From: Diphasiastrum complanatum
Lineage: Eukaryota; Streptophyta; Lycopodiopsida; Lycopodiales; Lycopodiaceae
DNA length: 64,000 bases
Direction of reading: 5' to 3'
NCBI GenBank assembly: GCA_029204225.1
Contig: MU831916.1
Coordinates: 1-64,000, forward strand
Shown: positions 1 to 64,000 of the stretch, in pieces
Position numbering within the stretch: the first letter of the stretch is position 1
How the letters are laid out: every line of letters starts with the position of its first letter
The notes under the pieces: generated by a model
What the model saw: the letters and a program-made list of their open reading frames with translations, nothing else
Databases searched by the model: none
Told to the model about the DNA's origin: nothing
Program-made: the position numbers and the translations under genes

Positions 1-19
1 ATAAAATACATTGCATCTC

Positions 20-395
20 CTAATGACGGAGTGGCATTGGACCACAGAGATCACTATGTACAAGATCTAATACATGCTTTGTTTTGTTGGACTGTGATTT
101 TGAAAACTTGCTTCTAGACTGCTTTCCATAGATGCATGATTCACAAAATAAAGATTTCCTATCTAATGGAGATGGGAAATTCAAACCATCAACTGAATTA
201 TTACAACGCTTATAAGAAAGTAATCTTGTATTCACGTGTCCCAATCGACTATGCCACAAAACAGCACTGTCGTTTACATTTTCATTAGAGATACTAGCTA
301 ATGCAACTGAATTAGAGAGTACGTAAAGATTTTTGACTCTAGTGCATGTAGTCAGAGTAGTATCTTCCTCGAGTATTGTACACTGCTCAAATGAG
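20..395 (-). pseudogene. Copia K GAG-pre-integrase domain
   Basis: Contains VLWHSRLGHVN, the CESC-IYGKQSR zinc-binding type stretch and LVHSDLCGPM, which are the pre-integrase and first catalytic Asp region of copia integrase. A one-base shift near 35 changes the expected PTPSLG-AMYF continuation into PLRH-stop. The domain is cut by the window edge. Confidence 0.8.
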
Positions 396-582
396 AATCA
401 GTTATCTTAGAGATTGATAACAGATTCTTTGATAACTGAGGAACGTGAAGGACGTTAGGAACACAAATGGACAGATCGTTGTTGAAGCTGATCTTCACTG
501 CTCCTTTGCCTTCCATGCGTATGGTGCTAGAATCTCCAAGGTAGATAAATTGGTCTATGCTGTAAGCTGTGTACTCCGTAAA

Positions 583-1536
583 TCATTCATTGCGAGAGGT
601 CATGTGTTGGGTAGCACCACTGTCTAGGTACCAGCTATCACAGTCTTCGCTGCTATTGTAAGCCATTAGCAAGTGTGTATCTAACTCCTTGAATTCCACC
701 GTGTTGGAGGAGTCTGGTTGTTGTTGTTGTTGTTGTTGTTGCTTCTTGGTCTCGTTGTAGATGTAGATGCGACACTCCTTGATGTCGTGATTAGCTCTTT
801 TGCAATATCTGCAGAAAAGTTTCTTGCGCGATCCACCATGCTCACTTTGAGTGTGAGGCTTTTGTTGTTGCTGCTGCACTTGATTCTTGCCCTTGGAATA
901 GTCTTTCTTCTTGGTGTATAGAGCCATGGATTTGTCGTTGATGGACAGGCTACTAGTCTTCTCCGCATTTCTTCTTGAAGAAGGTGACCGATCACCTTTT
1001 GAAGAGTTGGGTTGTGTGGAGATCATCACCACAAAGTGCTCATAGGACTTTGGAAGAGAAGAAAGCAAGGTCATAATGACATCATCATCTTGAATAGAAC
1101 ATCCTACAGCTGATAACTGATCTAACAGGGACTTGAAGCTGTTGATGTGAGAAGTGATGGTAGTAGAATCAAACATGCTAAGAGTAAAGAACTTCCTTCT
1201 AAGATGTAATCTTGTGGTTACATCGTGAGTCTTATAAAGACTTGATAACAAGTCCAGTGCTTCCTTAGAGGTTTTGCACGTGGTAACGTGAGATATTTGG
1301 GAGTTGGCCAGATTGAGTGTGATACATGCTAGGGCCTTCTGATCTTTAATCCTCCATGTCTTTGCTTGATCACCATCTTTTGGTTTCAAGTTTGCACCTT
1401 CTACTACATCCCAAAGATCTCTATCTATCAACATCATTCTAAGTTTTAACTTCCAAATGTAGAAGTTAGAACCATTGAACTTGTCAATGACTCTAGCTTC
1501 ACTGAAGAGTGATGAAGATGAAGAAACAAAATGTTT
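583..1536 (-). pseudogene. Copia K gag with zinc knuckle and protease active site
   Basis: The frame is open from 1536 (just after a TAG) to a TGA at 583; the first ATG inside is at 1437, but homology extends upstream of it, so the true start is lost. Domains from the ATG: a UBN2/retrotran_gag region (about residues 1-170), a lysine-rich linker, a CCHC zinc knuckle CRYCKRANHDIKEC near residue 210, an eight-residue glutamine run, and the aspartic protease signature LDSGATQHM close to the end. The closing TGA replaces a probable Trp codon (RNE-stop-FTEYTAYS), and protease-like sequence continues in the same frame to about 390, where a frameshift moves it to the pre-integrase frame. Confidence 0.82.
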
Positions 1537-1769
1537 CTAACTACAAAGCCTTGCTAGCTTTTGACCCTCGGCCTGACGAAGATGTTCGCGAACACGAAAG
1601 TCAGGAGACACGAAACATGAAAAGTTTTGCGAAAACGAAAGTCAAAGGAAACGAACACGAACGGTTCGCGAACACAAAAGATTCATGAACAAGAATCTTT
1701 TGCGGTTTGGCATAAGAATATTTTGCTGTCCAGTATGAGAGAACGACAGACGAGAAAAACGAAACCAAC

Positions 1770-2424
1770 TGTGAAAATTGTCAACATTTCCTAGCTAGTT
1801 TGAGGCCTAAATTGGCTAAAATTGTAAATAGTTTTGGTTCTGGAGTTTCACACGTGTGAACCAGGCCACAATGTTTTTATTTACTGTATTTTTTCAGTAT
1901 GATGAAGTGTCAAACTTCATACCCTTCAAAATGAGACCATTTTGATGTATTTTGGTCATATAAGCCATTTTTAGCTATTTTTCCTATATAGGGAATATCT
2001 AGGGTCAAGTACCTTCTAGAGAGAGGAGAGAGAGTCATCTTCCTCATCCATAAATAGTAGGGAAGTCGTGGAAAACAGGTTGGAGAAACCTTTTGTATGC
2101 TTCATTGAGATCAATAGATCATTGTCATTGTTTCTTCCTCCATTGAGAGCATTGTTGTGTGTATTGTCTTCAAGCTATTGTGTATGATCTTAGGTGCTTT
2201 CCAAAAGTGGTAGGCTGATGTATTATGGACTGTATAATGCTATTTTGGGCCGCACTTGATGTTTATGGAAGTTTCCATTTGTGATAAATGCTTTTTGATC
2301 AAGTTCTTTGCATTCTAGGTAGCATAGAATGTGTTGCCAATTCCTAGCTTATGTAGTTTGGAGTGCAAGCATTCAAGCCAATGATCTTGGAGTTTAGATC
2401 CACTTAGGATCTGTATTTTTCTCA
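1770..2424 (+). repeat. Solo LTR of the F family with 5-bp target duplication
   Basis: A 655-bp LTR beginning TGTGAAAATTG and ending TTTTTCTCA, flanked by the direct repeat CCAAC (1765-1769 and 2425-2429). It is the reverse-complement relative of the two LTRs of element F (39236-39882 and 44144-44790) and shares the TTCACACGTGTGAA palindrome (1847-1860), the AGAGGAGAGAGAGTCATC stretch and the terminal GATCCACTTAGGATCTGTATT segment. No internal sequence adjoins it, so it fits LTR-LTR recombination of a full copy. It lies just upstream of the decayed K gag. Confidence 0.88.
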
Positions 2425-2805
2425 CCAACGACATGACACGAAAAATGTTGCGAAACCCATTTTGCTCTCACGCCTTAAAGAGTACATGCAAAGATCATGC
2501 AAGAACCCAGAAGTACAGAAATCTGACCTGATGGCATGACATTAGCAGATACTCCCTAGGTCGTAGCTAATCTGCCACTCTGGTAATTCCCTGATTAGTT
2601 ATAGATGCTTAATTACTCTAATCTTAGATTTACATAGAGCGACTGTACTTACTGGATGATACTTGACATATAGATCAACACAGAATGCAAATACAGTGTA
2701 AGGTAGTAGTCTGATGCTAGTAAGCAATCAAGACGAAATTACAGAGTACATGTCCGCCTGCGTGCACGATTCATAGCATATCAGGTAAACCAAAGAAAAT
2801 GCACT
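2425..2805. other. Unassigned spacer
   Basis: About 380 bp between the solo LTR and repeat R copy 1. I see no reading frame, RNA gene or match to other parts of the window. Confidence 0.4.
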
Positions 2806-3848
2806 CTAGATCCATTGTCGTGATGAGAAACTCACCCACGATTTATAGCATATCAGGTAGAACAGCTCCAGAACCTTGTACCCCTGTACTATCTGATCAC
2901 CAAGTATCCATTACCCGTTGATAGCTCTCCAAGAATCTGTCCACCTGTAGTGCAACTAGACTCCAACTAGATCTAACCAAAAGCTGCGTCATGCTTACCA
3001 AACAATGATGGATAGAAACAACATGTGATGCCAACCTAGAGATCACTATGCATATAACCATCAGCTGTCACTCCTTGAGCAACCATCTCCATCACTGTTG
3101 GCTCACAACCATGGACATGCTGGATCCACATCACCTCGTAATGCACTTCATGCCCTCAGGATATGTACCACCCTAGGTACACTCCATGCCACCTACCTCC
3201 AAGTAGACTTGACCCGTCCCTAGGTCATTATCCTGCTATCCAAGCCGATCGCTGAAGCATCACATGTGCCTCTCCTGACTCCTAGCAGTGTCACTCGCTC
3301 TCCCTGGCTATGTGTCGCCCGACACCATGCCAACACAAGCATATCCCTGAGTCGCCACTCATGGGATTCTGAGACCACTGTCTCCCTGATCGTACTGAGG
3401 TATATGGCTCTGAGTGACTTCCTCTAGGCTTATCCTTGATCTCACCACCTGAGAATCTGCACCATGGAAATTTCAACACATGTGCCAAGCCTAGACTCCT
3501 GCAAATACAGCCAACTGCATGAAAGCTATAGATAGCTTATCCATGCCCATGATGGTAGATGTCTCCCCATCAATGCCAATACCAATGATTGGCCCCCTAC
3601 TGTAATGCCAACCTGTACTCCCAAATGAGCACACCATAAAGTCCTCGCCATCAGTGTCCCCTCTAGTAGATCGCTAGCAGAACACTCACCATAGTGTTTG
3701 CCCTCCGATCTCCATCAGCTCTCCAACCTAGAGCTGGCGCTCAAAGCTTCACGCTTTGCCCATTTGCATTTGCAGCTTCCTGATTTTATCATGAATCCCA
3801 CCTGTAAATCATGTCCATCCAAAGACTCAAGTCCAATATGAAATAGCA
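2806..3848 (+). repeat. Dispersed repeat R, copy 1
   Basis: Two parts of this stretch recur elsewhere. Positions 2806-3331 match 15048-15720 (copy 2, same strand, with indels). Positions 3629-3848 match 25944-26519 in inverted orientation (copy 3). Together they define a repeat of at least 1 kb. No long frame exists on either strand, and the short frames here are not conserved between copies. It may be a non-coding part of a larger retroelement; its class is not identified. Confidence 0.75.
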
Positions 3849-4519
3849 GTAGTAATTTTTTTTTTTAAAACAAAGTTAAGTCTATGAAGAAAGATATATT
3901 AAGAGGTTTTTACCTAAACTTCTCAATTTATCCATTTCATGAGATTTATTGCAGAGAAAGAATCACTTTTGCTTTTTGTAGCATGGCAATCTGATTTCAT
4001 ATGCAAAAGTAATTAAAGTTTACAGATTTTTTAGAAATACCATAATTTTTCTCTATAAAACAATTCTAGAATCTTTATTCTGAAATAAATTCCTTGATAC
4101 TGATCCAAATTGAGTAACCCATATACTCAAATAGATCATCTCAAAAGTTTTAAATGATTCTAGTTTTGCTCAAAATGATCTGAGGTAGTTTTCATCAACG
4201 TTTTAGAGGTTCCATGTTTTTCTAGTTCATTTTTTCTCTCTCTAGGGTTTTTGTCATAATTTTCTGATTTCCGATTGTAGTTTCCTTAATACAATATGGC
4301 CACTCACATGACTCCTTACATAGAAATTACTAGATGTATTGGATACTGTGTGAAAGTCTTGGGTCTAGCCATATAACGACTTGTGTGCACGAAGTGTTCA
4401 AAGTCTGATAAAAATCCTAGGTGTAAAGTATTTTAGTATCATAATTCAGTATAATTCATGGATATGATCACATTGGGTTCTCTGATATTTCAATATACTT
4501 TATTGCTATCCAAAAGCAG

Positions 4520-4621
4520 ACAACAATAGGGGCTGAGGCTCAGGCTGCGTTATGGTCCGCTAATCCTCTTGTATATGATCCAAGGAGCCTTTCGGAGCGG
4601 TATAGAAGACAACCTTTCAAG
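4520..4621 (+). other. Candidate 34-codon exon, copy 1 (gene not recognised)
   Basis: A 102-bp open stretch preceded by CAG and followed by the donor GTAGGT. It encodes a peptide starting TTIGAEAQAALWSAN and ending SERYRRQPFK. The copy at 49990-50091 keeps the frame and both splice signals and differs by only two residues (Leu for Pro in NPLVYDP; Phe for Leu in the last triplet). Conservation of frame and splice sites suggests a real or recently real exon. I do not recognise the family, and no partner exon on this strand was found. Confidence 0.45.
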
Positions 4622-4658
4622 GTAGGTCTAGCTACCTTTCAATATTTTTCAATCTCCA

Positions 4659-4795
<137 letters not shown>

Positions 4796-5278
4796 CCATC
4801 TACTAGTATAAATATTGTTTACATACATACATAAAGGTTCTTTACCAAAACAACATGCATAATAAAGCAAATGGTTCTTTAGCAAGATAGCCATGCATAA
4901 AAAAGCAAATGCTATTTCGGCAAAATAGCCATGCATAACAAACGGCCTTAACAAAAGTACAGTCCTTTGTTTGGGCTCCCACCACCAACATATCTTCAAT
5001 GTTGACTTTTCAACTAACTCCATTGACCAATCTCACCACATAGTATTGCCTTTGCAAGGCAAGGCCAACAGGGTACTCCCTATTGAAATTGCATAAGAGC
5101 CATGTCAACAAGAGATCAAGAGTTCTTATAAGCATGATCACAAAATAAATAAAAAGTGTTGAAATCCCTAGCCTGGCTTAAAGGTAATGTACCAGGATAT
5201 TATTAACAACTTTTGAAATTTAAGAGTCCTACCATAGTGGCATAATTTGAGAGTCCTGCCATAGCAAGCACATCAGGA

Positions 5279-5576
5279 GTATGATAAATCTGACACATAA
5301 TGTTGGGGAAAAGAACAGATGAACTATGTAGGGTAAAGTTGCCATGATAATGGTTGTTTATACACGCGTGCAGATCCTTACACCAAATTTAAGCTGAGCA
5401 CCACCTCCAAAACTCAATCTTTCAGAAGTACGATAAATCTGGCACATAATGTTGTGCAAAAGAACAAATGAACTATGTAGGGTAAAGTTGCTATGATAAT
5501 GGCTGTTTATATATGCATGCAGATCCTTACAACAAATTTAAGCTGAGCACCACCTCCAAAACTCAATGTTTTAGCA
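5279..5576 (+). repeat. Tandem duplication, 149-bp unit, two copies
   Basis: Units at 5279-5427 and 5428-5576 begin GTAYGATAAATCTGRCACATA. Each carries the 3' end of the gar2-like exon with its donor site (minus strand). The same two-unit structure with the same period is present at 51479-51775, so the tandem duplication happened before the larger segmental duplication. Confidence 0.88.
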
Positions 5577-5640
5577 CGAATTGGGAGTACACTTGGATCA
5601 ACAATTGGGTCGGCAATAGGATATGTGGGAGCCCATTCGC
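5531..5640 (-). pseudogene. Truncated exon of a gar2-like gene, copy 1
   Basis: Minus-strand coding remnant reading WAPTYPIADPIVDPSVLPI followed by LSFGGGAQLKF and a GTAAGG donor. It corresponds to the 3' two thirds of the exon at 51731-51904. Its 5' part is cut at 5641 by unrelated sequence beginning TGTTGGAAATTAAG, and the downstream exons found in copy 2 are deleted here. It cannot be a functional gene. Confidence 0.8.
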
Positions 5641-6490
5641 TGTTGGAAATTAAGCCCACAGTTGCCTCCTTGGTGAATGACTAATTTCTATTTCATGATT
5701 CTTCCTACATGTTTATTGATCATTGATCTAGGGTAAGGTGAAACCAACTTTGGTTCTACGTCTGCTCATCTGATACCTGCAAGAATCCCAAACTTAGACA
5801 TCCAAATTATTTGAAGAACGTCTACAACGGGCTTCCGGCTGATCTCCAACAAAGAGTACTTTGTGAGTCAAGCCTGGTGGTTTGTTGGTGTGCTTGAGTG
5901 TGAGTCAAGTACATGGTAGCAGGGATATGCATAACATCTTTTGGACACTCCGGACATTGCTACAATTCGTATTTCTTTACTCTTATTACATTTGAGCTTA
6001 AGGGAGAGAGTTAGAAATCAGTTTTGATCTGATTCATTAGTATAAGCTCTAAATGTAATGATGTAATTATTGTATAGTTTATTTGGTTTATTGTATATGG
6101 TTGTGATCAGGACGTGACCCGTTAGGATATATTGATCGGGCATTGATCCCGTAGCCGGCTACTTGGGCTAGTCGAGTAGCCACACAAAGAAAAAATTAGC
6201 CTCCTATATAGAGTTATTTACAGTACTTGCTATACTTAGGGGCATGTCCCAAGTTTGTCGGTCGAATTTGGCCATATTGGTTTGACAGGTGGTAGGCCAA
6301 TTTTAGGACACCTGCCTTTTCATGCAGTTTGTGAATACTCTATATGTACAGTGTTTCTTTGTAATCTATTAACTTTTGTTGTGCCATCTATGAGAGCTTG
6401 TGAGGAGTGGCTATGGTGATTGTGTGATGTGATCTGCATACTGCACTAGATTCTATCGGAATTTCAACTGTTTGGACTATGTTGAGATGG
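5641..6490 (+). mobile_element. Possible LTR-element 3' fragment
   Basis: Begins abruptly inside the gar2-like exon. A purine run (TTAAGGGAGAG, about 5999-6009) followed by GTTAGAAATCAG resembles a polypurine tract and LTR start, and 6008-6480 has LTR-like composition with short TATA-type tracts and no coding capacity. No second LTR, PBS or pol domain was found, so this is a weak call. Confidence 0.3.
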
Positions 6491-7194
6491 ATCTTGGTCG
6501 TGATAGTGAGTGTCACTATCAAATTAGTTAAATAGATAATATTTATAATGCTAAAACTAGTTTAAGCAAGTAACTAGCTTTATTTTGGTTACCATAATGA
6601 AAAATTAAATAGTCGACAATATTTAATTCCAGCTGGGATCAAGTGGACAAATTTGTAGATTTAGGTAAAGCTAAAGTAGATTCGACAAAGCATTGAGTTC
6701 AACTCAATAGTTGTTTGAATTGAACTTATTCAAAACCCTTCATTGAGTCTTATTCTGCTCTCGAATGGTCACCTATTGTGATTGTCATGTATTCATGCAG
6801 ATTGTTTGATAAATCAATTAATTATGTAAGAATTGATTACATTCTAAATAACGAATGGATCTACGTTAACTATTGGATTAGAGAGATAGGGATTCTTCAT
6901 GCCTATATGAATGAAGTAGGGATTTTTCAGCAGAGCTTAAGATCACATCATCTAGTTTTGTATGTCTCACGTTTGGATCCTTGAAGCTCCCTAAGCATTT
7001 CATGGTATACGCAATGGCGTCGAATCAAATTTGTATTTTAACAAAGGTACTTACAAGCTCTAGTGGAAGGAACCTAAATTAAATGTTGATGAAGAACTTC
7101 AAACTAATGTTCTTAGATCAACTCTTTGGCTAGCAAAGTAATTCATGGAAAGGACAAGGATTGAGCACATCATGGTTCACATGAATTCCCATGC
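6491..7194. other. Unassigned non-coding stretch
   Basis: AT-rich sequence with one 68-codon frame (6778-6984) that has no recognisable motif and ordinary non-coding composition. I see no gene or repeat here. Confidence 0.4.
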
Positions 7195-7208
7195 CATCCT
7201 TAAAAAGA

Positions 7209-7298
7209 AACCAACCAACGGGGTTGTCTTAGTTGGTTAGCTTGACATCCAAAGTTTCTTTGGTCTCAGGTTCGAGCCTCCCCTTGGAAACCAAGAAG
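7209..7298 (+). mobile_element. Short tRNA-derived SINE with 14-bp target duplication
   Basis: A body of about 90 bp is flanked by the exact direct repeat CATCCTTAAAAAGA (7195-7208 and 7299-7312). Inside are a tRNA-type A box (TTAGTTGGTTAG, about 7230-7241) and a canonical B box (GGTTCGAGCC, about 7269-7278), spaced as in tRNA genes. The arms do not pair into a good cloverleaf and no acceptor stem closes, so it is a SINE rather than a tRNA gene. It is unusually short, essentially the tRNA-like head only. Long duplications starting with A-rich DNA are typical of LINE-assisted insertion. Confidence 0.72.
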
Positions 7299-7312
7299 CA
7301 TCCTTAAAAAGA

Positions 7313-8640
7313 GAAGCGGGTGGAAAAGGTAGGTGGATTGTCTAGAGCTCAAGCACATATCAAACAAGACTTAGAGTAAAACCTTCTATTATGAGTGTAT
7401 CTTGGAATGGTTCAAAGAGTCTTAGTGCTTACTCTTTGTGACTTCTAGGTTGAAAACTGGAAAACTTTGATGATCGACCAAATAATTTACAGAAACAGTA
7501 GACTCGGCAAGAAAATATTGCATCCTTGATGCATAGTCACACTGAACATAATGATCATTAAAAATAAAAGCGTCTCTTCCTCTTCTGAGTACATGGATGG
7601 CTGGGCAAAGATAATTCAGAAAACCGAACTATAAATAACTAGCTGAACAAACACACGCACACATGCACAAACCAGTAATCTATTCACATACTGATCCCTT
7701 CTTTCCTTAGAGCTGGAAGAGATAGATTACACCCGAAGATGCGAAACGAGGACGATCCAGGAAGAGATATGCGATCAGATGAGGGCAAATCATAATAATT
7801 CACCAAGGGCTACTCTTATTCTTCCAAATGAATTCTTGTCACCTGCCCTGTAGCAGACGCAGCGTCCATGGCGAATAATTGCGGACTCCTCCATCTCTTC
7901 AAATAGGCTCTTTATATTCTCCTCCATCCAGCAAGTGAGTCAGTTAGTTGCTTCGATGAAGGGGTATCAGAATGTGGAAATCCAACGCACCTTGGAGCCT
8001 TCATTGAACTCTGTGAGTGGAGCTGTCCTCTACCTTGTATCTCACCCCACCAGACACGCCTGTACAAATACGTTGCACACAAAGAACGTTTGAGCGCTAT
8101 GCCATCGAATGGCTACGCCCAGAAACGGCCGCTATCAAACCAAAACTTGTCGATTTAGAGTGTGTGCTCCGTGGACAGATTCACAATGTTGATCTCCAAC
8201 CAACGAACTTTATCATGCACATCTTGCACTGAGCCAAAAATTTGGAAAGCTGTAAAATTGCTTCTGATAGATCGATTGCCAGTTAAGATCCTTTTGGAAA
8301 AGCCTGTCATATCAACGCATTAGTTTTAGGTTTCATATCTTTGACCAAAATCAAGGAATTGTATTTGGTATAAGTAGATGAGTAAATTATTTGTTCATGA
8401 ATGCAAATTTGCTTCACATCATTACTGTTTTCATTCTAATGAACTTGGGCGAGCTGATTCCTACTCATCATGAACAAATAGGGCGGTAAGGCAAACTCGG
8501 AGATGCAGCTTGTCTTTCTTTTGAAAAGTAAAAACACAAACTTACAAAACCCCAGCTGACTTCCATAATCTCTGGCCCAGCGATGGTGTAGTCAGAGTGT
8601 TGGTTGAAGTCTTTTACTATTGTATTCACGGCTCCTAAAA
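7313..8640. other. Mostly non-coding, one possible terminal exon
   Basis: No gene is clear. On the minus strand 7790-7927 reads a 45-codon frame ending in a stop (MEENIKSLFEEMEES, then IIRHGRCVCYRAGD, then FGRIRVALGELL) with coding-like composition. It could be the last exon of a gene, but I do not recognise the family and see no supporting exon. A 71-codon plus-strand frame at 8017-8232 starts only at GTG and looks fortuitous. Confidence 0.3.
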
Positions 8641-8649
8641 CTCCCCCAG

Positions 8650-9505
8650 TATTTTGGATGCAAAACTGGCAAAAAAAAAAAATTTCCCTGGGGCGCCAGG
8701 CAACCATCTGCGCCAGCGCAGATGGATGCCCTGGTGCCCTTTCTTTTTTTCATAGTTTCATTCGTCAAACAATGCGCATTGATTAAAGCTGTTGGCTCAC
8801 ATTTTTTCTTGCAAAAAACGTTGATGAAATTGCCTCCAAACTATTTGCAGATCCATCGCTACCGAAGGCAAATGTTGATACAAAATTGACAAAAATTGTT
8901 TTTCCCTGGGCACCATGGCAACCATTTGCGCAGATGGTTGCCATGCTGCCCTTTTTTTTTTTCATAGTTCCATTCGTCAAACAATGCGCATTGATTCAAG
9001 TTATTAGTGTGCACTTATTCTTGCAAAAAACGTTGATGAAATCGCCTCCAAACTATTTGCAGATCTTGTTTGCAAATCCATAGCTACCACATGCAAGTGT
9101 TGATGCAAAACTGGCAAAAAATGTTTTCCCCTAGAGGGCACCAAACATGGTTGCCTGGTGTCCTTTTTTATTATAGTTTCATTCGTCAATGCGCATTGAT
9201 TCAAGCAGTTGTTTCATGCAAGAAACGTTGATGAAATCGCCTCCAAACTGTTTGCAGATTTTGTTTGCAGATTCATAGCTACCACATGCAAGTGTTGATG
9301 CAAAACTGGCAAAAAAGTGTTTTTTCCTAGGGCACCAAGCAACCACCTGCGCAGATGGTTGCCTGGTGCCCGCGCAGATGGTTGCTTGTTGTTGATGCAA
9401 AACTGGCAAAAAAAAATTTACCCAAGGGCACCAGTTCCATTTGTCAAACAATACGCATTGATTCAAGCTGTTGGTGCGCATTTTTTCTTGCAAAAAACGT
9501 TGAGG
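8650..9505 (+). repeat. Tandem array of about 200-220-bp units with a palindromic core
   Basis: Units start with GATGCAAAACTGGCAAAAA or variants near 8658, 8877, 9100, 9297 and 9395, the last two being shortened. Each continues with a GGGCACCA...GGCAACCAT...GCGCAGATGGTTGCC inverted repeat, a T-rich tract, CATTCGTCAAACAATGCGCATTGATT, TTTCTTGCAAAAAACGTTGATGAAAT and GCCTCCAAACTRTTTGCAGAT. The hairpin core differs most between units, being expanded near 9330-9390 and largely lost near 9134. All reading frames in this stretch are by-products of the repeat. Confidence 0.9.
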
Positions 9506-10620
9506 TACACATCATCCCACGTCATATGTTGCATCCCATAACTATATTGGCGCTGGATGCCTTTACATAAATGGTATTTGGGGCCGTTTCAAAGATAGAT
9601 GAACACTTGTCAGGAAATGAGTATCGGATGCAAGAGACCGCCGCGATACAGGTATACATTGTTTTGACAGAAAACCAACGTAGATACTGCTCAATATTAA
9701 GTTTTTCTTGACATTCGATGTTGCAAACAGTGGAGTCATCCTTGCGGGACAGGGCATACAAGATGGCGGCTATTGCAAATCTAGCCAAAGGTCCAGGATT
9801 CTTCCATATCCTGTTCAATAAAGACCGAAATGCAGGAAAACGTGAATGCAAAAAGGCATTTCCCCACAAAGACAACTAGGTCATCGATTTGAATGCCCCA
9901 ACCATCTCGCAGCTTGACGGTTCCATGCTTTGTGGAGGTGCAGAACGATCTCTTGACTTTCACAGGTACATGTCACTGAAGCTTTCCACCTAGTTTTGTT
10001 GAACATGTTTCTATGTTTCCGCTTGGTTCATGATGTTTCCTTAACGCAGATAATGCACAAGATTCTGAGTACTCCTTAGTATGATTGAGTTCCATGCACA
10101 TTAATGCACAAGATTCTGAGTACTCCTTAGTATGATTGAGTTCCATGCACAGGAGCATCCAATAGATAAACCAATAAGACCTGAGATGTATACGTGAGAC
10201 CTGAGATGTATACGTGTTAGATAGAAGTTTCACCATGAGCTGACAAAAGGCTCACGTTGAGCTAAAGGAAAGGGCAAGTGCCAACCATATTGACCAATCA
10301 AGATATACTCTTTCTTGCATCATGAAGATCTTACTAAAAACAAAGAACTGGGATGCTGGACAGGAATTGAAGAGTTCAGACATCTGAAAGAACTTGGTAC
10401 TCAACAAAGTGCTTTAATAACCGGAGATGTCTGGATCATTACCATCTTCCTATACTATGGAAAGAATCTTCAACGACCTGCACAACAAGACAAGAGGAAC
10501 AAAATTAGGATAAGAGTTTGGACAATGTTAGAATATCCCATATCCAGCCTGACTTCTTGAAATAAATGATATTTTTGGTATGTTGGTATAATCTTGCAGT
10601 ACACAAAGAAGCAACAAGAT
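9506..10620. other. Unassigned; one minus-strand frame of uncertain status
   Basis: A 117-codon minus-strand frame (9522-9875; MSLWGNAFLHSRFPAFRSLL, later ARFAIAAILYALSRKDDSTV) has coding-like composition and could be part of an exon, but I recognise no family and it overlaps other frames. An 81-codon plus frame (10315-10560) has no motif. The short duplications inside are listed separately. Confidence 0.3.
10051..10220 (+). repeat. Two short exact tandem duplications
   Basis: A unit of about 51 bp (TAATGCACAAGATTCTGAGT ... ATGAGTTCCATGCACA type) is repeated twice at about 10051-10152. A 20-bp unit (GACCTGAGATGTATACGTGA) is repeated twice at about 10178-10217. Both are essentially exact, so they are recent slippage or repair events. 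Confidence 0.85.
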
Positions 10621-10795
10621 GAAAAGAAACACCTTGGTGCATTTATTCATAGGAAAAAGTAGTAGGTACATTGATAAAAAAGATATATACACCCTGAAGG
10701 GGAAATTTAAACAAAAGTAGGCTCAAACAAGAGCGAAGCTTGCAGTAAAGTTAAGATTAATCCAAATCCTGGCATTAACAATAAAAGTGCATAAA

Positions 10796-11668
10796 CTATG
10801 ATGATGTCCGTGGGAGTCTGCCAACTGACTGCAGCAGATCAGAAAGGTGAAGAGGTGGTGAGTCGGCTAATGAAGGGAGATGAGATGTAGCAGACCCAGC
10901 CACCGTCGCCCGTTGCAGAATAGATAGGGCCTGAGCACGTTGCAGGGCAATGGAAACACGTTGTTTGAAAGAAGTCACGAGAATAGAACCAGGAATACCT
11001 TGACGCTCTGCCGCCTGATGAGAACACATGCGAAGAAAATCCTCAAAGCATCGATGCAAGGTGCCATAAGTCTCAATAGCCAAGGGAAGGAAAGCATCAG
11101 TGGGGTGTCTGTCGGAGTAGTTTTTTTCCTTCTCTTATGCTGCCACGCCTGCCGCTTCTCTTGGTGTGAAGGTAGAGCGAGGCAATAGGTCACCACGTGT
11201 GGGATCAGCAACAACAACATCTACCAAAGTATGAAGCCCATCCCGAGAGAGGACAATGTCAACACGTCTGCTGGAAGAGTGGGACGTGGAAGAAGAAAAT
11301 ACATGAGACTGCTCTCTGAGGACATGGAATCCTCCATCTCTGGCTATAGCGGCTGCTGCATCTTTGACAGCATCATGCGTAGATGTGCGCTCACTCCTAG
11401 AAGGACAGCGGAGGAGGTGGATAGCAAGAGCATCAATAGGGTGACCACAAACACACCTGGAGAGACCCAAGACCGAAGGATGAGGAAGCCCCAAGCGAAG
11501 ACGAAGAGCAGTGGTGAAGATGGCGGAAGACAACCGGAAGGAAGGAATAACAGACCGAGCTGACAGCCAAGCCCCGACACTAGGACCCGTACAAGAAAGA
11601 AGCCGATCTCGATGCAACGCGGAAGGAGCCTCAAAGAGCATGCTGGAGAGGGGATGTTGTGCACGCAC
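10796..11668 (-). pseudogene. R2-like element, CCHC and restriction-like endonuclease part
   Basis: Continues the polyprotein after the frameshift: GPSVGAWLSARSV, then a CCHC motif CVCGHPIDALAIHLLRC, then the endonuclease core RRVDIVLSRDG...LVDVVVADPT. Next comes EKNYSDRHPTDAFLPLAIET, where basic and acidic residues follow the expected order. A TAA (AA-stop-EKEKNY, at 11135) breaks the frame once and probably replaces a CAA. The end is the TAG at 10796. The Asp residues of the VDIVL and VDVVVAD strands look intact. Confidence 0.78.
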
Positions 11669-12609
11669 TCCAAGAGGGTCTCTTGCAGGTGATCTGAACT
11701 GAAAGTGAGGAGTTGCTCAAAAGGAGAAAGACAAGCTTGAGTAGAGAGGGGGAGGAGCTCTCGCACAGCGATGAGGAGGTGCTGGAAAGGCAGAGAACTG
11801 CTATCCACATAAGCAATGCAATCCGCCAAGAGAGGGCGAAAGCCAGAAAGGAACCGAGAAGACAAAACAGGGGCGACAAGAGCCCAGCTCCCAAGAAAAG
11901 CTGCAGGTGCAAAAGAAACCGTAGAGAGAAGACCCACATCTCCACAAGAAATGGGTAACCGAGCCTGGTTTTGAGCTGAAAGGGTCTCCACACCATCCAA
12001 AGAACTTGGGCCCAAAAGGCGGCCAAAAACGTCCATAAGAGAGCTGTTAAAGGAAGAGAGGAGATGCAAAAAGTTCGAAGTAGGGGGGAAAGTCCGCAAC
12101 AGATAAGAAGGACGCTGGATAAAGCAAGACGTCAAGATGCCAAACGCGACCTGAGTGTCGCCCAACTGGGGAAGCAGATCTGAATGAGCAACATCCTCCT
12201 GGAGAGCCTCACCAAGAAAAGCAGAGCTGAAGGAAGCAGACCCAAAAGGAATACCCAGAATGCGAATGCCATCTGAAGGAGAAAGGAAACCTTGAGGAGG
12301 AACAAAGTCCGGGGGAAGACCTGCTGGAGACCACACTGAACACTTGCAAGGTTGAATAGACAAACCAAGAGAAGCCAGCTGCTCAGAGAAATGATGAAAT
12401 GTGAGGAGCACCGTAGGAGCAGGACCAACAATATGAGTGTCATCAGCAACCGAAGGAAATAAGCAGGAGGGAAAGGCCTCTGCAGAAGCTCGAAGTGCAC
12501 GGAAATGAGCCTGATCGAAGAGAGGACCAGCCAAAGGATCACCTTGACGAGGAGAATATGAAAATAGAGCCTTGGACGAGGGAAGCCCAAGTGAAAAGCT
12601 CTGAGGAAG
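11660..12609 (-). pseudogene. R2-like element, reverse transcriptase C-terminal half
   Basis: In frame with the zinc-finger part. Shows SPRQGDPLAGPLFDQAHFRA and then SVADDTHIVGP, the catalytic Asp-Asp box with Val in place of the usual Tyr/Phe. It continues through LGLSIQPCKCSVWSP and a GIRILGIPFGS thumb-type motif. The RT motifs that should precede RQGDPL are missing: only about 26 codons separate the TGA from that motif. The frame is lost near 11660, where homology shifts to the frame of the endonuclease part. An inactive RT. Confidence 0.8.
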
Positions 12610-12987
12610 TCAAGGGAAGAAATCTGCAGAGGGAGAATGGGGTGCAGAAAGAGGAGGGCCATCTTGAGACGACTGAAGCAGCGCAGGACAAGAACGCTGG
12701 TGACGGGCAAGACCTCCTATAGGAGAGAAGAAACAACCACAAGCATGGCAAGGAACCCGTTCAGGGGGTTGAGAAGGCAATGCAACAAGGGTCGAAGGAG
12801 ATTCACCAAGAGAGGGGGCAACAATGCCATGGGAAAAGGTGGGCGAAGGAGGAACATAGGGTGTTGTGGCAAGCGAGGAACCCAGCACAGCCTGACGCGA
12901 ATGAGGAGGGGAGTCAGGAGGGGGAGATACAGTTGAAGCAGGTCGTTTGAGACTCAGAGGACGAAGTAGGGAGATGTTCGAAGCCAT
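12610..12987 (-). pseudogene. R2-like element, N-terminal zinc-finger part
   Basis: Starts at ATG 12987 (MASNISLLRPL) and runs 125 codons to a TGA at 12610-12612. It is rich in Pro and Ser, with one zinc finger CHACGCFF-(spacer)-HQRSC of the C-X2-C-X12-H-X4-C type near residues 93-113. In R2-type proteins an N-terminal finger contacts target DNA. The frame after the TGA is the same one that carries the RT motifs, so the element once encoded one polyprotein. Confidence 0.75.
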
Positions 12988-13020
12988 GAGAACAACTGTA
13001 CAAAGGGAACCCTGTGATGG

Positions 13021-14559
13021 ACCACCTCACCAACTGAACCGAGATCTTTTTTATATTTTTTTGATTTTTCCTCACACGGAATGCCGTTAACCTCGATGGA
13101 GCCGTCGGCCATTGTAAACCTTTTGCAATAGATTCCGAAAAAATGTTATGAAAGCTCTACCAGTGCTCCTTTGCTCCCAAGTGAAAGAACTTCAGGTAGT
13201 TGCAGTCGGAACGGTACATCCTATAATTCTAAATATGATGGGAAGTACTTCTCAAGGTAGCCTCTACCAGCGACAAGCTTGCCCACAACCAAAAGTGCCC
13301 TAATACCTGTTGAAAATGATTGCTTGAGAAGCCCGAAGATACATAAAAGGCAGCTACAAATCTGAACCTAACTAGCTCACTCCATATGATATTCAACGAT
13401 GGTGTAGATGCTCCACGATGTGCTCAAATTTCTCTCAACTCAGATGAACAATGTAATTTGCTAGCAATTTTGCAAATCTTCATCTGCGCTCTGCTCTACT
13501 CTCTTCAAGAGTTGCAACTTTCAAAGTGCTTCCAAAGATCTCCAAAGCACCAACGTAGATTATGAATGAAGCCTCTGAACCTGCTTGCGCTACTCCACCT
13601 CTCTATAGAGCTTTTGGAATCGCTGTTGTAGCAAACTGGATAACTATGTTCTCCTCATTAACTTCTCAATCTCATAGAAGTTATCTTACTTGCATTATGA
13701 TATTACAACAACTGATATAAAATTGAAAAGGGTGTCGACTTGACCTGCTGCAGTTCCTTGTTGTCTCCAATCAAATGATGCTCCTTTGACTCTCCTCTAT
13801 AAGCTACTTTGCACATTCCAAAAGCATATCGTTTGTCATCTCTGATGAGCAATTGCATAGCCTGTATAAAACTTGTTATTAACTTCTATTGGAGACTAGT
13901 TTTGTATACCAGATTTTGGATTGTTATCACATCATTTAGCTTGAAATAAGTAGTTCCTTGCTCTAACTCAGGACCTCAAAGGACGCGTTTAGGTGGTAGA
14001 TATCCAAAAAAACTGTCCAGTACTATCTTGATAATTACCACTGTGATTGACATGATTTTCTTTACTTTCACAAGCTCACTAATTTCCTAGTAAAATACTT
14101 TCCCTTCCAGACAACCCAATTTGTGTCCTTATCTTGGTGGTTTATGGCAGTGCAACTAACACTCACCACAACAACTGAGGGTGGACAACTTATTCATTTG
14201 TAAAATCGTGTTCGCATATCTGAAAATCTTCACATGAAATTTCGTTGTTTTATCATTATCATTGTTAAAAATACCACTTGTGTACGAAACTTGCATACAG
14301 AGATGGTGATTTAGATGAGTCTTTTGTACATCCTATTAGACACTTACAAGCATAGATCTATAAAGCTGACATACATGAGGACTGAGGCTCAACCTGAGGA
14401 AATCTTACTGCCACCATAAGACTATACCCTCACTGGATAAATAGCTAGTAGACATAATGACAAGTCAAAGAGCATCAAATGATTACGTTGTTTCTAATGT
14501 AGCAAATGCACAACCACATATAACTCCGACTCAGATCTAGACTCCCGTGACAAGGTAAC
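13021..14559. other. Unassigned non-coding stretch
   Basis: No recognisable gene, RNA or mobile-element domain. A 50-codon minus frame from ATG 13112 (MADGSIEVNGIPCEE) has a favourable start context and ends inside the 5' end of the R2-like element; it is noted only. The rest is AT-rich with many stops. Confidence 0.35.
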
Positions 14560-15047
14560 ATGCAAGCCCACACACACTCATGCAAACCAACACAAATAAT
14601 AAAGTGTCAAATACATGCCCATAAGTCGTATCCTGTTGTACCAACACCTGTGCCACCTGTAGATCCGCTACTACACTGCTGGTCACCAAATCAGGTCCCC
14701 GACCATGGCTCTACACCTGCAACTAAGATGCCCTCATGTCCAAGCATATCCAACTATCCAATAAGCCCTGAAAGATGATCTCCATCCATTCCCCATGCTC
14801 CAAGCACAAGAGTCTACCAAGGACTCAATGAATGAATGTACACAAACCTCACCATAGGCTATACCTGAGTAGCTCGCCTATCTCCCAGAGATACTGATGA
14901 TAGTCTGCCTCTCCTACATCCCATGTAGGCCCAACTTTCCATGCTTGACGTTGCCAACTCTGATTTGACCAGTATATAAGCCTCCCACCAAAGATCCTGT
15001 CTCACCAACACATCCATCATAGCGTCCAAGCGAAAGCAAATGCAAAG

Positions 15048-15720
15048 TAGATCCACTATTGTGATGAACAACTCACCCATGATCCATAACATATTAGGTA
15101 GGATAGCTCCAGAACCCTGTACCCTGTACCATCTGATCACCAAGTATCCATTACCCGCTAATAGCTCTCCAAGAATCTGTCCACCTGTAGTGCAACTAGA
15201 CTCCAACTGGATCTAACCAAAAGCTGCATCCTGCTTACCAAATAGTGATGGATAGAAACAACATGTGATGCCAACCTGGAGACTACCATGCATATAACCA
15301 TGCAGCTCACCTAATCACTCGCCAAAGTATCATTTGTCACTCCCTGAGCAACCATCTCCATCCCTGTTGGCTCACAACCATGGGCATGCTAGATCCACAT
15401 CACCCCGTAATGCACTCCATGCCCTCAGGATATGTACCACCACTAGGTACACTCCATGCCACTTACCTCCAAGTAGGCTTGACTCGTCCCTAGGTCACCA
15501 CATGATGCACCAGCTGAAGATTATCATCCATACATCAAATGACATATCATACCTAAGCAACTATAGCATCTCCCTGAGTGCCACCCCAATGGACTCGTCA
15601 TCCACATACTATGCTCACCTGATGTCTCTGATCCTGGTCACCATCCTACTAGACAAGCTGAACTCCAAAGCATCACCTGTTCCACCTGGCTCCCTGGCTA
15701 TGTGCCGCCCGACACCATGC
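15048..15720 (+). repeat. Dispersed repeat R, copy 2
   Basis: Direct-orientation match to 2806-3331, including AGTATCCATTACCC, AGAATCTGTCCACCTGTAGT and CGCCCGACACCATGCC (its last bases, 15705-15720). At 15721 it stops and gypsy-type sequence begins. Frames in the two copies (for example 14859-15206 minus and 15334-15927 plus) do not correspond, so the repeat is not coding as seen. Confidence 0.78.
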
Positions 15721-15758
15721 CAATTTATGTTCACTTATCGAAATTTGATGGTAGTCTT

Positions 15759-16440
15759 TGTAAAAATTATAGCAAATAAGGATCCTAAAACACTTGAAAT
15801 GATGAGGAAAACAATAGATTATGATTTCATAAGATTAGCACAAGTTGAACCATCAAAATCCATCAAAAATCTATGCTTGAACCTCACTAAATGGCCCAAA
15901 TCCTTGAAGAAGGCTTCACACGTGTGAAAGTACGGCCTCCCACAGTCTGAGTACTGTACACCAGACCTACATTCAATCCTATAATCATTAGTAATCACAA
16001 GTACTCAAACAATTATGAACATAGAGAGCAATTGCACCATTATGAGAGAAAAAACATGAAATTGCTTGATTGATTTTGGTGAGATATCATCACCTATATA
16101 TACATGATCCATCACGGTTTTGGGCAGGTATGAGTAGCCCTAAACCTATCCCTAATGCTAATTTTGGTGGATCTTTCATCCCTACCAAGTTAGGGTTGGA
16201 ATCTTGGAGATCCCTCAACAATGCAAAAATTACCAAAAATAGCTCCTATTTTTTCTCCCTTGTATCTAAGCATAATTTGGACTCATTCCAAAGGTTCTAA
16301 CACTTAGGTCTACTTGAGAACATCCTTATGAATGGAATCCTATGCTATTTGGCACGTGTGACAAGCCACATCATGACCATCTAACTATTTACAAGTCATA
16401 TGACCAAAACTAGTCAAGCTAGAATTGTGAATTTTTAACA
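15759..16440 (-). repeat. Copia A 3' LTR
   Basis: 682 bp; in element orientation begins TGTTAAAAATTC and ends AATTTTTACA. Carries the palindrome TTCACACGTGTGAA at 15915-15928 and a TATA-type CATGTATATATAGG stretch near 16090-16105 (minus), a plausible promoter. Confidence 0.97.
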
Positions 16441-16451
16441 CTCCTCCTCAC
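16441..16451 (-). promoter_or_regulatory. Polypurine tract of copia A
   Basis: GTGAGGAGGAG directly upstream of the 3' LTR in element orientation; start site for plus-strand DNA. Confidence 0.9.
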
Positions 16452-16454
16452 TAT

Positions 16455-19400
16455 CTAGCTTGGTTCAATCATTGCTTTACTAATCACTCCAAGTGATGAT
16501 CTGAACTTCATAAAATGTGTCTTTTGAAGTGGTTTAGTAAGTAGATCAGCTACACATTCATTGCTTGGAACATGCTCCAAAGCAATCTCCTTGGCTTGCA
16601 CCATTTCTCTCACAAAGTGATGGCATATCTCAATGTGCTTAGATCTTGCATGGAAGATTGGGTTAGATGCAAGGTGTTGGGCTGATATATTGTCATTGTA
16701 GATGATTGGTGCCTCCTCTGAATCCATGATCTTTAGCTCCACCAATAATCTCTTGATCCAAAGTACCTCCTTTGTAGTGGTTGTCAAAGCTTTGTACTCG
16801 GCCTCGGTTGAAGATAGAGATATAGTTTCTTGCTTTTTTGAAAGCCATGAAACCACACCTTCTCCTATGAAAGTTGAATAGGCACTTGTTGATTTCCTAT
16901 CCCTCTTGTCCCTTGCAAAATCTGAATCACTAAATGCATGAAGGTTAATCACATCTCCTCTATATAGAATCCCAAAATCCAATGTACCCGAGATGTATCT
17001 TAGAATCCTCTTAGCCTTTTTCCAATGGATATTCAATGGCTTTTGCATGGATTGGCTCAACCTACATACACTAAAGCTAAGATCTGGTCTAGTTATAGTG
17101 ATCCACATTAAGGAACCTATAAGTTGCCTAAACAAAGTGATGTCCATGAATGATCTTTCATCATCTTCATTTGGCACTTTTACATCTTGCTCCATTGGTG
17201 TGTCAACACTTTTGCATACTTCCATCTTAAACTTCTTCAAAAGACTTTGAGCATAGTTTACTTGACTTATAAAGATAAAATCAGACCCTCTAAGTACTTC
17301 TATGCCTAAAATGAAGTGAAGACACCCTAGATCTACCATCTTGAACTCTAAGGATAGATCTATCTTGAGTTTGTAGCCCTTGCTTGAGCTTGCATATCCA
17401 AGCATGATCCCTCTTGTGGAAGATGGATCCTCCTTGGTTCTTGTTTCCAATGGCACATGCACATAGCATATACACCCAAAAACTTTCAAGTGATTAAGAT
17501 TGGGTTTCTTTCCATACAACATCTCATAAGGAGTTTTGCCTTCAATTGCTTTGCAAGACACCCTATTCATCAAGTAGTTTGCACATACAAGAGACTCACC
17601 CCAAAAGGATTTGGGCAAACAAGCATCTAATCTTAAAGCCTTAGAACATTCACATAATGTTCTATTCCTTCTTTCAGCAACTCCATTTTGTTGAGGAGTG
17701 TAAGGACAAGAAGTCTCTTTCTTGATCCCTTCCTCCTCACAAAAGGCCTTGAACTCATTGGAGATGAATTCTCCACCATTGTCACTTCTAAGAATCTTGA
17801 TGCTATGATTATGATGCTTTTCCACAAACAACTTGAACTTTACAAAAGTATCAAATACTTGAGACTTGAAGGAAAGTAAGAACACCCAACAATATCTTGA
17901 GTAGTCATCAATGAAGGTTAAAAACATGGATGAACCTCCATTAGATTTGGTGCTAGCAATGTGCACATCCGAGTGTATGAGTTCAAGAGGATGAGATGAC
18001 TTTGTGATGGAGTTAGGAAACACATTCTTATGTGCCTTGGATAAGGCACAAGCTTCACAAACCTTGTCTTCCTTCCCAATAGACCTTGGTAGGCCTAAAG
18101 CATACTCCTCCTTGATCATAGCCTCTATGGAACCCGAGTTGACATGTCCAAGTCTTTTGTGCCATAAAGTAAAGGTAGATATCTTGCTCTTCTCGGCCAA
18201 CATGACAACATTAGTATCCACAAATGCATCCAGCTTATAAAGTTTGCCAAGTCTAGTGCCCTTAGCCACTATCTTACCCTTCTTCTTGATGAAACATTCA
18301 TTTGAAGCAAAGTCAACATTGAAACCATTGTCTACCATTTGGCCAACACTTAGTAGATTCTTTGTTATTGTAGGAATGTACAAAACACCTTCTATGTTGA
18401 TCTTTTTGGAAGATCCTAAGCAAAGGGGAATGCTACCAACTCCTTCAATTTTACAAGCTTCATCATTTGCTGTATAGATAGACTTTATAGGTCCATCATA
18501 AGATAAGAGAGAAGAGAAAAACTCCCTTTTACTAGTCATGTGTGAACTAGCACCCGAGTCAATCCACCAAGGATCTTCTCCTTTGAAGCTTGTTGAAGAA
18601 AATATGGACATCATGAGAGAGTCCTCATGTGAACTCTCCTCATCCTCCTCTTTGCTCATGTTGGCTTGGCTTTGATCTTGCTTCCTCTTGAAGCATTCCG
18701 AGGCATAATGCCCCATCTTGCTACAATAGTAGCACTTCACCTTTGATTTGTCCTTCTTGACTTTGGTGGTTGATGGAGATGCCTTTGGGGGTCCTTCTTG
18801 ATCCTCAAGCTTTGTAGACTTCTTGAATGTTGATCCTTTGCCTTTGGACTTGCCTTTGCCTTTGGTGAAGAGAGCTTGGTCATCTCCACCTTGGATGGAA
18901 AGCCTATCCATCCTCTCTTGCATTTGGCTCCTTCTTGATTCCTCGGCCATGAGTGTGCCTTGGAGTTCTTCAAGTATGGGTAGCTTACCCATAATTGCAT
19001 ATCCCTGAACCAAATTGTCAAATTCAAAGCTTAGTCCATTCAATATGAGTTGAACAAGCTCTTCATCCTTGATAGGGTCACCTATAAAGGCTAGCTCTTT
19101 GTTCAATTCCTTTACTCTTAGGACAAAAGTATGTGCACTCTCTCCTTTCTTTTGATAGCTTCTATAGATTTGATTCTTCAAAGCTAACATTCTAGTTTGG
19201 TTCTTGGATTCATAGACCTTTTGCAAAGTCTCCCAAGCATCTTGAGCTGAAGTGCAATCTCCTACCTCTCTTAAGAGTTCATTTGCAACATTCATTTTTA
19301 TGCAATGTAGTGCAACATTGCACCTCTTGATGTATTTGGCTTTTTCTTGAGGATGAATAGGTTCACCCTCCTTACCATTTACAATTTCCATCAGATCTTG

Positions 19401-19499
19401 CATGATCATGATAGATTCCATTCTAACTTTCCATATGGAATAGTTAGTTTTGTTGAGCCTTTCATTAGTATCCAAAAGATATGCATTTATAGATGCCAT
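16455..19499 (-). CDS. Copia A polyprotein with in-frame loss of the RT core
   Basis: A 1014-codon frame from ATG 19499 (MASINAYLLDTNERLNKTNY). Domains: gag/UBN2 about 15-200; zinc knuckle CYYCSKMGHYASEC 256-269; protease DSGASSHM 314-321; pre-integrase LWHKRLGHVN 445-454; integrase with HSDV near 509, SDNGGEF near 572 and PQQNGVAERRNR near 602, so the DDE triad is present. At about residue 712-720 (near 17345-17360) the sequence jumps from GYKLKIDLS to LEFKMVDLGCLHFILGIEV, skipping several hundred residues of hinge and RT including the YVDD box. The RT C-terminus (SVDTPMEQDV, ITRPDLSFSV) and RNase H (FSDSDFARD, SLSSTEAEY, IIYNDN, ARSKHIEI) follow in the same frame. Gag, protease, integrase and RNase H may be functional, but not RT. 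Confidence 0.92.
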   Translation of the reverse strand: MASINAYLLDTNERLNKTNYSIWKVRMESIMIMQDLMEIVNGKEGEPIHPQEKAKYIKRCNVALHCIKMNVANELLREVGDCTSAQDAWETLQKVYESKNQTRMLALKNQIYRSYQKKGESAHTFVLRVKELNKELAFIGDPIKDEELVQLILNGLSFEFDNLVQGYAIMGKLPILEELQGTLMAEESRRSQMQERMDRLSIQGGDDQALFTKGKGKSKGKGSTFKKSTKLEDQEGPPKASPSTTKVKKDKSKVKCYYCSKMGHYASECFKRKQDQSQANMSKEEDEESSHEDSLMMSIFSSTSFKGEDPWWIDSGASSHMTSKREFFSSLLSYDGPIKSIYTANDEACKIEGVGSIPLCLGSSKKINIEGVLYIPTITKNLLSVGQMVDNGFNVDFASNECFIKKKGKIVAKGTRLGKLYKLDAFVDTNVVMLAEKSKISTFTLWHKRLGHVNSGSIEAMIKEEYALGLPRSIGKEDKVCEACALSKAHKNVFPNSITKSSHPLELIHSDVHIASTKSNGGSSMFLTFIDDYSRYCWVFLLSFKSQVFDTFVKFKLFVEKHHNHSIKILRSDNGGEFISNEFKAFCEEEGIKKETSCPYTPQQNGVAERRNRTLCECSKALRLDACLPKSFWGESLVCANYLMNRVSCKAIEGKTPYEMLYGKKPNLNHLKVFGCICYVHVPLETRTKEDPSSTRGIMLGYASSSKGYKLKIDLSLEFKMVDLGCLHFILGIEVLRGSDFIFISQVNYAQSLLKKFKMEVCKSVDTPMEQDVKVPNEDDERSFMDITLFRQLIGSLMWITITRPDLSFSVCRLSQSMQKPLNIHWKKAKRILRYISGTLDFGILYRGDVINLHAFSDSDFARDKRDRKSTSAYSTFIGEGVVSWLSKKQETISLSSTEAEYKALTTTTKEVLWIKRLLVELKIMDSEEAPIIYNDNISAQHLASNPIFHARSKHIEICHHFVREMVQAKEIALEHVPSNECVADLLTKPLQKTHFMKFRSSLGVISKAMIEPS

Positions 19500-20297
19500 C
19501 TAGTCTCCTAATCAAGGACTTGACACAAATGAAGGTTACTTCTATTGATTTGATTGAAGGTCTACCTTATCCCACTTCTTAGGGACCTGAAAAGATCAGT
19601 AATAGACTTCCTATAAAGATCTAAGAATGATCTCTAACAAAATCAAATCATAGAATACTAGAAACAATGCACTTGCTTGATTGAAGTAGACAATACTAGT
19701 AGAATTGCCCCTCTTTCTATAAAGAACATTAAAGCTTCCAAATGATCTGATCAAGAGTGAATTTCAGCAACCTAATATACTTCCAAAATCACTTGTAAAA
19801 GATCTAAATGGAACTTAATGAGGATGCAACACAATCTACTATCCAATCACAAGCAAAAAATGATCAAAATTAATGAAAAATTGATCTAATTTGGTGCATA
19901 AGTCAAGCAATGGTTGGACTGAACCTAAATCACTTTAGGAGGTGCCTACTACACCTTAGAACAGCCTTGAAGAGTCCCCAAAACTCTGATCTTCCCTCTC
20001 CTTGAATGCTAGAAAGCCTTCTCTATGAAATCACCTCCAAAACTCGCTTAGAAATCAATGCTTGGAGCAAGCAAAACTTGCTATCTTGGTAATGTGAATT
20101 GAATTCAACTTTGCCTCTGGTTTTAGACACCTAAACACCTGCAAATGAAGTCACACAACACCAATCTCCAATGTATTTGACTCACTTTGAGTTCTAGAAT
20201 CAATACTAGTTGCTAAGATCCAATCTACACAAGATTTAGATCAAAAATTGTGATCAAATTGAATGCAAACCAAGGATTTAGCTCATTTCAACCTTTA
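19500..20297 (-). other. Copia A untranslated leader
   Basis: About 800 bp between the PBS and the gag ATG with no conserved frame; it would hold the packaging signal. Confidence 0.6.
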
Positions 20298-20310
20298 GGC
20301 TCTGATACCA
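20298..20310 (-). promoter_or_regulatory. Primer binding site, initiator tRNA-Met type
   Basis: TGGTATCAGAGCC immediately inside the 5' LTR, complementary to the 3' end of plant initiator tRNA-Met, as is usual in copia elements. Confidence 0.95.
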
Positions 20311-20992
20311 TGTAAAAATTACAGCAAATAAGGATCCTAAAACACTTGAAATGATGAGGAAAACAATAGATTATGATTTCATAAGATTAGCACAAGTTGA
20401 ACCATCAAAATCCATCAAAAATCTATGCTTGAACCTCACTAAATGGCCCAAATCCTTGAAGAAGGCTTCACACGTGTGAAAGTACGGCCTCCCACAGTCT
20501 GAGTACTGTACACCAGACCTACATTCAATCCTATAATCATTAGTAATCACAAGTACTCAAACAATTATGAACATAGAGAGCAATTGCACCATTATGAGAG
20601 AAAAAACATGAAATTGCTTGATTGATTTTGGTGAGATATCATCACCTATATATACATGATCCATCACGGTTTTGGGCAGGTATGAGTAGCCCTAAACCTA
20701 TCCCTAATGCTAATTTTGGTGGATCTTTCATCCCTACCAAGTTAGGGTTGGAATCTTGGAGATCCCTCAACAATGCAAAAATTACCAAAAATAGCTCCTA
20801 TTTTTTCTCCCTTGTATCTAAGCATAATTTGGACTCATTCCAAAGGTTCTAACACTTAGATCTACTTGAGAACATCCTTATGAATGGAATCCTATGCTAT
20901 TTGGCACGTGTGACAAGCCACATCATGACCATCTAACTATTTACAAGTCATATGACCAAAACTAGTCAAGCTAGAATTGTGAATTTTTAACA
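20311..20992 (-). repeat. Copia A 5' LTR
   Basis: 682 bp, 680 of 682 positions the same as the 3' LTR. It should drive transcription leftwards through the leader into the 1014-codon frame. The TATA-like element lies near 20645-20660. Confidence 0.97.
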
Positions 20993-20997
20993 GTCTT

Positions 20998-22124
20998 TAT
21001 TACAAGTTACTAAAGGAATCTATGGATGTTTTTGTGTGGGACTTAAAGGATTTAAAAAGTATTCCTAGCAAATTTGGAGATCACCGAATTGATTTAAAGG
21101 CAGATGCTCTACCAATTCGACAAAGGCAATACAGATTGAATCCCAAATATTCCCTGATGGTGAAAGAAGAACTAGATAAGTCTCTTGAAGCCGGGATAAT
21201 TTATCCAGTTCTAAGCAGTGAATGGGTATCACCCATTGTGGTGCATCAACAAAAAATGATTATCATCCTTTGCCATTTACAAATACGATATTGAATAAAG
21301 TTGCTGGTTTTGAAAGATATAGTTTTCTGGATGGTTTTTCTGGTTACTATCAAGTTCAAATTAGACCAGAGGATCGAGATAAAATGACCTTTACAACAAA
21401 TTGGGGTACCTATGCATATAACATAATTCCATTTGGACTTTGCAACGCACCTGCCACATTTCAAAGAATGATGATAGTCATATTTTAAGACTTTTTGAGA
21501 AAATTTTTGAAAATATTTATAGATGATTTCTGTATCTTCAGTTCACATAAAGAACATTTGGAGAAGCTTCAACAGATGTTAAAAAGATGCTAAGAAACAT
21601 CCTTTCACTACATCCCGAGAAAAGCTACTTTGGGATGACTGAAGGCATTCTTTTGGGTCATTGAATTTCAGAACGAAGTATCGAAGTTGATCAAGATATA
21701 ATCAAAGTTATTGATGCACTCTTACCCCCCAACCAATCTGAGGGAGTTAAGAGGTTTTCTTGGCCATTTGGGCTGTTATTGAAGATTTATTCAGTATTAT
21801 ATTGTTCTGGTAGCTCCTTTGAATAAGTTATTACAAGAAAAATGTTATATACGAATGGAGTGCAGATTTCTAGAAGTCTTTTGAAGAACTGAAAATTAAA
21901 TTAAAGACTGCTCCAATCTTACGACCCCTAATTGGACCAGGAAATTTCGTGTTTATGTGGACACCTCTTCTTTTGCAATTGGAAGCATTCTGAGTCAGAA
22001 AACTGGTGCCAAAAGAGATTATCCGATATATATTATGCAGGCAGACAATTATCTGCATCTGAAAAGAATTACTCTGCTATTGAGCGAGAAACTTTGAGAA
22101 TGATTTATTTGATAAAGAAATTTC
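20998..22124 (+). pseudogene. Gypsy reverse transcriptase and RNase H pseudogene
   Basis: Reads VFVWDLKDLKSIPSKFGDH, QYRLNPKYSLMVKEELDK and SEWVSPIVV in one frame. A small deletion then removes the usual VPKKNGKIRVCVDYRKLN segment, and reading resumes in another frame at KNDYHPLPFTNTILNKV, SFLDGFSGYYQVQI and PFGLCNAPATFQRMM. The catalytic box is FIDDF (about 21515-21530). RNase H follows with RVYVDTSSFAIGSILSQ and ASEKNYSAIERE. Several stops and shifts make it dead. The sequence ends at IYLIKKF, where copia B is inserted. Confidence 0.85.
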
Positions 22125-22884
22125 TGTGAAAAATGCAAATAGGTTATCTATGTTAGTTGTAGGGGTCTTACATTTTTCTATGTCAAGCATCTTGGTGTAG
22201 AATATTGATAGGATCAAAATTGGCATAGGAAAATTAGTCAAATCCACATGTAATGCCTCTATTGAGCCAAAGTAGTGTAAGAGGTGAAACGTGAGCTAAA
22301 TAGATTGTTGACAAGTGTTTTGTTTTAGTTTGATGTGTGACAAGTCAAAGTTCAAAAGGTCCAATAGAATTTAGAGGTGGAAGCATCAATGGTCCAATAG
22401 GATTTGAGTTATGCTTGAGAATGAACCAATAGAATTAAGAGGTGGATGCATTAGTGGTCTAGTAGAATTAAACAGTTGTAAATATGAGGTCCAATGTTTG
22501 GATTAGCTCATGGATCTACTAGTATCATTGTACTACTCATTCTATGCTAAGTAATTTGGAGATCAATCAAGACTTTGAGTCTAAGTGTTTACTTGGTTTC
22601 TCTCTCTACCTAAGAACAATTGATTACATTCTCTCTCTACCCGAGAGTAGGAATTTTCCATACTTAGTTTTTTGAAAGAAAATCTTCTCACATGTGTGTA
22701 TGTACTTTGGTATTGAGTAAATGCATGTGGTACTGTGTTTTTGCCTTTGAGGGTGAGATAGATCTTGAATCTTAATCTAATCTTTCACATTGTGCATTCA
22801 ATCCAATCTTGATCATTGTGCATTCACACACTTTAGGAGATCTAAATCACACTTAGTGGACACTCCACAAGTGTGAAATTCACA
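22125..22884 (+). repeat. Copia B 5' LTR
   Basis: 760 bp, TGTGAAAAATGC ... GAAATTCACA with a terminal inverted repeat TGTGAA/TTCACA. The first bases resemble the start of the element G LTR, but the remainder differs. Confidence 0.85.
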
Positions 22885-22897
22885 TGGTATCAGAGCC
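22885..22897 (+). promoter_or_regulatory. Primer binding site of copia B
   Basis: TGGTATCAGAGCC adjoining the LTR; initiator tRNA-Met type. Confidence 0.93.
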
Positions 22898-23626
22898 TAC
22901 CTAAGGTTACCATGCATTTCTCATCATTAGTATGGAAATTATTGCATCAATAGTGAGCTAGAAAGTGACTAGACTCATTTTCCTAGCTATCTTGTTTAAT
23001 CTTGGATCAAAAGAGATCAATAGGGCATTGATTGGGTCTGACCTGGTATAGTACAGAATCAAGTGGTTAGACATGTGTGAGGAACATCCAATTTCAGTTT
23101 GAGAGTTCGCTTTCATATTTGATCCAAAAATCTTGTTAGATAGCTTGTTTGAAAGCTAGTTTTGTCTAGTTTTTGTAGCAATCAGTTTCATTCCACTTGG
23201 TTGAGCGAATCAAAAGTTATAAGCTTTTGAAGAGGGTTAGGTACGACACCTAGGCCTGGGTGGACACATTTGGTTTGGTCAAAAGATTGCCTGTTTGATC
23301 TTAAATCACAGTTGAAAACTTGTCAATCTCATCTATTTGAGATCTAGGCACTGTTTTGAGATCTTAGCCATTTTGTTTCATACAATATCATTGTATTTGA
23401 GTCAAATTTGGTTTCTTAGTGTATTTCACACATGCCAAGTGTGTTTGATCCTAACTTTGCCCATACTCCATCATTTCATGTGAAGTAGATCTAGTTTTAG
23501 AGAGATTGCTAGAGCTTGTGAGAACCATCTCACAGTTTGTTGCAAGATCTTGCATAGGAGTTGGTAGCACACCATTATTGGAGTAGCAACACTTTTTGTT
23601 CATCATTTGAGGTCATTTCACTTTAT

Positions 23627-25929
23627 ATGGCTTCAATGGGTTCATTCTTGTTGGAACCAAGTGAGGGATTGTCCACCTCCAATTATTCAAGATAGAAGTT
23701 GAGGATGGAGTCCATCTTGATACTTCAAAATGTGATGGACATTGTTGTTGAACTTGAAGAAGAGCCTCAAGTTCTTCAAGAGGTTCAAAAATACAAGAAG
23801 AGAGCTAGGACATCAAGATGAATGTCTCTAATGAGATATTGAGGGAGATTGGTACTTGTACTACAGCCAAAGAAGCTTGGGATTGTCTCAAGACTATCTA
23901 TGAGGCTAAGAACACCTCTAGGCTCCTCACTCTTAGAAATCAGATCTACCAAACTAGTCAAAAGAGTGATGAGAGTGTATCTAATTATGTTTTGAGAGTC
24001 AAGGATATTCATAGGAAGCTTGCATGCATTGGTGACTCAATCAATCAAGATGAGCTAGTCCAAGTCATTCTCAATGGCTTGAGAAGTGAATATGACAACC
24101 TTGTCCAATTTTATGCCATTAAGACGGAGCTACCAAGTTTGGAGGTGCTTATTTCTGAATAATCAAGACAAGAGTACAAACTCTTGAGGATGCACAAGCT
24201 ATCACTCAATCATAATGACGACAAAGCTTTATTTGCCAAGGACAAGCACAAAGGGAGGAGCAAGAACCAATATCAACAATCCTCAAGCAAGGAAAAAGCC
24301 AAAGACAAAGACAAAGATGAGGAGGAAGATGATTCCTCTAGTGCTTCTATATCTAATCTCAAGAAGAGATCAAGTGCTTTTCTTGTGGCAAGAAAGGCCA
24401 TTATGCCACCAATTGCTTCAAGAAGAAAAATCAACTCAAGCAAGCCAACATCTCCAACGAGAAAGAAGACACTATTGCAAGTGATGGAGAGGGATCTCTT
24501 ATGGTCTCTAGCTTCTCATCCTCTCCTTTCAAGAAGGATGGATTATGGTATATCGATAGTGGAGCTTCTCCACATATGTGTAGCTCCAAGGACTCTTTCT
24601 CTTCTATTGCTCCTTATGATGGAGCCAAGAAATCAATATACACTGCAAATGATTTTGAATGTCCAATTGAAGGAATAGGGACTATTCCCTTGAAGTTTGC
24701 ACCTTCTAAAGTTCTTTCTCTTGCTAAAGTTTCTTTTTGTACCTAAGCTTACAAATAATCTTATTAGTGTTGGCCAATTGCTTGATAATGGCCTTGATGT
24801 GAAATTCAATATTGATACTTGTACTATCAAAAAGAATGATGAGATACTTGTACTAGGATCTAGATTTGGAGGCATCTATAAGCTAGATCCAAGAGAAAGT
24901 GTAAATACTTGTATTGTTGCTTTTGTGAACAAGCTATCTATGGAGGAGTTATGGCATAGGAGGTTGGGACATCCCAACTACAAATCCATGTTCTCTATGA
25001 TCAAAGAAGCCAAAGCTATTGGCTTGCCAAAGTCATTTTCCAAGGAGATCAAGCCATGTGAGACTTGTTCTATTGCTAAATCTCACAAGAAGCCATTTAC
25101 AAGATCTTCTATCAAGAGTAAGCATCCTTTGGAGTTGATCCACTCAGATGTTCATTTTTCATCATCTATTACCGAGGGAGGAGCCACTTGCTTTGTGACT
25201 TTTATTGATGATTTCACAAGATTCACTTGGATATATCTTCTTGATTCTAGATCTATGATGTTTGATCATTTCATTATTTTCAAAGCTGATGTTGAGAAGA
25301 AATTCTCATTAAAGATTAAAGCTTTTAGATGTGATGGAGGTGGAGAGTATATCTCCAACAAATTCCATGACTCTTGTGAGCTTGAGGGCATTAAAAGGAA
25401 GTTCTCTTGTGCGTACTCTCCATCTCAAAATGGAATGGCCAAAAGAAAGAATAGATCCTTATGTAAATGTGCCAAAGCCATAAGGATTGAGGCATTTTTT
25501 CCAAAAGACTTTTGGGGAGAAACCATAAGTTGTGCAAATTATTTTTGCAATAGACTCCCACATATTGCTCTTGGACAAAAGTCACCATATGAGATCTTAT
25601 TTATGAAGAAGCCTAAGGTTGATCACCTTAGAGTCTTTGGATGCATATGTTTTGCCCATATTCCCTTGGAAACAAGGAAGAAAGATGATCCTACTTCTTG
25701 CAAAGAGATCATGGTTGGATATTTATCCACCAAGAAGGCCTATAGAGTCTTTATACTCTCTACCTCAATTGTGATTGAGAGTGGAGATGTTATTTTTCAT
25801 GAAGAGCAAAAATCCAATTTGGAAGGTGCCGAGATCAAGGCATCTCTAGATGCATCACCAACTATTGCTATTGAAGACAATTATGATGTGATGGGGTCGA
25901 GAATTGAAGAGGAGTCTCCTCGGATATGA
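23627..25929 (+). pseudogene. Copia B gag-protease-integrase pseudogene
   Basis: ATG 23627 (MASMGSFLLEP). Early TAG after NYSR, a deletion/frameshift near 23815, then gag KMNVSNEILREIGTCTTAKE with one in-frame TAA at 24160. A frameshift near 24370 precedes the zinc knuckle CGKKGHYATNC. The protease is IDSGASPHM (about 24550). A further shift near 24720 leads to a 410-codon frame with pre-integrase LWHRRLGHPN and integrase HSDVHFSSS, FIDDFTRFTW and RCDGGGEY. The last motif reads QNGMAKRKNR, with Lys where the catalytic Glu of QNGVAERKNR is expected, so integrase is also dead. Ends SRIEEESPRI-stop in the hinge. Confidence 0.88.
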
Positions 25930-25943
25930 CATGAGATGATCAT

Positions 25944-26519
25944 CAAGGGACGACTATTTCAGATTGGACTTGAGTCTTTGGATGGACAAGACTTACAGGT
26001 GGGATTCATAATGGAATCATGAAGCTGTAGACGCAAATGGGCAAAGTGTGAAGCTTTGGGAGCCAGCTCTAGGTTGGAGAGCTGATGGAGATCGCACGAG
26101 GTCATTAGAGGAGTTCTAAATCCAAAAAAGACCTTTTGTAAAGATTCTTTTTATATTTTTTCTTAATGTTTTCTTACACGTGGGCCAATCAAAACACTCA
26201 AATTTGAAATCTACGTAACGTAACATTTTAGTGGTAAGGCCGAATTTAGCGGAGTTTGGTGCATTGGAAAGTGCTCAACAAGGGCTTTCTAATGATATGT
26301 TACATGACATACTTTTGAGCTACGATAAAAAAGTTATGGCAAGTCAAAAGTATTAGTGCTATAATATTTTAATAATATAAACTACATCTTGCACGAATTC
26401 TTAAAGGGTCTTTTTGGAGCTCAAAACTCCCCTAATGGTGATCGGAGGGCAAGCACCATGATGGGTGTTTCGCTAGCGATCTACTAGAGGGGACACTAAT
26501 GGCGAGGACTTCATGGTGT
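25944..26519 (-). repeat. Dispersed repeat R, copy 3 (inverted)
   Basis: 25944-26095 and 26438-26519 match 3629-3848 in reverse complement. The two parts are contiguous in copy 1 but here are separated by about 340 bp with inverted ends. Confidence 0.8.
26096..26437. mobile_element. MITE-like insertion with terminal inverted repeats
   Basis: A segment of about 340 bp that is absent from repeat R copy 1. Its ends read CATTAGAGGAGTT (left, 26103-26115) and AACTCCCCTAATG (right, 26425-26437), an imperfect inverted repeat with one mismatch. GATCG occurs just outside on both sides, a possible 5-bp target duplication, though the left copy is several bases from the inverted repeat. No coding capacity; AT-rich interior. 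The superfamily is undetermined. Confidence 0.55.
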
Positions 26520-27347
26520 GCTAGATTGTTTCCATATCTTTGTGGGTTTTTCTTGAGTTTCATTTGTTGATTTTCAAGGGAGTGCTTAGTGAATTGGAAC
26601 AGGTTCAAAGAGAGGATCAGATCATTCCAACATGGCAACCTCAAGTGGCTTCATGTTGGAAGACAATGATAGGCTTACCTCAGCAAATTATTCTACTTGG
26701 AAGGTGAGGATGGAATTTTTACTTGAGATGAATGATTTGATGGATATTGTTGTAGATGTGGGGGAGATACCTTTGGCACCACACGATCAATTGAGGCATG
26801 AAAAGAGGGCAAAGAAAGCTTTACATGTGATCAAGATGAATGTGACTAATGAACTTCTCAAGGAAGTTGGTAAGTGCACAACATCAAGTGAGGCTTGGGA
26901 ACCTTTGAAGAAGACTTACGAGTCCAAGTCTACATCTAGGTTCCTAAACCTAAGAAACCTAAGGAGGAAAATTTTTCAAAGTCTTCAAAAGAAGGATGAA
27001 GGTGCTCATGCTTTTGTTTTGAGAGTTAAAGCTTTGCGTGATGAACTTGCATGGTTAAGGATGTAGGCTTCTATCAAGAGGAGGTGTATCTTCTACATCT
27101 CAAGTTGGAGAGGAGGAAGCTATGTTCATCAAAGGCAAGTTCAAGGGAAAAGGCAAAATCAAGTGGTCAAAGAGTCAAGATTAAGGCGAGCCTTCTACTT
27201 TTGTTGGCAAGAAGAAAGATAGATCCAAATTAAAATGCTTCTATTATGGAGTCAAAGGGCATTTTGCTAGTGATTTCTGTCAAAAATCAGAGAATAGAAC
27301 TCAAATAAATCTACAAAAGATCAATAAGAGTGATTGGCAACTTGGAA
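26520..27347 (+). mobile_element. Copia leader and gag fragment (I-type)
   Basis: 26520-26631 matches the leader before the gag ATG of element I (38130-38232). It then carries a gag pseudogene until copia C begins at 27348. No LTR is attached. Confidence 0.8.
26632..27347 (+). pseudogene. Copia gag pseudogene
   Basis: ATG 26632 reads MATSSGFMLEDNDRLTSANY and continues as typical gag (KMNVTNELLKEVGKCTTSSE, SLQKKDEGAHAFVLRV) to a TAG at 27064 caused by a deletion of the distal gag. Fragments of the linker and a zinc knuckle (CFYYGVKGHFASDFC, with Tyr for the second Cys) follow in shifted frames up to 27340. Confidence 0.85.
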
Positions 27348-27910
27348 TGTTGATTCATCTCCAAACTAGCTTCTACTTGATAATTTCTACATATCCAAGC
27401 AAGAACAATCATGAATAATGATCATAAGCCTTCAGACATGTAAAGTATAGTTATTGTACAGCCTGCTAATAGAAAATATGTTTACTTATAAGATCCTAAG
27501 CATTCACTCACAAAGAACATGCATAGAGAAGTGAAATCACCAAGATTGCTCCCAAATCAATGTTTCTCATCATTAACCTCAAAATGGATCTCACATGGAT
27601 GATATATACAAAATCTTCATAATCTCTCTCTAAGCCATATCCAGCATGTGTGAGACAGCTCATAGTGCTTATCCATATCCACTTTGGCTAAGAATCCACT
27701 AATTTGCCACATCATCATTGGTGACTGTTGTTGACCTTCTAGACTCCTACAATCTAGGAGATAACTCCTACAATCTAGAAGATTTGACATTTGACTTAAA
27801 TAAAATCTAAATACAATGGATCTAAAATTTATGCTTGACCTTTCACACATGTGATCCACATAGATATCAAACTAATTACATTTACAAGGTAAAAATTGTA
27901 AAATCTAACA
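27348..27910 (-). repeat. Copia C 3' LTR
   Basis: Bounded by TGTT/AACA ends. The left boundary was chosen from the terminal inverted repeat and the end of gag homology; there is no second LTR to confirm it. Confidence 0.6.
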
Positions 27911-28564
27911 CTCCTCAATTTTTAACTTGATACATCTATGGTACATCTATCTACAACACCTAAGGCTGATCTTAACTTGATAAATGAAACCTTTGGCAAG
28001 GCTTTAATGAGTAGATCAGAAGGCAATCTAAAGAAGATATATGTTGTAATTTGTTCTCCTTTTCTTGAACCTTTTCCCTCACAAAATGGTGAGCAATCTC
28101 TATGTGCTTGTTCCTTGCATAAAATGTGGGATTGGTTGCTAATGCTTGGCTTGATTGGTTGTCACAATAGATAATAGACTACTCCTTGGCCTCCATGACT
28201 TGTAGCTCCACCAATAGCCTCTTTAACCACAAGACTTCTTTTGTTGTTGATGTCAAAGCCTTGTGTTCCGACTCGATTGAAGATAGAGATATTGTATTTT
28301 GCTTTTTGGAAAGCCAAGATACTATGCCATCACATAGAAAGGTGGCAAAAGCACTTGGAATTCCTATCCACCTTATCACTTGCAAAATCAGCATCCAAAC
28401 AGGCCCTCAAAGCAAGGTTAGTTCCATGATACAAAATGCCAAAGTTCTTAGTGGCCGAGATGTACCTCAACACTCTTTTAGCATTTTTCCAATGACAAAC
28501 CAATGGATTTTGCATAGATTGGCTAAGCTTACCAACACTATAACTTAGATCTGGTCTAGTTATT
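27911..28564 (-). pseudogene. Copia C RNase H fragment
   Basis: Reads CHWKNAKRVLRYISATKNFG, then (frame shifted) DGIVSWLSKKQNTISLSSIE, KEVLWLKRLLVELQVM, YCDNQSSQALATNPTFYARN and KHIEIAHHFVREKVQ. The SLSSTEAEY catalytic motif is altered to SLSSIESEH. Confidence 0.83.
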
Positions 28565-28617
28565 TTGGGGCTATGCTCACCTTATTTCTTTTGTATATTT
28601 TATTGTACATAGAGGTA
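28565..28617. other. Junction sequence between copia C and D
   Basis: 53 bp assigned to neither element; the start of LTR D is inferred. Confidence 0.4.
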
Positions 28618-29245
28618 TGTGAATTGAGCACATAACCTTCTTAGAATAGGTCGAGTTTGTGTTAGGTAGGTTCATTTATGATGTCATGCAAAAGTTTAGA
28701 TAACATGCATAGTCATTCAGAGTGCATGCATGCAACATGCAATCAGTAACATGCAAAGTAGTTTACATGATCTACACATGTCTAGGTTTTGAGAGTTGAC
28801 ATGCAGTACATGCAATATCCATGCATGCAATTTTACATGTGAATCCATGATAGTTGATTTAACTAAGTGAACTGGACTTTCCATGCAACTCCACTATAAG
28901 AATTTGAGCCTCTTTGATGTAGGAAAACTTTGGCTTGTTTTGCCATATTGTGAATTTTGAGATTTTGGTGATTTTGGCTCATTCTCTCTTTACCCGAGTT
29001 CTTGGTGTTGATTTTCTCTCTCTACTCGAGAGCAGGCTATTTTCTCCATAGTGAGCACTTAGAATATTTTCTGATATCCATCTCTCATAGTAAGGAGTTA
29101 GTTTTTTCAGTCTGTTGTATGCCATTATGCTCTTGCCTTGGATTTTTCAAGTAATTTGTTCATTGATCATTCTTGTGCAATCACAACACCTCATAAAGAT
29201 CCTGTAAGGTGTGTGGTGAAGTTCAGATGTGCTAAAAATTTCACA
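28618..29245 (+). repeat. Copia D 5' LTR
   Basis: About 628 bp, TGTGAATTGAGC ... AAAATTTCACA. The 3' end is fixed by the PBS; the 5' end is inferred from the TGTGAA/TTCACA symmetry. Contains two copies of CTCTCTCTACYCGAG-type sequence. Confidence 0.65.
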
Positions 29246-30020
29246 TGGTATCAGAGCTTCATGCTTTGAAGAGGTGAGGGTGTATACATCAGAACATAAG
29301 TGCTTTTGCTTGCAGGAACTCGGATTTGGGAGAGGAATCCAAACTCGCTGACAAATAAGCCATCTGTGGATCATAAGTGGATCAAATCAAGCCTGATCTG
29401 CTCCAGCTGAGCCTTGTATGGACAGAGAGCTCACACGTGTGAAATCAGCCCTCTTTGTTTGAGTGCTACTTCTCAAGGAATGATATAAATTTGATGTTCT
29501 ATAGCTTGTTGGATAGGTATTGAAGAGTAGATTGTTGTGCTTGAGTTTCTAAATCAATTTGATTTGTTTTTAGAATAGTTTTAGGCAATCAAAAAGATAG
29601 GGAGAGTACTCATCTCATGTGATATGCCAAAAAGAGCACACATCAGTTCTTTTCACCAATATTCTTAATTTTCGTTGTCAATCAAGTAGAATTGGATAAA
29701 GCTGAGTTTTGTGAGATCTTAGACATTTCATTTCACACAAACTCTTGTGTTTAAGTTGAAAGTAAGTTCCTAGAGAGTTTGTCAGTTCTTTGAAACTCGT
29801 GGGAGAGATAGACTTCATACTTGCATGTGCTTCATCTCTTTGATAGAAGCTAGATCCAAATTCAAGGTAGATTGATTTTTTCTGTTGTGAGCTTGATCTC
29901 ACAGTCTGTTGCTAGATTTCATAGGTTGGATCAACATTATAAGTGTTAGATCCTAGATTGAGATAGCAAGCAAGATATTCAATTCCATCCTTGTCATTAC
30001 TAGAATTTCTCAAAGTGAAT

Positions 30021-31010
30021 ATGTCTTCAACTGGTTCACATTTTTTGGAGCATAATAAGAGATTAAGATTTTTCAATTATGCAGTGTGGAATATCAGAAT
30101 GGAATCATTATTGATTCTATAGGATGTAATGGACATTGTAAGTGGAGTTGAAGAAGAACTTGCAGCACCTAATGAAGCTGCATCATTCAATAAAAGAACC
30201 AGAATTGCCCTTCAATTCATTAAAATGAATGTCACAAATGAAGTGTTAAGAGAGATCATTACATGCACTACTTCCAAGGAGGCTTGGGACACTCTCAAAA
30301 CAATCTATGAAATTAAGAATACTTCTAGATTGCTTACACTTAGAAATCTAATCTTTCTAAGTTATCAGAGAGTAGATGAGAGTGCTTCATCTTATGTAAT
30401 GAGAGTAAAGGATCTTCATCAAGAGTTAGCTGGTATTGGTGATGCTCTTAAGAACACTGAACTTGTTCAAGTAGTCCTTAATGGACTTAGAGATGAGTCT
30501 GACAATATTGTACACACTTATGTTGTCAGGGAGGAGCTTCCATCCTTGGAGACTCTACAGGAGTTCTCATTGCTGAAGAAAGCAGGCAAGAGAACAAGAT
30601 GTTGAGGATCAACAGACTTTCATTAAAGGATGGTGGAGATGACAAAGCACTCTTTACCAAGGACAAGTCAAGAGGCAAGGGCAAAGGTAAAAAATGCTTC
30701 AAGAAGGACAAAGCCAAAGAAAGTAGTGAGGATCAATCCTCACAAGCTGCAACATCCAGTGGCAAAAAGAAGCTATCAAAGATCAAATATTTCTTTTGTG
30801 GAAAGAAGGGCCACTATGCATCAAACTGTTTCAAGAAGAAGAATTAATCCAAGCAATATAGCCTTACTAATGAGGAAGAGTGTGAGGGTATTGAGAGTGA
30901 AAGAGAGGATTCTTTAATAATGTCTAGCTTTTCATCTTTTCCTTTCAAGAATGAAGAAATATGGTGAATAGATAGTGGGGCTAGTTCCCATATGTCTAGT
31001 TCTAGAAAAA
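30021..31010 (+). pseudogene. Copia D gag and protease pseudogene
   Basis: ATG 30021 (MSSTGSHFLEHNKRL). One TAG at 30120 interrupts an otherwise open gag (VMDIVSGVEEELAAP, KMNVTNEVLREIITCTTSKE, ELVQVVLNGLRDESDN). A shift near 30600 leads to LSLKDGGDDKALFTKDKS and a zinc knuckle YFFCGKKGHYASNC whose first Cys is Tyr. The protease IDSGASSHMSSS appears at about 30970 after a TGA. Confidence 0.85.
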
Positions 31011-31048
31011 TAATAAATTGCTAATTATTTTCAAATTATAATACATAT

Positions 31049-31483
<435 letters not shown>

Positions 31484-31677
31484 GTGAAGGATTTCAGATC
31501 ATTGAAGATCCAATCCATGTCCTTGATCTTTGGTTACAAAAAGGAGCAAACCAACAATCCTGCCAATGTAGAAAAATCAACATCTACATACAAAATGAGA
31601 TGCAAACTCTAAGAGATACTGATCAAACATAAGCCAAAACATAAAACATAGTTGTTGTCCATACAATTACAGTACCC
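31484..31677 (-). repeat. LTR fragment of the I/H family (inverted)
   Basis: Reverse complement of the last 190 bp of LTR I (37430-37626), including GATTTTTCTACATTGGC and TTTGTAACCAAAGATC. Its LTR end (CCTTCACA) lies at 31484; it is cut at 31677, where gag sequence begins. Confidence 0.82.
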
Positions 31678-32225
31678 TCTTGATTGAAGCCTATACTCCT
31701 CATTTACCAAGATCTCTTGAAAATCCACAATACTTGGCAAAGTCTTTTGAATAGCAAGACTTTGAACAAGATTAGCATGATCATCCAACAAGCCATTAAG
31801 TATAACTTGAACAAGTTCTACTTTCTTAATGCTTTTTATCAATACATGCCAACTCATCATTGAATGCTTTAAGCCTCAAAACAAAAGCACGAGTACTCTC
31901 TTCCTTCTTTTGCAAACTTTGAAAAATTTGCCTCCTAAGAGTAAGCACTTTTGATGTAGACTTGGATTCATAAAGCTTCTTCAAAGCTTTCCAAACCTCC
32001 AAAGATGATGTGGACTTACCAATCTCCTTGAGAAGCTCATTGGTAACATTCATCTTAATCATGTGTAGCTCTCTTGTCATACCTCACTTGACCTTAAGGT
32101 GCTTGAGGCCTCTCCTCCACACCTGCAACAATCTCCATCAACTCATTCATCTCCAATAAGGGCTCCATCCTCACCTTCCAAGTAGAATAGTTGATTGAGG
32201 TAAGCCTATTATTGCCTTCCAACTG
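31678..32225 (-). pseudogene. Copia gag fragment, minus strand
   Basis: Reads LEGNNRLTSINYSTWKVRME, ELMEIVAGVEERPQAP, KMNVTNELLKEIGKSTSSLE, KKLYESKSTSKVLTLRRQIF, ELVQVILNGLLDDHANLVQS and QEILVNEEYRLQS across three frames. It is closest to the gag of element F. Ends abut other fragments on both sides. Confidence 0.85.
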
Positions 32226-32244
32226 TGAAAAATTGCCTACATAA

Positions 32245-32915
32245 AGCCAACATGCTATGAAGATGCTTGTAAGTCTAAAAGTTGGATGGATGCTATGCAA
32301 GTAGAGTATGATGCTCTTATTGAGAATCATACTTGGGATCTTGTGGATCTTCCTCAAGGGAAGAAACCTCTTGATTGCAAGTGGGTGTTTAGATTGAAGT
32401 ATAATCAAGATGGATCAATAAGCAAGCATAAAGCTAGGCTTGTTGCCAAAGGTTTTTTACAAACCAAAGGCATTGAGTATGATGAGACTTTTGCTCATGT
32501 GGCTAAGCTTGTTACTATCAGGTTGATCATTAGTCTTGCTACAACCTTCAATTGGGAGCTATTCCAACTTGACTTCACAAATGCATTCCTCAATGGTTAT
32601 TTGGAGGAAGAGATCTACATGAGGCAACCCGAGGGCTTCATCAAGGAAAAGCATGAAGGGAAGGTGTGTTTTTTGAAGAAGAGCCTTTATGGGCTCAAGC
32701 AAGCACCTAGAGCATGGTACTCTAGGCTAAACTCTTATCTCATTTCCATCAATTTTGTAATGAGTGCCTATGATCCATCATTGTATATAAGTTTTCATGA
32801 TGGCATGATCATTATTCTTGTTTTGTATGTAGATGACATTATCTTGAGTGGTAATGATCTAGATGGAATTAGAGATGTAAAAATTGCTTTAGCAAAAGAG
32901 TTTAAGATGGTCAAT
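32245..32915 (+). pseudogene. Copia reverse transcriptase fragment
   Basis: An open frame covering most of the copia RT domain: SWMDAMQVEYDALIENHTWD, CKWVFRLKYNQDGSISKHKA, FTNAFLNGYLEEEIYMRQPE, SLYGLKQAPRAWYSRL and the catalytic box LYVDDIILSGN near 32825. It stops at KEFKMV, where minus-strand integrase sequence begins. The RT frame itself has no stop and keeps the catalytic residues, but it has no start, RNase H or partner domains. Confidence 0.88.
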
Positions 32916-33100
32916 GAATGCTACATACATATTAGCTCCACTATTGCTAATTGTAGTAAATCCATGAATATCCGAATGTAAAAGTTGAAAAGGCTTTGTA
33001 GATCTAGATATAGATCTAGTATAAGGTAGTCTATGTGACTTAGACAAAGCACAAGACTCACAAACATGTTTGATGCCACTTAAGGAACTTGGAAGACCTA
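32916..33100 (-). pseudogene. Copia integrase fragment, minus strand
   Basis: Reads GLPSSLSGIKHVCESCALSK, SHRLPYTRSISRSTKPFQLL and HSDIHGFTTISNSGA in one open frame, the region from pre-integrase to the first catalytic Asp. It is fused head to head with the RT fragment on the left. Confidence 0.82.
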
Positions 33101-33104
33101 TATA

Positions 33105-33820
33105 AGTATGGTTGGATATTCACGAGGAATCCTCTCCAAACAAGAGTGGTGTGTATGTGTTTGTATATAAGAAATCTAAACAAAATTGAACATAATTGCC
33201 ACAATACAACACATACGAATCTTAAAGTCAATCAAATTCGTATAGTGTCATGTCATTATAGTCAAAAGACAACCATATTTTCTCTTCTCAAGGATGATGC
33301 TATCTTAAGATTTTTCAATAGCATTCTAGAACCGAGATAAACACTCAGGGTATAATAGTAGTTTTTCCCAACCAAATTCCGAACTAATTCACAATAGTAG
33401 CCAAACTTTACCCCAGTCTAGCAGTGGCATATTTGCCTGAGAAGTCATACAACCATAATGTAGGAGGTTGTATGGTTAGAAAATCACATATTTGAAACTT
33501 GTCAATGAAATTACCTTGTCCAATACACATTATAGTGTAGTAGGGGACATGATAATGAAACACAAAGTACAAACCATGTAAGATAGTAATGCCAATAGTG
33601 ACTTTGAAAAACTGAAAACCCAGTATTGTTGGTGAAATGTTACAAGGCAAATCTAGCCAAGTATGGTTGGATTTTTTTAGAGGAATCCTCTCCAACACAT
33701 GAGTGGTGTGTGTGTTTTTGAACCTGACAAATCTAAACAAAACTGCACATTATCACCACAATACCAAGCATATGAATATTAAAGTAAATCAAATTCGTAT
33801 AGAGTCATCACAATCAAACA
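33105..33820 (+). repeat. Two diverged direct copies of a 150-bp sequence
   Basis: 33105-33260 and 33656-33820 share AGTATGGTTGGAT, AGGAATCCTCTCCAA, GTGGTGTGTRTGT and AATCAAATTCGTATAG. They are separated by about 400 bp of unassigned sequence. Class unknown. Confidence 0.7.
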
Positions 33821-34334
33821 TATCATATTGACCAAACCTAACAACCAGCAAAAGCTCCGATTTGAGGAGAATATGCTCAACTGCATCCATCCACAACAAC
33901 AACTGTGTTAGAACAGAGACATTATTGTGAAAACTAGAGGTGTCTACACATACTCTCAGTTGTTATCCATGTCGCAACAAGTAGTCATTGCCAAGTTAGA
34001 TGACTCTAATTTTGTCCATACCATGAGTAAAAAGTCGGACATTGTTTTAGCTTTACTCAAAGTTACAAAACTATAAGGTTAACAGTGTATAATCCGTGCT
34101 TGAAAGTCAACAATTACAAAAGTATGACTAAAGTAGACAATTACATCCAGACTAGTTTTAAAGTAGAGTTCAAAACTATCTACCATTACCCTTTTCAAAT
34201 GCTTATCGGAACACCATCCCTTTTGATTACTCGCATTTATTCTTTGTTTGCTGTTATTTTCCAGAGAGTTCAAAGTTGGAAGCACGGAGGAATCATTGCA
34301 TTTACATTCTATTTGGTTCTTCATGTTCTAGTTA
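33821..34334. other. Unassigned non-coding stretch
   Basis: Only short antisense-overlapping frames (34079-34324 minus, 34085-34342 plus) with no motif. Nothing recognised. Confidence 0.35.
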
Positions 34335-34696
34335 CATCTTGATATGTAAAATTGGTGTAGACATAGTGAAGCATCCAATGTGGACACTATTCTCTATATC
34401 AATTATGAAAGTTACTATAAAACCATTTTAAAGAGGTCTATACTTAGGATGGAGATCATTCTCAAGATGGATCAAAGTTGTATGGTTAAAACTATGCAAG
34501 AAACAAGCATATGAAAGTGTCTTATCATTTTGTGAGAGAACAGTCATGGAAAAGGAGACGGAGATTCAGCATGTCTCATCAAGGGAGTGTGTGGCTGATA
34601 TCTTCACCAAAGCATTGGGAAAAGAATTGTTTATGAAGCATAGAATGTCACTTGGAGTTCTATCTAAATCTATGCTAAAACTAGTAGAAGAGGGAG
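34335..34696 (+). pseudogene. Chimeric fragment: F-type tail joined to copia RNase H end
   Basis: 34349-34500 reads HSEASNVDTILYINY and later KRSILRMEIILKMDQSCMVK, matching the C-terminus of the element F frame (SEASYMDTIIYINY, KRSILMMEIILKLEQSSVVK). Directly after it comes copia RNase H C-terminus KHMKVSYHFVREQ, then (shifted) ETEIQHVSSRECVADIFTKA and a stop with PPT GAAGAGGGAG before an LTR. The RNase H part is closest to element E. Confidence 0.8.
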
Positions 34697-35321
34697 TGTG
34701 AAAATTTGTCAACTAGTTTGATTGTTTATTTGGCAATTTTGGGGCCAAGATCAAATATCAACTTAGAGATAGGTTTATGTTTGTCAATAAAGGCCTAAAT
34801 AGTGTTTGTACTATACTTGTCAAGTACATAAATGGATGAGGTCACATTTGGACCCATTCTAATTGGCTAGATTTCATACATTGCCTCTAGACTATAATTT
34901 CTAGGTTATTTGATGAAGTACCAAGAAGTTACCATTTAGGAAAAGTTTAGGACAAGTGGCCAAATGACATTTTGGAAGCTATAAATAGCTGTACCTGCAT
35001 GGAGAGATAATCATCAAAGTTTCTTTCTTTGTGCATAACTCATCTCTTGTGTTTCCATGTCCATCTCTTGCATATTTCTCAAGTTATCTTGATTTCTAGT
35101 TTGTAGAATGTCCATTTTGTTGTTGATCTTGCATCCACACGTGTGAAGGACAATAGGTTGTTGCTGTTATACGGACAAGGATAGTATTGTACTATATTTT
35201 TATGCTTATGATCAGATCTTCGTGATATATTATTTCTATCTTGTAGCTAAATCTAGATATGCACTCCAAATTGGCCCAAGATCTAAGATCCATCAAGTGT
35301 GTTTTGAATCTGAAATTTACA
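34697..35321 (+). repeat. Copia M 3' LTR
   Basis: Starts TGTGAAAATTTGTC after a GAAGAGGGAG polypurine tract and ends near TGAAATTTACA, about 625 bp. Contains CCACACGTGTGAAGG at about 35136. The 3' boundary is inferred. Confidence 0.7.
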
Positions 35322-36012
35322 TAGACAACATGTAACAAATTCCATTTTTTTGAGTCCAATCAACTGGTGGTTCATCGCTGGTTACCTAGCATGAAAAAAT
35401 GTTTATTTCAAAAGTGAAATGACTCTACAATCCACTGTGGACAACAAGCAAAGAGGGCTTTTTTTTTAAAGCATTCAATCCTTTTTACAAGATATAATCC
35501 AATGCTCCAATACATGCTGAAAAATAGCAAATATGATACCTAGAGTAAGCATAGACTATGCTTATAATTCATCGCTGAATCAATGCCGATGAGACATAGA
35601 AAAAGAAGTGTAACCAAGAGGTTCTTACCATATAGAAGAAGATGATAGGCATTGTCACAAAAAGAGATTTATAGTAATATCTGCATAGTTTGGTGTAGAA
35701 GATGTGGACTAATCTGTCTCATATATATAGTAGAGGGTCGTGGAACTTCTTGAGAATACAACAATGTGAATTGAGGGAGAAGCAATCACTCTTGTCCATA
35801 TGTTATGGCTAAGCTAGAAACATCGTAGAGTGTGTAACTTGTAGTAAAAGTAAGTACAAAGGGTTAAAAAGCACAAAAAAAATACCTTAAACAAGAGAGG
35901 CCTAATGTGGTAAGGGTAAAGGACCTTTTTAACGAAAGAACCGACCATCGTATGTTGCAGCCATGATGTACGTAGTGTAGTGGAGTAGTTTAAAACAAAG
36001 AACCATCCATGA

Positions 36013-36014
<2 letters not shown>
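35322..36014. other. Unassigned non-coding stretch
   Basis: AT-rich, no frame or repeat recognised. Confidence 0.4.
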
Positions 36015-36085
<71 letters not shown>

Positions 36086-36435
36086 AGTACAAAAACAAGC
36101 ATATTTTGAGAATGGAAATCTTGACTTTTTTCTTATTGTTGTCATCAAGTTATTAATAGAACACAAGAAAAGATGATACATAGAATACAATTATAATATG
36201 ATAAAACTCGGTGCTTCTCCATTGTTAATTTATTCACAGAGAGCTCTCTTTGTCTCTCTCATCTTAATGTTTAAAAAAGGCATATTTTGACAATTGAAGG
36301 TCGGTATTTTTGTCATCTTTCACATTTTTTTCATCATGTTGAAATAATACAAAAGAATAATGTATGTATCATAGATTGAAAATAATAAACAATTTATAAT
36401 TCGACAAATTACATACTACATTGCCCCCCCCCCCC

Positions 36436-36495
<60 letters not shown>

Positions 36496-36650
36496 TTAAT
36501 GTTTAAAAAAGGCATATTTTGACAATTGAAGGTCGACATTTTTGTCATCATGTTGAAATAATACAAAAGAATAATGGTTGCATCATAGTTTGCATCATAG
36601 TTTGAAGATAATAAACAATTTATAATTTGACAAAGTACATGCTACATGGA
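36015..36650 (+). repeat. Microsatellites and a triplicated flank
   Basis: (CT)n at 36015-36080; a 23-base C run at 36424-36446 followed by (CT)n to 36492. The sequence after each CT tract is related: 36080-36180 (diverged), 36255-36423 and 36493-36650 share CATCTTAATGTTTAAAAAAG, GGCATATTTTGACAATTGAA, GTTGAAATAATACAAAAGAA and ATAATAAACAATTTATAATT. Three CT-headed tandem units have therefore arisen by duplication. Confidence 0.88.
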
Positions 36651-36976
36651 CATTAACTAGACAAGGACATCATACGAAGTGTTTGACAATGTGACCTTGA
36701 ACATATAGAGTTTTTAAAAAATGTCATTAATAGATGACATACATCCAAGTTCAAAAATTGATTATCGTTGCTTAATGTGCATGGATTCTTGTCAAAGAAT
36801 ATGCACTTTTTGTTTGCCTTGCTTTTAAATTTTGGCATTGCCTTGCTTTGAAAGGTGGCCTTTATTTTTTCAAGGGCTTTTTCTTACCTTATTTTCTATT
36901 GTGAAGAATTTTTCATTTTTCAAGATGAAATGTACTCCAATGTGATTCCTCAATGTTATGTATTGATTGTATGTCC
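36651..36976. other. Unassigned spacer
   Basis: About 325 bp, no feature seen. Confidence 0.4.
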
Positions 36977-37626
36977 TGTGAGAGATTTCAACTAGTTTAG
37001 TATAGTTTAGTCATATTTTGGTAGATTGTCAATATGAGGCCAAAACTCATTTTAGACTTAGAGATAAACTTTTTTGAAGTTATATTAGTTTAAAATACAT
37101 TCAATAAACACTTTTTGAAAGTGTGGGAAAGTTGGTAGTCGAGTTTGAGAGAGATTCAAATTTGAAGTTTGGGTACGTTGAATCTAGACCCAAAAATAGT
37201 AGGGTTTACATTTTGGAGGGAAAGCCAATTGGCCAAATAGGGTTTGGACACTCTATAAAAGGATGTAACTCGTGGAGAGACATATCTTCTCTCTTCTCTC
37301 TCTCATTTCATCATTATACATGGTTCTCTTTGGGTTTTACTACTCATTGGTGCACTCTCTTGATGATACCTTGCAATTCTGTGTCTAGTCATTTATTGCT
37401 ATTTTCGATTTCACATGTGTGAAATACAGTAGGGTACTGTAATTGTACGGACAGCAACCATACTTTATGTTTTGGTTCATGTTTGATCAATATCTCTTAG
37501 AGTTTGCATCTCATTTTGTATGTAGATGTTGATTTTTCTACATTGGCAAAATTGTTGGTTTGCTCCTTTTTGTAACCAAAGATCAGGGACATGGATTGGA
37601 TCTTGAATGATCTGAAATACTTCACA
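36977..37626 (+). repeat. Copia I 5' LTR
   Basis: 650 bp, TGTGAGAGATTTC ... AATACTTCACA. TATA-type CTATAAAAGGATG near 37251 and the palindrome variant TTCACATGTGTGAA near 37410. Flank TGTCC (36972-36976) has no partner because the other end is lost. Confidence 0.85.
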
Positions 37627-38257
37627 TGGCATCAGAGATATTGTGTTTCAGGTTATGAAAGGATCAGCCATCTTTAGCAAGGATTTTGAGGAGTTACCAA
37701 TGCTAGAGCATGCTAGATTGATTTATACTCAAAAATCAGCATTTTTGCATGTGTAGAATTGATCTTTTGTAGGCCAAAACTCAATATAGGGTTATATACT
37801 TGATCAATTCCGATTTCACACTTGGTTTATTGGATTTAGATGATTTTTGGTGCATTATGAAGGTCTCATTGGAGGCTACAAGAAGATATATCAAGTTTTT
37901 AGAAATTGCATGTAGAATTTGAGATTTTCAATTTTTTGAGATTTTGTCAAAACCCTAATTTTGATTGGATCTCTAGTTTGTGAGGTTACTGAACTTCATT
38001 TGAGTGTGTTTCAAGCTTAGGAAGTGGCAAGAATCATTAGATTGAGGATAGACCATAGGTTGATCAAGATTTCACTATTTTTATGTGTTGATTTTCTAGT
38101 TAGAAGTGCTAGAAGAGATTTGAGAGGTTCCATATCTTTGTGATTTCTTCTTGAGTTCATTTGTTGACATTCAAGAGAGTGCTTTGTGCATTGAAACAGG
38201 TTGAAAGAAGAAGATCAGGTCATTGCAACATGGCTACAAGTGGTGGATTCATGTTGG
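36977..38257 (+). mobile_element. Copia element I: 5' LTR, PBS, leader and first gag codons
   Basis: LTR 36977-37626, a degenerate PBS TGGCATCAGAG at 37627, a leader, and the gag start at 38231 (MATSGGFML) cut after nine codons by the LTR of element J. It is the same LTR family as H (57386-58033), E (46211-46576) and the fragment at 31484. Confidence 0.85.
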
Positions 38258-38946
38258 TGTGAAAGTACAGTACTAAGGACCATAAATGGATCTTTGAATG
38301 ATCCACAAGGTGATTGTATGCTTGTTAAACAATCTTTTAGAAACTAGTCATCAGAAAACAAGATCTAGTTTAGCAGCTTGATAGGAAACAAGTAGAGACA
38401 ATCAAAGCATTGATCAATTAGTATAATCCAACTCCACACGTGTGGAAATAAGGCTGTAGTACGGCCTGTAGACAGTGTTTACAAAGTGCCAAAGCTGGGT
38501 TTCATTGGAAAAATAGAGTAATCACTATACAATGAGAGAAACTCGAGTTTCTCCTTGAGGCTCCAAAAAGTTTCTATCATCTCACTATGAAGAATGGGAA
38601 TACATAGTAAAACACACTTCCTTTGCAAAGTTAGGTGAAAATTCAGCATGTAATAAGGAAGTAGACTCCACTTTCTTGCCCTAATGTGAAAACCCTAGCC
38701 TAGATCCAAGAGTCATGCTTGGTAGGTGCATGGTAGGTACAAATCTCATCATAAATCATGGTCTAGATCCTACAAAGTAGGAATCACTACCAAATAGACA
38801 CAACCACTCCTCTTGACTCGTGGTAACCTACTTTAGGTGTGTATGTACAAGTGGCACTTTGGCCATTGAAGTAACCAACAAACAATATTAACAAAATGTA
38901 CAATATTCTACATGGCTAGATTTGCCAATGTAGGCAATTTTTCACA
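38258..38946 (-). repeat. Copia J 3' LTR
   Basis: 689 bp, in + orientation TGTGAAAGTACAG ... ATTTTTCACA. Contains CCACACGTGTGG at about 38434 followed by GTACGGCC, a pairing also seen in LTR A. Confidence 0.85.
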
Positions 38947-39197
38947 CTCCTCCTCAAATCTAGCCTTGGAGATCACAATGCTTTTATCAATAACTCCAAT
39001 TGAAGATCTAAGCTTGACAAATGAATCTTTAGGTAAAGGTCTAGTAAACAAATCAGCCAAGAAACTTGATGATGGCACATGTTGGAGCTTGATCTCTTTA
39101 GCTTGCACTTTTTCCCTCACGAAATGATGAGCAATTTCGATGTGTTTGCTCCTTGCATGGAATGTAGGATTAGTTGCAAGTGATTGGGCTGATTGGA
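38947..39197 (-). pseudogene. Copia J RNase H C-terminus
   Basis: Reads QSAQSLATNPTFHARSKHIE, AHHFVREKVQAKEIKLQHVP and LADLFTRPLPKDSFVKLRSS, the normal end of copia pol, then runs through the GAGGAGGAG polypurine tract. Truncated at its N-terminal side. Confidence 0.88.
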
Positions 39198-39235
39198 ACA
39201 TGGAGATTGGTGGAGTTGCCTAAGGACAAGAAAGC

Positions 39236-39882
39236 TGTGAAAAATACAGATCCTAAGTGGATCTAAACTCCAAGATCATTGGCTTGAATGCTTGCACTCC
39301 AAACTACATAAGCTAGGAATTGGCAACACATTCTATGCTACCTAGAATGCAAAGAACTTGATCAAAAAGCATTTATCACAAATGGAAACTTCCATAAACA
39401 TCAAGTGCGGCCCAAAATAGCATTATACAGTCCATAATACATCAGCCTATCACTTTTGGAAAGCACCTAAGATCATACACACAAAGCTTGAACTCAATCA
39501 CTACACAATGCCAACAATGGAAGGAGAACCCAATAGAAAAATCTCTCATTAAGCAAATGAATACAATGGATCTGCTCCAACCTGTTTCTCCACGGCCTAC
39601 CTGCTATATATAGCTGAGAGAGATGACTCTCTCTCCTCTCTCTAGACCCTCCTTACCTAAAATATGCCCTATATAGGTAAAATTGGCATATATGTCCAAA
39701 ATACATGAAAATGGACTCATTTCAAAGGTCTTGAAGTTTGACACTTCTTCATACTGAAAAAATACACTTACTAAAAATATCTAGACCTGTTTCACACGTG
39801 TGAAAAGTCAGATCCTAAACTATGTGCCATTTTTAGCAATTTTGGCCTAAAACTAGACAAGGAAATGTTGACAATTTTCACA
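39236..39882 (-). repeat. Element F 3' LTR
   Basis: 647 bp; palindrome TTCACACGTGTGAA at 39791-39804 and a TATATATAG box near 39605. Same family as the solo LTR at 1770-2424. Confidence 0.97.
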
Positions 39883-39892
39883 CTCCCTCTTC
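39883..39892 (-). promoter_or_regulatory. Polypurine tract of element F
   Basis: GAAGAGGGAG next to the 3' LTR, identical to the tract of copia E and M. Confidence 0.88.
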
Positions 39893-39895
39893 AAC

Positions 39896-42800
39896 TTAAC
39901 TTGCTAGTTTTACAACACTACTTTGTTCCAACTTAAGAATGATCTCCATCATCAGAATAGATCTCTTCTCAAGGATCCTAATATGTACAAAATAGGACAC
40001 AACATAATTGATATAGATAATAGTGTCCATATAGGATGCTTCACTATTTCTTACATCAATTTTACATAGAATCATAAAAATGGTACATGTAAAAGAACAT
40101 AGAATCTCAATTAATGAATTCCTCCATGTATCCATCTCTGGTTTCTCTGTAAAATAGCAGCAAACAAGTTGTAAATGAAAGTGATCAACAAGTGTTTGCA
40201 TGCCTCCTCCACATTTCACTATACATATAGTGAATGCAACATGTATCTCCATGAATGAACTTCCATCACCACCTTGCCTTTGTAGATCTTCAATCCATGA
40301 AAGCCTTTGAGTGAATGAATGCCAAAAAGATGTGTTCCCTACTCCATTTGAATGACCAAAACCTGAACTTGAAATACTTGAAGTACCTCCACAAGATTTG
40401 CACACAACGCTTGATCCTACAATGTCAACAAGTTGCCAATTTGCCAACACTAGAATACTAGATCTTGAACTTTGTTCAAAAGAAAACATATTGACCACTT
40501 CAATACCTTTCAAGATCTGAATGAATTCATGTACTTGATCATACAAACCAGCAATGATAACTATTCCATCTCCAAGATCCAAAGGATGCAAAACTATGGA
40601 ACTAGTTTTATTGAAATTTGACAATTTCAACACATTGACATAACAATGTTCATACATGAGATTAGGCAAGTGAGGTAGAGTAAGAAGACACTTCCTTGCA
40701 GCTCCAAAGACCTTACTTGAACCTTCAAGAACCTGTAAAAACAGATCCAAAATGCCTTGACCATTTGTCTCTTCTTTGATGCTTTTCACTAGCTTCGAAT
40801 TGCCACTTGTCTCTTGGTGTTGATGAAGCAATCCAAGATCAACCTCTTGATCTTCCAATAAGACATCAAAGATCTTGCATATGTGAACATCTTCAGATCT
40901 GAAACTCTGAAGATACTCCCTCTCAAACACATGATTAAGATCCCACAAGATCTCATCAATGCTCAAATTTGACCCTTCACTATAGTTAGTGAAAACAATG
41001 CCACCATCATAAACCAAAAGATAGATTCCAACATTTCCATTTAACATGAAGTAGAGTAGGTGAAGATGAGTATCAAACCTAATCAAAACAGCCCTCTTGA
41101 GTTCATAACAAACCTCAATAAGCTCACCAATGATATCTCCCTTGCCTTGAAGAAGTTGCCACTTGAGTTGCTCCATGTAGTCTTCTTCAACCAACCTTTT
41201 GCCATCTTGACCATGAATGAACAATCCACCACAATCATAGAATGCTTTGAGTTGATGAAGAGATGTTAGATCCATGCTTTGGATCTTCCCAAGAACCACT
41301 CTTCCATTGCCCTTTCCTTCACAAGACTCCCTCTTAATGCTAGCACCACAAAAGTTAGAAACCTCCCTCTTGATAGTTGCACCATAAGAAGTAGAAGACT
41401 CTTGAATATTAGAAGCCAAGAAAAGAATCCTTAGTACCTTCAACATAAGAGTGATTGAAGTACTCTCTCTTTTCAAACATGAACTTCTACTCAATGATTT
41501 AGGTAATGAGTCATATGATAATGATTCTTCCTCACTATCGTTCATAAAAACATCATTCAAAGTACATCCTACTTTGAACACTTCACATACTTCTCTTCCT
41601 TTTGACTTGTGATCTCCCTCACCAAGTCTCATGATAGAAACCTTTGATCTACTCTTTTTATGAAGAAATGTGACACCACTTGTTGCACAAATGACTTTAT
41701 CACAAAAAGATGTAAAAGAACCATTTCCTTCAAGCATGCTCAAAGCACCATCATCTTTTCCCACATGATTACATACATCAATATGAAAAGAATTAGAAGA
41801 ACAACCATCTTCTTGCAAAGAATGACACTTAGCATCTCCATCTTTTTCCATATGAACAAACAAGTCATTAGCAACAATCACTTCCAAAGAAGAATCTTCA
41901 TCAACTCCATTGATGAAGTTAGCTCCTTCCTTACCTTTTCCATTTTTGCACTTGCCATCTAGTTCCATTGAAGAGCCACCAAGACTTGAAAATCTATGAG
42001 TAGAAGAGTTCAAACATGATACTAATTTAGCACCACATGACTCCATTTGACTAGTAGGTAGCACTAGTCCATCTTCAAGATCCAATGGATCCAAAAAATT
42101 GACCATAGATTCACCAAAGCTTGCCAAGTTAGCACAACAATTATCATCTCCAAGAAGTACATTAGATCTCAACCTAGATCTAGCATTTTGTTTCTTATGG
42201 CATTCATTTGCAAAATGTCCTTTCACTCCACAATAAAAACATTTGAACTTGGACTTATCTTGCTTCCTACTTTGCAAAGAAGAAGAATGCTTTCCATGCT
42301 CCAAACTACCTTGCTTGGACCACTTGCCTTTGAACTTGCCCTTTGTGAAAAGAGCTTCTTCATCTCCACCTTGTGTTGATGCACCACCACCTTTGGCTTG
42401 CAACCTATGCTCTTCAGCCACCAAGATCTCTTGCAAGTCATTGACACTTGGCAAGGACTTTTGTATAGCAAAGCATTGTACAAGGTTAGAATGTTCATCA
42501 AGCAAACCATTCAACATGACTTGAACTAGTTCCCCATCCTTTATGCTTTCATCTATGCATGCTAGATCATCATTCAAGGATTTAACCTTCAAGACAAATG
42601 AATGTGCACTCTCTCCCTCTCTTTGACAACTTTGGAAGATTTGCCTTCTTAGGGTGAGAACCCTAGATGTGGATTTGGACTCATAGATCTTCTTCAAAGC
42701 ATTCCATGCTTCACTTGAAGAAGTACATTTACCAACTTCTTTAAGAAGTTCATTGGTAACATTCATCTTTATGATATGTAAGGCTCTTTTAGCCCTTCTA

Positions 42801-42970
42801 TCAAAATTTAGTTGCTCTTGAAGAATTAGAGGACTTTCTTCAATTCCCACAACTATATCCATTAGCTCATTCAACTCTAGTAAAGACTCCATCCTCACTT
42901 TCCAAGTTGAATAGTTTGTAGAGTTTAACCTCTCTTTAGCTTCCAACATGATTCCACCATTGGATGTCAT
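39896..42970 (-). CDS. Gag fused to a long accessory region (element F)
   Basis: ATG 42970 (MTSNGGIMLEAKERLNSTNY) aligns with the gag start of relatives; the frame is open a further 22 codons upstream, but only from a TTG. 1024 codons, no stop. Residues 1-225 are copia gag (STWKVRMESLLELNELMDIV, HIIKMNVTNELLKEVGKCTS, GELVQVMLNGLLDEHSNLVQ). A zinc knuckle CFYCGVKGHFANEC is at 244-257. After that no protease DSGA, integrase or RT motif occurs. Residues about 290-560 are Ser/Asp/Gly rich with repeated short Cys-containing phrases. Residues about 600-950 look globular and hydrophobic (AVLIRFDTHLHLLYFMLNG, LLTLPHLPNLMYEHCYVNVL). The end (from about 973) has NSEASYMDTIIYINY, a module shared with element G. 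Two phrases echo each other (FLDPLDLEDGLVL, VLHPLDLGDGIVI). Function of the accessory part is unknown; maintenance of a long frame suggests selection or a very recent origin. Confidence 0.85.
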   Translation of the reverse strand: MTSNGGIMLEAKERLNSTNYSTWKVRMESLLELNELMDIVVGIEESPLILQEQLNFDRRAKRALHIIKMNVTNELLKEVGKCTSSSEAWNALKKIYESKSTSRVLTLRRQIFQSCQREGESAHSFVLKVKSLNDDLACIDESIKDGELVQVMLNGLLDEHSNLVQCFAIQKSLPSVNDLQEILVAEEHRLQAKGGGASTQGGDEEALFTKGKFKGKWSKQGSLEHGKHSSSLQSRKQDKSKFKCFYCGVKGHFANECHKKQNARSRLRSNVLLGDDNCCANLASFGESMVNFLDPLDLEDGLVLPTSQMESCGAKLVSCLNSSTHRFSSLGGSSMELDGKCKNGKGKEGANFINGVDEDSSLEVIVANDLFVHMEKDGDAKCHSLQEDGCSSNSFHIDVCNHVGKDDGALSMLEGNGSFTSFCDKVICATSGVTFLHKKSRSKVSIMRLGEGDHKSKGREVCEVFKVGCTLNDVFMNDSEEESLSYDSLPKSLSRSSCLKRESTSITLMLKVLRILFLASNIQESSTSYGATIKREVSNFCGASIKRESCEGKGNGRVVLGKIQSMDLTSLHQLKAFYDCGGLFIHGQDGKRLVEEDYMEQLKWQLLQGKGDIIGELIEVCYELKRAVLIRFDTHLHLLYFMLNGNVGIYLLVYDGGIVFTNYSEGSNLSIDEILWDLNHVFEREYLQSFRSEDVHICKIFDVLLEDQEVDLGLLHQHQETSGNSKLVKSIKEETNGQGILDLFLQVLEGSSKVFGAARKCLLTLPHLPNLMYEHCYVNVLKLSNFNKTSSIVLHPLDLGDGIVIIAGLYDQVHEFIQILKGIEVVNMFSFEQSSRSSILVLANWQLVDIVGSSVVCKSCGGTSSISSSGFGHSNGVGNTSFWHSFTQRLSWIEDLQRQGGDGSSFMEIHVAFTICIVKCGGGMQTLVDHFHLQLVCCYFTEKPEMDTWRNSLIEILCSFTCTIFMILCKIDVRNSEASYMDTIIYINYVVSYFVHIRILEKRSILMMEIILKLEQSSVVKLAS

Positions 42971-44130
42971 GATGCTAAAATCTTCTTGTGTCCTTAGGCT
43001 CTGTTCTAATGCACCTAGCACTCTCCTTTCTCTCAATAAATGAAGAAGGAGAAGATCTTAAAAGATTTAGAACCCTAAATGACCTCTATCTTGAAACTAT
43101 TTGGCTTTCAAGCATAGAAAGGAAGATTGAAACACATGCAACACTTTGCACACACTAAGAATGGATTACAAACTCAAACCAACCTGAACACACTCTTGCT
43201 TAAGCTCTCAAACTTTCCAGCAAGTGACCAAATCAAGTTATGGTGTGAAGAGTTACTTGCATTCTTAGAAAATACCCAAAACTAGGATGCCAAAATTACC
43301 TAGTAATGAACAAACTTGATCAACATATGATCACCACACTAAGATATTGATTCAACCTGTAAAACCACATGTAAACCACACTTCTAAAAGTTTATAAACT
43401 CCAGCAAGTGATAAATACAAGATTTAGAGGTGAATGAATGAGCACACTTAGTGAATCACAAGACTAGCTTCACTATCTTGTCAAAATTTGGTGTTTAGAT
43501 GTAGATCTAAGATCACTTCACATGAGAATGTTCCTCAACCTGTTAAGAACCTGAAAACACACTTGCATAATGGTTAACACCTTCCAGCAAATGCTCCAAT
43601 CAAATTACATAAGGAGAGTTACTTACATGCTCAACAAAGTACACCAAAATTTATGCCAAAATTGATGACAATCTTTACAATATGCTCTTCACAATGGAGC
43701 TTTCAATATGTTCACCCAAAAAAGGGGATCTTTCATCCAAATGGGAGCTTTGCTCAGCCTTTAGGAGAATTACAACTCACTCAAAAGAGCATTTGTCATC
43801 CACTTAAGGAGAAGTTTCATCCACTTAAGGAGAGTGTTCATCCAAGAATGGAGATTGTCAACAATAGGATTGAAAAGAACATTGTTAGTATTGAATATGC
43901 ACAAGCCTCACAATCACAAATGATTAGGTGTTATGATCTGATCCAAAATAGTTTCTTTTCAGCCTCTGATCTTCAATAGACCTGAAATATGCTTTTGATC
44001 CACAAGTTCAACTCACAAAACAAAGGTTAGTAAGATTTGATCAACAAAGCAATGCAAAATCATGCTAGAACTTGATCAAACATCCAAATATCACCAAAAA
44101 TGGAATACTTACTGTAAATAGAAGCCAACC
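42971..44130 (-). other. Element F leader
   Basis: About 1.16 kb between PBS and gag ATG. It contains a degenerate 22-24-bp repeat at about 43715-43860 (TTTCATCCACTTAAGGAGA and variants). A 108-codon frame on the opposite strand here is a by-product of this repeat. Confidence 0.55.
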
Positions 44131-44143
44131 AGCTCTGATACCA
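44131..44143 (-). promoter_or_regulatory. Primer binding site of element F
   Basis: TGGTATCAGAGCT next to the 5' LTR, initiator tRNA-Met type, the same primer as the autonomous copia relatives. Confidence 0.93.
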
Positions 44144-44790
44144 TGTGAAAAATACAGATCCTAAGTGGATCTAAACTCCAAGATCATTGGCTTGAATGCT
44201 TGCACTCCAAACTACATAAGCTAGGAATTGGCAACACATTCTATGCTACCTAGAATGCAAAGAACTTGATCAAAAAGCATTTATCACAAATGGAAACTTC
44301 CATAAACATCAAGTGCGGCCCAAAATAGCATTATACAGTCCATAATACATCAGCCTATCACTTTTGGAAAGCACCTAAGATCATACACACAAAGCTTGAA
44401 CTCAATCACTACACAATGCCAACAATGGAAGGAGAACCCAATAGAAAAATCTCTCATTAAGCAAATGAATACAATGGATCTGCTCCAACCTGTTTCTCCA
44501 CGGCCTACCTGCTATATATAGCTGAGAGAGATGACTCTCTCTCCTCTCTCTAGACCCTCCTTACCTAAAATATGCCCTATATAGGTAAAATTGGCATATA
44601 TGTCCAAAATACATGAAAATGGACTCATTTCGAAGGTCTTGAAGTTTGACACTTCTTCATACTGAAAAAATACACTTACTAAAAATATCTAGACCTGTTT
44701 CACACGTGTGAAAAGTCAGATCCTAAACTATGTGCCATTTTTAGCAATTTTGGCCTAAAACTAGACAAGGAAATGTTGACAATTTTCACA
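44144..44790 (-). repeat. Element F 5' LTR
   Basis: 647 bp, 646 identical to the 3' LTR. Palindrome at 44699-44712. The TATA box near 44513-44521 should start transcripts running leftwards. Confidence 0.97.
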
Positions 44791-46210
44791 AAAGCTATTG
44801 GATGCAAATGGATCTTCAAGGTGAAGACAAACCAAGATGGATCCATCAACAAGTAAAAATGCAAGGTTAGTGGCAAAAGGATAAGCTCAACAAGGGATTG
44901 ACTATGATGCGACCTTTGCACCCGTGGCAAAGATAGTAAGCATTCAAGTCATCATTTCACTTGCTACACTTTATGGATGGGATCTATGGCAAATGGACAT
45001 TTCAAATTCATTATTGAATGGTGATCTTGAGGAGGAAGTGTACATGGAGCAGTCCGAGAGCTACATTTCATCAACAAAGCCAAATCATGTGTGTCTACTA
45101 CAAAAGAGTTTTTATGGCCTTAAACAAGCACCAAGGAGTTGGTATGCTAAGCTTAGCACTTTTTTACTCTCTCAAGGCTTTGTTATGAGTGAGTATGATC
45201 ATTCACTTTATTATAGGTTTGCTGAAAATGATGTTACCATCTCGCTAATCTATGTGGATGATATTATCTTGAGTGGTGGAGACAATCAAGATGTGGAGGA
45301 TATCAAGAATGCTCTTAAGAAGGAGTTTGAGGTCCATGATCTTGGTAATTTGCATTACATTTTGGGAATAGAAGTCATTAGATCTTCTCAATCTACTTTC
45401 ATTTTTCAAGATAAGTATGCTAATTCTATTCTAGAAATATTTCATATGGTAGATGAAAAAGCTAGTGATACACCTATGCAGTCTCATGTAAAGCTAACTA
45501 TAAGAGGTAATGAAAGATCCTTCGAGGACATTACTCTCTATAGGAAGCTAGTTGGTTCACTCAGCTATCTAACCATTACTAGACCAGATCTAAGCTATTG
45601 TGTTGGAAGATTGAGTCAATTCATGCAAGATCCTAGTGAGGAGCATTGGAAGTTAGGAAAGCGAGTTTTGATATACATCATTGGAACTCGAGATTTTTGC
45701 ATATTGTATGAGAGATCATCATCTAATCTTTTTGGATTTTCAAATTCGGACTATGCTGGAGATGTAATGCATGGGAAATCCATTAGTGCTCATTGTGTTT
45801 TCATAGGTGATGGAGCTATATCATGGATGTCAAAGATACCATTGTCATCTAGTGAGGCCGAGTACAAAGCTCTTACACATTGCACAAAGGAGATGGTATG
45901 AATCAAGAGGATGATCAAGGATCTTCACTTGCTAGATTTTTCAAAGAGCCCAATCATCTTTTGTCACAATCAATCAGTCCAAAGTTGGCAACCAATTCTA
46001 TCTTTCATACTAGGAGCAAGCATATTGAGGTGCAATATCATTTTGTGAGGGAGCAAGTCATTGCAAAGGAGGTGGAGCTTCAACATGTGTCTTCAAGAGA
46101 ATGTGTAGCTGATATCTTCACCAAAGCATTGGGAAAGGACTTGTTCATGAGGCATAAGACTTCACTTGGAGTGCTATCAAAGTCTATGCTAAAACTAGTT
46201 GAAGAGGGAG

Positions 46211-46576
46211 TGTCAAAGATTCAACTGGTCTGATCATTTTGTCAATATTTTCATATTTGGCATATTGAGGCCAAAACTTGTTTTCGACTTAGAGAATAAC
46301 TTTTTCAAAGTTCATTAGTCTAAATTTCATTTTAATGGGTACATTGAATCTAGACCCAAAAATAGTAGGTTAGCATTTTGGAGGAAAAGCCAAGTAGCCA
46401 AATAGGGTTTGGACCTATTATAAAAGGATGTAACTCATGGAGAGAGTGATCTTCTCTCTTCTCTATCTCATTTCATGCTTATACATGGTTCTCTTGGGTT
46501 CTACTATCCATTGGTGCACTATACTTGTGATTGCATGCAATTTTATGTGTAGAATGATCTATAATTGCTATCTTGT
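46211..46576 (+). repeat. Copia E 3' LTR, truncated
   Basis: Starts TGTCAAAGATTC after GAAGAGGGAG. Matches LTR H (57386 on) up to GATCTATAATTGCTAT, with an internal deletion of about 90 bp, then stops at about 46576. Confidence 0.85.
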
Positions 46577-47294
46577 TTCCTAGCTCTAGTTTTGCTAATT
46601 TTCTTCTTCCAAAATTTTCAGGCCTGTTCTGTTGTTAATTTGACCTATCAAATCACATTCAATCATTGATCTGATCCAATAGGATGATAGAGCTTGTTGT
46701 TAGCTTTTTAGAGGTACTGAGCTTGTGTGATTTCGATCAATATTGAGAAAGTTATGATCAACTTAGTGGAGATGGGTCAAACTAGCTAGAATTTTGGAAA
46801 AAAAATTTGCAAGTGAGAGAGAAGCACTTCATTTTTTCATTTTTGAAGTCGTATTTCTTTGCAGAATTTTTTTGTGGCCTTCATAATGAAGTTTTAATGT
46901 TTTTTTGAAATTTTTATTTTTAACAGGCTTTTACTCGTCCTATAACTCGCCCATACTATTTTTGGGAACTTTCTAAAAATAAAAAGTCTATTACTCGTCC
47001 TATTAGGCGCATTTACTTTTTTCAAAAACTTTTTAAACATAGAAAGTCTATTTCTCGCCTTGTTTCTAGTGGCTGCTATTTTGGAAAACTTTACTCATCC
47101 TATTTCTCACAATTATTATTTTGAAAAACATTCTATTTCTAGTAAGTTTATTTTTCACCTGATTTCTCGCATTTACTATTTCTAAAAATCTTTTTTTATT
47201 TTTGGAAAGCCTATTTTTCGCATTTACTATATATGGTAAATTCAGATTTAAAAAAAAAAACCTATTACTCACCCTACCCCCTTCCCTCATTGAC

Positions 47295-47296
<2 letters not shown>
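46577..47296 (+). repeat. Degenerate minisatellite, unit about 60 bp
   Basis: 46920-47240 consists of diverged repeats of a CTATTWCTCGYCYTATT - CGCATTTACTATTT - AAAACTTT - AAAGT pattern, roughly five units. 46577-46919 has no recognisable feature. Confidence 0.7.

Positions 47297-47363
<67 letters not shown>
47297..47363 (+). repeat. (CT)n microsatellite, about 67 bp
   Basis: CT run between short C-rich tracts. Confidence 0.97.
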
Positions 47364-47365
<2 letters not shown>

Positions 47366-48559
47366 CCCTAGCCCTCCCCTATTACTCGCTTTAAAAAAAC
47401 AAGGACGATGTGGTATTGAACCACAAAGGCCTTGTCGTGTCATAATAGCATGAATCCTAAAATTTTAGGATTTGTTTAAAGTGTTTTTTTATATTGTTGT
47501 GATAAATTATTTTGTAGTTTCAAAATTTGTATAGTAGTTTGTTGTAAGTTTTTAATAGACATTTAAATGTTAGATGTAATCTATAATATTTGTTATTTAT
47601 TTTAAAAGTCAATTCATTATAAGCAAAGTTTTTTTTTAGTTGATTCCATTCTTGTACTTGTTGGCTTTTTCAAACAATGGCCCAAATTTTGAATCAATTA
47701 AAATCCTAATTAAAAAGGATAAATTTGTTATATGACTTTGTTAGATTTTGAGCATTTTGGCCCATGAGTTTATCTTGTTTTAGGAGAATCGTCGATTCTT
47801 TCTTTGTACTTTGCAATTTTTTTGAAATTTCCTCCATGTTTTTGTATGAAATCTTCAACAGAGATTTCTTGCTCACTGAAATTGCTCAATGGATTCATTA
47901 TTGTGTTTTTCGCTTTGCTTAATAGTTGATAATATTCATTTGTTTTTTGTACTTTCTCAAGTAATAAATGATGTTGTTGTTTAATAGTTGTGAGTCTTGA
48001 TGGACTTGCTTAAATTTGTTAACAACCGACATTTGTGGCAAGTAATGAAATTGATTTATTAGAGAGTGTAGATTTTGTTTCATTGTTTCTGTCCATTTGT
48101 ATCGCTTTTGTTTTTTGTTGTTTGACGAGATACAAGATTCTATGGTTGTTCTTGCTTCTTTCCAAAGATATACTTCTACTTTGTTGTCAGTATTTGTTTG
48201 TATAATGATGATTTTCATTGTTCCAATTTGGATTGATGCATGTCACAATTTTTCGAATTGTTGTTGTTGAATCAATGTCACAATGATATACTAATAACTT
48301 ATAAGTCATGCATTTGCAAAACCAAAACAAACAAAAGCTGTCAAATTGGATCGATTTTCTAGTGTTCTTTCCAAATCGTAGCATCACAATTATTTTCTCT
48401 TAAACTTAGCAAAAAGCATTGCACAACATTTGCTTGAATGTTGTTCGACATAATATGATGATTCAATAGAAATGAAAAGTTGTTGACATTCATAATTTGT
48501 ATTTACGAAAGTCCATATTAATCACGATTACGTTGTAGAGTATTTTAGTATTTAAGAAT
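47364..48559. other. Unassigned AT-rich stretch
   Basis: Two minus-strand frames (47919-48218, 99 codons; 48187-48387, 66 codons) are rich in Lys, Asn and Ile, as expected from AT-rich DNA, and show no motif. No gene is supported. Confidence 0.35.
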
Positions 48560-48840
48560 ATTCAAAATCAATATTCACAAATATTCACAACACGTATTCA
48601 CAATATTCACGTATCTCATAATATATGTTTCTCAATATTCACAATTTCACATCAGTATTCACGATTCGTATTCACAATGTTCACGGTCATTTTTCACGAT
48701 CACTATTCACAACATTCACGATGAAAATCTTAGAATCTCAGTTTCTCAAAATTTCAGTTTCTCAGAATCTCAGTTTCTCCTAATCTCAATTTCTCAGTTT
48801 CTCAAAATCTCAGTTTCTCAAAATCTCAATTTCTCAGTAT
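48560..48840 (+). repeat. Two adjoining short-period tandem repeats
   Basis: 48560-48720: about a dozen variants of TATTCACAAT/TATTCACGAT (period near 10). 48730-48840: about seven variants of TCTCAGTTTCTCAAAA (period 16). Confidence 0.88.
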
Positions 48841-49327
48841 TTGCAATTTCAACGACCACAAACCATCAATAAAGTAATCTTCAGGACGCATCTTTGAAAA
48901 TTCGATCATTTCTTCATCCAATATGGAAGACATTGTCTATATGTCCTGCAAAACAAACACAATCGCATAATTATAGTTTGATAAAGATTAGTTCTTATTG
49001 TTTAAATCTTATTGATGAATTATGTGTCACAAAAGGTGTAATAACTACAATTTTATAGGTCAAGTAAAAACAAAACAAAACACAATAAATGAGCTTTGAC
49101 CATATTTGATACTATTTGCTAATGACACAATGAAGGTGCTAGGAGATGGATAAAAGATAAAGTTCAACTTACTAAAACTTTTTCAATGTAAATTTTGAAT
49201 TTCAAAGTTGGGCTTTTTTTGCTAAATCTGTGACATGCAAAATCTGCATACAAACAATTTCTAAAATCAAAGGTCATTCTAGGTTTCCAAGTCTCAAACT
49301 TTGTATGAAATATTAAATCTTAGAGAC
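48841..49327. other. Unassigned non-coding stretch
   Basis: No gene or repeat recognised before duplication D copy 2 starts. Confidence 0.4.
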
Positions 49328-49989
49328 AGTAGTAAGTTTTTTTTTAAAAACAAAGTCTGTGAGGAAAGATATATTAAGAAGTTTTTATCTAAACTTCTCA
49401 ATTTATCCATTTCATGAGATTTATTGCAGAGAAAGAATCACTTTTGCTTTTTGTAGCATGGCAATTTGAGCTCATATGCAAAAGTGATTAAAGTTTACAG
49501 ATTTTTTAGAAATACCGTAATTTTCCTCTATAAAACAGTTCTAGAATCTTTATTCTGAAATAAATTCTTTGATACTGATCCAAATTGAGTAATCCATATA
49601 CTCAAATAGATCATCTAAAAAAGTTTTAAATGATTCGAGTTTTGCTCAAATTGATTTGAGGTAGTTTTCATCAACGTTTTAGAGGTTCCATGTTTTCCTA
49701 GTTCATTTTTTCTCTCTCTAGGATTTTTGTCATAATTTTCTGATTTCCGATTGTAGTTTCCTTAATACAGTATGGCCACTCACATGACTCCTTACATAGA
49801 AATTATTAGATGTACTGGAGACTGTGTGAAAGTCATGGGTCCAGCCATATTGTGTGCACGAAGTGTTCAAAGTCTGATAAAAATCCTAGGTGTACAGTAT
49901 TTTACTATTATAATTCAGTATAATTCATGGATATGATCACATTGGGTTCTCTGATATTTCAAATATACTTTATTGTCATGCAAACGCAG

Positions 49990-50091
49990 ACAACAATAGG
50001 GGCTGAGGCTCAGGCTGCGTTATGGTCCGCTAATCCTCCTGTATATGATCCAAGGAGCCTTTCAGAGCGGTATAGAAGACAACCTTTGAAG
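49990..50091 (+). other. Candidate 34-codon exon, copy 2 (gene not recognised)
   Basis: CAG acceptor, 102 bp, GTAGGT donor; peptide TTIGAEAQAALWSANPPVYD then PRSLSERYRRQPLK. The reading frame and both splice signals match copy 1 (4520-4621). It lies on the strand opposite to the gar2-like exons. Family unknown. Confidence 0.45.
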
Positions 50092-50131
50092 GTAGGTCTA
50101 GCTACCTTTCAATATTTTTCAATCTCCAATC

Positions 50132-50133
<2 letters not shown>

Positions 50134-50195
<62 letters not shown>
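50134..50195 (+). repeat. (GA)n microsatellite, 62 bp
   Basis: Counterpart of the 131-bp run at 4663-4793. Confidence 0.98.
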
Positions 50196-50197
<2 letters not shown>

Positions 50198-50722
50198 CCA
50201 TCTACTAGTATAAATATTGTTTTACATACAAACATACATAAAGGTTCTTTACCAAAATATCCATGCATAACAAAGCAAATGCTTCTTTAGCAAAATAGCA
50301 TGCATAAAAAAGAAAATGCTATTTTGGCAAAATAGCCATGCATAACAAACGGCCTTAACAAAAGTACAGTCCTTTGTTTGGGCTCCCACCACCAACATAT
50401 CTTCAATGTTGACTTTTCAACTAACTCCATTGACCAATCTCACCACATAGTCTTGCCTTTGCAAGGCAAGCCCAACAAGGTACTCCCTATTGATATTGCA
50501 TATGAGCCATGTCAACAAGAGATCAAGAGTTCTTATAAGCATGATCCCAAAATAAATAAAAAGTGTTAAAATCCCTAGCCTGGCTTAAAGGTGATGTACC
50601 AGCATATTATTAACAACTTTTAAAATTTGAGAGTCCTACCGTAGTGGCATAATTTTGCATCTGCAACTACAAAGCAACAACAATTTATAAAGCGAAATTT
50701 CTTTAGCACAATACTATGCTAA

Positions 50723-51904
50723 CTAGGCTGACTTCAAGCTAATTGGCCACCAACTACTTGTATCACCAATCAAGTCACAAACATAGGCTGAAGATGGGGG
50801 TGCATGATGAACAAAAGGAGCAAGGACTATTGTAGGAGAGGTTGAGTTAGGATAAACTTCACCATGCATTTGCTTCTCCATTGCAATCTTCAAAACAGGC
50901 ATATATCACAAAGAGATTGGCAATGAGAATTTCAAATAGAAGTAGTGTTGCCAAAATATGCCAAATCAACCATTATATGCCAAAAACTTAAGTAGATTAG
51001 GGACCGACACAAACCCAAGTCCTGAACAAAGTACCTCAGTAGTAATGGCAGCCAGAAGTGAAGGAGTGACAGGTTCTAGTGAGAAGTCATCAGGAATAAA
51101 ATTTTCCAGTATTTTCTTGATAAGAGGTAGGCTGAGAGTGGGACAAACCTATGCTCATATTGATACACAGTATGTCAAATAGAATTTAATATACTTTCCA
51201 TCCTGCAAGTTAGACATAGAGAGAGAGAGAGAGACCTCTCTTCTGACAGATTTATCCATGAGCATGTCCTTAGGCAGCATAAGAAGATCAGCCATTGTCG
51301 TCAGTAGAGGAAATGATGCTTGCTGTTTTCTGGTTTCCTTTTCTGTACTATTAAGATGTGATGAAGTAATATTGTCATTAATAGACCCGTCCCCCGCAGT
51401 AACTGCAGCAAGCCAAGTTGACCAAGTTCTAATGTACATATAATAAAAAGTTTCACCACCTATGCAAGCACATCAGAAGTACGATAAATCTGGCACATAA
51501 TGTTGTGCAAAAGAACAGATGAACTATGTAGGGTAAAGTTGCTATGATAATGGCTATTTATACACGCATGCAGATCCTTACACCAAATTTAAGCTGAGCA
51601 CCACCTCCAAAACTCAATTTTTCAGAAGTACGATAAATCTGGCACATAATGTTGTGCAAAAGAACAGATGAACTATGTAGGGTAAAGTTGCTATGATAAT
51701 GGTTGTTTATATATGCATGCAGATCCTTACAGCAAATTTAAGTTGAGCACCACCTCCAAAACTCAATCTTTCAGCACGAATTGGGAGTACACTTGGATCA
51801 ACAATTGGGTCGGCAATAGGATCTGTGGGAGCCCATTCGCCAGGGTCACAAAGGAATGCATTGAACATGGCTACATCCAATCGAGATACACACTGTTCAA
51901 GGAT
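50723..51904 (-). CDS. Last four exons of a gar2-like plant gene (partial)
   Basis: Minus-strand exons: (1) 51731-51904, ILEQCVSRLDVAMFNAFL ... APTDPIADPIVDPSVLPI ... LSFGGGAQLK, after TTTTGCAG and before GTAAGG; (2) 51236-51428, TWSTWLA ... MADLLMLPKDMLMDKSVRRE; (3) 51035-51148, VCPTLSLPLIKKILENFIPD ... AAITTE; (4) 50723-50887, IAMEKQMHGEVYPN ... APFVHHAPPSSAYVCDLI, ending in TAG. The EQCVxRLDVAMFNAxL, TDPxxDPIxDxxVLPI, DLLMLPKDMLMD and CPTxSLPLIKxxL motifs are, from memory, those of the plant proteins annotated nucleolar protein gar2-like (At2g42320 type), conserved in land plants. Exons 2-4 join in phase. Exon 1 ends in phase 0 while exon 2 as placed needs phase 2, so either a splice site is wrong or the copy is damaged. 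Upstream exons were not found before 52000, so it may be a gene end or a duplicated fragment. Confidence 0.75.
51479..51775 (+). repeat. 149-bp tandem duplication within the gar2-like intron
   Basis: Units 51479-51627 and 51628-51775. The first carries a truncated copy of the 3' end of exon 1 with its donor; the second merges into the full exon. Shared with copy 1 of the segmental duplication. Confidence 0.87.
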
Positions 51905-51949
51905 CTGCAAAATTACATTTTCATATCAATAAAACAAAGCTAAGCAGGT

Positions 51950-55029
<3,080 letters not shown>

Positions 55030-55042
55030 TTCAACTATCAAG

Positions 55043-56516
55043 ATGGATGTGGATTCTGATTTTGAGTATATAGATGATGGTGACTCTGAATATGAAGATC
55101 AATCTAACTATGATTTTGAAGATCAGTATTATGAGTACAGCGATGACGAATTCAATCATTGCAGCGAATCTAATCAGTGCAAACAAGTGTCATATGGAGA
55201 CTATTTAGAAATCAGAACAAGAACTGTAGGTTCCGAATCAACAAAAAAACAAAGTACAGGCCACACAAGATCTGATAGTTACAATGTTGCAAGGAATGGA
55301 AAAAAAATCGGCAAGCTGATGAGATGAAATGGGAAAGATTGTTTGCTAGCATATCTGGTGGACAAGACAAAATTGCAGGAGCTGATCAAAGATGTAATGA
55401 GCCATCTACATCGTTCCAACTATACAATCTCCATCACAAAATGTAACACCTTCTCAAGATGTCCGAAGAATTGACATGGACAAGGGAAAATAGGGGAATG
55501 TTGGAACATACAGAGTCATATTGAATATCCGGTCGGATTTGAAAATGACAGGAGAACGTTGGAACAACGAGTGCAACATGATGAAGAAGAACAACTATCA
55601 ACAATGGGAAAACTTGTTTAGCAAATAGATCAACCAACTTCACTCCACAACTCTTGATTTCCCATTGAATTTACGAGAGATGACCAATCAACATTTATGC
55701 AGTGCTATGGAATGTACACAGGATCGGCAACATAAATGTAGTTCCCAATTTGGATCAAGCAAGAAACTTTCAAATGTGAGCACAATGTCAATGCAAGGAC
55801 ACAAAAAGTCAGTTGAGGATAACAAAGACGATGCGGAGAATTATGAGGACAATATTTTTGTTTTCAATATTGATCTTTAATTGAGAAGTACAAGGGCCAG
55901 TTCAGGCAATGAAGTTGTCAATGAGGCAAATCACTCAAGGACCTCATCTTGCTTGAGATCACAAGAATCATTGCATGACGTTCAACCAGAAGACTTGTCT
56001 AAGACTTCTTGTGAAATGGAATTAATAGACAAGGATATAACTGATCTATATGAATGTTTCACATTCATTATAGAGTGCACAACGGAATATGATGAAACTT
56101 GTATTGTACATACTGGAAATTGTCCTAGCTATGAGATGGGACAAACAATCAAAGATCCATTATATCATAGTTTTCGGTTTGTGATTTAAAATATTGGAGA
56201 TATCAATATTTTTGAACATGATGATGTAATCTACGAAATATTTTTCGTAGAGACTTGGTGTGAAAGAGATATCAGCACTCTTTGACAACACCTCATTCAC
56301 TCTATCTTGCTGGAAATGAATATTCATTTTAAATATCATTTTTCATCTTTGAAGTTGATCAGTCCAATTTCATTGATCTCTATATTGGGTTGTGATCCTG
56401 ATGATATTTCTTCCATATGGGATCTTATCACTTCAAATTCAAGATTAATGGTTATCATCGAAGCATTTGGATTGAGCAACAAAGTGACTATCAAACAACA
56501 TGACAAAATCTTCTGA
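55043..56516 (+). pseudogene. Acidic and degenerate reading frames of element L
   Basis: 55043-55327 encodes a 94-codon peptide whose first half is very acidic and Tyr-rich (MDVDSDFEYIDDGDSEYED). From 55665 to 56516 a single frame is open except for three stops (55878, 56187, 56282): CTQDRQHKCSSQFGSSKKLS, DLYECFTFIIECTTEYDETC, INIFEHDDVIYEIFFVETWC, CDPDDISSIWDLITSNSRLM. Stop density is far below chance for this base composition, so it is a decayed gene of about 280 codons. I recognise no family. Confidence 0.45.
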
Positions 56517-56853
56517 CCAGCATAGCCAGATGCAATGCTAAAATATGATCCTAAAGGAATTGGATAGATCATCCAATTTATTACGATGTTGAAGAAGCAG
56601 ACAAACGAGGATATTGCGATTTGATTGTCAAAAAGCAATATGGTGTTTCATCCATCTCTTCTTCGGCCATCTTTTCTCCTTCATGGGAACAAGGATTACA
56701 GTCTGAAGCTAACAAAAGGATTCAATTAGACAGCTTTGGATCTGTAATGAGGCAATAATTTTGTGGACGACACATCCTCATCAATCCTGACTACTTAACC
56801 AAGGCGATCAAATGTTTTCATTTTTTAGGACAAAAATGTTAAAGTAGGGGGAG

Positions 56854-57267
56854 TGTCATGTACTATTTGTACATTAGTGCTTATCAATACATCAGAATAT
56901 CCATTGTAAGCTTTGTAGGCCCAAAAGGAACTATTAGCCTTAAGAATAAGGCGGTTCCCTCTTTAGGCTCTTCAAAGTAACTAATAAGGATAATAGGCCA
57001 CTAAGGGCCCAATGTAGTTTGAATAATACTTAACAAGGGCTAAGTAAGAGCATTGTCTATAACTAGGCAAGAGACATCACTTTTGGGATCTTTTGGCTCA
57101 TTTGCAATTGAGAGAACTAGGAGCTCCATCTCCTTTTGAGCTTCACTTTGATATGAGCCTTGTGGTAGCTTGTGGTTACTCTTCATCTTTGGTTCTCTTC
57201 AACATAGGTGTGGTGGTTGCCTCCTTGTTCTAGCTTGCTTTTGGCTTGGATTGAGAGGTATGGCACA
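56854..57267 (+). repeat. LTR of element L
   Basis: Starts TGTCATGTACTATTTG after the purine tract and ends TATGGCACA; 414 bp; TGT/ACA ends. Contains TTTAGGCTC and GGGATCTTTTGGCTC but no strong TATA box. Confidence 0.6.
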
Positions 57268-57385
57268 TGATAGGAATGTGTAGCTGATATCTTCACCAAA
57301 GCATTGGGATAGGACTTGTTCATGAAGCATAGGACACCACTTGGAGTGCTATCAAAGTCCGTGCTAAAACAAATTGAAGAGGGGG
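57268..57385 (+). pseudogene. Copia H RNase H C-terminus
   Basis: Reads ECVADIFTKALG-stop-DLFMK and LGVLSKSVLKQIEEGV, then GAAGAGGGGG as polypurine tract. Cut on the left by LTR L. Confidence 0.83.
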
Positions 57386-58033
57386 TGTGAAAGATTCAAG
57401 TAGTTTGATCATATTTGCTATATTTCCATATTTGGCATATTGAGGCCAACTTTGTTTTTAGACTTAGAGATTGACTTTTCAAAGTTCATTAGTCTAAATT
57501 TCATTTGAATAAACACTTTTTGAAAGTGTGGGAAAGTCAAATTGCGAGTTTGAGTAGATTCAAATTTGAATGTTGGGTACTTTGAATCTAGACCCAAAAA
57601 TAGTAGGGTTAGCATTTTGGTGGGAAAGCCAAGTGGCCAAATAGGGTTTGGACCTGTTATAAAAGGATGTAACTCATGGAAAGACATACCTTCTCTCTAC
57701 TCTATCTCATTTCATGCTTATACATGGTTCTCTTGGGTTCTACTATCCATTGGTGCACTATACTTGTAATTGCTTGCAATGCTATGTGTAGAATGATCTA
57801 TAATTGTTATTTTTGGATCCACACGTGTGAAATAGAGTAGCTTGCTTGTTTTGTACATAAAACAATAGTACTTTATCATTTGATTCATGTTTGATCAATT
57901 TCTATTAGAGTTTGCATCTCATTTTGTGTGGAGATGCTGATTTTTCTACATTGGTGAGATTGGTAGAGTATTTCTCTTTGTAACCCAAGATCTTTCAAGT
58001 GGATTGGATCATAATGATCTGAAATCCTTCACA
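57386..58033 (+). repeat. Copia H 3' LTR
   Basis: 648 bp, TGTGAAAGATTC ... ATCCTTCACA. TATAAAAGGATG near 57658 and CCACACGTGTGAAAT near 57820. Closest to LTR E and LTR I. Confidence 0.88.
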
Positions 58034-58109
58034 GTCAACTTGTTTTTATACTCCTCAACAAAATGGAGTTGTTGAAAGAAAAAATAGAACACTTTGTGAA
58101 TATGCAAAA
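58034..58109 (+). pseudogene. Copia integrase fragment between elements H and G
   Basis: 25 codons, TCFYTPQQNGVVERKNRTLC EYAK, the region of the third catalytic residue of copia integrase. It is the target into which both LTR H (left) and element G (right) adjoin. Confidence 0.82.
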
Positions 58110-58942
58110 TGTGAAAAATGCAAAAATAAGCTTGGTAGAGGCCAAAAATCTTGTATATAGATAAACACACATGTATGGAGCCTGTTCCCATGTGTGAAAA
58201 TAGTGTACTTGTCATATACCATAATCATATAGGTTGTACATATGATTTAATTCAAGTTCTAGTGGCTAAAAAGGCCAAAAACTAGTTTTCTAGACATATG
58301 ACACATGGCATCAATCTATTGCTTGCATGAGCCACATCCTTTGGTTAGGTGTCACATCCCATGTGTAGAGGACAGCTAACATGTGTGGAATAAGCTGATG
58401 TAGACGAATTTTGACTTCTAGAATATTTTCAAGTACATCTCCATATAGAAGGAAAATGGACCAAAAGTGCTCAAAATAGAAGGCTTTGTCAAAGTGTCAG
58501 TTTTGCATGATGAATCATCATATGACAAAGCACCTTCACACATGTGGGATCAAAGGGATGATCAGTACCACGAGCTGCCACTTATTGTATATATAGATCC
58601 ACATTTGGCCATAATCAGTGTGCGACACCAATCTTGGTTTTGGAAGCAATTTTGAGTGATTCTCTCCATTTGTCTACATTTGTTTTGATTGTTTTGAGGT
58701 GCTATCAATGTGGACTTGATTTTCAGGTTGGATTCCGTACTCAGACAGGGTTTCACACGTGGGAAACCAGAAAGTACACCTACCTTCAATTAATGATTGT
58801 TCTTGTTAGGGTTTTGTGTCTAGAATTGATCTAGATTGATCTTAATCTCAAGTAGATTGATAGATCAAGTAATCTGACAACCAATCCCTCTTGAGGATCA
58901 TATTAGGATCCACTCTTGGTCCTTTTTGTACTTTTTTACACA
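58110..58942 (+). repeat. Element G 5' LTR
   Basis: 833 bp, TGTGAAAAATGC ... CTTTTTTACACA. CCCATGTGTGAAAA near 58187 and TTTCACACGTGGGAAA near 58751. Confidence 0.85.
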
Positions 58943-58955
58943 TGGTATCAGAACC
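58943..58955 (+). promoter_or_regulatory. Primer binding site of element G
   Basis: TGGTATCAGAACC, one base off the initiator tRNA-Met consensus. Confidence 0.9.
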
Positions 58956-60554
58956 TAGTACAAGAGGTTTTGTTGAAATTGATAGGGTAAATCCAAATCA
59001 AAGCCAAAATTAGCAGTTTTTTGGAAACTAGTCAGATTTTGTGTAGCGAGTTGGATTTGATAGCTATCCTCAAAATTTTTGGTCCAGATCTTGTCGTGGG
59101 CTGTAGGAATTCTTTTCACACGTGTGAGGCCATACAGCTCCAGTTTTGATTGAGAAATTTCAAAAAATTGTAGAATTTGACTTACATACCCAATTTGAGA
59201 GATTTTTGGTGCAAAATCAAGCATTTTCTATAGAGAATCTAATACCTTGATTGGTTCTTGGATTAGATCAGCCAAGAAATTAAATTTGACGTTTGAAATA
59301 GGTGCATTAATTGATCTTCTCTAAATTTTTGAGTGTATGTTGAAGTTACAGAGATTTTGCTAAAAATCATAGATTAAGGAGTGATATGCAAGGTGAGAGG
59401 TTGAAATCCATTGTTCCATCACTCTAGATTTGTTCAAGAGTGATAGGGTCAAGTTTAGAAGCATCAATTTACTAGAAAACATCCTTGGATCTGTCCTCCA
59501 AGTGAAACCTTTGAGAGTTTCTAGTGCATATAGAGCATTTATGCAAATCTTTTGTAGAATTTGACATAGATTGGCTTCAATTGAAAGTTCTAGAAAAGAG
59601 ATTGAGATCCAAGTCACATTATTCAATCCTACTCAATTTGTTTGAGTGTTTGTGAGGTTTGAAAAGAGTCATTAAGGTGTCTATGGGAAATATGTAGAGA
59701 GAGATCCAATTTTCTAAGAATTACTTCTTGTGTAGAGGACAAGATCTAGAAGCTCATTATGTGTTGTTATTGGTGAAGAATTTGTCTTCTCCAAGGTGAT
59801 CAAATCTTTCTAAGTGGTATTAGCTCTTTGAAGCACAATATCTTAGTGAGAAAAATCACAACTTTTGATTTTGAATTTCATTATGTATGAAACTCAAATT
59901 AGTTCTATTCAACTTTCTTTGTGAGAGTGTGAGGGTCAATTTGTGATCCCATTGGATGTCTAGAATGAGGAGGAGTCCATATTTGAGTATTCATGCATGG
60001 TTGAGATCTTTGTGAATCTCTTGTCTAAATTTTTAAGCTTTGTGAAAAATTGGTGGTATAGTTTGTTTTCAAATCAAATCAAATTCATTCTAAATCTCAA
60101 GAGTGAGATTATTTGGGTCAAGAGTGAGTCCAAAAGAAGTGATTAAGTTTGATTTTCATGTGTTTGAAACAAAACCCATCTTTTGTTCAAGAAACTCAAG
60201 TGTTGAAGAACTAGTCAAGTGAAAAGGAAAATCTAGGTGTCAAATCTTTTCATATCCATTTCAATTTTCAAAAGAAAGAGTCATTGGTATTTGATGAGTC
60301 CAATAGGAGATTGGATCTGATTTCTTTTGTGATTTGATTCAAAGATTGTGTGCTTTTGTCTTAGTGATCAAAGCAAGGTTTCCAAGTGACTAGTCATTAG
60401 TGTGAAAATTGATTCTTAGGTTTGTGAGTTAGATCTTTTGTAGATCCTTCTATATTGTTGAAGATGTTCAAATCTAGTCTCTTGAGAGTCACAAATTACA
60501 TTTGTAGAATCATATCACAGGTTTTTATTCACATAGTATCAATAGGTGGCATCC
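58956..60554 (+). other. Element G leader and lost gag N-terminus
   Basis: 1.6 kb without a gag-like frame; the gag capsid region present in all relatives is missing or unrecognisable. A palindrome TTCACACGTGTGAG lies near 59115. Confidence 0.5.
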
Positions 60555-62441
60555 TATTGAAGGAAAGAAAGGATCCTAAGTGCAACCTTTGTGACAAGGA
60601 AGGATATATTTTCTCAAGATGCTACAAAAAGAAGACCAATCCATCCAAGGAGAACCAAAGGCAAGGGGGCCGAGGTGAAGGATGGAGCTTCAAGTTCGAA
60701 ATGCAAATACAAGAAGGACAAGTCCAAGGAAAGGTGTTTCCTTTGTGGAAAGGTGAATGAGGCTTGGAGTCTCACAAGGACTTGCAAGATTTGTCTTCAA
60801 GAGTCCATCACAACACATGTCAAATCTTTTGAAATTTTTCATTTGGAAGTGCATTGTTTGGTTCAAGATGCAAAGATAGATGTCACTTTCATGAAAGTAA
60901 CTTGGATTTATTTTATGTCCTTGGAAAGTATTTTGCTTGGAACTTTAGATAAGTTCAAACTTATTGTTATGATCCAAGAGAAATCAATCAAGAATGAGGA
61001 GCATCAATCACAAAATGAAAATGGTTTCATTTATGCTCTCATGTCAACTTATGAAGATCTATTTTGCTTTGAAGGGATTTGTGTATCTCAAAGGTGGCTT
61101 AAGGCAATACTAGTTGAGTGTGATGCCTTAAAGTATAGCAAAGCATGTTTTCCTTGTAAGCTTACATGAGTTATGAAGACAAGGAAATGGAAATATCTTC
61201 ATAATGTAGGATCTTTTGGTTTCAATAAGATCATGAATGATGTCTTCATTCATAAAGATGAAAATTGTATGTTTTCAATCCTAAAGGCAAGTTGTAAACT
61301 TCTTATGAGAATAAGTGAAGCATCCAAAGTGGACACTTATATCCATAAGCAAGTAGTTAGCCTTATTGAGATGGAAATACCTTTTGATTTCAATATTGGA
61401 AAAATCATGCCAAGTTGTGGTGATTTTTGGACTTATGTTTCTAGCATAGGTAATCTTAATAATCATAGGAAGTGCATATTGAATGGTCATGATTGTTGTG
61501 ATCATTATGAGACATGGAGGTCTCGGATTTCCATAAAAAAGGAACATCATGAAGAGGATCTTAAGGAGTCATCTCAAGGTTCAAGTGTGCCAAGGATTGA
61601 GGAGGAGAGTCCTTCTCAAGGTTCAAGTATGTCAAGGATTGAGGAGGAGAGACCTTCTCAAGTTGTGATTCCAAAAAGAATATCAAGAAACATGGTTGAG
61701 TCCATGTGGCTCACATTTCAAGGGAAAGAGGAGCATACCTCATGTGGTATACATCTCATACTTACTTCTCCTATGGCATTTGATAAATCAATTTACTTTA
61801 GTGAGATCATTGCATCTCAAAATTGGAGTAAAGCCATACTAGTTGAGTATGAAGTCTCTCTTGAGAACATAGATGATGTGCTTAAAAGGTTGAAATTGAT
61901 TTTAAATCAACTAAAAAGCAAATGTTTATTTCATCAAATGTATGCTCTTGAGTCATGTAAGAGCAAAAGTGATTTGTTCACTCATAGTTTGAAAATTTGT
62001 ATTGAGGCAAATTGTAAACTCTTTATGAGAGTAAGTGAATCATCTTCTAAAGACACTTATCTCCATAATGAAGTATTTAGCCTCATTGGATCTGAGATTA
62101 GCATGGTAAACAAGCATGAAGATATGATGCAAACACTTTGTTATTATAGCATGCATAGTCTTGCCAATTTGGATAAGTCTAATTCTCTAGATCATGGTAA
62201 CATGATGTTAGATCTTTGTGATCCTAATAAGTCAAGAAGAAATCTTTATTTTCTCTTGGAGGAGCATGCACATGAAGAAGGAGCAAGCCTCAAAGTCAAG
62301 CATCTACATGAAATTTGGAAGGAATCAATTTCGAAGATGCTAGGATGGTGCAAAGCTCTCAAGTTCATCAAAGATGTCAACATCAAAGAAGCACTATCAT
62401 GGATATGGCGATTTCAGATCAACATCAAGCTCATTGGCTGA
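60555..62441 (+). pseudogene. Zinc knuckles and duplicated accessory module (element G)
   Basis: A zinc knuckle CNLCDKEGYIFSRC (Tyr for His) near 60580 is followed, in the frame of 60591-62441, by a degenerate second one (CFLCGKVNEAWSLTRTC). The frame is open for about 616 codons except one TGA at 61167-61169. It contains a module twice: SQRWLKAILVECDAL ... CKLLMRISEASKVDTYIHKQ VVSLIEMEI (about 61083-61370), and SQNWSKAILVEYEVS ... CKLFMRVSESSSKDTYLHNE VFSLIGSEI (about 61815-62095). Between them lies a Ser/Glu-rich hinge (PRIEEESPSQGSSMSRIEEE) like that of copia pol. The Trp-x-x-Ala-x-x-Val-Glu phrase recalls the start of copia RT (WxxAMxxE), so the frame may derive from pol by loss of the catalytic regions. 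Confidence 0.7.
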
Positions 62442-62548
62442 TCTTCACACCTTTTGAACCAGCAAAGACCAATTCAGCCCATGGAGTCAAGTTCAAGATC
62501 ATCATGTTTTCCATCAAGCTAGATTTACCAAGCTAGATTTTTGAGGAG

Positions 62549-62673
62549 TGTGAAAAATGCAAAAATAAGCTTGGTAGAGGCCAAAAATCTTGTATATAGA
62601 TTAAACACACATGTGTGGAGCCTGTTCCCACGTGTGAAAATAGTGTACTTGTCATGTACCATAATCATATAGG
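62549..62673 (+). repeat. Element G 3' LTR, truncated
   Basis: The first 125 bp of the LTR, matching 58110-58233, then an abrupt change to gypsy integrase sequence. Confidence 0.87.
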
Positions 62674-63618
62674 TAAGCTGATCACAATCTCCTTATCCCA
62701 ATACTTGAAAGCAAAGCATTTCACAATTGGGGTATTGATTTTGTTGGACCCATAGCAGCATGTGGCACATCATCACAATATATTTTGATTGCCACTGATC
62801 ATGCAACAAAGTGGATAGAGGCTAGAGCAACACGAAAAGCAGATGCAAAGTCTATAACATGCTTCCTCTATGAAAACATCATCACTAGATTTGGTTGTCC
62901 AATAGAGCTTGTTAGTGATCGAGGTTCTCACTTCCTTAATAAAGTAATTAACAGTTTACTGACTTATTACTTCGTTATCCACCAAAAGAGTATCCCGTAC
63001 TATCCTAGATGCAATGGACTAGTTGAGTCTACGAATAAAACAATTTGTAAAATCTTAATCAAGATAGTAGAAACCAGTTGATTAGACTGCGAAACAAAGT
63101 TATTCTCTGCTATTTGGGCATATCACACAACGCCAAAGCGAGCCACGGATTGGAAAACACCATTTGAGATGGTATATGGCCAAGAGGCTGTTATGCCAAT
63201 AGAATCTATAATTCCGTCCTTACGCATCACTTTAGCTTATGCCAAAGACTTGTGTGACGATAATGCTTATCAACACCAAGATCAGAATCGATTTTTCATG
63301 TTGACAAAACTGTGTGAAACACGACTTATATCCTACCATGCACAGTTAGTCCACAAACGATGACATAAGGTCTGGCATGATCGTCATGTCCGGACTAAGG
63401 ATATTCACGATGGCGATAAAGTTTTACTTTACACATTTTCAAAAATCCATCCAGGAAACTTAAAATTTCGTAGCCAAGGTCTTTATGTTGTCCATAAATT
63501 TTTTACAAATGGTGTCGTGCAATTAGAGACACTCGAAGACATGCCCCTTGATACCTTACTCAATGGTAGTTGTATACGGCGATCCTATGAAGATACCTTT
63601 ATCATAAATCCTGTTTAA
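62674..63618 (+). pseudogene. Ty3/gypsy integrase and C-terminal domain
   Basis: Reads AFHNWGIDFVGPI, YILIATDHATKWIEA, RFGCPIELVSDRGSHFLNKV and RCNGLVESTNKTICKILI, with Asp, Asp and Glu of the catalytic triad in place. Then come IWAYHTTPKRATDWKTPFEM VYGQEAVMPIE, VWHDRHVRTKDIHDGDKVLL and RSYEDTFIINPV, ending in TAA at 63616. Two in-frame TGA codons (63079, 63361) disable it. The KWGIDFVGPI-like start and RFGCPIELVSDRG resemble the gypsy lineage at 20998-22124; the zinc-binding HHCC part is lost at the left junction. Confidence 0.87.
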
Positions 63619-64000
63619 GCAGGACTTCCAGATTTTTTTTCTTTTTTCTCTTTGATCAATTTTCTATGTCTAATGATTAGAGTTATTTTTTTTTCCTTGT
63701 GTTTCTTCCATGTATATTCCTACCTACATCTTTCGAAAACCATTGGTATGATACTTACTATTGGAAAATAAAAAAATATATGAAAGTTCGATTTTTAAGA
63801 ACGGGCTCGAAAAAAAAAATTCAATCCTTTGTAGTTTTTTCGATACTTGCTGTTTTTTTTATCCCTTGTAAATTCTCCATACTTTGAAATTTTTTGATGC
63901 TTCGTATTTTTTTTTAATAATGTATGTTTTTCGATACTTGAGATTTTTAGAAAAAAACACACCAAAAGAAGTAAGGCTCGAAATTTTTTCAGATTTTTTC
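63619..64000 (+). other. AT-rich tail after gypsy integrase
   Basis: T-rich sequence with no frame of note, probably gypsy 3' untranslated DNA. No LTR start is visible before the window ends. Confidence 0.4.

Follow-up and report, generated by a model that had tools for sequence, protein, structure and literature searches.

A gag-bearing, non-autonomous copia element of Diphasiastrum complanatum with a conserved hairpin and a likely reverse transcriptase remnant in its long open frame

We analysed a 64,000-nucleotide stretch of Diphasiastrum complanatum DNA (contig MU831916.1, positions 1 to 64,000; hereafter the window), in which a 5555-bp copia element lies on the minus strand at positions 39236–44790, inserted inside another, RT-bearing copia element. 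The paired 647-bp LTRs with a single mismatch between them, the primer binding site, the polypurine tract and the target-site duplication AAAGC described in an earlier note were all confirmed, as was an uninterrupted frame of 1024 codons (42970–39896, minus strand) without a stop. The features used below are as follows.

1770–2424, plus strand: solo LTR of the sister family, with CCAAC on both sides
39231–39235, no strand: target-site duplication AAAGC, left
39236–39882, minus strand: 3′ LTR of the focal element, which reads on the minus strand
39883–39892, minus strand: polypurine tract (PPT) GAAGAGGGAG, adjoining the 3′ LTR
39896–42970, minus strand: one uninterrupted frame of 1024 codons and a stop
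39899–40897, minus strand: module X, residues 692–1024, at the RT position in relatives
40003–40065, minus strand: conserved 63-nt hairpin within X
40898–41302, minus strand: likely RT palm remnant, residues about 557–691 (RT comparison; profile support weak)
41768–42199, minus strand: tail residues 258–401; similarity of 261–401 to X in relative L035 (tblastn)
42200–42970, minus strand: gag, residues 1–257, copia type with zinc knuckle (profile matches, purifying selection)
42971–44143, minus strand: leader upstream of gag
44132–44143, minus strand: primer binding site (PBS) TGGTATCAGAGC, adjoining the 5′ LTR
44144–44790, minus strand: 5′ LTR of the focal element
44791–44795, no strand: target-site duplication AAAGC, right
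45488–45551, plus strand: hairpin copy (model match) within the interrupted copia element's RT gene

The first 257 residues had been read as copia gag, and Pfam searches bore this out, with Retrotran_gag_2 at residues 27–193 (E 4.1e-22), the mark of a copia-type gag, DUF4219 at residues 15–40 (E 2.3e-6) and a zinc knuckle at residues 243–257 whose 18.6 bits lie under its 20.8 cut-off. This gag is under purifying selection: omega was 0.17 pooled over 8 loci and 0.11 against the sister family, and substitutions at the three codon positions against relatives were 0.203/0.125/0.450 (0.119/0.175/0.340 for a few matches starting late in gag). Residues 283–1024 matched no Pfam family at E<=1 and nothing in NCBIfam, PHROGs or PDB searches, and the Pfam search recognised no pol order PR-INT-RT-RH in the element. 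Protein searches with the tail found no relatives in viral_contigs, genome_contigs and plasmids, collections with few or no plant sequences.

The 739-codon tail contained 0 in-frame stops against 48.6 expected, and the longest open run among 500 Markov-simulated sequences was 159 codons, so that chance does not account for the open frame. Codon usage, scored with stops excluded, favoured the 1024-codon frame in 7/7 sub-segments; the three X sub-segments taken singly scored 0.042, 0.007 and 0.082, all within the range of the non-coding control (95% point 0.087 for 360 nt). That other copies would show random stops had been named as a finding that would refute the earlier reading of the tail; this was not what we saw, as 38 of the 45 scored copies in the genome, these being the best-scoring and youngest ones, had no stop in the frame. 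Because the copies are so young, their intact frames say little.

The earlier statement that the frame holds no pol motif stood for standard profile searches and gave way on closer comparison, which uncovered an RT-like stretch. Residues 561–691 aligned with the RT of relative L031 at a protein score of 70 (Gumbel p 1.1e-4, or 8.5e-4 when the whole tail is considered). At the DNA level three RT sequences, of which two are near-copies, gave p 0.0008–0.0022; the L037 and L039 RTs gave DNA scores no higher than shuffles. The comparison covered 21 segment-target pairs. Against the family RT profile the palm-like stretch scored 5.1 bits (E 0.21 among 525 targets; best decoy 3.6), with YDGG at residues 654–657 in place of YVDD. 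These similarities suggest that residues 557–691 are likely, though not proven, to derive from an RT that is catalytically dead. A known transposon domain, the other finding named beforehand as adverse, is thus seen in part of the tail as a likely degraded RT, and was not seen in the standard profile searches. Elsewhere in the tail, residues 261–401 matched the X region of the copia relative L035 (tblastn E 7.5e-8) and residues 402–560 had no match in any comparison run. A structure of residues 555–925 predicted without an alignment had a pLDDT of 33.5, too low to be of any use.

Of 18 loci in relatives, 17 have an RNase H tail after X, and in 5 the integrase end comes before X. As the query that found relatives L023–L042 included the RNase H tail, its presence in them is partly a product of that choice. 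X, too, is likely, short of proof, to derive from RT. A similarity to RNase H at the end of X, seen by eye, was discarded since anchored alignments were no better than shuffles.

The proposed dN/dS check of the extra region was run on X, its last third, and gave omega values of 0.92 and 0.98 (against 16 and 18 loci), compared with 0.17 for gag. Codon-position substitutions in X against relatives were nearly even (0.255/0.283/0.256 and 0.272/0.211/0.261), and single-base gaps occurred between relatives. X is without detectable amino-acid constraint; with gag kept, a long open frame in such elements is therefore not by itself evidence of protein function. Stops in the relatives' X amounted to 0.8% in the same frame versus 4–9% in the other frames, and a first count suggested an approximately fivefold depletion. 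In a fairer count, stop events among relatives were about half as many as in the other frames, as expected of neutral change that started from an open ancestor; the ratio against the focal element was 0.18, the focal element itself having been picked for openness. Because the fairer count fits neutral decay among relatives, we do not claim strong selection against stops, and selection holding the frame open is weakly supported. The RT-bearing L031 and L032 were left out or unmatched in the codon-position, omega, stop-count and pairwise-divergence analyses of X, and the near-duplicates L026, L028 and L041 were left out of the fairer stop count and kept in the codon-position, omega and pairwise analyses. 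Alignments scoring <110 were dropped in the omega, stop-count and pairwise analyses, those with E >1e-8 in the codon-position analysis, and pairs outside 3–30% divergence or with <100 sites in the pairwise analysis.

The hairpin, located 110 nt upstream of the PPT, is conserved with covariation. Its block had an identity of 0.946, no other window in aligned X exceeding 0.854, and third codon positions were the least variable there. Pair cells were paired in 98.0% of cases and 7 of 18 pairs had changed on both sides, values each reached by 0/500 shuffles; the measure of further pair types was not exceptional (133/500 and 46/500 shuffles). A model built without RT sequences matched the RT gene of the interrupted element (E 3.6e-9) with 48.8 bits, or 25.9 bits (E 5e-7) when structure was left out, and the site in RT-bearing elements corresponds to RT position VKL-IRGNERSFEDITLYRKL. 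At 45488–45551 the hairpin was much stabler than synonymous recodings (z -4.4 to -4.7), and in both RTs tested the hairpin site had the lowest recoding z of all windows (76 and 77). At the RT site the model was at chance level in L023 (E 0.56) and in the 16.5–19.5 kb element (E 0.52), and it had no match in L043, an RT-deleted sister copy. Since RT-deleted sister copies without the hairpin have multiplied (17 rows), it is not strictly required. The 27-nt hairpin arm had 4245 exact matches in the genome; an X 27-mer located 35 nt from it had 1138, although this 27-mer was taken from the majority sequence of 12 loci and misfits the focal element's own family. Rfam gave no match at 40003–40065 up to E 5, and viral_contigs held no RT relatives in which the hairpin could be sought. 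A literature search, made other than by sequence, did not find the hairpin, and we do not claim its absence from print. The hairpin scan and pair counts also placed two copies in odd ORFs at 60.6–62.4 kb; a similarity of the tail to these ORFs by plain alignment was rejected, 8.7% of shuffles being as good.

The focal element's family is young and abundant, with 541 exact diagnostic matches in the genome. Its sister family has intact 1322-codon gag-pol frames, which contained 59 of 121 RT matches among those listed (counted by eye); the sister-family locus L043 has the order gag-PR-INT-RT(part)-RH and ends with the same PPT. The sister-family LTR was represented by the solo LTR of the window, which matched the C286 LTRs at about 100%. 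From this LTR the downstream part of the focal 5′ LTR (44144–44389) was 0–2% different and the upstream part (44390–44790) 14–18%. The leader, compared from nt 43 because the first 42 nt are missing from L043, was ~1% different from nt 43 to about 1035 (43109–44101) and ~20% different outside this range, and the upstream LTR part plus gag differed by 14–23%. The focal element and the sister family thus form a recombination mosaic, and such an LTR/leader/gag mosaic is expected from co-packaging and template switching. The earlier description of a young, gag-bearing element that lacks functional pol and needs a partner is supported, and the genome holds a candidate partner with intact frames.

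Taken together, the sequence evidence makes it probable that this is a non-autonomous copia element making its own Gag and copied in trans by the abundant, intact sister family, its pol having eroded in frame and the hairpin having been kept. The sister family's enzymes would mobilise it, whereas its own protease and integrase would be gone or unrecognisable and its RT catalytically dead. The tail, or at least its last third, would be amino-acid-neutral filler in a long frame reaching almost to the PPT, and what is kept would be RNA features, namely the partner-type LTR end and leader, the PBS, the PPT and the hairpin that RT-bearing elements have within RT. The open frame may avoid a long 3′ UTR (nonsense-mediated decay) or preserve RNA length, and the hairpin may act in cis in packaging, dimerisation or reverse transcription. 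We give even chances to the broader proposal that a plant-type copia lineage carries a cis-acting hairpin within its RT gene and that relatives with a dead RT still have it, in thousands of genomic copies, despite loss of the RT protein around it; selection would favour non-autonomous elements that hold on to a replication or packaging signal located in pol, while the surrounding long frame is tolerated filler. The hairpin would then be a concrete candidate for the cis signal by which gag-only elements keep using a partner's enzymes.

A passive deletion derivative, in which frame and hairpin are functionless young leftovers of pol and abundance comes only from the LTR end and leader common to the partner, would explain why stop events among relatives fit neutral decay and why RT-deleted sister copies spread without the hairpin. 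It is nevertheless unlikely, as the hairpin block covaries and is more identical than other windows of aligned X, and its arm outnumbers the nearby 27-mer, albeit one that misfits the family. The earlier note had taken the extra region for an accessory or regulatory protein or a foreign cargo, which sits poorly with tail parts that look RT-derived and an X omega near 1. A working accessory protein or fast-evolving Gag extension, translated in fusion with Gag and of use to the element, as the DUF1 of RLG_Quinta might be, would account for the 739 stop-free codons, the favourable codon usage, the 38/45 intact copies and the rarity of stops in the relatives' X frame. However, omega as measured for X, the quiet third codon positions of the hairpin block, the single-base gaps and the want of a family match all argue against it, and the copies are too young for intactness to say much, so that we regard it as quite unlikely. 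A host gene or viral cargo captured between gag and the 3′ LTR would fit the lack of Pfam, NCBIfam, PHROGs and PDB matches over residues 283–1024, and plant LTR elements do capture gene pieces, according to the part of the literature compared (PMC7264820). It is highly improbable, though, given that X lies at the RT position in relatives, that X and RT genes have the hairpin in common and that residues 261–401 also match a copia relative.

Having a copia-type gag and no recognisable pol, the focal element is filed as a non-autonomous copia derivative, not as a complete Ty1/copia (Pseudoviridae) member. LARD elements (Kalendar et al. 2004) are reportedly non-autonomous and without coding capacity, and their conserved internal region is said to adopt an RNA structure; the focal element, unlike them, has a selected gag (omega 0.11–0.17) and hence no non-coding interior. 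TR-GAG elements, reportedly described by Chaparro et al. 2015, may by definition demand gag alone in the coding frame, and here 767 further codons share it. In the excerpts compared, TR-GAGs are two LTRs around a gag frame without functional pol (PMC9784723, PMC10025401); the focal element fits this description, its gag ORF being flanked by LTRs, PBS and PPT and functional pol being absent. It measures 5555 bp against a TR-GAG median of 4837 bp in PlantLTRdb, and whereas those accounts describe TR-GAGs by gag, its gag is the first quarter of the 1024-codon frame.

The closest published kind is RLG_Quinta/RLG_Cereba of Einkorn wheat, where, in the portion of the source compared, a non-autonomous element has an ORF of GAG plus a domain of unknown function, DUF1, and template switching is proposed between two Quinta lineages (PMC11302176). 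Our element is likewise non-autonomous with GAG plus an extra region, and it has a candidate partner sharing part of the LTR (0–2% different) and the following region (~1%), but it is copia whereas RLG_Quinta is gypsy. The same portion leaves the origin and function of DUF1 open, as the published cases compared leave such parts of plant elements unexplained; here part of the tail was traced to a likely eroded RT, X was found to lack detectable amino-acid constraint while gag is kept, and a hairpin was found, which is a new part relative to RLG_Quinta/RLG_Cereba. Other wheat elements, in the passages compared, include the semi-autonomous GAG providers RLG_Sabrina/RLG_WHAM and the copia RLC_Angela, whose sub-populations with degenerate coding sequence co-evolve with autonomous ones, and for none of these do the passages describe a hairpin embedded in RT or a degraded RT spanned by one open frame (PMC9744471). 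Sireviruses and some other copia elements are described, in the excerpt compared, as having a conserved inverted repeat at the PPT (PMC2829016). Our hairpin is likewise a conserved inverted repeat close to the element's 3′ end; the published repeat, however, flanks the PPT and extends into the LTR, whereas ours is found upstream of the PPT and, in elements with an RT, within the RT gene.

The gag-bearing copia LTR element was laid out as the earlier note had described, with the modules treated below at the following positions.

39236-44790, minus strand: the element, with an LTR pair, target duplication AAAGC, PBS and PPT
39899-40897, minus strand: module X, residues 692-1024 of its frame
40003-40065, minus strand: the hairpin inside X

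Also as described, its LTRs (647 bp each) had one difference and its frame ran for 1024 codons; the frame stops 13 nt short of the LTR. The element lies within another copia element, where it interrupts the RT (reverse transcriptase) gene; that RT resumes at 44924-45901. Beside the insertion, 38908-39235 is a rearranged junction, at which a copia RNase H end (minus) adjoins another copia's RT start (plus). Many near-identical copies were found in the genome searched (G000, 1.74 Gb). Among the best candidates, the only ones scored, 45 of 45 places matched over all 1024 residues and 38 had a frame without a stop, which speaks against random stops in the tail (residues 258-1024). An exact 41-mer from the tail occurred 541 times (control, 0). 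Eight copies' frames, the window copy included, contained zero stops, and the other seven were at most one base apart from each other. The family is young.

The gag is real and under selection, with an omega (dN/dS) of 0.17 against eight loci and of 0.11, over 244 codons, against a sister copia family with intact gag-pol frames. Substitutions by codon position were 0.203/0.125/0.450 for matches beginning within the first 500 nt and 0.119/0.175/0.340 for later-starting ones (~100 sites per position).

This sister family was represented in the window by a solo LTR (1770-2424), ~86% like our element's LTR, which as a query in G000 gave 40 scored LTRs at ~100%. Between two such LTRs sits L043 (G000 C286:75403-81266), an RT-deleted copy with leader and gag ~91% like our element's in DNA, followed in one frame by protease, integrase, part of RT and RNase H. 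The 40 main places obtained with the L043 protein comprised, by eye count, 17 RT-deleted and 23 longer copies; 14 of the 17 scored RT-deleted places (L043 and 16 similar) and all 23 longer copies were without stops, 19 of the latter having a 1322-codon frame (eye count). The RT-deleted variant keeps about 1130 codons open without interruption; it is non-autonomous, arose by an in-frame deletion in RT and has multiplied. Of 121 matches listed for an RT query of G000, 59 sat within 1322-codon frames, all covering the 330 residues at 86-87%, and an exact integrase 41-mer of the family occurred 2165 times.

Comparison with the sister family revealed a mosaic. Over its first 400 nt the LTR differed by 14-18%, and over the remainder by 0-2% (the window's solo LTR serving as sister LTR); the leader, compared without its first 42 nt, differed at 8 bases over nt 43-1035 and by ~20% from nt 1036 onward into gag (15-23%). 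A downstream LTR part and leader taken from one RNA, with gag to the upstream LTR taken from the other, would be expected had the two RNAs been co-packaged. Strong-stop DNA would have been made from the partner and transferred onto our element's RNA, with a single template switch back close to the gag start; we infer this mechanism, and with it the naming of the LTR parts as U3 and R-U5. Leader stretch 43181-43663 contained diverged repeats ~184 nt apart with TCCAGCAA and CAACCTG motifs, and is possibly a packaging region.

The tail had been read as an accessory or regulatory protein or a cargo; it is probably not a new protein. The end of the tail was matched by a fragment at window 34220-34500 and retrieved 18 relative loci (L023-L042 minus L031 and L032). 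X lay directly ahead of the RNase H tail in 17 of the 18, a sharing partly by choice because the query included that tail. In five (L030, L033, L034, L035, L042) the integrase end preceded X with no RT match between; in L035 X was in frame with both flanks and held an internal frame change. X omega was 0.92 (16 loci) and 0.98 (18 loci), and no codon-position signal was detected against the relatives (0.255/0.283/0.256; 0.272/0.211/0.261). Among the relatives themselves, X gave 0.134/0.134/0.116 and 0.141/0.121/0.145, and the adjoining RNase H tail 0.078/0.095/0.188. These dN/dS values argue against constraint on this last third of the tail; given that the relatives include many decayed copies and several near-duplicates, mild constraint on X is possible. 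Stops made up 0.8% in this frame of X versus 4-9% in other frames, so the ancestor was open in that frame. Stop events among relatives were about half those of other frames, as neutral decay predicts, and the ratio against our element was 0.18, our element having been chosen for openness; there is little direct support for a frame actively kept open.

Residues 561-691 resembled the RT palm, with YVDD changed to YDGG. This stretch scored 70 as protein (p 1.1e-4), reached p 0.0008-0.0022 as DNA against three RTs, of which two are near-copies, and gave a tblastn E of 0.05 against another RT. Since its DNA score with the L037 and L039 RTs fell inside the shuffle range and the family RT profile gave a weak signal, we regard an RT palm remnant as likely, not proven. 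L035 matched residues 261-401 in its X region (E 7.5e-8), and residues 402-560 matched nothing.

In the part of X that was aligned across 12 sequences, one block of 63 nt had a mean pairwise identity of 0.946 versus 0.812 elsewhere, the best of 106 other windows reaching at most 0.854. Its variation was lowest at the third codon position (0.080/0.051/0.030), and was 0.036 at paired and 0.096 at unpaired sites; an earlier count (17 contexts, single-base gaps ignored) gave almost equal values of 0.060 and 0.073. Single-copy folding z-scores on the element's strand were -1.5 to -3.0. In nine hairpin sequences, 98.1% of pair cells were standard and 6 of 18 pairs showed both-side changes, a level reached in 0/500 shuffles (slid controls, at most 2). 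Independent events are fewer than cells, as the diverged copies at window 61294 and 62014 lie next to each other and could have a common history. The count of further pair types was unremarkable (133/500). Once two RT sequences had joined the set, both-side changes rose to 7 of 18 pairs (0/500; further pair types 46/500). The 27-nt hairpin arm had 4245 exact occurrences in G000, and a 27-mer of X lying 35 nt from it had 1138, the places inspected being part of these totals. At G000 C1:25525883-25535176 four copies of the arm followed one another exactly 3089 bp apart, which suggests that an X-bearing unit is repeated there in tandem. Both diverged copies lie in window 60561-62441, where two long frames of 202 and 423 codons, containing repeats that resemble zinc knuckles and linkers, had no Pfam match; this is possibly a further RT-dead copia relative.

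A covariance model built from the nine sequences placed the hairpin at 45488-45551, inside the RT gene (E 3.6e-9, 48.8 bits; sequence alone scored 25.9 bits with E 5e-7), and at the homologous RT site in L031 and its near-copy L032. The match was weaker at the L037 RT (E 0.003), at chance level at L023 (E 0.56) and absent in L043, where that RT part is deleted. The synonymous-recoding test covered two RTs and the 16.5-19.5 kb element, four other RTs being missed by the motif search. The hairpin was far more stable than recodings in the two RTs (z -4.4 and -4.1); no other sliding window scored as low, out of 76 in one and 77 in the other (next lowest -3.5 and -3.8), and the corresponding place in the 16.5-19.5 kb element gave -2.4. 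The protein encoded around it was weakly alike (residues 940-1005 versus RT, p 0.007; copies at 61.3 and 62.0 kb, p 0.014 and 0.08). Taken together, these results tie X to RT through the hairpin, which also appears to be a nucleic-acid element in its own right. RT-deleted sister copies are without it, judging from L043, yet spread (17 rows), which counts against a strict need for it. RT is also partly lost from another open frame in a second young element (15759-20992; repeats 15759-16440 and 20311-20992, 682 bp, 99.7% identical), whose 1014-codon gag-pol frame (16455-19499, minus) runs from integrase into late RT.

Our element belongs to a young family with a selected gag and no recognisable functional pol, beside an intact-frame sister family with which it forms a recombination mosaic. 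Its LTR-driven RNA would be translated to Gag with a long tail and packaged with partner RNA and enzymes via the common leader, then copied by the partner RT and inserted by the partner integrase; the hairpin might help dimerisation, packaging or copying. In wheat, RLG_Quinta codes for GAG and DUF1 and has the autonomous RLG_Cereba as its partner, the two having a common PBS and LTR parts (PMC11302176); Sabrina, WHAM and degenerate Angela, also of wheat, are similar partner elements (PMC9744471). Our element is a copia counterpart of the GAG-plus-DUF1 kind, differing in an extra domain that is partly explained and in an RT-embedded hairpin. Elsewhere in the window, 3847-5640 and 49327-51840 resembled each other at 94-95% in direct orientation and contained ~150 bp tandem units.
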